Positions 1 to 35,246 of a DNA stretch of 35,246 bases are shown here, in pieces. The translations under genes and the position numbers were made by a program. The notes under the pieces were generated by a model, which was not told where the DNA came from, did no database searches, and saw nothing but the letters and a program-made list of their open reading frames with translations. The first letter of the stretch is position 1. Every line of letters starts with the position of its first letter. The DNA is taken from positions 1 through 35,246 of the forward strand of contig JAITVV010000090.1 of assembly GCA_031285625.1 (NCBI GenBank), in the 5' to 3' direction. Origin of the DNA: Prevotella sp. Lineage in GTDB: Bacteria; Bacteroidota; Bacteroidia; Bacteroidales; Dysgonomonadaceae.

Positions 1-1
1 C

Positions 2-385
2 GGCGCTTCGCATTCGCCCGGGCGCCGGCTTACAAAATTCAGGGGAGTAGACCTGAAATCGGGAAGGGAGCTGTTCTGCCACGGGATTGGCAACTGTACG
101 GTGAACACGGGCGAATTCCTGGGCATCGTCCACGGGCTGAAGTATATCATGGAGAATGGGTACTCCCCAAAGGTACTGTATACGGATAGCCCGGCGGCAA
201 TCTCCCGGCTAAACAATATGAAGGCTTCCTCTGAAAGGAGGGATGTCCGGGTTGCCAAAGCGGAGGTGTTTATCCGGGTGTTTTCATTTGAGATTAGCAG
301 GATTGAGGTCTTCGACTGGAATAACAGCGTATGGGGTGAAAATCCCGCGATTCCGGTAATAAACAACCCGGGCGATGGCTTATAG
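2..385 (+). CDS. RNase HI-like protein, 5' end outside window
   Basis: The frame is open from base 2, so the start lies upstream; an internal ATG at 101 is unlikely to be the true start because homology-like sequence begins before it (GVDLKSGRELF). Visible RNase H features are the Glu-containing helix motif NTGEFLGIVHGL and the Asp motif YTDSPAAI, matching the second and third acidic positions of ribonuclease HI. The C-terminal WGENPA resembles the WGEIPAD end of Bacteroidota RNase HI proteins, but the expected final Asp is Ile here. RNase HI cuts RNA in RNA:DNA hybrids. The gene overlaps the next ORF by 11 bases. GC content is clearly higher than the genes after 1 kb, which suggests accessory or transferred DNA. 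The family call is fairly sure; full activity is not. Confidence 0.7.
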   Translation, partial: GASHSPGRRLTKFRGVDLKSGRELFCHGIGNCTVNTGEFLGIVHGLKYIMENGYSPKVLYTDSPAAISRLNNMKASSERRDVRVAKAEVFIRVFSFEISRIEVFDWNNSVWGENPAIPVINNPGDGL

Positions 386-578
386 GAAGAGCGAAGAAAA
401 CTCGTTTGTCAGGCTAAAGGAGAAGGATTACCTGGCTTTGATACGTTCCTACATTACCCTCAGGGCGCTCGAAGAAGCGGGAGTTAAAAGCCTGCCCATG
501 TACAAAAGCGCCATGAGTATTATGAACGATAACAGGATTGAAGTGCATATAAAGCCTGTGGACAAAAGGTACAAATAA
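375..578 (+). CDS. Small hypothetical protein, 67 aa
   Basis: I do not recognise this protein. It starts at an ATG inside the end of the RNase H-like gene (11-base overlap), which suggests translational coupling and argues that it is real. It shares the high GC and codon style of that gene. The product is charged and probably helical in the middle (LKEKDYLALIRSYITLRALEEAG), with no membrane segment or signal peptide. Small proteins of this kind are common in mobile elements of Bacteroidales, but no specific family is claimed. Confidence 0.5.
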   Translation: MAYRKSEENSFVRLKEKDYLALIRSYITLRALEEAGVKSLPMYKSAMSIMNDNRIEVHIKPVDKRYK

Positions 579-617
579 CGGAAAAATCCGTGTATGTAGC
601 TGTACATGCCGTTCCCC

Positions 618-650
618 GCCGGTAAGCCCGGCTGTAAACTTTTTATTTTT
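618..650 (+). terminator. Possible weak terminator after the RNase H pair
   Basis: A 5-bp GC-only stem GCCGG/CCGGC with a 5-base loop (618-632) is followed, after a short gap, by a T-rich run (from about 640). The stem is short and the T-run is not immediately adjacent, so this is a weak candidate. Confidence 0.3.
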
Positions 651-669
651 ATAATGGACAGGAAAAGAG

Positions 670-700
670 TTGGATATGAGAATATGTCTGTATATCTTTG
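670..700 (+). promoter_or_regulatory. Bacteroidota-type promoter (TTG-N20-TATCTTTG)
   Basis: TTG at 670-672 is followed after exactly 20 bases by TATCTTTG at 693-700, a full match to the -7 consensus TAnnTTTG with a good -33 spacing. Transcription would begin near 707 on the plus strand. No convincing protein gene lies downstream, so it may drive a small RNA. Confidence 0.5.
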
Positions 701-706
701 CCCTGT

Positions 707-858
707 CCGTTTTTTTATAATAATTGCCCCCTGTGTAGTATACGTTGTAGTACAGGAATGTTATAGCCGGATTAATATACTAGTAATCAGTCGGATGAAA
801 ATTAAAGAAACTTGTCAAAGGTAACAGGTTTTATATAACTTTTGGTTGTAACCTTTTT
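707..858 (+). ncRNA. Candidate small RNA, about 150 nt, unassigned
   Basis: This segment lies between a good promoter match (670-700) and a terminator-like hairpin (817-858). ATG codons inside it open only trivial ORFs (for example nine residues near 796). I see no tRNA, 6S, tmRNA or riboswitch signature. The call rests only on the promoter-terminator pairing; it could also be the leader of a lost gene. Confidence 0.3.
817..858 (+). terminator. Intrinsic terminator candidate
   Basis: AAAGGTAACA (817-826) pairs with TGTAACCTTT (847-856) with one internal mismatch, and the 3' arm runs into five T residues (854-858). The loop is about 20 nt, long for a classic terminator. Confidence 0.45.
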
Positions 859-913
859 AGTTCCCTATTCTATTAATTATTATTGATGTATATTATCATT
901 CTATATTCTACTT

Positions 914-1016
914 TGTCATTGGCACCGCCGAACGTTGTTTCTGAGGGAAACAAAGAATCTCTTCCCTTTTGTCCATGATAAATGACTCGAGATGTTTCAC
1001 TCCGTTCAACATGACA
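914..1016. repeat. Interspersed repeat of the CHVERSETS type
   Basis: The element is bounded by TGTCAT (914-919) and ATGACA (1011-1016), which are inverted copies. Its right half (989-1016) begins GAGATGTTTCACTCC and ends CAACATGACA. On the minus strand this reads as CHVERSETS, a peptide string that turns up as spurious small ORFs in many bacterial genomes because a short palindromic DNA repeat is spread between genes. The left half carries GAATCTC (954-961 region), the usual partner sequence. I read it as a REP- or MITE-like noncoding repeat, and the 108-residue minus ORF over it as an artefact. Only one copy is in this window. Confidence 0.6.
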
Positions 1017-1087
1017 ACGAAGGTAGAGTATTTTATACAGCAATAATATTTCAAAGAACTTACTATTAGACAAAAATAATATAATTA

Positions 1088-1990
1088 TTAACCCAACAAA
1101 CCTTTGCTCACATTCCATCTGAATTGTAACAGTTTCCACCCTTTTCCGGGTGACAATTTTAATGTATAAATAACAAACAGGATAAGAGAACCTATCCATT
1201 TTTTGCTTTCAGATAAAATTCTGTTGTTATATGCTTTGGCAGAGATCGCTTTTGTCCTTATACGCTCACTTTTACCAATCGAATAGGTTAGTTCCTTAAA
1301 ATGTGATTCGGTGAGTTTCTTCTCCGGTATATAGTGATGAATACCCATCTGAGGCAGATAATAAAACACCTCGCCTCCACGGGTTAACCTATCGTAAAGG
1401 TCTTTTTCTTCTGCACCGATCAAACCTGTACCTTTTCTGCCCAGATCGACATTGAAAAGGCCATATTTTTCAAAGACTTCCTTTCTAAATGCAGAATTTC
1501 CCCCTCCGGGATATTTCCCATTGCGGAAAGGTTTCACTTTATCCCCCTCATATAATGCTCCACCAATAAGTTGCTCCGTATAATGAGACAACCACTTTGG
1601 TTTCTCAACCTCATATACAGGAACAATAGGTCCTCCACATGCACTAACTTCAGGATGAGCCTCGAAGAATAACTTTATAAATGAAAGATAAAAGTCGAAG
1701 ACTGTAGCATCATCATCTACAAAGATGAGTATATCTCCCCTACTCTCTTTTACCCCCCTGTTGCGAGCATATGAAAGTCCCTGATTCGTTTCCAGGAAAT
1801 ACCGGAAATCCACTTGCGGATAGTCATCCTGAAACTTTTTACATATTTTTTCTGTACTATCTGTACTATTATTGTTTACCATGACTATTTCGTAGTCCTG
1901 ATAAGGAAAATCCTGCTTAGCAATACTCTTCAATGCATTGTAAAGGTATTTTTCCCTGTTGTAAGTACAGAATATTACAGAAAGTTTCAT
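1088..1990 (-). CDS. Family 2 glycosyltransferase
   Basis: A 300-residue GT-A type glycosyltransferase that transfers a sugar from a nucleotide-sugar to a glycan or lipid acceptor at the inner membrane face. The N-terminus has the GT2 nucleotide-binding start (LSVIFCTYNREKYL) and VMVNNNSTD. The metal-binding DxD-type motif is FVDDDAT near residue 90. GGGNSAFRKEVFEKYG and the later GAEEKDLYDRL match the acceptor and catalytic regions of GT2 enzymes. A hydrophobic segment near residues 265-280 (IGSLILFVIYTLKL) could attach it to the membrane. The start codon overlaps the stop of the upstream gene as ATGA, indicating translational coupling. It is the last gene of the five-gene minus-strand operon. 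The donor and acceptor cannot be read from sequence. Confidence 0.88.
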   Translation of the reverse strand: MKLSVIFCTYNREKYLYNALKSIAKQDFPYQDYEIVMVNNNSTDSTEKICKKFQDDYPQVDFRYFLETNQGLSYARNRGVKESRGDILIFVDDDATVFDFYLSFIKLFFEAHPEVSACGGPIVPVYEVEKPKWLSHYTEQLIGGALYEGDKVKPFRNGKYPGGGNSAFRKEVFEKYGLFNVDLGRKGTGLIGAEEKDLYDRLTRGGEVFYYLPQMGIHHYIPEKKLTESHFKELTYSIGKSERIRTKAISAKAYNNRILSESKKWIGSLILFVIYTLKLSPGKGWKLLQFRWNVSKGLLG

Positions 1991-4545
1991 TTCTTGGTAT
2001 TATCAGTAGCCGGAGTTTCCTCCTCTTTTCTTTTGGGTTTATAATTTAGTATAATTGTACCAATCAGTAGCAGTACCAGAATTCCTGATGAAGCTGTTGC
2101 TACCAAACGGCTGGTTATGTATCCCTTTGGACGGAATTCGAATACAATTTCATGTTCTCCTGCAGGTACGCGCATAGCCCGCAATGTCCAGTCGGCACGG
2201 AAATGAGGAGCTTCTTTTCCATCAATATATGCTTGCCAGCCATTAGAAAAATATATTTCGGAAAGTACTGCCAACTGTTCACTCGCAGCTTTCGATTTAT
2301 ATTTCAACATGTCCGGTTTATATTCTGTAAGCTCGATAGTAGCTGTCGAATCTGAAACTATGGTTAGCCCGCTTAGTTCATTTTCAAAGCGTTTGTCTAC
2401 AATCGCAGTCTGGCGAGGATTCAATGTATTGATTGCCGCAATTTCCTCATCTGCGTTATTTACCATTTTATATTCGTCGACAAACCAAGCCTCTCCTATT
2501 GCATATGGGTTTACTAAAGGCTCCTGTTCCGGATGGAATATAATGTATTTAGCATTCAACATATTCAGCGCTGTTGTTTTACTGAATGAAGATACAATTG
2601 AATCAATATTCTGGGAACTAAATGTTCCTATAATGGTCTTAACTTCACCCTCAAGCCTGTTTTCGATCAACTCCTGATATCGTTTTAGCTTAGCAGCATG
2701 GTATCCTCCTATGGACTTATGAAAATAAGAAGTCTTTGTTTCCTGAAACGGATTGTTCAGATTCAATACCCTGTATGACGGATGCTGATCTTTCAATATC
2801 GCCTGATCGGCAACCGACGGAGAGAAAGATTCTGTTTTATATGCACTTTTGGTTACAAAATTCTTTTCGTTCAGATAACGTTTGTCAACTCCCCAAAGGT
2901 CGATAAGGACTAAAATTACAAGACCAAGGGAACCGTATACTGTCAGTTTTTTTGTTTCCAGTTTGGTACGTAGGGAGAAAAATAATATTGCCCCTGCCAA
3001 TAAAACGAAGATCAATGAGCGCAATGCATCAGATGATAACAGATCTTTACGGTCAGTTAGTAATGCATTATAATACCAGTCAGGAACCTGAGATTTCCAT
3101 TGCACATCAGCTTCGGAAGTAAAGTTGAAAAACGCTCCCGGTACAGCCCACAAGATGAAGCAGATTCCGCCCACTACTCCCAATGATATATATAGAGCCT
3201 TGGTCAGTTTCTTTTTATCAATTTCTCCAGAGAAAAACTCTCTGATACCCCATACTGCTATCATAACCATAGTCAGCGCAGGTACTACTAATGCTGTAGA
3301 TACCGCCCTAAATTTGCTATACAATGGGAAATGGTAAAAGAAAAAGTCGTTGAACCATTCCAGATTTCTACCCCATGCCAAGAATATGAAGAAAATAGAT
3401 GCAGCGAGTAGCCCCCACTTCATATTACTACGTATAATTATCATTCCTAGAATAAAAAGGAAGCAAACAATCGCTCCAAAATAAACGGTACCCTGAGTAA
3501 ATGGCTGATCGCCCCAATAACGCGGAATCACTTGTGCTACCTGATTTGCAAATTCGGCAGGCACCTCTCCCGATTGTACTTTCTGAGTCAATATTTTGAC
3601 ACTCTGAGCATCCTTATCATATGGTATTGATGAACCCCCATATAGGTTAGGAACCAAAAGTGTAAATATCTCCGCCTTTCCATAACTCCAGGCAAAAGCA
3701 TAATCTTTATCAAGTCCTGTCGATTGTTTTTCCGATTCCGATTTTGGTGATGTCAGCTCCGATTGTCCCCTGGTGCTTTCCCTTGCCATTTCGAGATTAC
3801 CATAAATATTACCCATATTGGCAAGTACAGCCAGAGAAATAGCAATGATCATAGCACCACACGACATCAGAAAAGATTTGTAATTTTTCTTCGATAAAAC
3901 ATCTATCGCATATGATATAAACAAAATAACACCCAGAATACCTGTATAGTAAGTCACCTGCAAGTGGTTACTCTTTATCTGCAAAGCAAGCCCCAAGGCA
4001 ACCAATACTCCGGCAAGCAGAATCCTGTTTTTGAAGAGGGACATAATCCCCGCCACAATCAATGGCATATATGCTAATGTCCACGCTTTGGTAGCATGCC
4101 CGGCATTAAGTATTACTATATTGTAAGATGATAACGAATATGCCACAGCTCCTAAAACGGCAATAGCAGGACTGAATCCCATTAAACAAAATAAGATATA
4201 GGCCATAAGCATACCTGCGAAAACAGGGCCTGCAGTAGTACTACCTAATGCCTTAAAAGGCATTTCCAGATATTCCAAAAAATTAGGGCTACCACCATAT
4301 ACCCCTATCTGATAGGCAGGCATCCCTGAAAACATAGAACCTGTCCAAGCTGAGCTTTCACCTTCATTATAGTAATAATCACTGATTTCTTTTGCCGATC
4401 CCTGAAATTGCTCCACATCATGCTGAGACAGAACTTTGCCTTCCAGTAACGGACTAAAATAAACCATTGTTATTGCCAAAAATGCGATAACTGCAATAAC
4501 ATGAGGTAATAATGTTTTTAATAAAGATTGTTCTTTGTTAATCAT
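1987..4545 (-). CDS. YfhO-family polytopic membrane protein
   Basis: An 852-residue membrane protein of the YfhO family, thought to be GT-C-like glycosyltransferases acting on lipid-linked sugars outside the inner membrane. Roughly a dozen hydrophobic segments are visible: one near residues 13-30, then a cluster from about 100 to 470, more near 510-560, and a final one near 820-840. The first outer loop contains acidic LSQHDVEQFQGSAKE, the place where GT-C enzymes keep catalytic acidic residues. The soluble stretch at about 580-810 is the usual C-terminal periplasmic domain. A lysine-rich tail (KPKRKEEE) is cytoplasmic. It lies one base after the methyltransferase stop and overlaps the GT2 start by four bases. 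In YfhO proteins of Gram-positives the role is sugar decoration of wall polymers; the Bacteroidota role is less clear. Confidence 0.88.
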   Translation of the reverse strand: MINKEQSLLKTLLPHVIAVIAFLAITMVYFSPLLEGKVLSQHDVEQFQGSAKEISDYYYNEGESSAWTGSMFSGMPAYQIGVYGGSPNFLEYLEMPFKALGSTTAGPVFAGMLMAYILFCLMGFSPAIAVLGAVAYSLSSYNIVILNAGHATKAWTLAYMPLIVAGIMSLFKNRILLAGVLVALGLALQIKSNHLQVTYYTGILGVILFISYAIDVLSKKNYKSFLMSCGAMIIAISLAVLANMGNIYGNLEMARESTRGQSELTSPKSESEKQSTGLDKDYAFAWSYGKAEIFTLLVPNLYGGSSIPYDKDAQSVKILTQKVQSGEVPAEFANQVAQVIPRYWGDQPFTQGTVYFGAIVCFLFILGMIIIRSNMKWGLLAASIFFIFLAWGRNLEWFNDFFFYHFPLYSKFRAVSTALVVPALTMVMIAVWGIREFFSGEIDKKKLTKALYISLGVVGGICFILWAVPGAFFNFTSEADVQWKSQVPDWYYNALLTDRKDLLSSDALRSLIFVLLAGAILFFSLRTKLETKKLTVYGSLGLVILVLIDLWGVDKRYLNEKNFVTKSAYKTESFSPSVADQAILKDQHPSYRVLNLNNPFQETKTSYFHKSIGGYHAAKLKRYQELIENRLEGEVKTIIGTFSSQNIDSIVSSFSKTTALNMLNAKYIIFHPEQEPLVNPYAIGEAWFVDEYKMVNNADEEIAAINTLNPRQTAIVDKRFENELSGLTIVSDSTATIELTEYKPDMLKYKSKAASEQLAVLSEIYFSNGWQAYIDGKEAPHFRADWTLRAMRVPAGEHEIVFEFRPKGYITSRLVATASSGILVLLLIGTIILNYKPKRKEEETPATDNTKK

Positions 4546-4546
4546 C

Positions 4547-5458
4547 TTATTTTGTATTTTTAATATTCTTCTTCAATATGTAAATGAGCGAACTACTGCG
4601 CTCTTTATTTCCGAGTGTCCGTAAAAAATAGACGCCGCCTTTCATCAAGCCGATCAAGGTTGCAAGAAAGCTACCTTTGTTTTTTTCGCTCAGCATAGAG
4701 ATGTAAAATCCATCAAAATACATGGGCTTAGTCTCTATCACTTCAAAGTGATGCCGGTTCGCCAAATGCCGGAAATCAGCAGGGGAGAAATGCCATAGGT
4801 GCCGGGGGACATCGTATGCCGCCCAGCATTCTTTGTAATGGGCTGCATCAAAGGAATCCTTATTGGGCAAAGCTATGATAAGTGTTCCATCATCTTTTAA
4901 TACCTTATATAAGTGCTCCATTACACTATTTAATGGTTCCAGATGTTCCAATACATGCCAAAGTGTAATAACATCCTTTGTCTCACCGGGAATTTCATAT
5001 AGATACTCAGAATCCTGGCAATCTATATCAAACTTCTTTTTTGCATATTGGCGGGCCGATTCCGATTTCTCAATACCGGTTACGATCCATTTCTGTTCTT
5101 TCATCCGGTTTAGAAAATAACCTGTACCGGCACCGACATCCAACAGTTTTCCTTTTTTAATCACTGAATACTTAGTTATTAACTTTGATTTGGAATTCAG
5201 CGATATTTTTCGCGCCCAGTGATATAACGTATTTATAATGCCTTTATTGGTGTCCGAGTGGGATATATATTCCGGAGCGTCATAGTATTTACCAATTTCT
5301 TCCTCTGCCGGAAAATCCTGTGTAAAAGCAAATCCACAAATATTACACTTCTGTATTTGAAAAACCTCTTTGGTCGTCAGCCAGTCTTCACTCGACAAAA
5401 AAGGTAAAACCTCATGGCTTCTGCAAACAGGGCACATAGTAGTATGAATCGTTCTCAT
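4547..5458 (-). CDS. SAM-dependent methyltransferase with N-terminal Cys4 motif
   Basis: A 303-residue class I methyltransferase. The N-terminus carries two CxxC pairs (C9/C12 in CPVC and C38/C41 in CNIC), likely a structural zinc knuckle. Motif I for S-adenosylmethionine binding is KLLDVGAGTGYF near residue 105, followed by VTGIEKSESARQYAKKK (motif II acidic residue) and DVITLWHVLEHL. The layout matches Methyltransf_23-type proteins common in polysaccharide and O-antigen clusters. The start codon is inside the upstream stop (ATGA overlap). Position between an SH3 protein and YfhO suggests methylation of an envelope sugar or lipid, which is inference from context. Substrate unknown. Confidence 0.85.
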   Translation of the reverse strand: MRTIHTTMCPVCRSHEVLPFLSSEDWLTTKEVFQIQKCNICGFAFTQDFPAEEEIGKYYDAPEYISHSDTNKGIINTLYHWARKISLNSKSKLITKYSVIKKGKLLDVGAGTGYFLNRMKEQKWIVTGIEKSESARQYAKKKFDIDCQDSEYLYEIPGETKDVITLWHVLEHLEPLNSVMEHLYKVLKDDGTLIIALPNKDSFDAAHYKECWAAYDVPRHLWHFSPADFRHLANRHHFEVIETKPMYFDGFYISMLSEKNKGSFLATLIGLMKGGVYFLRTLGNKERSSSLIYILKKNIKNTK

Positions 5459-6249
5459 TTATTAATAGTTATGGGAGTGATTTTCTCTCCATCCCATTTA
5501 TACATCATTGTTTTATACTGAAACTCAATATCTGAGTTCTCATCCGGAGCTTCACCTTCTGCAATCACTTTCAACAGTGTATCTTCCGGTAATTGAGAAT
5601 CGGTGGGATATATCAGATATTCACCATATGAATAGACTCCACCATCACCAACACTCACCGTGTAAGGCAATTCAAGAAAACGGTTTCCGCTCCACCCAAA
5701 GTGGAAGTGATAATTACCGTAGCCACAAGCCTCTCCTGTAAAATATAATTGGACAATATAATTTACATTCTTCAGACTGCCGTCAGGTATAATTTTACCT
5801 TCTGTAAATGATAGAGATCCGGTAGAAACATCAAAACTTTTTCTATCTATGATACTATCATTTCTTATTGCTTTTACCTGAAATTTTACTTTTCCCTCAT
5901 TCGCTCCGGACTCTTTACCATACACAAATTTGGTATCACCTCTCCGCATCTGTGTATATGATAGCACATTACTCCAGAGAAAACCAGATTTGACCTTGTC
6001 TCCTATTTTGTAAGTTATATTTATCCAAAATCCTTTATCTTCACCCACTTTGTCGGCTCCTCCAACATCCTCAATATTTATTTCCTGACCAGCCTTTAAC
6101 TTATCTACAACTTCAGAATCTAAGGTAGGATATTGTCTTACATTCGCTATATCTGCATAGACATACCGCTGTTCGCCTGCATTATAATACCCTTGGGAAT
6201 ATGCAGACAGAGATAACCCTATAAGAAAGAAGAGTATGAGTCGTTTCAT
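5455..6249 (-). CDS. Secreted bacterial SH3-domain protein
   Basis: A 264-residue exported protein. Residues 1-19 form a signal peptide (MKRLILFFLIGLSLSAYSQ). Residues about 28-95 fit an SH3b domain: VYADIANVRQYPTLDSEVVDKLKAGQEINI, with the typical N-V-R-x-x-P pattern. The C-terminal half is beta-rich and I do not recognise it. SH3b domains often bind cell wall peptides or mediate protein contacts in the periplasm. The gene overlaps the HAD gene by one base and the methyltransferase by four, so it is co-translated with them. No catalytic residues of an NlpC/P60 peptidase are present. Confidence 0.75.
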   Translation of the reverse strand: MKRLILFFLIGLSLSAYSQGYYNAGEQRYVYADIANVRQYPTLDSEVVDKLKAGQEINIEDVGGADKVGEDKGFWINITYKIGDKVKSGFLWSNVLSYTQMRRGDTKFVYGKESGANEGKVKFQVKAIRNDSIIDRKSFDVSTGSLSFTEGKIIPDGSLKNVNYIVQLYFTGEACGYGNYHFHFGWSGNRFLELPYTVSVGDGGVYSYGEYLIYPTDSQLPEDTLLKVIAEGEAPDENSDIEFQYKTMMYKWDGEKITPITINK

Positions 6250-6908
6250 TATTTATCAAATTGTGTTCTGTCTACTTCATCAAAACTCTTTATTATCTGA
6301 CAATTAGTCCAGCCTGTATAGTTATCATCATTGGAATCAACAACAATAATCTTTCCTGCCTTTGCATTTCTGGCAGCCTGAAGTCCGGCTATCGCATCTT
6401 CAAAGATAATAATGTCTTCGGGATTTTTATTTATAACGGACATCGCTATCTGATAAATCTGAGGATCGGGTTTCCCTTTTATTTTTCCATTATTATAAAC
6501 TACCTTATCATAGTCAAACCATTTAGTAAGGGGTAAATGTTTAAAATAGAAATCGAGATTTTCTTTGCCTGACGCAGTTGCTATCGTAAAAGGAATATTA
6601 TTTTCTTTCAGGAAATCGAGAAAATCTGATGCTCCCGGAGCTAAAGGCATTTCAGTTTGTAAACACAACTCTTGGTAGAGGCCTTCTTTTTCGAGGATAA
6701 AACTTTGGATTTCGTCATCTGATAATGGCTTGTCGAATATGGATAGAAATATGTCTTTATTATTCTTTCCATGCATTTTAAGAAACTTATCCTCATCGGA
6801 TAGATGCAGGTTATATTTAGTTAAAAATATGTCCCAAGCCTTATTATGTAGTTTGGTATCCCAAAATAAAGTACCATTAAAATCAAAGATTACTCCGGAA
6901 AAAAGCAT
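6249..6908 (-). CDS. HAD-superfamily hydrolase with Asp-to-Asn change in motif I
   Basis: A 219-residue HAD subfamily IA protein, resembling beta-phosphoglucomutase and phosphoglycolate phosphatase relatives. Motif I is VIFDFNGTL, with nucleophile D9, but the +2 position that is usually Asp (general acid/base) is N11. Motif II is IATASG, motif III is the Lys of KGKPDPQIY, and motif IV is IIIFEDAIAGLQAA. A helical cap lies between motifs I and II (about residues 18-85). It is the first gene of the operon; a candidate promoter lies about 25 bases upstream. The Asn change could slow phosphate release or alter the reaction type, although DFNGT variants occur naturally in part of the family. Substrate not predictable. 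Confidence 0.85.
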   Translation of the reverse strand: MLFSGVIFDFNGTLFWDTKLHNKAWDIFLTKYNLHLSDEDKFLKMHGKNNKDIFLSIFDKPLSDDEIQSFILEKEGLYQELCLQTEMPLAPGASDFLDFLKENNIPFTIATASGKENLDFYFKHLPLTKWFDYDKVVYNNGKIKGKPDPQIYQIAMSVINKNPEDIIIFEDAIAGLQAARNAKAGKIIVVDSNDDNYTGWTNCQIIKSFDEVDRTQFDK

Positions 6909-6932
6909 ATATTATTGTTTATATTTCAGCCA

Positions 6933-6940
6933 CAAATGTA
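6933..6940 (-). promoter_or_regulatory. -7 box of the HAD-SH3-MTase-YfhO-GT2 operon
   Basis: On the minus strand the bases read TACATTTG, a full match to TAnnTTTG. It lies 25 bases upstream of the HAD ATG, which gives a short leader. I see no TTG at the -33 distance, so the match is partial. Confidence 0.45.
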
Positions 6941-6997
6941 CGAAATACTTACATATATAGATATTTAAAGATCACACTATTATTATTTTTATAGATA

Positions 6998-7026
6998 TTG
7001 TTAAAACTTTTGAGCTACTATCTGTG
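6998..7026 (+). promoter_or_regulatory. Weak promoter candidate for the nitroreductase gene
   Basis: TTG at 6998-7000 and TATCTGTG at 7019-7026 are separated by 18 bases. The -7 box has one mismatch to TAnnTTTG and the spacer is slightly short. Position, about 48 bases before the ATG at 7074, is reasonable. Confidence 0.25.
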
Positions 7027-7073
7027 TTTAACATTTAAACAATTATAATAATAACACATTTAAAAGACTCGTT

Positions 7074-7676
7074 ATGAAAAAAGATTTAAAAAAAGCAATC
7101 GAAAACCGTAGGACATATTATAGCCTGAGTGACAAAAGCCCGATATCAGATAGTGAGATCAAAGAATTAGTAGATTTTGCGGTATTACACGTTCCTTCTG
7201 CATTTAATTCCCAGTCAACCAGAGTTGTTCTCTTATTAAATGATAATCATAGGAAATTATGGAACATAGTAAAAAAGGTATTGAAAAAAATTGTTCCTGA
7301 GGATGCTTTCCATGCTACAGAGGCAAAAATAGACGGAGCTTTTGCCTCCGGATACGGAACAATATTATATTATGAAGATGAGAGCGTAGTAGAAGGTTTA
7401 CAAAAGGCGTTCCCTTCATACAGTGATAATTTCCCAGTATGGTCTCAACAAACATCAGCTATGCATCAGTTTACAATATGGACATTATTGGAAGAAGCCG
7501 GATTTGGAGCATCGCTACAACATTACAATCCAATAATCGATGAAGAAGTAGCCAAGGTTTTTAATATCAATCCTAAATGGAAACTGATAGCACAAATGCC
7601 ATTTGGAACACCAGTTGGCGAAGTTGGTCCTAAAGAATTTCAGCCATTAGAAAGCAGAGTAGTGGTTTTTAAATAA
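7074..7676 (+). CDS. Nitroreductase family protein, Frm2/Hbn1 type
   Basis: A 200-residue FMN-dependent oxidoreductase-like protein. The N-terminal AIENRRTYYSLSDKSPISDSEI and VPSAFNSQSTRVVLLL are the FMN phosphate-binding arginine and Ser/Asn-rich loops of nitroreductases. The region near residues 138-158 (MHQFTIWTLLEEAGFG and ASLQHYNP) is characteristic of the yeast Frm2/Hbn1 and lactococcal CinD branch. The C-terminus QMPFGTPVGE matches the branch as well. Such proteins reduce nitro- or quinone-type compounds with NAD(P)H and are linked to oxidative or copper stress; the natural substrate here is unknown. It is a single gene, divergent from the HAD operon and followed by a strong terminator. 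Confidence 0.88.
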   Translation: MKKDLKKAIENRRTYYSLSDKSPISDSEIKELVDFAVLHVPSAFNSQSTRVVLLLNDNHRKLWNIVKKVLKKIVPEDAFHATEAKIDGAFASGYGTILYYEDESVVEGLQKAFPSYSDNFPVWSQQTSAMHQFTIWTLLEEAGFGASLQHYNPIIDEEVAKVFNINPKWKLIAQMPFGTPVGEVGPKEFQPLESRVVVFK

Positions 7677-7696
7677 GAAGTGATTCTATATAAAGC

Positions 7697-7728
7697 AAAA
7701 GCAGATGGAAAAATCCATCTGCTTTTTT
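7697..7728. terminator. Bidirectional intrinsic terminator
   Basis: A perfect 13-bp stem AAAAGCAGATGGA/TCCATCTGCTTTT with an AAAA loop (7710-7713) ends in a T-run; the complementary A-run makes it work on both strands. It sits between the convergent nitroreductase and tyrosine phenol-lyase genes and can end both transcripts. Confidence 0.9.
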
Positions 7729-7750
7729 AGTCACACCACTTACATTATAT

Positions 7751-9202
<1,452 letters not shown>

Positions 9203-9224
9203 TCACTCAAATATTGTATTTCAA

Positions 9225-9232
9225 CAAATATA
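9225..9232 (-). promoter_or_regulatory. Candidate -7 box for tyrosine phenol-lyase
   Basis: The minus strand reads TATATTTG, a full TAnnTTTG match, about 90 bases upstream of the chosen ATG. No TTG is visible at the -33 distance. A transcript from here would include both possible start codons. Confidence 0.35.
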
Positions 9233-9370
9233 AAATATTTTCATGGAATAATTACAGTTTGTAGAGAAAATAAAATAACATTTTATCAGATTCAAAAGAA
9301 AGAGCCTTATCTTATTCAAAACATTATTTCTTTTTTTAAAACAATAAAAAACAGTTAAAATTAAACTAAA

Positions 9371-9400
9371 TATTAGATTTGTATTAGATTTGTAGATTGG
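9371..9400 (+). promoter_or_regulatory. Tandem -7 boxes upstream of the metalloprotease gene
   Basis: The 11-base unit TATTAGATTTG occurs twice in perfect tandem (9371-9381 and 9382-9392), each containing a TAGATTTG -7 box (9374-9381, 9385-9392). A third, degenerate box TAGATTGG follows at 9393-9400. The ATG is at 9426, so leaders would be short. No TTG lies at the -33 distance of either box. Confidence 0.45.
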
Positions 9401-9425
9401 ACAAGACATACAAAACACAACAAAA

Positions 9426-11918
9426 ATGCAAAAACACACTATCTCCTCTATCCTGGTTTTCTTTATTGCCTGTTTTGGAATAAATGATCTACAAGCACAA
9501 AAGGTAATAAAGCTTGAAGCAAAACCAAATGCAGGACAAACCAAAAGTTTTTCTGCTTCAGAAAATGGAATCTTACCTCCGCAAATGCTGGAAGGAGTTG
9601 AAGAATACCGTGAATTTTACCCGAATCCCCAATTAAAAAGCGGATCAGATATACAAGTGGGCGATAGAATGGAAATCGACCTCAATTACTGGGATCTGGT
9701 CTATGGTACAGTAATTGCTGTTACCGAATATATTGATGGCATAACCGGTGTCAGGGTAAAAATGGATCCGGGAGAATTTGATTTTGATTTTTGGTATACT
9801 TATCTAGCCATATCAGATAAGGGAACGAGTTTAGTCGCCTATGACGCTCATAATGGAAGCCCTATTAAAATTATACGGTGGAATAATAAGTCATATCTAC
9901 TGAAATATAGTCAGGAATATATGAAGAAGCGCGCTTCATCTACATGCGGTGCAGATGATTTGCACACAGACGAAATTATACAAGAAGATTCAACCACTGA
10001 AACTATAAAATCGGAATTCAGGATAAAACCAAAAACCAAATCATCACCTACCTATTCTTTTCATGATTTGGAAAAAGAAGTTCCCCTTCGCGTAATGTAT
10101 GCATACACAACTGCAGCTGAAGAGGATTTCATATCCAAAGGACGGGATGTAGAACATGATGCCACCCTTAGCATGTTGGAATCACAACAGGCTCTGGATA
10201 ACTCACAAGTGGGGATTCGCCTTGAGTTTGCAGGTATATACAAATTGGGATACGGAAAAACAAGCTTGTCTACAATTCTTAGCGATGCGACGAAAAGCAG
10301 CACTCCTGAAATGGTAAAGTTAAATGCCGCCCGCAATGCTGAAGATATTGATGTGGTTGTTCTAGTAACAGGACAAAACAAAAGTGCCGGTGGAGGAAAT
10401 ATGGTTGCAGGACTGGCAAACCTTTTGTTGTCATATGCAGGTAGTCGTACAAGTTTGGGATTTGCCGCCATAGATTCTGATTATACTTGTGGCGATTTAT
10501 CCGTCATACATGAAGTAGCCCACACCCTTGGTTGCGAGCATCATAAGCAGCAAACAACCCAATCTGCAAATTGCCTCTTTTTTAAATATAGTTCGGCATG
10601 GAGAGGCGAAATAGACAGGTATTATGTAACATTGATGGGTTACCCTAGTTCTCAGGATGACGTATGGAATAAATACTCGAGACTTCCTTATTTTTCATCG
10701 CCTGATATAACACTGAAAGGTGTAGCCATCGGGAATGCTGAGCCTTCAAATAATGCGTTAGTATTAAAACAAACAAAACATATCGCTTCCACTTATGGAA
10801 AAGGCATGCGAATAATTGTTAACAAGAAAAGCGAATCATATGGCACCAATGGCAACTTAAAGCTCTCTGTATCTAAGCACGACTTTGAACTGAGACCCGG
10901 TGATCAGATAGTTTATTCCCGCACTCCCGGAAATTTACCCGGCACATATGAGACCAACGCCTACATAGAAGACACTGGAGGAAATGATGTTACTGACGAT
11001 GCATATTATCAAAGTTACATCTATATCTATTCATATCCTTTTGAGATCACACCCAGAAGATTGCCTATGCCAATAGTACAAAATAAAACTTATGATGGGA
11101 CAACAAAGGCTGATGTTGATTTCTCCAAAGTTCTAGAGGGAGTTTTAAATGAAGATGATGTTAGTATCGATTTAGATGGGTATTCTGTTGATTTTCTCAG
11201 TCCGAATGCAACAAAGTACAATACTAGTGTTAAACCCACCGGTAGCTTTAAATTAAAAGGAAGCAAAGCTTTTTGTTACGAAGCAGTTCAAATACCCGAA
11301 TATGTTTTGCTTGCCCGAATAAATCCTGCGCCACTTTCCATTACAGCTAAGAACATAGAGATAGAACCGGACACAGATCCTACCACAATAGACCTATCCA
11401 ATGCCTATACTATAACCGGGCTGGTAAATAATGAAACTGAGAGTGTATTGACCGGGAGTTTGACCATAAGTATCGACCCAAGTATTACATCATCCACTCC
11501 GGTAGGCACTTACAAAGGTGTTATCAAAATAGAAGGATATAGTGCAAATAATTATGACATAAGCTATACTTATGGAGATATTACTATCAAAGGACAAGGT
11601 ACAGAGCCGGAACCAACATCTGATGGATTAGTTACTATAGGTGTCGGTGAGCCTGCAGCAGCAGGAGCCATACTCCAGCTGAAAACTTTTCCTGATATAA
11701 AAGACGGTGGTGCTAACGCAAATCAGGGATTGCTTTTACCAAGGGTAAAACTAACCAAACAGGATAAATTATATCCAATGCTGGAAGACGGATATGACCC
11801 TGAACAGAATGAAATTCATATAGGACTTGTAGTATATAATGTAAATGAAGATCCATCAGAGAATCTTTCCATCGGGGTATATGTATGGAATGGAGATAAA
11901 TGGGGAAAACTGTATTGA
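9426..11918 (+). CDS. Secreted metzincin metalloprotease with YDG/MBG-type repeats
   Basis: An 830-residue exported protein. Residues 1-25 are a signal peptide ending LQAQ. The catalytic zinc motif HEVAHTLGCEH at 362-372 is a full HExxHxxGxxH metzincin motif, and the Met-turn is TLMGYP with M404. The catalytic domain spans about 220-455 and is reprolysin-like. Residues about 550-640 contain KTYDGTTKADVDFSKVLEGV, the signature of YDG repeats, followed at about 645-725 by an MBG-like beta-grasp repeat (PLSITAKNIEIEPD, then GYSANNYDISYTYGDITIKG). The last about 100 residues (GLLLPRVKLTKQDKLYPM, HIGLVVYNV, VYVWNGDKWGKLY) form a module repeated at the end of many Bacteroidales surface proteins. 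The substrate is unknown; extracellular or surface proteolysis is likely. Single gene with its own terminator. Confidence 0.85.
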   Translation: MQKHTISSILVFFIACFGINDLQAQKVIKLEAKPNAGQTKSFSASENGILPPQMLEGVEEYREFYPNPQLKSGSDIQVGDRMEIDLNYWDLVYGTVIAVTEYIDGITGVRVKMDPGEFDFDFWYTYLAISDKGTSLVAYDAHNGSPIKIIRWNNKSYLLKYSQEYMKKRASSTCGADDLHTDEIIQEDSTTETIKSEFRIKPKTKSSPTYSFHDLEKEVPLRVMYAYTTAAEEDFISKGRDVEHDATLSMLESQQALDNSQVGIRLEFAGIYKLGYGKTSLSTILSDATKSSTPEMVKLNAARNAEDIDVVVLVTGQNKSAGGGNMVAGLANLLLSYAGSRTSLGFAAIDSDYTCGDLSVIHEVAHTLGCEHHKQQTTQSANCLFFKYSSAWRGEIDRYYVTLMGYPSSQDDVWNKYSRLPYFSSPDITLKGVAIGNAEPSNNALVLKQTKHIASTYGKGMRIIVNKKSESYGTNGNLKLSVSKHDFELRPGDQIVYSRTPGNLPGTYETNAYIEDTGGNDVTDDAYYQSYIYIYSYPFEITPRRLPMPIVQNKTYDGTTKADVDFSKVLEGVLNEDDVSIDLDGYSVDFLSPNATKYNTSVKPTGSFKLKGSKAFCYEAVQIPEYVLLARINPAPLSITAKNIEIEPDTDPTTIDLSNAYTITGLVNNETESVLTGSLTISIDPSITSSTPVGTYKGVIKIEGYSANNYDISYTYGDITIKGQGTEPEPTSDGLVTIGVGEPAAAGAILQLKTFPDIKDGGANANQGLLLPRVKLTKQDKLYPMLEDGYDPEQNEIHIGLVVYNVNEDPSENLSIGVYVWNGDKWGKLY

Positions 11919-11932
11919 TAAAATATTTATCG

Positions 11933-11965
11933 AAAAAACCTGCATCAGATGGTGCAGGCTTTTTT
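11933..11965. terminator. Bidirectional terminator between protease gene and metG
   Basis: An A-run (11933-11938), stem CCTGCA/TGCAGG (11939-11944 with 11953-11958) and a T-run (11960-11965) form a terminator readable from both strands. The flanking genes converge on it. Confidence 0.8.
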
Positions 11966-11984
11966 ATTTTAATATAGTGATATA

Positions 11985-14027
11985 TTACCCTATCTGACTT
12001 CCCGGATTCACGTCCTTAGAAGGTTGTATAAGAAACAGATTACCTTCAGCATCTTCCACAGAAAGTATCATTCCCTGAGATTCTACTCCTTTTAATTTAC
12101 GTGGTTCAAGATTAGCAATAAAACAAACCTGTTTGCCTACCAGATTTTCCGGTTTATACCATGCAGCAATACCAGAAATAATTGTACGTTTATTCATTCC
12201 GTCATCAATCAAGAATTGCAGTAACTTATCTGCTTTAGGTACTTTTATACATTCCAGTACAGTACCGACACGAAGATCCAGCTTTGCAAAATCATCAAAA
12301 GCTACATTTGCCTTCTGCGGAGCAACTTTTATTTCGACTTCCTGTTCATTTGCTTTTTTTGTATCCAACAGCTTTTGAATCTGCTTTTCTATCGTTTCAT
12401 CTTCGATCTTTGAGAATAACAATTCCGATTGATTCAATTGATGCCCTACAGGCAGTAAATTGATTTGTCCTAACTGATCCCATGTAAGATTATCCATATT
12501 AATAAACTGACGGATCTTCTTAACACTGAATGGCAGGAACGGCTCGAATGCGATAGAGAGATTAGCCGTAATTTGTAAGGATATATTTAATATCGTTTCC
12601 ACACGGGCCATATCTGTTTTAGCCAATTTCCATGGCTCTGTATCTGCCAGATATTTATTTCCGATACGTGCCAGATTCATAGCTTCTTTAAGGGCATCGC
12701 GGAAACGGTAATTTTCCAGATACGAACCCACTACTTCTTTTACATCGGCAAATTCTTTCAGTGTTTCTTTATCATAATCGGTCAATTCGTTAAGTTGCGG
12801 CACTTTATTATCAAAATACTTCTGGGTAAGTACCAATGCTCGATTGATAAAGTTTCCAAGTATAGCAACCAACTCATTATTATTACGAGCCTGGAAATCT
12901 TTCCAGGTAAAATCATTATCTTTTGTTTCCGGTGCATTAGCAGTCAGTACATAACGCAGAATATCTTGTTGCCCCGGAAAATCTTCCAGATACTCATGCA
13001 ACCACACAGCCCAGTTGCGCGAGGTAGATATTTTATCACCTTCCAGATTCAGAAACTCATTTGCAGGAACATTCTCCGGCAATATAAATGAGCCCTCGGC
13101 TTTCAGCATAGCAGGGAAAACAATACAATGGAATACAATATTATCCTTTCCAATAAAATGTACCAATTTGGTATCTCCCGATTTCCACCATTTTTCCCAA
13201 CTATCCGGAAACAGTTCGATTGTATTCGATATATATCCTATAGGAGCATCGAACCATACATAAAGTACTTTCCCTTTGGCATCCGGTAGTGGGATAGGCA
13301 CCCCCCAATCAAGATCGCGGCTTACCGCACGAGGTTGTAATCCCATATCGAGCCATGATTTGCACTGACCATATACATTTGATTTCCATTCCTTATGATC
13401 TTCCAATATCCACTGTCGAAGCCAGGATTCATGCTTATCCAGTGGTAAATACCAGTGTTTGGTTTCACGCATCACAGGTGTGGCACCGGATATGGTAGAA
13501 CGTGGATTTTTCAGGTCGGTAGGACTAAGGGAAGTACCGCACGATTCACATTGATCCCCATATGCATTTGGATTTCCACAATGTGGACATTCACCCATAA
13601 TATAGCGGTCGGCAAGAAACATCTGAGCTTCTTCATCGTAATATTGCTCACTTGTTTTTTCTTCAAACTCACCCTTATTGTAAAGTTTCAGAAAAAAATC
13701 TGAAGCTGTTTTTTTATGAATTTCAGAACTTGTACGGGAATAAATATCGAAAGCAATACCAAAATCCTCAAATGATTTTTTAATTAGTCCATGATACTTA
13801 TCTACAATATCCTGTGGTGTTACTCCTTCCTTTTTTGCGCGGATAGTAATAGGTACACCATGTTCGTCAGAACCTCCTATATGTATCACATCCTCGCCTT
13901 TCAGTCTGAGGTAACGCACATAAATATCTGCAGGAATATAAACTCCGGCAAGGTGTCCGATATGTACAGGCCCATTTGCATAAGGCAGGGCTGATGTAAC
14001 AAGGGTTCTGTTGTATTTCTTGGTCAT
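11985..14027 (-). CDS. metG: Methionyl-tRNA synthetase
   Basis: A 680-residue class I synthetase that charges tRNA-Met and initiator tRNA. The HIGH motif is HIGH at 22-25 (PVHIGHLAG). The KMSKS-equivalent is KISTS at 332-336. A zinc knuckle [18 protein letters not shown] lies near residues 145-165. The C-terminus (about 575-680: [25 protein letters not shown] and [16 protein letters not shown]) is the EMAPII-type tRNA-binding domain used for dimerisation and tRNA capture. Full-length arrangement, like E. coli MetG with the appended domain. Monocistronic, divergent from sstT and convergent with the metalloprotease gene. No tRNA leader or T-box is seen. Confidence 0.97.
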
Positions 14028-14077
14028 ATGGTAAGTTAATTTTATATTTCGTATCCGCTAAAATTGTTTTTGTGGTG

Positions 14078-14085
14078 CAAAGATA
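14078..14085 (-). promoter_or_regulatory. Candidate -7 box for metG
   Basis: The minus strand reads TATCTTTG, a full TAnnTTTG match, 51 bases upstream of the metG ATG. A TTTG is present further upstream at 14099-14102 but only 13 bases away, too close for a -33 box. Confidence 0.4.
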
Positions 14086-14172
14086 AGCAACTTAGAGACA
14101 AAAAACACAGAACATAAATGGTTTTTGTTTACATGTTTATATTATCTTTAAAACTCCATTAAAATATTATCA

Positions 14173-15393
14173 ATGAATATAAAGAACTTTTTACTGCACG
14201 GAAATCTTGTCCTTCTTATATCAATAGGGTTATTTTTAGGTATACTATTAGGTCTATTTCTTCCTGAAATTGCAATCCAGGTTGGTGTATTAGGGGAGTT
14301 ATTTTTATCAGCGCTTAAGGCGGCCGCTCCAATTCTTGTATTCCTTCTAATAATATCCTCAATAACCAATCACAAAACCGGACAAAAAACCAGTATAAAA
14401 TCAGTATTGCTATTATATCTGCTGGGAACTTTCCTTGCTGCATTAATAGCTGTTGCTTCCAGCTTTTTATTTCCATCAACAATCACGCTAAAAACGGATA
14501 ATACTACAGAACTACTGCCTCCTTCCGGTATATTGGAAGTTATCAGGGATGTATTATTCAAAATTGTGGACAATCCTGTGAATGCAATTCTCAATCAGAA
14601 CTTTATAGGGATATTAGCATGGGCAATAGGAATAGGCTACTTTATGAGAAAAGCATCCGACAGTACCAAACTAATCTTCAGTGACCTTTCAGATGCAGTT
14701 ATCTTTATAATCAGGGTAATAATCCGATTTGCCCCTATCGGAATATTTGGACTGGTAGCATCGGCCATTGCCACAACAGGCCCAAAAACCTTATTGGAAT
14801 ATCTGCATGTAATTATGGTATTAGTAGGAACGATGCTATTTGTAGCATTAGTTATAAACCCATTGATTGTTTTCTGGAAGATAAGAAGAAACCCCTACCC
14901 TCTGGTATTTACTTGTCTTAAAGATAGTGGAATCACAGCATTCTTTACACGCAGTTCTGCTGCAAATGTTCCTGTAAATCTGGCGTTGGCTAAAAAACTA
15001 AAGTTAAATGAGGATACATATTCAGTAAGTATTCCATTAGGAGCCACAATCAATATGGAAGGCGCAGCAGTTACCATTACGGTACTTACTTTAGCTGCTG
15101 TTCATACATTAGGAATAGATGTCGACCTACCTACTGCAATACTCTTAAGTGTTATTTCTGCTTTGGGTGCCTGTGGTGCATCCGGAGTGCCGGGCGGATC
15201 ACTACTCCTTATTCCGGTAGCATGCAGTTTGTTTAACATACCGACTGATACGGCTATGCTTGTAGTTGGTGTAGGTATGACTATCAGTGTAATTCAGGAC
15301 TCTATGGAAACAGCATTAAACTCCTCTACTGATATATTATTTACAGCTGCAGCTTGTATAGCGGACGAAAAAAAGGATTTAAAATCACAATAA
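14173..15393 (+). CDS. sstT: Serine/threonine:sodium symporter SstT
   Basis: A 406-residue inner-membrane transporter of the dicarboxylate/amino acid:cation (DAACS) family, taking up serine and threonine with sodium. It follows the E. coli SstT pattern closely: [43 protein letters not shown], the serine-rich substrate loop [16 protein letters not shown], the sodium/substrate motif [13 protein letters not shown], and a C-terminal [21 protein letters not shown]. About eight transmembrane helices plus two re-entrant loops are expected. Single gene. A weak -7-like TATCTTTA lies at 14143-14150. The 3' end is only nine bases from the convergent winged-helix gene, with no room for a terminator. Confidence 0.95.
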
Positions 15394-15402
15394 AGTTAGG
15401 CT

Positions 15403-15606
15403 TTACAAATTCAATTGAATATATAAATCCTCATCCCTTTCCAGAAAACTGATTCCATTTTCTTTGTACAGCCAACCTAATACCAGATGAACATATGCTC
15501 CCCTATAATTTGTTTTTTTCTGAATATACTCTGCTGAAACTATTCCCTCTCCGAATAATATTTCTTTTATTAGTATAGCATCAGTTTCAATAATTTCTTT
15601 TAACAT
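15403..15606 (-). CDS. Small winged helix-turn-helix protein (DUF2582 type)
   Basis: A 67-residue protein with the pattern of the short winged-helix family found across Bacteroidota: an N-terminal LKEIIETDAILIKEILFGEGIVSAEYIQKKTN (first helices), then RGAYVHLVLGWLYKENGISFLERDEDLYIQL (recognition helix and wing). Members in this family bind DNA or proteins, but no regulon is known here. The gene lies between sstT and a decayed region. Start ATG at 15606. Confidence 0.7.
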   Translation of the reverse strand: MLKEIIETDAILIKEILFGEGIVSAEYIQKKTNYRGAYVHLVLGWLYKENGISFLERDEDLYIQLNL

Positions 15607-15630
15607 CTGACTTCCTGTTTATTTATATTT

Positions 15631-16089
15631 TTACAGCCCCAACACTTGCTTCAACAACTTGTATCCATTCAGACTGATTTTCACCTCTGTGCCATTTCGC
15701 ATCTTCAGCAACTGATCTCTCTCTATTGTAAGATTAAGACTTTTTTTATTGTTAGCTTCATCACTCTATAATTCAGTATTGCAAAAAGATATAACCCGTA
15801 CAGGCATGCCCGCATGGGTTATAGTTATCTTATTAGCCTTTGCGCCATTTGTTTTAATTGCTATTGATATAACGCACAGCGAAGCCGACGGTACGGTAGC
15901 TACTGTTAGCCGGGCTAACGCTAGGGTAACGCCACAACTGCTAAAGTTCAGGGTGTATGCATCAGTGCTGCTAATACTGGTACTCCAGTCGTAGCTGTCT
16001 AAGCCTTGAATGTAAAATAGACCACTTCCATAGCCCCGGCTACCACTGTTAACACATCGGAGGAACAGATAAGCAAAAACTTCAGTAAA
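15631..16089 (-). pseudogene. FISUMP-like secreted protein relic with in-frame stop
   Basis: The minus strand stays open from 16089 to a TAG at 15766-15768, then continues in the same frame to a TAA at 15631-15633. The first part contains NSGSRGYGSGLFYIQG, DSYDWSTSISSTDAYTLNF and later PVRVIS, resembling the end of Fibrobacter succinogenes major paralogous (FISUMP) domains (typically YWSSTSxSTNAYxLxF and SVRCV). The part after the TAG reads SDEANNKKSLNLTIERDQLL to a final KLLKQVLGL and I do not recognise it. There is no start codon or signal peptide, and the 5' part meets an unrelated plus-strand relic at about 16057. I read it as a gene fragment. FISUMP assignment is tentative because the repeat is degenerate. 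Confidence 0.4.
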
Positions 16090-16481
16090 TTATATTCAGA
16101 TTTTCCAGAAGCTAGTAAAGAGAGATTATTTAAAATCGCTGTCCGGCAAGCAATAACAGATACTGCCAGCCTATATTTTTTTATAAGGAAGAAATAGGCA
16201 TCAAGGCTAAAGAATCATTTAATGATATATTGAATGAGTATAATGTAAAATATAATATATCCAGACCAATAAACAGATATGCCAAAGAATTGGTAATGGC
16301 GGCGTATCTAGATGCCTTTTACGCATAGTACCTGTACCTGAGCAGCCTGCCGGAATATAAAGGCTGCAAGTGGGAAAAATGGTATGCGCAAAATCCACTT
16401 TTCGAATTGATTAAAAACTTAGGAAGTATTAGTAATAAAGGGAATCTAATACTAAGGAGTGCCAGGCTATCAACTGGATAA
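16057..16481 (+). pseudogene. Degraded ORF with one frameshift and one amber stop
   Basis: From about 16057 the plus strand reads SEEQISKNFSKLYSDFPEAS and continues with ERLFKIAVRQAITDTASLYFF. At a run of seven T (16176-16182) the frame breaks; adding one T restores YKEEIGIKAKESFNDILNEY and RPINRYAKELVMAAYLDAFYA. An in-frame TAG at 16326-16328 is followed without frame change by YLYLSSLPEYKGCKWEKWYA to a TAA at 16479-16481. The coherent, charged sequence across both lesions suggests a once functional soluble protein of at least 140 residues. I do not recognise the family. No start codon is evident. Confidence 0.45.
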
Positions 16482-16600
16482 TTATATATTGAGCGGGCCT
16501 GTAATCCGATTTCAACTGAATAATTCATATAAGTATGACAAATATGACTGTGGGCTCATAACTTTAAATATCTAGGAACATTAACTAAAAACTGTCCATA

Positions 16601-16717
16601 ATGAAAACAATATTAATATTTATAATTCTACTGTTTAGTATGAATTCCAGTCTCAAAATACTATTACAACAATACTATTTAAATGCCTCCCCAATAGCCT
16701 GTCCTCTCCATGCCTGA
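16601..16717 (+). pseudogene. Truncated signal-peptide ORF, 38 aa
   Basis: ATG at 16601 opens MKTILIFIILLFSMNSSL, a good signal-peptide start, but the ORF then runs into the complement of the phosphodiesterase gene end and stops at 16717. It looks like the 5' stump of an exported protein gene whose remainder was lost. It may still be chance. Confidence 0.3.
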
Positions 16718-17553
16718 GGTACTTTCAATCCAAACATACGGGCTATTGTTGGAGCATAATCATAATCGATGATCACATTTTTTAGTTCATATCCTTTTTT
16801 GATTCCGGGACCACTAATAACGATTGGTATCTCCACCTCCTGTAATGATTTTTTACCATGCCCCTTACCGATTCCCCCATGATCGGAGATCACCATGATT
16901 ATAGTCTCTTTCTCAATACCGGCATCTTTTACTGCTTGTACTATCTTGCCGATACGTTCATCCACCTTTTTTAACATTGCATAATACTCCGGCATATCGT
17001 GTCCGGCTCCATGCCCTGTGTGATCGGGTTCGTCAAAATGAATAAAGGTAAAAGTCGGTTTTTCCCTTTTTATGATAGCAGCTGTAGTATCAGCCGTAAG
17101 GTCTTCATTCGATTTGGTAGGAATGACCAGATTGATAATGTCTTTTTCCAAGAGATGTTCAATGCCCTCCCAACTATAGATAACAGCTGTTTTGCTCTGC
17201 GGCATCTGTTCCCTCAGGATAGTGTAAATGGACGGGAATTTCCCGTACTGGCTGGTTACTACTGATGGAATTTCAGGCGTTTTACTACCCCATTCCGTGT
17301 ATCCGTGTAAGGTAGGGCTGGCTCCCATTAGTATCGATGCCCAGTTGACTGCACTGGACGATGGTAACACCGTTCGGGCTTTTGCCGACCATGATCCATT
17401 CTCTGCCAGTTTCTTCAGGTTAGGCATATCGGCTTTATGGTATGCATAAGCCCCAAACCCGTCGCAACCAATCACAACTACATGCTTTATATCAGAAGCA
17501 TCTAGCTTGAACACATAGGCGGATAACAGGATAAATATAAATATTCGTTTCAT
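16675..17553 (-). CDS. Secreted alkaline phosphatase-superfamily phosphodiesterase
   Basis: A 292-residue exported enzyme of the type I phosphodiesterase/nucleotide pyrophosphatase group. Residues 1-19 form a signal peptide. The first metal-binding Asp is in VVVIGCDGFG; the nucleophile region is LPSSSAVNWASILMGASP, with Ser in place of the Thr usual in NPP enzymes. The second metal site includes HFDEPDHTGHGAG, and SDHGG is the pair DH near residue 225; a further His is in GKGHGKKS. The end (DYDYAPTIARMFGL and PQAWRGQAI) is typical of the group. The protein is shorter than animal NPPs but similar to compact bacterial ones. It is divergent from the HTCS gene and shares its upstream region with HTCS-type operator motifs, so it may belong to the PUL regulon. 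Natural substrate unknown. Confidence 0.85.
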   Translation of the reverse strand: MKRIFIFILLSAYVFKLDASDIKHVVVIGCDGFGAYAYHKADMPNLKKLAENGSWSAKARTVLPSSSAVNWASILMGASPTLHGYTEWGSKTPEIPSVVTSQYGKFPSIYTILREQMPQSKTAVIYSWEGIEHLLEKDIINLVIPTKSNEDLTADTTAAIIKREKPTFTFIHFDEPDHTGHGAGHDMPEYYAMLKKVDERIGKIVQAVKDAGIEKETIIMVISDHGGIGKGHGKKSLQEVEIPIVISGPGIKKGYELKNVIIDYDYAPTIARMFGLKVPQAWRGQAIGEAFK

Positions 17554-17632
17554 AGATGTTTAATTGTTAAAAAACTAAATTTATAAATTAGATAAGCATA
17601 GCCTGATCCGACATTGCTGTACCTTTGTAAAA

Positions 17633-17640
17633 CAAAAGTA
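17633..17640 (-). promoter_or_regulatory. Candidate -7 box of the phosphodiesterase gene
   Basis: The minus strand reads TACTTTTG, a full TAnnTTTG match and identical to the box upstream of the DUF2264 operon (29182-29189). The nearest GTCCGG element starts ten bases further upstream (17650), overlapping the place of the -33 box. Confidence 0.5.
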
Positions 17641-17643
17641 TAA

Positions 17644-17735
17644 TAATACTTGTCCGGATAGGGATAATATCGTACGCACAAGGGCGTAATATTGTCCGGT
17701 AGAGTTTTTATCCCTCTGTTCGGACAAAATATGCG
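17644..17735. promoter_or_regulatory. Three GTCCG operator-like elements before the HTCS gene
   Basis: Site A1 is TTGTCCGGATAGGGATAA at 17650-17667 (plus). Site A2 has TTGTCCGG at 17692-17699 (plus), exactly 42 bases after A1. Site A3 is inverted: plus 17708-17727 reads TTATCCCTCTGTTCGGACAA, so A1 and A3 form an imperfect inverted repeat. All three match the elements between the two PUL arms at 29212-29284. I infer a binding region for the adjacent HTCS, allowing autoregulation and control of the phosphodiesterase gene. The rest of the 673-base intergenic region (17736-18226) is AT-rich; a short 66-residue ORF there looks spurious. Confidence 0.55.
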
Positions 17736-17857
17736 TGTCTGTTCGATATAATAATAAATTATTTATCCCCGAATGTAGGTGCGCAAAGATAATAATTTAT
17801 CAACAAATGCTAAAATTTGATGCGGTTGTCCTAATATTTTATTCTACTTTTATGTCG

Positions 17858-17865
17858 TACTTTTG
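17858..17865 (+). promoter_or_regulatory. Candidate -7 box for the HTCS gene
   Basis: TACTTTTG on the plus strand is a full TAnnTTTG match. It would give a leader of about 350 bases before the ATG at 18227. A TTGTCC lies at 17826-17831, 26 bases upstream, possibly another weak regulator site. Confidence 0.35.
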
Positions 17866-18226
17866 TTATGGTTTCTTGTTGATGAAATTACAGAAAAAAG
17901 AAATATCAGGAGGAACTCAGGCGGCTATTTCTTAAATCGGGACTTTCTTACACTTACTTAAGTATAAAGACGGAAAAAAGAAAACTTGACTTATGATTGA
18001 TTTTGTTATACCTTAGATCATGAAAATTATATTCATTAGTTATTAATGGTAATTAGTGTCCGGAGCAATCGATTGGTTATTAGTTATTTAATGTTTTTTT
18101 TAGTTAGGTGGAAATCTTGACTCTTAATAAATTAACTCCTTGATCACTAACGAATGGAGCGAAAGTTACTTCTCCGGCTACTGATTTGAATAATTTATAG
18201 CTTGATAACTTAACCTGAAATAAGAA

Positions 18227-21200
18227 ATGTCGACTAAATCTATACTAGCCAGATCTATACTGCCTTTCATACTCTTCTGCTTTTATCTAACTGTATCAGC
18301 TCGTAATGATATTTACTTTTATCGATTAGGAGCAAAAGACGGATTGTCTCAAGTGAGCATCATGTCTATATATCAGGATGAGTTTGGGGCTATATGGTTT
18401 GGTTCAACAGAAGGATTGAATAGATATAATGGACGAGAGATAGAAGTATTCAGACCTGATAGAAAGGGCGAAGGACTCTCGCAGAATACGATATACGAAA
18501 TATGTGGAAATCAACAAGGAGCGATCTATCTACGTTGCGATAGAGATCTGGTACGCTATGATATTCATACGCAGAAGTTTGAAAACATACAACGGGGAGG
18601 AGTTATGTCTATTACTTATGCACACGGTAAACTATGGGTCGCTGTGAAGAACAAGATATTGCAATATGATGAGCAGTCGAAACTATTTAAGGAATACGCT
18701 ATTCTCAATGATATTAAAGCTGGTATTACTTCCATATATTGCGATAAAGACGGATCTATATGGATAGGTACTTTTTCCGGATTGTATTTTATCTCTGATA
18801 AAAGCCAGAAAGAGCAAAAATGTATTAAGGATAAGATATATGTCAATCGGATTTATCAAGACCGAAAAGATAATCTATGGATCGGAACTTTCTATGATGG
18901 CGTTTATGTAACGGACCCTTCGGGAAATATTGAGGCTAATTATACTCATCTGGATGCGACTAATTCCATATCTAATAATCAGATAAGGAGTTTCACTGAA
19001 GATAATTCCGGTAATATATGGGTGGCTACGTTTTATGGTTTAAGTAAGTTCAGTCCTGATACTAAAGAGTGGAAACAGTATGTTAGCAATGATAATGTTT
19101 CGCACAGCCTTAGCCATTCTTCTGTATTTTCTTTATATAAGGATAAGCAGGGTACTATATGGGTTGGTACATATTTTGGCGGAGTTAATTATTTCAATCC
19201 TGATACGGATATCTTTCGTTTTTATGAGCCGAATTCTATAATCACAAGTAATTTAAGTTTCCCGTATGTAGGGAGGATGATAGAGGATAAATATAATAAT
19301 CTTTGGGTTTGTACAGAAGGGGGGGGATTAAATTGTTTAAATCTGAAAACCCGGGAGTTTTCTCGTTATTTGATTAATAAATCCGATTCGGAATCTCTTA
19401 TCGGATATAACCAGAAAGCTATATGGTATAATGAGAAAAAAGATCTGCTTTATATTGGCATGCATAAAAGAGGGTTGGTTATATTCGATGTGAAGACAAA
19501 AACATTCAGAGTGCTCAGAGAAAATAATAGACCCGGATCGTTACCGAGTAATACTGTCAATAAGATTCAGTATTACGATGGTGCACTCTATTTATTGACA
19601 CAGTCGGGTTTGGTAAAAATGGATATCGATACCGAACAGTTTTACCCGGTGAGTGATAATCCGGTTACACAAAAAGCAATATCTGGAATCGGACTTAGTG
19701 CATTTCTTATTGATAGTAAAGATCGTTTGTGGGGTTCGGTTAATGGTGGTCTTAGATCCATAAACTTGAAAACCGGAAAAGTAAAGGATTATTTTTATGA
19801 TGAGTCGAACGAAAGGTCGATCGGGCGCTTTGACATTGAAAGCATATTTGAAAGCAGCAAAGGCGAATTGTTCTTTGCTACAATGGGTTCGGGTATTTAT
19901 AAATACAATCCGGAAACAGACGATTTTGATAATTATACGGAAGAGAAGAATGGATTACTGAACAATTATTGTTATGATATATCAGAAGCTCCGTCGGGTA
20001 AGCTTATATTATTACATAACAGAGGCTTTGCTTTATTTGATCCTGCAAATCCGGATGGGGATTTATTTATATCTTCCCCTAGTTTTCCTATCGTGGGCTT
20101 CAATATCGGTAACTCCAGCTATGTAACGCGGGACAAAGAAATATTTATTGGAGGAATAAATGGACTGGTATCTTTTGTTGAGGGAGATCTTGATAAAGTT
20201 GATAAAGGTTATTCTCTTTTTTTTGATAAGTTATTTATAAATAATCAACAGGTTTTACCCGGTGACAAGTCCGGTATACTGAAAGAAACATTGCCTCTTT
20301 GTTCGGAAATCGACTTAAAATATAATCAGAATAATATTACTATCGAGTTTGCAACATCTAACTATTTGCGAACGAAGACTCATGAGTACGAGTACAAGCT
20401 GGAAGGTTTTGATCAGGATTGGTTATCGACAAGGATGAGGTCTATTTCGTATACTAACTTGAATACAGGGACTTATACATTGCTTGTTCGTGAAATATCG
20501 CAGCAGGGAGGAAGAGAAGGAAAAGTATATTCTCTGAACATCAATATTCATCCGCCATTTTATTTGACTACGGTTGCTTTTATCATATACGGTATATTGA
20601 TATTGTTAGCCATAGTTGGTTTTTTTAGATTTTATCTGTGGCGAACGAAAATGGAAACAACTTTGGAGTTTGAACGTAAAGATAAAGAGCGAATAGAAGA
20701 ACTAAACCGCACCAAGTTAAGATTTTTCATAAGTGTGTCTCACGAATTCAGAACACCTCTCACGTTGATTAAAGGACAAGTAGAAACACTTCTCCTGCAA
20801 GGAGATTTAAGTTCGAAATTGCATAATAAACTTGCTAAGATTCTTAAGAATACCAACCATTTGCAAAATCTTATTTCAGAACTTCTTGATTTCAGAAAGC
20901 AAGAACAAGGGTTTTATAAATTAAACATTAAGTGTGTCGAACTTATAGCCTATATGAAAGAAATATACAGTTCATTCGAAGACTATGCTGTAAAAAGACA
21001 AATAAAATACAAGTTAGAGTATTCAGATCAAGAAATCCATATTTATATAGATCCGGTACATTTTCAAAAAGCGATCTATAACCTTCTTTCAAATGCTTTT
21101 AAATATACTTCTCCCGGAGGAGAAATTACACTAAAAGTTAAATTGCAGAAGGCGGATGTCCTTATTCAAATAATAGACAACGGAATAGGTATTCCTCCGG

Positions 21201-22279
21201 AATCATTAAATAAAGTGTTTGAACGGTTTTATCAATTAGAATACAGGTCTTCAGGGCTTACATTAGGCACAGGTATTGGCCTTGCTCTTACTAAAGAGAT
21301 TGTCAATAGCCATAAAGGAGGTATTTCGGTAGAAAGTATGGTGAATGAGGGCAGTGTTTTCACTATAGCTCTTAAATTAGGGACATCCCACTTTTCGGAG
21401 GAAGAACTTAATCATAATAATGTAAATAAAGATGTAAAGGCTATAGATATGCCTGTCTATGAGGGAGAAGATGATGTGCTGATTGAGGAAAATATCACGA
21501 TAAACAGGGAAAAACCTGTGATATTATTGGTTGATGACAACGAGTCATTATTAGAAATGCTTACAGACTCATTTGCCCCATATTATAATGTATATACCGC
21601 AATAAATGGTAGAGAGGGGTTGGATATGATATATAAGGTACAACCTGACTTGGTTATAAGTGATATAATGATGCCGGAAGTTTCGGGAAAAGAGCTGTGC
21701 TACAAAATGAAAAATAATGTTGATACGGCGCATATTCCGATTGTACTTCTAACAGCTCAAACTTCCGACAACCAGATTATTGATGGATATATTTTTGGTG
21801 CTGATGCCTATATTACAAAGCCATTCAATATAAAAATGCTGATTACGCGTTGTAATAACCTGATAAAAAACAGGCTGATCCTTTATAAAAAATTTGCTAA
21901 TAAGGAAGAGATTGTAATGCCGTTTGATACTCTTGCGGAACAGGATCAAGTGCTGATGGACAGAGCTGTAAAGGTTATTAAGGGAAACTTTAATAATCCT
22001 GAATTCGATATGAACAAGCTGGCTATCGAACTCGGTATGGGGCGGAGTAAGCTATATATGAAAATTAAAGAAATTACAGGTTTTACTCCAAACGAGCTGA
22101 CTCTTAATCTTAAGTTGCAAGAGGCGGCCAGTATGCTGGACAATAAGCACCATATGAATATTTCCGAGATTGCATTCGAACTTGGTTTCTCGTCAACAAA
22201 ATATTTTACAAAATGCTTTAAAACCTTCTATGCCATGGTGCCTCAGGATTGGAGAAGGAGAAATAAACCTAAAGAATAA
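18227..22279 (+). CDS. Hybrid two-component system regulator (HTCS)
   Basis: A 1350-residue one-protein two-component system that senses an imported oligosaccharide in the periplasm and activates PUL genes. Order: signal sequence (1-25); two seven-bladed Reg_prop propellers (about 30-690; blades such as GAIWFGSTEGLNRYNG, DNLWIGTFYDGVYV, GTIWVGTYFGGVNYF); Y_Y_Y domain (about 698-775); transmembrane helix (about 780-803); HisKA with VSHEFRTPLTL, phospho-His H839; HATPase with NLLSNAFKY, DNGIGIP and GTGIGLAL; receiver domain with VDDN and phospho-Asp D1146 in SDIMMPE; and C-terminal AraC-type DNA-binding domain (about 1245-1345, ending FSSTKYFTKCFKTFYAMVPQDWRRR). All key phosphorelay residues are present. 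It lies beside the PUL enzymes and probably binds the GTCCG elements at 17644-17735 and 29212-29284. The ligand cannot be read from sequence. Confidence 0.95.
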   Translation: MSTKSILARSILPFILFCFYLTVSARNDIYFYRLGAKDGLSQVSIMSIYQDEFGAIWFGSTEGLNRYNGREIEVFRPDRKGEGLSQNTIYEICGNQQGAIYLRCDRDLVRYDIHTQKFENIQRGGVMSITYAHGKLWVAVKNKILQYDEQSKLFKEYAILNDIKAGITSIYCDKDGSIWIGTFSGLYFISDKSQKEQKCIKDKIYVNRIYQDRKDNLWIGTFYDGVYVTDPSGNIEANYTHLDATNSISNNQIRSFTEDNSGNIWVATFYGLSKFSPDTKEWKQYVSNDNVSHSLSHSSVFSLYKDKQGTIWVGTYFGGVNYFNPDTDIFRFYEPNSIITSNLSFPYVGRMIEDKYNNLWVCTEGGGLNCLNLKTREFSRYLINKSDSESLIGYNQKAIWYNEKKDLLYIGMHKRGLVIFDVKTKTFRVLRENNRPGSLPSNTVNKIQYYDGALYLLTQSGLVKMDIDTEQFYPVSDNPVTQKAISGIGLSAFLIDSKDRLWGSVNGGLRSINLKTGKVKDYFYDESNERSIGRFDIESIFESSKGELFFATMGSGIYKYNPETDDFDNYTEEKNGLLNNYCYDISEAPSGKLILLHNRGFALFDPANPDGDLFISSPSFPIVGFNIGNSSYVTRDKEIFIGGINGLVSFVEGDLDKVDKGYSLFFDKLFINNQQVLPGDKSGILKETLPLCSEIDLKYNQNNITIEFATSNYLRTKTHEYEYKLEGFDQDWLSTRMRSISYTNLNTGTYTLLVREISQQGGREGKVYSLNINIHPPFYLTTVAFIIYGILILLAIVGFFRFYLWRTKMETTLEFERKDKERIEELNRTKLRFFISVSHEFRTPLTLIKGQVETLLLQGDLSSKLHNKLAKILKNTNHLQNLISELLDFRKQEQGFYKLNIKCVELIAYMKEIYSSFEDYAVKRQIKYKLEYSDQEIHIYIDPVHFQKAIYNLLSNAFKYTSPGGEITLKVKLQKADVLIQIIDNGIGIPPESLNKVFERFYQLEYRSSGLTLGTGIGLALTKEIVNSHKGGISVESMVNEGSVFTIALKLGTSHFSEEELNHNNVNKDVKAIDMPVYEGEDDVLIEENITINREKPVILLVDDNESLLEMLTDSFAPYYNVYTAINGREGLDMIYKVQPDLVISDIMMPEVSGKELCYKMKNNVDTAHIPIVLLTAQTSDNQIIDGYIFGADAYITKPFNIKMLITRCNNLIKNRLILYKKFANKEEIVMPFDTLAEQDQVLMDRAVKVIKGNFNNPEFDMNKLAIELGMGRSKLYMKIKEITGFTPNELTLNLKLQEAASMLDNKHHMNISEIAFELGFSSTKYFTKCFKTFYAMVPQDWRRRNKPKE

Positions 22280-22295
22280 ACAGGGTATAAAAGAT

Positions 22296-22326
22296 AAAGG
22301 AACCGCTTTCTCCCAACGCTTCCTTT
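22296..22326. terminator. Hairpin between HTCS and GH95-like genes
   Basis: AAAGGAA (22296-22302) pairs with TTCCTTT (22320-22326), with further CG pairs inside. On the minus strand it is followed by ATCTTTT. A second hairpin ATCTGGT/ACCAGAT follows at 22334-22352. Together they probably end the converging HTCS and enzyme-operon transcripts. Confidence 0.45.
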
Positions 22327-22370
22327 ACTATTGATCTGGTATCTAACCAGATAATAACCATAATCTATCT

Positions 22371-24653
22371 TTAATTTATTCCAAAGGTATTTTGTTCTGA
22401 TTTAAGATGTTTTACTGGTTTTGGAAATATGGTTTTTAATGTTTTATCTATTATTTGTACGATATCCCCCTCTTTTGTTTTTATTTCAAGTAATCCGGTC
22501 GACTTGTCGATTACTGAAAAATGAACTTTGCCACCGCCTATCTTATAAATACTGAGATTATCCGTATTCATAGCTGTTTGTATGCGGCACAAACCTCCTT
22601 TTTCACTTTTTATCTGTATAAATACTGTTTTTCCTCCTTCGCGTGATGCACTTACAAGAAAGGCGCCTTCTGTTCTGAAATTTATAAAAGATGCCTGAGG
22701 CCAATCTGTCGGTACGGCAGGAAAGATTCTTATTTTGCCATTCCATACTTGCAGGTAGAGATCCTGTAACGATGCAGCTCCTGCTAAAGGTGTTTCTATG
22801 ACGGGTCCTGTCTCTTTATACAGAGTGTTTGGCTGGATATATTTATCAATCAGCTTTTGTAATTGGATAACAGCCCTTTCTCCGTCACCCATCATCGAGT
22901 ACATAGACGATGAACCTGTAAATGAATATCCTTGCAGATAGCTGGGCATACCTTGCCAGTGAGCGATACTTTTAGAAATAAGCGCCCTATTCTCGGGCTG
23001 ATCCCAATTAATCAAATAAAGAGGATAGATCATCATCAGATGAGAATAATGCCGGTGAGAACCGGTTAGGTTGACATCTTCACCAATCATAAATCCTTTC
23101 TCAGAATCAGTGGGATAATTTACCAGATTGCCTTTAAAATCTTCCCAAACAGAAGCTTTTTGGTCATTTAACTTGTAAGCCTCATTTATGTCCAATAAAG
23201 TTTTCAGTCCCCATTGAAGTAAAGCCAGGTCGTAGTTACAGTCTTTCGCTGTTTTATATTCAGGAGAAGCAGTTTCCGGTAAATGATACTTTCCATCTTC
23301 TCTTTTTTCTTTTATATGCTCATAGTATGCTATGCTTTTCTTCAACAAAGGATAGAATTTTTTTAACAGTTCGTTTTCATCGTACAGGTACATGCAATAC
23401 TGGTAATAATAGTATAGTATCCAGGTCAGATTGCCTACCTCGTACACCGGTTTATTATTGATGTCAAGCCGTGAATATAAATGATAACTCGTACTCCGTC
23501 CCATGACTATAGCATCTTTTCTCCATTCTTCAACCGATACATTTTCAGACAGATGCTCCAAATTATCATTTAATGATTTCCATAGAGTCTCAGACATCTC
23601 TGTCCGGTTAGCCGTAAACAATGGAGAATAGGTTAATTGAACATTGAGGTTCATCCAGATTGCAGGCCATGGCGTCTTCTCCATTGCCCAAGGTCCCTGA
23701 AGGTCTATAATATACTTGTCAGGACGAGTCAGGCAACCCAGTTTGTATTGCTGTATCCAATAGAAACTTTCTATCTTTGTGTTCCCGAAGGAAGCAAAGC
23801 TGGCGGGATAGTATGCATGCCACCATTGCTTATGACTGTTCTCCAGTGACGAGGATGCCTCCTTTGTAGCACTGTCAATAGTTTCTTTAGCCTTGCTTAT
23901 AGCTAATTCTTCTGTATTTTCGTGGGTGATGGTTATCGTTATGCGTCGCGAGCTGCCTTTCTTTATTTCTTGCCAGGCCACAACATACGTCTTTCCTCCT
24001 TTCAGATTCTGTACAGACAATTTGTACTCTCCATCCGTATATATTTTCACATCCGGATTTGGATTGTCTATATATTCCTGAGGATAATCTTTATTTCCGA
24101 ATGTATAGCGTGGACTTATGGCTTTTGAAGCGTTCCAGTCCCATTGAAAAACAGTCTCTTTTCCTTCTGTATCCGTTTCTAATACGATAATATCTCTGGT
24201 TGAATGTACATAGCTTTTGAAAGAGATCTTCCCTTTATCCGTTGTAATGGCACCCGTAGTGGTTGCATCCCACAAATTAAGCCTCATATTTTCGGAGAGA
24301 ACTGTTCCAACAGGCTTTATCAGGAAATATCCGATAGGCAGTCTTGCTCCGTCATACAGATTCCTGTACTGTGATTTATCGGCCGGCATTCTGCCTTCAG
24401 TTACATCCACTCTACCTATATGGAATTTATAATTGTCTCCTTCTTTATATATGCTGTTTCCTAAAAGCCCATTTCCCATTATAGCCCCTGCATAGTAGTC
24501 CGGAGTTATTTTATTCCAGACTAAATCATGTTGATTAAAAAATACCTCCCAATTTATATCTTGAGGTGTAATTGTCTTTTGTGCATGGAGTTCGTTAAAT
24601 AACCACATGGCTAAGAGAAGGATAATATAGGTTTTTAAAAAATTCTGTTTCAC
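22371..24653 (-). CDS. GH95-like glycoside hydrolase
   Basis: A 760-residue exported protein (signal peptide 1-24, ending LHAQ). The N-terminal domain has AIMGNGLLGNSIY and HIGRVDVTEGR, as in GH95 (where the motif is usually LGNG.LG). The (alpha/alpha)6 part contains IWMNLNVQLTYSPLF (the Asn pair of GH95), LPETASPEY (region of the general acid Glu), and HRHYSHLMMIYPL. Known GH95 enzymes are alpha-L-fucosidases or alpha-L-galactosidases. The motif around the catalytic Asp (DGNFG in characterised members) reads VIETPLAGAASLQDLYLQ here, so the Asp appears to be replaced. The true reaction is uncertain. It is the last gene of the four-gene minus-strand PUL operon, three bases after the GH88 gene. 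Confidence 0.75.
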   Translation of the reverse strand: MKQNFLKTYIILLLAMWLFNELHAQKTITPQDINWEVFFNQHDLVWNKITPDYYAGAIMGNGLLGNSIYKEGDNYKFHIGRVDVTEGRMPADKSQYRNLYDGARLPIGYFLIKPVGTVLSENMRLNLWDATTTGAITTDKGKISFKSYVHSTRDIIVLETDTEGKETVFQWDWNASKAISPRYTFGNKDYPQEYIDNPNPDVKIYTDGEYKLSVQNLKGGKTYVVAWQEIKKGSSRRITITITHENTEELAISKAKETIDSATKEASSSLENSHKQWWHAYYPASFASFGNTKIESFYWIQQYKLGCLTRPDKYIIDLQGPWAMEKTPWPAIWMNLNVQLTYSPLFTANRTEMSETLWKSLNDNLEHLSENVSVEEWRKDAIVMGRSTSYHLYSRLDINNKPVYEVGNLTWILYYYYQYCMYLYDENELLKKFYPLLKKSIAYYEHIKEKREDGKYHLPETASPEYKTAKDCNYDLALLQWGLKTLLDINEAYKLNDQKASVWEDFKGNLVNYPTDSEKGFMIGEDVNLTGSHRHYSHLMMIYPLYLINWDQPENRALISKSIAHWQGMPSYLQGYSFTGSSSMYSMMGDGERAVIQLQKLIDKYIQPNTLYKETGPVIETPLAGAASLQDLYLQVWNGKIRIFPAVPTDWPQASFINFRTEGAFLVSASREGGKTVFIQIKSEKGGLCRIQTAMNTDNLSIYKIGGGKVHFSVIDKSTGLLEIKTKEGDIVQIIDKTLKTIFPKPVKHLKSEQNTFGIN

Positions 24654-24656
24654 AAC

Positions 24657-25910
24657 CTAGGACTTCTTATTGAGATTCTTATATCTGATCAGGGCTTCCA
24701 AGAAATAATAGTCAGCATAAACCAGTGGCTTGTCTATTTCTGACTTATGTGGTATACTGCCAACGCTATGCATTAACAAAAAGTCGGCATTAGCACCTAA
24801 TGGCGCTCTGTATGCAGGTGAGGCCAGATTGTGAAGCATTTTTATTGCATAATCGGTATACGATTGATTATTTGCGTATTCTGCCAACTCGAAGAGTGCT
24901 GAACACACAATAGCGGCGGCCGAAGCATCTCTTAAATCCCTGCCCGGAAATTCAACAGCATAAGATTTACCTTCAGGTATATATCCTTCCTGTCCTACAT
25001 TAAAGTCCCACAATGGAACAAGGTCCTCCGGCAGGTTTTTAAGATAGATATCTGTAGCTTTAATGGCGGCCTCCAAAAATTTCTGATCTTTTGTCTCACG
25101 GTATACCATTGTGAACCCATATATAGCCCATGCTTGTCCGCGCGACCAAGTAGAGTTGTCACTGAATCCCTGACAGGTTGCCTGATTGAGGACTTTACCT
25201 GTTATCGTGTCATAATCAACTACATGGTAGGTACTGAAATCCTCCCTGAAATGGTTTCTCAGTGTAGACTCGGAATGTTTTACAGCAATATCATAATATT
25301 TCTTATCACCACTCACTTTTGATGCATAAAAAAGCATTTCCAGGTTCATCATATTGTCTATGATTACAGGATAAAACCATTCTGTTGTATCATTCCAGTT
25401 TTTCCGGTAATTCCACGACTTGATCGTCTGTGTTTTTTCACTGAAACGCGAAGAAAGAGAATTAGCGCTTTCTATCAGGATCTCTTTATATCCCGGCTTC
25501 GGGTCTAACCTTTCGGCATTACCATAGCTGCAATACATCATGAAACCCAGGTCATGGTGTCCGGTAAATGTTTTTAGCGGCTCCAGCGATGTAGTCCATT
25601 CTTCTGCTATGTCTCTCCATTTTGTTTCACCTGTAAGCTCGTACAAATACCATAGTGATCCCGGAAAAAATCCGGGAGTCCAGTCATACATACTTGTGAC
25701 AGCCAGTTCCCCGTTCCTGTTCATTGTCCGGGGATAATTATTTCCTGTAGGTTTTCCTACAACTTGTAACATCTTATCTGTCTGATCTGCGGCAAACGCC
25801 ACATTGTCTTTTATAAAATCTTCTTTTTCTTCTTGCTTATTCTGACAGGCTGCAACCAGCGGTATTATGGCAAATGTAAGAAAAAGCAGTTTAAAATTTC
25901 TCAAGTTCAT
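24657..25910 (-). CDS. GH88 unsaturated glucuronyl hydrolase, lipoprotein
   Basis: A 417-residue enzyme that removes 4,5-unsaturated uronic acid from oligosaccharides made by polysaccharide lyases, by hydration of the double bond. The N-terminus has a lipobox LVAAC, so it is probably membrane-anchored in the periplasm. The two catalytic Asp regions are TGHHDLGFMMY and VIIDNMMNLEML. The family signature DNSTWSRGQAWAIYGF is intact, as is FPGRDLRDASAAAI. Length is typical. Its place directly after a heparinase II/III-like lyase gene (three-base gap) fits lyase-then-hydrolase processing. Whether it prefers heparin-, chondroitin- or plant-type disaccharides cannot be told. Confidence 0.92.
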   Translation of the reverse strand: MNLRNFKLLFLTFAIIPLVAACQNKQEEKEDFIKDNVAFAADQTDKMLQVVGKPTGNNYPRTMNRNGELAVTSMYDWTPGFFPGSLWYLYELTGETKWRDIAEEWTTSLEPLKTFTGHHDLGFMMYCSYGNAERLDPKPGYKEILIESANSLSSRFSEKTQTIKSWNYRKNWNDTTEWFYPVIIDNMMNLEMLFYASKVSGDKKYYDIAVKHSESTLRNHFREDFSTYHVVDYDTITGKVLNQATCQGFSDNSTWSRGQAWAIYGFTMVYRETKDQKFLEAAIKATDIYLKNLPEDLVPLWDFNVGQEGYIPEGKSYAVEFPGRDLRDASAAAIVCSALFELAEYANNQSYTDYAIKMLHNLASPAYRAPLGANADFLLMHSVGSIPHKSEIDKPLVYADYYFLEALIRYKNLNKKS

Positions 25911-25913
25911 TTT

Positions 25914-27824
25914 TTAAGCTTTAATAAAAATTTTATATGTTCCCCTGTTATTTATTTTCTTTGCATTTAACGATATTCTGACTATTTCATCTCCCCATAC
26001 TCCCGATAGTCTGGTGTCATCGAGTTTTATCTTTTCTGATACCGGATCAAAGATGTTTTTATCATATATCAGTTGATATGTTTTGTTTTTTATTGTAATT
26101 TTTATCATGCCCGGCTGTGAAGTATCTACTTCCCCGTAGGTCATGAAATTTAATTGATTCGCTGTTTGAGCACTAATTATATCATAATTATCTTCTATTG
26201 TCAGGCCGTTTTTAGATAAATTGTAGTTACGTATCCATTTGTTTATTCCAGCTTCGATGGGATACGATTGTGAAATATCTAAAGAAAAAGTCTTTTTATT
26301 TTTATCAGCTTTAAGATCTCTGGCTCTGTATTTTTTACCAAAACTTTGAGAAAAGCCATTGATTCGCGGAAGGTTGTGATAGTCGCTTTGCATTGTCCAT
26401 ATTGTATACCGTTCGCTGCTGAAAGTTTTTCTTGTATATGTTCCTACTCCTGCATCTATTAATACAGGTTCGTTGTTTACATATAATGAAAATGTACCAA
26501 TGTCATTGTGATTATGGCTTTCGTCATTATATCCTCCTTTGGCGGCAAAGAAAAAATTACCTTCGCTCATGTAACAGAATTCAGTATCAGGATACCATGT
26601 GAAAGGTGTCGGGATATGTACCGGATTGAACTTGTCTATTTCCTTCTCGGATGATAAATCGGCTAAAATTCTGTACATATCGCGTGACAGAACTGTTTCT
26701 CTCGGATATTCCTTTTTCAGATAAGAGGCGAATTGTTCCATCTCCGTGCTTTTCACCATATTCCCGTAACGATATATCAACCGATAGTCGAAATCTCCTT
26801 TTGCTGAGGCATCGGCAAAATTTACGACCCATTTGTTTCCTACGTATGACCGTGATATATATTCACCCATATTCTTAATTACAGGATCTGAGAATATAGA
26901 TATTTTGCCATCGGTGGCATCATACAGTGCCTGTAAATAATCGTACATTTTACCGGCAGCATGACCCCAATAGGAAGGTCCTTCTTCACAAGCACCATCA
27001 TCGTGATTATAATTGATAAATTTATCGACAGAAACCATTGTCTTATATACCCCTCTGAGTAGGCGTTTCTTATCCTTTTCTACCAAAAGAAAGCATTGCA
27101 GTACGTTTGCATTACACCAGGGATTCCAGTTATTGACAAAGCCATTATCGGCTGTTACGTTGGAAGCCATCCACCAAAAACGAGTTTCGTTCAGATAGGG
27201 TGTTAATATGCGATTTTCTATTTCATAATGTAAACGTTCTGAAATGAGAGGGTTGATTTTGTCGAACTCTTTATTCAGGAAGTAATATATCCACGAAAAA
27301 GTTGCTCCTGTATCGCCTGAAACAAGTTCAATGACATGATCGCCGAGCTTAGGAAACGATCCTTCAACACGTTGTAGAGATAGGTGAGCCGATATAGCCC
27401 ATGATGTCATTTCACAAATATGGAAGATTCCGTTCGATAGTTGATCCATAAACCGCCCTTTTCCCTCGGCCATTTCTGCCACGAATAGAGCGGAAATAGC
27501 ATTCAGGTTGCTATTATGTATCTTTTCCAGGTCGCTTCTGTTACCCGTTCTCGTATACTCAAGATAGTCGGTTGCTTTAACCACTTTCCATTCGTAGTTA
27601 AGGAATTTTTCTCCTTGCCCGATGAAGAAACTTCTATTTTCACCCATGAGCTGATTCCACCCGTTTCTGTCTGTATATTGAGGATAACGTACCCATTTTT
27701 GATCTGTTATGAGTACATTTTCCAGTTCTGCGGGATCGGCAGCCTTCTGGAGTAAATTCCGTTCTTTATACGCGTGAACAGATAGGCATATAAAGAGTAA
27801 ACAGAATGTTAATACCTTTCTCAT
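25914..27824 (-). CDS. Heparinase II/III-family polysaccharide lyase
   Basis: A 636-residue exported lyase (signal peptide about 1-18, ending SVHA). The N-terminal two thirds are helical (alpha/alpha toroid), with NNWNPWCNANVLQC near residues 232-245 and DDGACEEGPSYWGHAAGKMY near 280-300, both common in heparinase II-type lyases and carrying the Asn/Tyr/His catalytic candidates. The C-terminal beta domain has GGYNDESHNHNDIGTFSLYV and PVLIDAGVGTYT. Such enzymes split the uronic acid side of a glycosidic bond by beta-elimination, leaving an unsaturated sugar for GH88. It is closest in appearance to PL21-like proteins, but other CAZy families share these motifs, so the polymer is left open. Two-base gap to DUF2264, three to GH88. 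Confidence 0.85.
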   Translation of the reverse strand: MRKVLTFCLLFICLSVHAYKERNLLQKAADPAELENVLITDQKWVRYPQYTDRNGWNQLMGENRSFFIGQGEKFLNYEWKVVKATDYLEYTRTGNRSDLEKIHNSNLNAISALFVAEMAEGKGRFMDQLSNGIFHICEMTSWAISAHLSLQRVEGSFPKLGDHVIELVSGDTGATFSWIYYFLNKEFDKINPLISERLHYEIENRILTPYLNETRFWWMASNVTADNGFVNNWNPWCNANVLQCFLLVEKDKKRLLRGVYKTMVSVDKFINYNHDDGACEEGPSYWGHAAGKMYDYLQALYDATDGKISIFSDPVIKNMGEYISRSYVGNKWVVNFADASAKGDFDYRLIYRYGNMVKSTEMEQFASYLKKEYPRETVLSRDMYRILADLSSEKEIDKFNPVHIPTPFTWYPDTEFCYMSEGNFFFAAKGGYNDESHNHNDIGTFSLYVNNEPVLIDAGVGTYTRKTFSSERYTIWTMQSDYHNLPRINGFSQSFGKKYRARDLKADKNKKTFSLDISQSYPIEAGINKWIRNYNLSKNGLTIEDNYDIISAQTANQLNFMTYGEVDTSQPGMIKITIKNKTYQLIYDKNIFDPVSEKIKLDDTRLSGVWGDEIVRISLNAKKINNRGTYKIFIKA

Positions 27825-27826
27825 GT

Positions 27827-29071
27827 TTATTGTTTTATTGATTCATGGTAATCCTTTAGAAATGGCTTGCCACTCCATGCTTTTTGAGAAGTCCACTCTT
27901 CGGCGGGAGAAGTCCAGAATTCATGGTCGGCAGGTAATCCTAACGGCAGGAATACCAAAGACGTGATATATAAGCTTCCGGCGTTTGTATAATAATCGGC
28001 AAGGTTAGGTTGGTGTCCTACAAATCCTAGTTGCAGGTATCCCTCCTTATTGTAATTGTCTTCATTGGAGAACATTCTCTTCATAACACTGGTCAGGGCA
28101 TTTCTTACCTGTCCGTTTGTCATGGTTTTTGGCAGACCATATTTCCATGCAGATAAAGACAGAGCCTGGAATGCCCCCATACGATAAGTCATAGAACGTC
28201 CTATTGCCGGAAAAGAGGCTTCGGGCGAGATCAATCGCTCTATTAATTGATTGTATCGTTGCATACGCCTGAGGGCCAAGTCAAATTTTACAGGGCTATA
28301 TATCTTCTTGTTCTCCATTACTTCAATTATTTCTACATACATCGGGTGCATTACATATCCGTTGTAGTAATCAAATGAATATTCGGGTCCGTCGGAATAC
28401 CATCCGTCGCCCAGATACCACTCATTCATTTTATGGATAGAGAGATCCAGTGCATACCCGTCATATTCTTCATCTATTGAAACCAAAAACGCTTCGATCA
28501 TAGCCCTGAAAAGCAGCCAATTATTATATGCGGGTCTTATCTTACGCAGGCTTTGAAATTCTTTTATATAGCGGTACTTAGTTACCTGATCGAGAGGTTC
28601 CCATAAAGCTTTTGGTGCACGGATAAAACTATTGGCTATATATGCGGCATCTACTAATACTTGGTTTGAACCTTTCCACAAAAGATAATCCGGATTATTA
28701 GGGTCTACTGCATTAGCATAGCTTTGTAGAGCCCATTCTCGTATTTGTTTTCTTTGTTTGCCTTCATTTGTATTATCATCCGCAAGATTGAGCCATGGGG
28801 CTATACCGGCTATCAAACGACCGAAAGCTTCCATGTAAGCCACGTCTTTATTGCGTCCGTCCCATGTAGGACTGTATTCTACAACCATGTTTTTCTTCAA
28901 TTCACCTTTACTCATATTGCTAAGTACGGGTGCCGACATTTTATATAGCTGGCTTACCCAATAATCTCTATCATTTGCTGAAACCGTATTCTTTCTGTTT
29001 TGTGAAAAAATACCGGTACTGATGCATAAGCATAAGATTAGAATTAAAAATTTCCGGATATTAGATTTCAT
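27827..29071 (-). CDS. DUF2264 (GH154-like) exported protein
   Basis: A 414-residue exported protein (signal peptide 1-23, ending IFSQ) of the DUF2264 group: WDGRNKDVAYMEAFGRLIAG, YNNWLLFRAMIEAFLV, YLGDGWYSDGPEYSFDYYNG and GYVMHPMYVEI are family motifs; the fold is expected to be (alpha/alpha)6. From memory, this group includes CAZy GH154 beta-glucuronidases in arabinogalactan PULs, which I hold with moderate confidence. It is the first gene of the enzyme operon; its candidate promoter is at 29182-29189 with a leader of about 100 bases. Confidence 0.82.
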   Translation of the reverse strand: MKSNIRKFLILILCLCISTGIFSQNRKNTVSANDRDYWVSQLYKMSAPVLSNMSKGELKKNMVVEYSPTWDGRNKDVAYMEAFGRLIAGIAPWLNLADDNTNEGKQRKQIREWALQSYANAVDPNNPDYLLWKGSNQVLVDAAYIANSFIRAPKALWEPLDQVTKYRYIKEFQSLRKIRPAYNNWLLFRAMIEAFLVSIDEEYDGYALDLSIHKMNEWYLGDGWYSDGPEYSFDYYNGYVMHPMYVEIIEVMENKKIYSPVKFDLALRRMQRYNQLIERLISPEASFPAIGRSMTYRMGAFQALSLSAWKYGLPKTMTNGQVRNALTSVMKRMFSNEDNYNKEGYLQLGFVGHQPNLADYYTNAGSLYITSLVFLPLGLPADHEFWTSPAEEWTSQKAWSGKPFLKDYHESIKQ

Positions 29072-29181
29072 AGTGTTCTATTTTTGATAATTAGTGTGAT
29101 TATATTCCTTAAAAATATGGCTTTTTAATTAAAAAAAAGCGATTAAAGACTATTAACCATTAGGTATATCTACTCTTGATG

Positions 29182-29189
29182 CAAAAGTA
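29182..29189 (-). promoter_or_regulatory. -7 box of the PUL enzyme operon
   Basis: The minus strand reads TACTTTTG, full TAnnTTTG match. It is separated by exactly 22 bases from the left arm of the inverted repeat at 29212-29284. No TTG -33 box is seen, as expected for an activator-dependent promoter. Confidence 0.6.
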
Positions 29190-29211
29190 GATCGAAGTTT
29201 ATGCCTCGTGC

Positions 29212-29284
29212 GGTATTATTGTCCGGCCAAGGGGGTAAAAATGTACACCGAATGATTATCACCTGCTTTGAGGACAATAATACC
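29212..29284. promoter_or_regulatory. Shared operator: 13-bp inverted repeat between PUL arms
   Basis: GGTATTATTGTCC (29212-29224) and GGACAATAATACC (29272-29284) are perfect inverted copies separated by 47 bases. After the left TTGTCCG the sequence continues to GGGGGTAAAAA, matching site A3 upstream of the HTCS gene (GAGGGATAAAAA) at the same spacing. Each outer end is 22 bases from a -7 box (29182-29189 minus; 29307-29314 plus). I infer the HTCS binding site that activates both divergent operons. The remainder of 29072-29600 is AT-rich leader sequence with one strong hairpin (29461-29487). Confidence 0.65.
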
Positions 29285-29306
29285 CGTGTTAATTTTATAT
29301 AATATC

Positions 29307-29314
29307 AATATTTG
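29307..29314 (+). promoter_or_regulatory. -7 box of the SusC/SusD operon
   Basis: AATATTTG differs from TAnnTTTG in one essential base (A for T at the first position; the second base, A, fits). Its spacing to the operator arm (22 bases) is the same as on the other strand. Transcription would start near 29321 and give a leader of about 280 bases. Confidence 0.5.
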
Positions 29315-29460
29315 TACAGGAATTTTAGACATCCTAATATATAAAATAGGAGATTAATCTTATGTGGAAATATTCTCTGTCTAGTACTGTTTTTTCTGCT
29401 GTTTTTCGCTTGAAAATTTAGTAGTTAATTCTATTTTACCAGGAAAGAGTATCCCCACTC

Positions 29461-29487
29461 CTAATAAAAAAATTCTTTTTTTATTAG
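29461..29487 (+). other. Perfect AT-rich hairpin in the susC leader
   Basis: CTAATAAAAAAA (29461-29472), loop TTC, then TTTTTTTATTAG (29476-29487): a perfect 12-bp stem. The T7 on the 3' arm resembles a terminator tail, but the stem is almost all A-T, so it is a poor terminator. It lies in the predicted untranslated leader, 114 bases before the susC ATG, and could affect mRNA stability or expression level. Confidence 0.5.
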
Positions 29488-29600
29488 AGAAAATTCCGAA
29501 AAGTGTTTTTCTTATTATTTAATATATAACACAAATTAATATGATGGACTTAAGTTCCCTCTATTAACCTTTTAATTAATTAACTCATTATTGAAATTCT

Positions 29601-32600
29601 ATGAAAGCAATGAAAATTAGATTTTTTTGCACTATAATGTGCATGTTCTTTCTTTTTATGGTTGCGCCGGTGAATTCATTTGCGACAGTAAATGAAGTAT
29701 ATCAGCAGTCGATAACCGTAAAAGGAAAAGTAACAGACAAAGACGGAGAACCTCTTCCCGGCGTTAGTATAATACTTAAAGGTACTACTACTGGTGTAAT
29801 GACTGATGTAGATGGTAAATATTCGATAAATGTACCGAATAGTAATGCAACTTTGACCATATCTTATATGGGATTTATACCACAAGAACACAAAGTAGGT
29901 AATAATATTACCCTTGACATAGTACTCGTTGAACAAAGTACAGTCCTCGACGAAGTTGTAGTTGTAGGATATGGCGTGCAGAAGAAAGTAAATTTGACAG
30001 GTTCTGTGGCAGCAGTACAATCGGACAAGATAGAAAACCGTGCTGCTCCAAACCTCTCCACTATGCTTACAGGACTAGCTTCGGGCGTGTCGGTACGACA
30101 AGGTTCCGGAAATCCTGGTAGCGACGGAGCTAATATACGTATTCGTGGAATCGGTACCTTCGATGGTGACTACCGTTCCCCTTTAGTTATTGTTGACGGC
30201 GCAGAAGCCGATATGAACTCTTTGAACCCTGAAGATGTAGAAAGTGTGAGTGTACTTAAGGATGCGGCATCAGCTGCTATTTACGGGTCCCGAGGAGCAA
30301 ATGGAGTAATCTTGGTTACTACTAAAAAAGGAAGAAAGAATGTTGCTCCGAAAGTTACCTATACAGGCATTCTCTCACGAACTACAGCTAGCAGGGTATT
30401 CGATTTTATTTCAGATTATGCCGAATATATGGAATTGTATAATATGGCCGAATTCTCTGCCAATCCCAAAGCTATAAGTACATATGATGCAAATGAAATT
30501 GCGGCATGGAGAGCAGCCAAGTCTGATAGGAACGGTATATATACCGATCCGGATACAGGAAATCAGGTTCCTAATTATCTTGCATATCCTAATACTAATT
30601 GGAGTGATATTCTCTTTGCTCCTACACATTCTCAGAAGCATACGCTATCAGTATCGGGTGGTAGCCAGAACAGTAATTACCTGATGTCTTTGGGGTATTT
30701 TGAAGCACCCGGCACACTCGAAAATACAGGAATAGACCAATTTAATGCACGTGTGAATGTAGAAAGTCAGATTACTAAATTTCTCAAGATAGGAACACAA
30801 ACTTATGCCATGCGGCAACGCAAAGATCCGGGAAATCTGGATCAGGTAAATACATATCGTTTCCAAACGGTCGGTGGTATTGTCCCGATTCATGATGGTA
30901 AATACGGAGGTCCTGAAAGTCCTAATGAGAAAAATGATGTACGGAATCCTCTTCGGGATGTAAATGCTATAGGAGGAAAAAATACGACTACACGTATTAA
31001 TACGACATGGTATGCTGAAGCAGAATTCTATAAAAACCTCATTGGACGGGCAAGTATAAACTACCAGAATTATTTCTATGAAAAGAAAAACCACTCTCGT
31101 CATTTAGACAGTTACACTTTTCGTAAAGGCACCATATCGATACCCGGTACTAGTCTTGGAAATGCTACTACTACACGTGCCTATGAAAAACAAGAGCAGT
31201 ATACGGCGAATATCACACTTAATTACAATACAACCTTTGCCGATAACCACTACATAGGGGTAATGCTTGGTTATGACCAATTTTACTTCAACAGGTCAGG
31301 AGTAAGTGCAAGAAGAAAAGGACTACTGAGCTTTGATGTTCCTGATATAACTACAGGTGCGGAAATGGATGATATAAGTGGTAATCCGGGTCAGGAAAAG
31401 AACGAAAATAAACCCGAAATGGATTATGCAATGCTTTCCTATTTCGGACGTTTGAATTATGCTTATAAAAACCGCTATCTGTTCGAAGCTAATTTCCGTC
31501 GCGATGGGGCCTCCCGCTTCTCCCCGGACAACAGATGGGGAACTTTCCCTTCATTTTCTGCCGGCTGGCGAATTAATGAAGAACCTTTTTTCGAACCGTT
31601 GAGAGACAAAGTAAGTAACCTCAAGCTTCGCGCTTCATGGGGAAAATTAGGCAATACTACTTCCGGATATTACGACTGGCAAGCTGTATATGCTAAGGCT
31701 AACTATGCATTCGGGAATGTTATTTCTGATGGTGTAGCAATTTCAAAGATCGCAAACTCACTGTTAAAATGGGAAAGTGTGACATCTACAGGTATTGGCT
31801 TGGATGCATCATTCCTAAATTCCCGCTTGTCTTTAGAATTTGATTATTACAACAAGCTTACAAAAGGTATCCTCACTTCTCCTGCTATGTATCTGACTAT
31901 GGGTACAGCCACTGCACCTACCTTAAATACATCCGATATGAGAAACAAAGGATTGGAAATTACAATAGGCTGGAATGATAAAATAGGTAATGTCCGTTAT
32001 GCTGTAAGTGGTAATTTCTCATATAATACGAATAAAGTGGTAAAATATCTCGGTAAACTTGATGAAGGTTGGGTAGAAGAGAATGGAAAAATGGTATATA
32101 AAAGCAACTTAGGTGAGACCAGCACCACCGGGTCTGAGACAGGATCGATACGTCTCGAAGGACATATGTTTGATGAGTATTACCTTCGTAAACGTTATAA
32201 AGGCACTGGAACTTATTACAATTCGGATGGAAGCGTAAATCCGGGTGGAGGTCCTAAAGACGGTATGATACGTACCGAAGCAGACCTAAAATGGGTACAG
32301 GATATGATCGCAGCTAAATACTCCTTTAACGGAGCAGCAGTAAAACAGGATGGAGGCTTATGGTACGGCGAATACATTTATGGTGACCTCAACGATGATG
32401 GAAATTATGGAAATACCTATGACCGTGAGTTTTCAGGTAAGTCGGCAGCACCTAAATATAACTTTGGTTTGAATCTGTCTGCCGAATGGAAAGGATTTGA
32501 TATCAGTATGACATGGGCCGGAGCAGGCGGCTTCTGGTATTACCTGAGAGAAAGAGGAGCTAATCAAAATAATCTGTCTTCTAAAACAGATGTTTTACCT

Positions 32601-32972
32601 CTGGATACCCGGGACAAGTTTTATTATCTGGCTTATGATCAGGCAACCGGTGCACCTGTATGGAACGACCCTTCCAATAATCTAACAGCTGAATATGCAC
32701 GTCTGCGTACAGGTGGGGACGGTACTTATGTAGCAAACGACCAGTTTCTTTACGATGCAAGCTATCTGAAACTCAAAAATCTACAGATTGGTTACACATT
32801 CCCTAAAGAATGGATGCGTAAAGCATTTATTGAGAATCTACGGGTATTTGTTACAGGAGAAAACCTGCTTACTATTACCGGTTATCCGGGCGTCGATCCG
32901 GAAATAGGCAGCGGATTGAATATATACCCTATCTCACGTCAACTTTCAGTGGGTGTAAATGTTAGTTTTTAA
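29601..32972 (+). CDS. SusC/RagA-family TonB-dependent transporter
   Basis: A 1123-residue outer-membrane importer of oligosaccharides, energised by TonB. A signal peptide covers about 1-28 (ending VNSFA; ATG at 29610 is an alternative start, three residues in). A carboxypeptidase-D-like regulatory domain follows (about 38-110: VKGKVTDKDGEPLPGVSIIL, TTGVMTDVDGKYSI), then the TonB-box region VLDEVVVVGYG, then plug domain (about 125-245, with RIRGIGTF and VLKDAASAAIYGSRGANGV) and the beta barrel to the C-terminus, which ends in Phe (VGVNVSF). No extra N-terminal STN domain is present, so it is not an anti-sigma-linked version. It forms a complex with the SusD-like protein encoded 16 bases downstream. 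Confidence 0.96.
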   Translation: MKAMKIRFFCTIMCMFFLFMVAPVNSFATVNEVYQQSITVKGKVTDKDGEPLPGVSIILKGTTTGVMTDVDGKYSINVPNSNATLTISYMGFIPQEHKVGNNITLDIVLVEQSTVLDEVVVVGYGVQKKVNLTGSVAAVQSDKIENRAAPNLSTMLTGLASGVSVRQGSGNPGSDGANIRIRGIGTFDGDYRSPLVIVDGAEADMNSLNPEDVESVSVLKDAASAAIYGSRGANGVILVTTKKGRKNVAPKVTYTGILSRTTASRVFDFISDYAEYMELYNMAEFSANPKAISTYDANEIAAWRAAKSDRNGIYTDPDTGNQVPNYLAYPNTNWSDILFAPTHSQKHTLSVSGGSQNSNYLMSLGYFEAPGTLENTGIDQFNARVNVESQITKFLKIGTQTYAMRQRKDPGNLDQVNTYRFQTVGGIVPIHDGKYGGPESPNEKNDVRNPLRDVNAIGGKNTTTRINTTWYAEAEFYKNLIGRASINYQNYFYEKKNHSRHLDSYTFRKGTISIPGTSLGNATTTRAYEKQEQYTANITLNYNTTFADNHYIGVMLGYDQFYFNRSGVSARRKGLLSFDVPDITTGAEMDDISGNPGQEKNENKPEMDYAMLSYFGRLNYAYKNRYLFEANFRRDGASRFSPDNRWGTFPSFSAGWRINEEPFFEPLRDKVSNLKLRASWGKLGNTTSGYYDWQAVYAKANYAFGNVISDGVAISKIANSLLKWESVTSTGIGLDASFLNSRLSLEFDYYNKLTKGILTSPAMYLTMGTATAPTLNTSDMRNKGLEITIGWNDKIGNVRYAVSGNFSYNTNKVVKYLGKLDEGWVEENGKMVYKSNLGETSTTGSETGSIRLEGHMFDEYYLRKRYKGTGTYYNSDGSVNPGGGPKDGMIRTEADLKWVQDMIAAKYSFNGAAVKQDGGLWYGEYIYGDLNDDGNYGNTYDREFSGKSAAPKYNFGLNLSAEWKGFDISMTWAGAGGFWYYLRERGANQNNLSSKTDVLPLDTRDKFYYLAYDQATGAPVWNDPSNNLTAEYARLRTGGDGTYVANDQFLYDASYLKLKNLQIGYTFPKEWMRKAFIENLRVFVTGENLLTITGYPGVDPEIGSGLNIYPISRQLSVGVNVSF

Positions 32973-32988
32973 CCTTAAAAAAAAAGTT

Positions 32989-34887
32989 ATGAAAAAATAC
33001 AGTATAATATTAGTAATTGCTATTGTAATATTCGGAAATTACAGTTGTACAGATTTATTGGATACTGATCCGTATAACGCATTATCGTCACAAAGTATGT
33101 GGCAATCCGAAGAATCGGTAGATCAGGGTGTGAGAGGTATTTACTCTGCATTATATGATTGGGCTCCCGGAGCTTATGATGCTGATTATGAGAAAAATTA
33201 TGGAAGTACATTTGGATTTGAACGCTGGGCTGTAACCGGACAATTATATGGAGCCGAATCTTTGACAAGTGGCTCTATTAATCCCAGTAGCGCTTATTTT
33301 AGTAAAACCTGGCAGAAGCTTTATGAAGGCGTTCACCGCTCCAATGATGCTATTACCAATATCCCTGCCAAATCACCGGCTTCTGCTGAAAAGAATGCAC
33401 GATTAATAGCAGAATCCAAATTTCTACGTGCTTATTTTTATTTCCGCTTAAATGAGTTATTTGGCCGCGATGGGCTCGGTGTCCCGATTTATACTGAACC
33501 GATAGCTGTAGCAGATGCTATAAAAGGGCAATCTTCCGAAGATGAAGTATGGTCTCTTATTATTAGTGACCTTACCGATGCTATTAATGAGCCAAACCTC
33601 CCGAATAGGGAAACTACAGGACGAGTTAGTAAGGGAGCTGCTTACGCATTGCGCGGCAAAGCATATCTTTACCAAGGTTCGAAATATGCAGCAAACGGAA
33701 CTGTTTCTAAAAATGACGATTTACTAAATAAAGCTATTGCCGATTTTAATGAAGTCGCGAAATGTGGTTACGGACTATTTCAGGGCGGCTACAAAGAATT
33801 ATTTACAGAGGCTAATGAACACAGTCAGGAAATGATCTTCAGTATTCAGCATACAGCAGATGCTGGCTATGGCACTATTTCTCAAAAATTTGTAGGTAGT
33901 CGTTTCGCGTACTCAGGCACAGCTAACGGTTGGGGAAATCAGACACCTGCACCCGGAGGTTTGGATTTTTTTGAAAATGTCAATGGAACTCCTTTCAGTT
34001 GGGACGATATAATCCCAGGATACAGTGCGCTTGAACCAGCCGACCGTGCAGTATATTTTATGCGCGATACATTAGATGCATCGGGAGCAATTATCAAGCA
34101 GGAAGGTAATGGAGCTCCTCTGGACCTAACAGTGCGCACAAAAGTAAGAAACATCGTAAATGCCGCTTCGGAAACAAAAGATAAATATCTACCATATGGT
34201 AATGAAGCCCGTATCAGAAAAGTATATACCGATAGAGACCCCCGCCTTGAAGCGAATTTTATTACACCCTATGCCGGATTTATAGGTGGATATAGTTTCG
34301 CCGGAGATGGTAATGCCATGGAAGTGTTTTCAAGATGGCCTCTTGGCTCTAATAGTGCAGCTCCGGCAGTTAGTCAAAGAGCAGATATAGCTACAGATGA
34401 TGGCAGCAATTTCACTTATTTCCATCGTAAATTTGTTTATGAAGGAGCTGGACTTGCGCGCAGAGAAGACGGACCACTTGATGAGCCTCTTATCCGTTAT
34501 GCAAATGTTTTACTTTGGCAGGCAGAAGCTTACGTGGAATTAAATCAACTGGATAAGGCAAAAGCGAATGTAAAGCAAGTGCGGGATCGCGTTAGTATGC
34601 CCACTCTGGATATCTATTTCGCAGATCAAGCTTCAGCCCGAAACTATGTTCGTGATGAGCGTCGCCGTGAATTTGTAAATGAAGGTGTTAATTTTTTCGA
34701 CGAAATGCGCTGGCGTACATGGAAAGAAATGAAATTTGAAAAAGGACAAGGAACAAAAGGTGTCTGGGGTAACTTTATTCGTACCTATTCCTGGCCTAGT
34801 GCCAATGACCTGTATATCTGGCCTGTTCCTCTATCTGAAATTCAAAAAAATCCAAATTTGACTCAAACTCCTGGATGGCAATACTAG
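32989..34887 (+). CDS. SusD/RagB-family glycan-binding lipoprotein
   Basis: A 632-residue surface lipoprotein that caps the SusC barrel and captures glycan. I chose the ATG at 32989, which gives a lipoprotein signal peptide (MKKYSIILVIAIVIFGNYSC, lipid Cys20). An upstream ATG at 32959 is inside the susC end and would add ten residues (MLVFNLKKKV). SusD features are TDLLDTDPYNALSSQSMW, the helical TPR region with AESKFLRAYFYFRLNELFG near residue 140, RGKAYLYQGSKY, YANVLLWQAEAYVELNQ and the C-terminal RDERRREFVNEGVNFFDEMRW and YIWPVPLSEIQKNPNLTQTPGW. It is a single operon with susC. The polymer bound is not readable from sequence. Confidence 0.96.
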   Translation: MKKYSIILVIAIVIFGNYSCTDLLDTDPYNALSSQSMWQSEESVDQGVRGIYSALYDWAPGAYDADYEKNYGSTFGFERWAVTGQLYGAESLTSGSINPSSAYFSKTWQKLYEGVHRSNDAITNIPAKSPASAEKNARLIAESKFLRAYFYFRLNELFGRDGLGVPIYTEPIAVADAIKGQSSEDEVWSLIISDLTDAINEPNLPNRETTGRVSKGAAYALRGKAYLYQGSKYAANGTVSKNDDLLNKAIADFNEVAKCGYGLFQGGYKELFTEANEHSQEMIFSIQHTADAGYGTISQKFVGSRFAYSGTANGWGNQTPAPGGLDFFENVNGTPFSWDDIIPGYSALEPADRAVYFMRDTLDASGAIIKQEGNGAPLDLTVRTKVRNIVNAASETKDKYLPYGNEARIRKVYTDRDPRLEANFITPYAGFIGGYSFAGDGNAMEVFSRWPLGSNSAAPAVSQRADIATDDGSNFTYFHRKFVYEGAGLARREDGPLDEPLIRYANVLLWQAEAYVELNQLDKAKANVKQVRDRVSMPTLDIYFADQASARNYVRDERRREFVNEGVNFFDEMRWRTWKEMKFEKGQGTKGVWGNFIRTYSWPSANDLYIWPVPLSEIQKNPNLTQTPGWQY

Positions 34888-34900
34888 TGTAAGTGATAAT

Positions 34901-34927
34901 AAGGTTTGCCTATATTGGGCAAACCTT
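34901..34927 (+). terminator. Hairpin between susD and the GH35 gene
   Basis: AAGGTTTGCC (34901-34910) pairs perfectly with GGCAAACCTT (34918-34927), seven-base loop. It is followed by AATATTCTTC, which is not a clean U-tract. It may partly end the susCD transcript or protect its 3' end, giving higher susCD than GH35 levels. Confidence 0.55.
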
Positions 34928-35058
34928 AATATTCTTCATTTAATCTTTTGAGACAAAACAAGTATAAAATAAATCGCGACTATTCGGACGATTATTTGTA
35001 AACTTGTATACATAATATAAAATTAAGTTAAAGCTGTCTTTAAATAAATGCATCATCG

Positions 35059-35246
35059 ATGATTAAGAAAAACAACTATTTACTATTACTATTGTTAATA
35101 TTTTTATCGGCTCCTGTAGTCCTCCGGGCCCAACAGGACCATACCTTCGAAATAAAAGGCGGGGATTTTGTCTATGACGGCAAACCTGTAAGAATTATTT
35201 CAGGAGAGATGCACTATCCCCGTATACCTCACCAGTACTGGCGACA
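35059..35246 (+). CDS. GH35 beta-galactosidase, 3' end outside window
   Basis: ATG at 35059 opens a signal peptide (MIKKNNYLLLLLLIFLSAPV, ending LRAQ), followed by FEIKGGDFVYDGKPVRIISG and EMHYPRIPHQYWR, the characteristic N-terminus of GH35 beta-galactosidases, which remove terminal beta-galactose. The catalytic Glu residues lie beyond the window edge. An earlier ATG at 35048 stops after four codons. It is the third gene on the plus arm of the PUL, 171 bases after susD. No clear -7 box precedes it, so it is probably read from the susC promoter through the hairpin at 34901. Confidence 0.88.
   Translation, partial: MIKKNNYLLLLLLIFLSAPVVLRAQQDHTFEIKGGDFVYDGKPVRIISGEMHYPRIPHQYWR

Follow-up and report, generated by a model that had tools for sequence, protein, structure and literature searches.

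Genes and promoter elements of the locus

The window, i.e. the whole stretch of 35,246 nucleotides that was analysed, carries a PUL of a Prevotella sp. in which an enzyme operon and a susC/susD operon diverge from a 529-bp intergenic region. The HTCS gene lies within the PUL, beyond the four-gene minus operon and about 7 kb from the promoter fragment. The genes discussed are the following:

16675-17553, minus strand: phosphodiesterase-like gene
18227-22279, plus strand: HTCS gene, the proposed activator, whose DBD orthologues accompany the operator (Pfam: propeller sensor, Y_Y_Y, HisKA, HATPase, receiver and AraC-type HTH)
22371-29071, minus strand: operon of DUF2264, heparinase II/III-like, GH88-like and GH95-like genes
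29601-34887, plus strand: operon of susC-like (29601-32972) and susD-like (32959-34887) genes

A sequence-only reading had interpreted the intergenic region as a symmetric divergent promoter with a single perfect 13-bp inverted operator. The elements that it named are all present. The left arm GGTATTATTGTCC (29212-29224) and the right arm GGACAATAATACC (29272-29284) form an exact 13-bp inverted match with 47 bp between them, and on both sides the gap from the arm end to a -7-like box is 22 bp. The sigma-ABfr elements are given, in the accessible sections of PMC7366714, as a -7 consensus TAnnTTTG and a -33 TTTG. The minus box matches this -7 consensus and the plus box is an imperfect version of it. 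Neither TTTG nor TTG was found 16-25 nt upstream of either window box, in agreement with the proposal of a divergent promoter pair devoid of -33 boxes. An Rfam search of 28900-29700 returned four matches, all far under the gathering scores with E values of 1 or more.

The inverted repeat exceeds what chance would provide: among 2000 dinucleotide shuffles of the 529-bp intergenic region, a 13-bp inverted repeat of any composition, its arms separated by no more than 150 bp, appeared in 21, and one with at least six G/C in none. The assembly (4.84 Mb, 94% complete) holds two exact copies of the 13-mer, which are the arms themselves. Eleven further places with one mismatch represent background, since the reversed pattern matches more often (23 matches against 13 in all). 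When the search was confined to the window and two mismatches were allowed, four matches were obtained, a number that was reached in 4 of 100 shuffles.

Conservation of the region and its four half-sites

The region can be divided into four half-sites arranged A> B> <C <D between the two boxes, and a second composite of the same arrangement is found elsewhere in the window:

29182-29189, minus strand: -7 box TACTTTTG of the putative minus-operon promoter (DUF2264-HepII/III-GH88-GH95); a TAnnTTTG match, with a TAnnTTTG box here in the 11 compared sites
29211-29227, minus strand: half-site A, proximal for the minus operon, including the left arm
29233-29249, minus strand: half-site B, distal repeat of A, 22 bp off (22-bp self-similarity peak over 22 promoters)
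29247-29263, plus strand: half-site C, distal repeat of D, 22 bp off; weak in the window and overlapping B by about 3 bp
29269-29285, plus strand: half-site D, proximal for the susC operon, including the right arm
29307-29314, plus strand: -7-like box AATATTTG of the putative susC/susD promoter; xxxxTTTG at equal distance in 10 orthologous regions, picked by eye
17658-17738, plus strand: second A> B> <C <D composite, between the phosphodiesterase-like and HTCS genes, first seen by eye and matched by profile R1

Orthologous loci were collected through the DUF2264 protein, which yielded 24 of them. Fifteen upstream regions were inspected, and seven with a recognisable divergent region were aligned with the window (eight regions in total). 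The 11 compared sites are the window, these seven regions, L038 and G019/L073, which were added later through model searches, and the second site of the window. The two late additions are matches outside the training set: L038, from Ca. Symbiothrix, scores 62 bits and G019/L073 37.8 bits (E 6.2e-9). The composite occurs in 8 of the 24 DUF2264 loci and the other 16 have no match at E ≤ 1 in the model search; one of these 16, L034, has an HTCS with 56% DBD identity.

The geometry of the region is better kept than its letters. The box-to-box interior measures 117-119 bp in 10 orthologous regions (and 116 bp at the second site, should its poor plus box be allowed), the plus boxes being imperfect and picked by eye from xxxxTTTG matches, while pairwise identity over the region drops to 0.51 among the eight aligned regions. 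The distance from box to start ranges from about 20 to 176 nt on the minus side (nine loci) and from 41 to 408 nt on the plus side (eight loci). For L026 and L029 the minus distance was taken up to the first tblastn-aligned residue (2 and 5, respectively), so that the true values are smaller by about 3 and 12 nt. The fixed interior between variable leaders indicates constraint on the inner geometry and none on the flanks. At the -33 position, TTTG is found in none of the 22 promoters and TTG in three. A stretch of about 22 bp separates the -7 box from the proximal half-site upstream of it, whose end falls where a -33 element would sit.

The half-site is about 17 bp long and reads, in promoter orientation, roughly CGGACAATTTTATACCC, with a direct-repeat period of 22 bp. 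The period was obtained from 22 promoter-oriented sequences (11 sites) that were aligned on the -7 box and not on the half-sites, the 17 nt at the arm position being compared with the sequence further upstream. Identity is highest at a shift of 22 bp (0.519, against 0.377 at the next-best shift). When the distal columns were permuted jointly, which keeps relatedness, none of 20,000 permutations reached this peak, either at 22 bp or at any shift from 17 to 32. The window's own promoters alone also peak at a shift of 22 (0.53). The repeat is less pronounced at the plus sites than at the minus sites (0.44 versus 0.59). In the window, D and C agree at 8 of 17 positions, half-site C being weak, and the second site scores higher at a shift of 25 (0.41) than at 22 (0.38). 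The features of HTCS direct repeats are found here, namely same-strand half-sites about 21 bp apart, a position upstream of SusC/D operons, an HTCS gene in the locus and the motif at orthologues.

On sequence comparison, the arms are the promoter-proximal halves of two putative direct-repeat operators set back to back and not one palindrome. The single inverted operator of the sequence-only reading is thus abandoned, as the inversion is not conserved. Paired arms, which it had proposed to look for upstream of orthologous genes, keep their geometry there but not their mirror image: A and D match at 13 of 13 positions in the window only, and their best 13-mer identity is 5-12 in the other 10 sites. 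A single dyad-symmetric operator, with a palindrome-binding protein or a looping repressor on both arms, would account for the exact mirror arms and the symmetric geometry of the window, and profile R1 (a sequence-only profile built from the eight divergent regions and the second site) also matches the reverse strand at most of its sites. It is nevertheless very unlikely, given that the 22-bp direct repeat persists in the sites where mirror identity is lost, that a palindrome predicts neither this repeat nor the single direct-repeat operators of genome G011 (see below), and that absent -33 elements suit an activator better than a repressor.

Phase-variable inversions are common in Bacteroidales, and perfect 13-bp inverted repeats might also be recombinase sites between which the 47-bp spacer flips as an invertible promoter. 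Both -7 boxes lie outside the arms, so such an inversion would move no promoter; moreover, arm identity is not kept in relatives and the spacer contains conserved half-sites. We regard this reading as extremely improbable.

The second composite and the specificity of the operator

The second composite, missed by the sequence-only reading, is accompanied by a good -7 box on the minus side (17633-17640); on the plus side no good box is present. R1 gives two strong matches in the window's own genome, both within this PUL (E 2.8e-18 and, for the second site, 5.4e-16) and both members of its training set. A third strong match was not found among the 150 of 1319 first-look candidates that were scored; the next match (G000:C23, E 0.005) lies inside a 545-aa ORF and was rejected.

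An HTCS DBD at least 69% identical to that of the window occurs in 7 of the 25 genomes of the genus. Six of these seven also have the composite at E ≤ 1e-8, five of them being training members and G019 not. The seventh, G008, lacks the region because its contig begins at residue 221 of DUF2264. The remaining 18 genomes have no composite at E ≤ 1e-8, and weaker matches were obtained in two of them, G011 (E 4.9e-4, intergenic) and G012. The G012 match (G012:C5, E 0.0015) lies inside a 718-aa ORF and was rejected, as was a weak composite match in G019 (G019:C23) that looks coding by eye. As judged from these sequences, genomes of the genus have the candidate operator only if they also encode a close orthologue of the DBD of this HTCS. 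The second HTH contains a stretch, GFSSTKYF, that does not vary among the HTCS orthologues of L104, L107, L036, L103, L102, L027, L028 and L073. In L024, L025 and L026 the HTCS orthologue is on a separate contig, no HTCS orthologue was found within the 5.7 kb of DNA searched at L038, and the one found for L029 is only distant (35% DBD identity).

G011 has a PUL whose HTCS DBD is 58% identical. In this PUL, a single-operator matrix trained without the genome found two direct repeats: one, scoring 22.5 bits, precedes a susC-like gene and the other, at 18.5 bits, a 723-aa ORF, the distance to a box being 23 bp in both cases (AATATTTG and TACTTTTG, respectively). These operators are single and not paired (L074, 9907-9947 and 18351-18391). 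The matrix also gives false matches within ORFs, the highest at 17.9 bits (L100) and 16.6 bits (L076); the 18.5-bit site of G011 and a 16.0-bit site of G019 therefore stand out mainly through their distance to the box. In G012 (HTCS DBD 56%), a weak site of 11.4 bits lies 22 bp from TACATTTG and was not counted; the top matrix match of this genome, 17.9 bits, is inside a 1132-aa ORF. In the relative L078, a search of the sequence preceding the HTCS gene gave neither a composite nor a direct repeat, so that the possible autoregulation is not conserved. The phosphodiesterase-like gene had no tblastn match in any locus of the two locus sets searched.

These data also bear on which protein binds the region. 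Another AraC-type or HTCS protein of the genome could be involved in place of the PUL's own HTCS, and 55 first-look candidates for this DBD were obtained in the own genome. The only one that matches at E ≤ 1e-20 is the DBD of this HTCS itself, strong composite matches are confined to this PUL, and DBD orthologues co-occur with the operator. A different regulator is, on these grounds, quite unlikely. The sequence-only reading had proposed the adjacent HTCS as common activator of the two operons. The PUL's own HTCS is indeed the likely activator, in view of the kept geometry, the co-occurrence of operator and DBD and the 22-bp direct repeat on each side, but it is not adjacent to the promoter region.

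The susC leader and a family of (GA)n leader ORFs

The susC leader of the window (29315-29600) contains a further feature:

29362-29421, plus strand: relic leader ORF (MWKYSLSSTVFSAVFRLKI); the relatives L024, L025 and L036 have a (GA)n leader ORF and a terminator here

The susC leaders of these three relatives are 381-408 nt long. Each contains a small ORF with a constant part ending in FSxENLxVxxILL(ER)n, tracts of (GA)17, (GA)17 and (GA)30 respectively, and a terminator hairpin after the tract (-24.5 to -34.9 kcal/mol). The present frame of the ORF enters or crosses the hairpin; one of the alternative frames meets a stop no more than about 25 nt from the tract. This organization resembles the pil1 attenuator of S. 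gallolyticus, for which the accessible sections of PMC3894217 describe a leader ORF with a slipping GCAGA repeat upstream of surface-protein genes, one reading frame stopping before the terminator and the others within or beyond it. As in that description of pil1, a leader ORF and a repeat are combined such that the reading frame decides entry into the terminator; unlike in pil1, the repeat is (GA)n and not GCAGA, 108 dispersed places have a common peptide core, and the window has only a relic. Repeat tract and terminator are both present in L024, L025 and L036 and both missing from the window leader, where the frame differs after a poly-T, the longest GA run is 2 and there is no strong terminator. 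The window leader is accordingly not of the pil1 type. A perfect 12-bp A/T hairpin (CTAATAAAAAAA / TTTTTTTATTAG) is also present in the susC leader of the window at 29461-29487, upstream of the position of the relatives' terminator.

A pattern for the leader core gave 108 matches in 19 of 101 genomes of the family (16 of 25 in the genus), and the reversed pattern gave none. In the order, 2 of 295 genomes were matched, both of the same genus as the window. Sixty of the 108 places were taken (family loci L108-L180), of which 57 were re-found by regex and three were dropped. All 57 copies have an in-frame ATG without an intervening stop; it lies 16-20 codons upstream of the ENL motif in 53 copies, and exactly 17 codons in 33. 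The tracts comprise 7-65 GA units, the longest reaching 110 by a wider counting window, as assembled in MAGs (one assembly per species), where such lengths may be misassembled. An ORF follows on the same strand in 53 of the 57 copies, and the domains found in these 53 ORFs were TonB Plug (28), CarbopepD_reg_2 (26), Fib_succ_major (3) and ECF-sigma (2). The leaders L132 and L150 appear to precede the two ECF sigma genes (downstream N-termini MFIKNTSEDNLLWDNF.. and MTEPFDLKLFNKFY..).

A hairpin of at most -16 kcal/mol with a T-run is found between tract and ORF in 31 of the 57 copies, against 0 or 1 in shuffles (10 repeats). The other 26 copies have no hairpin by this criterion; a looser search at -9 kcal/mol, which had no shuffle control, found one in 41 of 57. 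In 30 of the 31 hairpin copies, the frames include one or more that stop ahead of the hairpin and one or more that read into it, a number that none of 300 spacer shuffles reached (mean 13.6, sd 2.3). By itself, a stop no further than 15 nt from the tract was not significant (28 versus 24.1; 5% of shuffles reach this number). The frames as assembled in the 31 copies read in 25 times, with 15 stops inside the hairpin and 10 beyond it, and stop before it in six.

From this arrangement, the leader family looks like a phase-variable attenuator and is a candidate for one. A search of NCBIfam with four leader peptides gave no relevant match, and a literature search found no account of (GA)n leader ORFs with terminators in Bacteroidota. 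No link to (GA)n leaders was found in the available part of the work on FopS sRNAs (PMC11697453).

Proposed mechanism and comparison with known systems

On the strength of the half-sites, their period, the box spacing, their conservation and the co-occurrence with the DBD, all read from the sequences, the region is very probably a divergent, activator-dependent promoter pair with two back-to-back HTCS operators. Binding, phosphorylation, activation and the start sites are predicted, as follows. The PUL's HTCS (18227-22279) would bind glycan fragments through its periplasmic propeller, and its receiver would become phosphorylated. An HTCS dimer, its AraC-type domains occupying a single direct repeat, would then act from the -33 position to recruit sigma-ABfr polymerase, in a manner similar to AraC class II activation. 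One HTCS would in this way switch on the enzyme operon and susCD jointly, and the second composite would add the phosphodiesterase-like gene and possibly the HTCS gene. Such joint HTCS-dependent activation of both operons is likely. HTCS receiver-DBD proteins of B. thetaiotaomicron were found to bind susCD promoters by EMSA, according to the accessible part of PMC11253607. The available part of a paper on xylan regulation (PMC12125979) contained nothing of relevance to this operator.

The operators can be compared with those of Bacteroides, for which the following is taken from the accessible sections of Ravcheev 2013 (PMC3878776). Direct repeats were predicted for 16 of 36 B. theta HTCSs, on average 21 bp apart, and were read as the binding of a dimer on one DNA face; the HTCS_Man motif consists of two 16-bp sites with a 5-bp spacer. 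The operators described here are similar in format: conserved sites of about 16-17 bp are repeated directly on one strand at a distance of about two helical turns, they precede susC/D operons, and the HTCS gene is in the locus (PMC3878776). They differ in their period of 22 bp, against an average of 21 (PMC3878776), in a host outside Bacteroides, and in the head-to-head fusion of two operators, whose spacing is fixed and whose inner half-sites overlap. The direct-repeat HTCS format is thus already published (Ravcheev 2013), and is here fused head to head in an unusually compact form. A literature search on divergent HTCS promoters found no paired HTCS operators described in titles or abstract openings.

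The second point of comparison is the araI1-I2 site of E. coli AraC. In this well-known case of class II activation, two direct half-sites are placed about 21 bp apart, and the proximal half-site overlaps the -35/-33 region of a promoter that has no good -35/-33 element. The promoters of the window likewise have the proximal half-site at the -33/-35 position and lack that element. Since the proximal half-site takes the position of the missing -33 element, AraC class II activation fits by analogy. The systems differ in that the proposed activator would be a membrane-tethered hybrid kinase dimer acting at a sigma-ABfr promoter with a -7 box.

A refinement compatible with the two-operator arrangement is that the four half-sites form one fused unit, on which two HTCS dimers would bind head to head in a cooperative manner or, owing to the overlap of B and C, exclude each other, the operons being fired strictly together or alternately. 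It would be in line with the overlap of B and C by about 3 bp without a spacer, with the box-to-box interior of 117-119 bp in 10 orthologous regions and with the similar second composite, and the two promoters of G011 have one direct repeat each. Tight packing without a neutral spacer would, however, resist indels as well, and we hold this refinement to be possible, though rather doubtful.

It is somewhat probable that the PUL stands under two layers of control, an HTCS switch and a slippage-driven (GA)n attenuator. The attenuator looks intact in three sister genomes and would have decayed in the window genome, leaving susC to the HTCS alone.

Significance

The operator is real and looks functional; it is ordinary in kind and unusual in compactness. 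For the HTCS of a PUL outside Bacteroides, it offers a clean operator that lends itself to testing and whose half-sites, period and placement relative to the sigma-ABfr boxes were read from conservation. Its head-to-head fusion poses the question of whether two HTCS dimers co-occupy a divergent PUL promoter or exclude each other from it. The (GA)n leader family is more surprising and more novel than the operator. If the proposed function is true, these leaders and their terminators would make the expression of SusC-like transporters phase-variable by attenuation.
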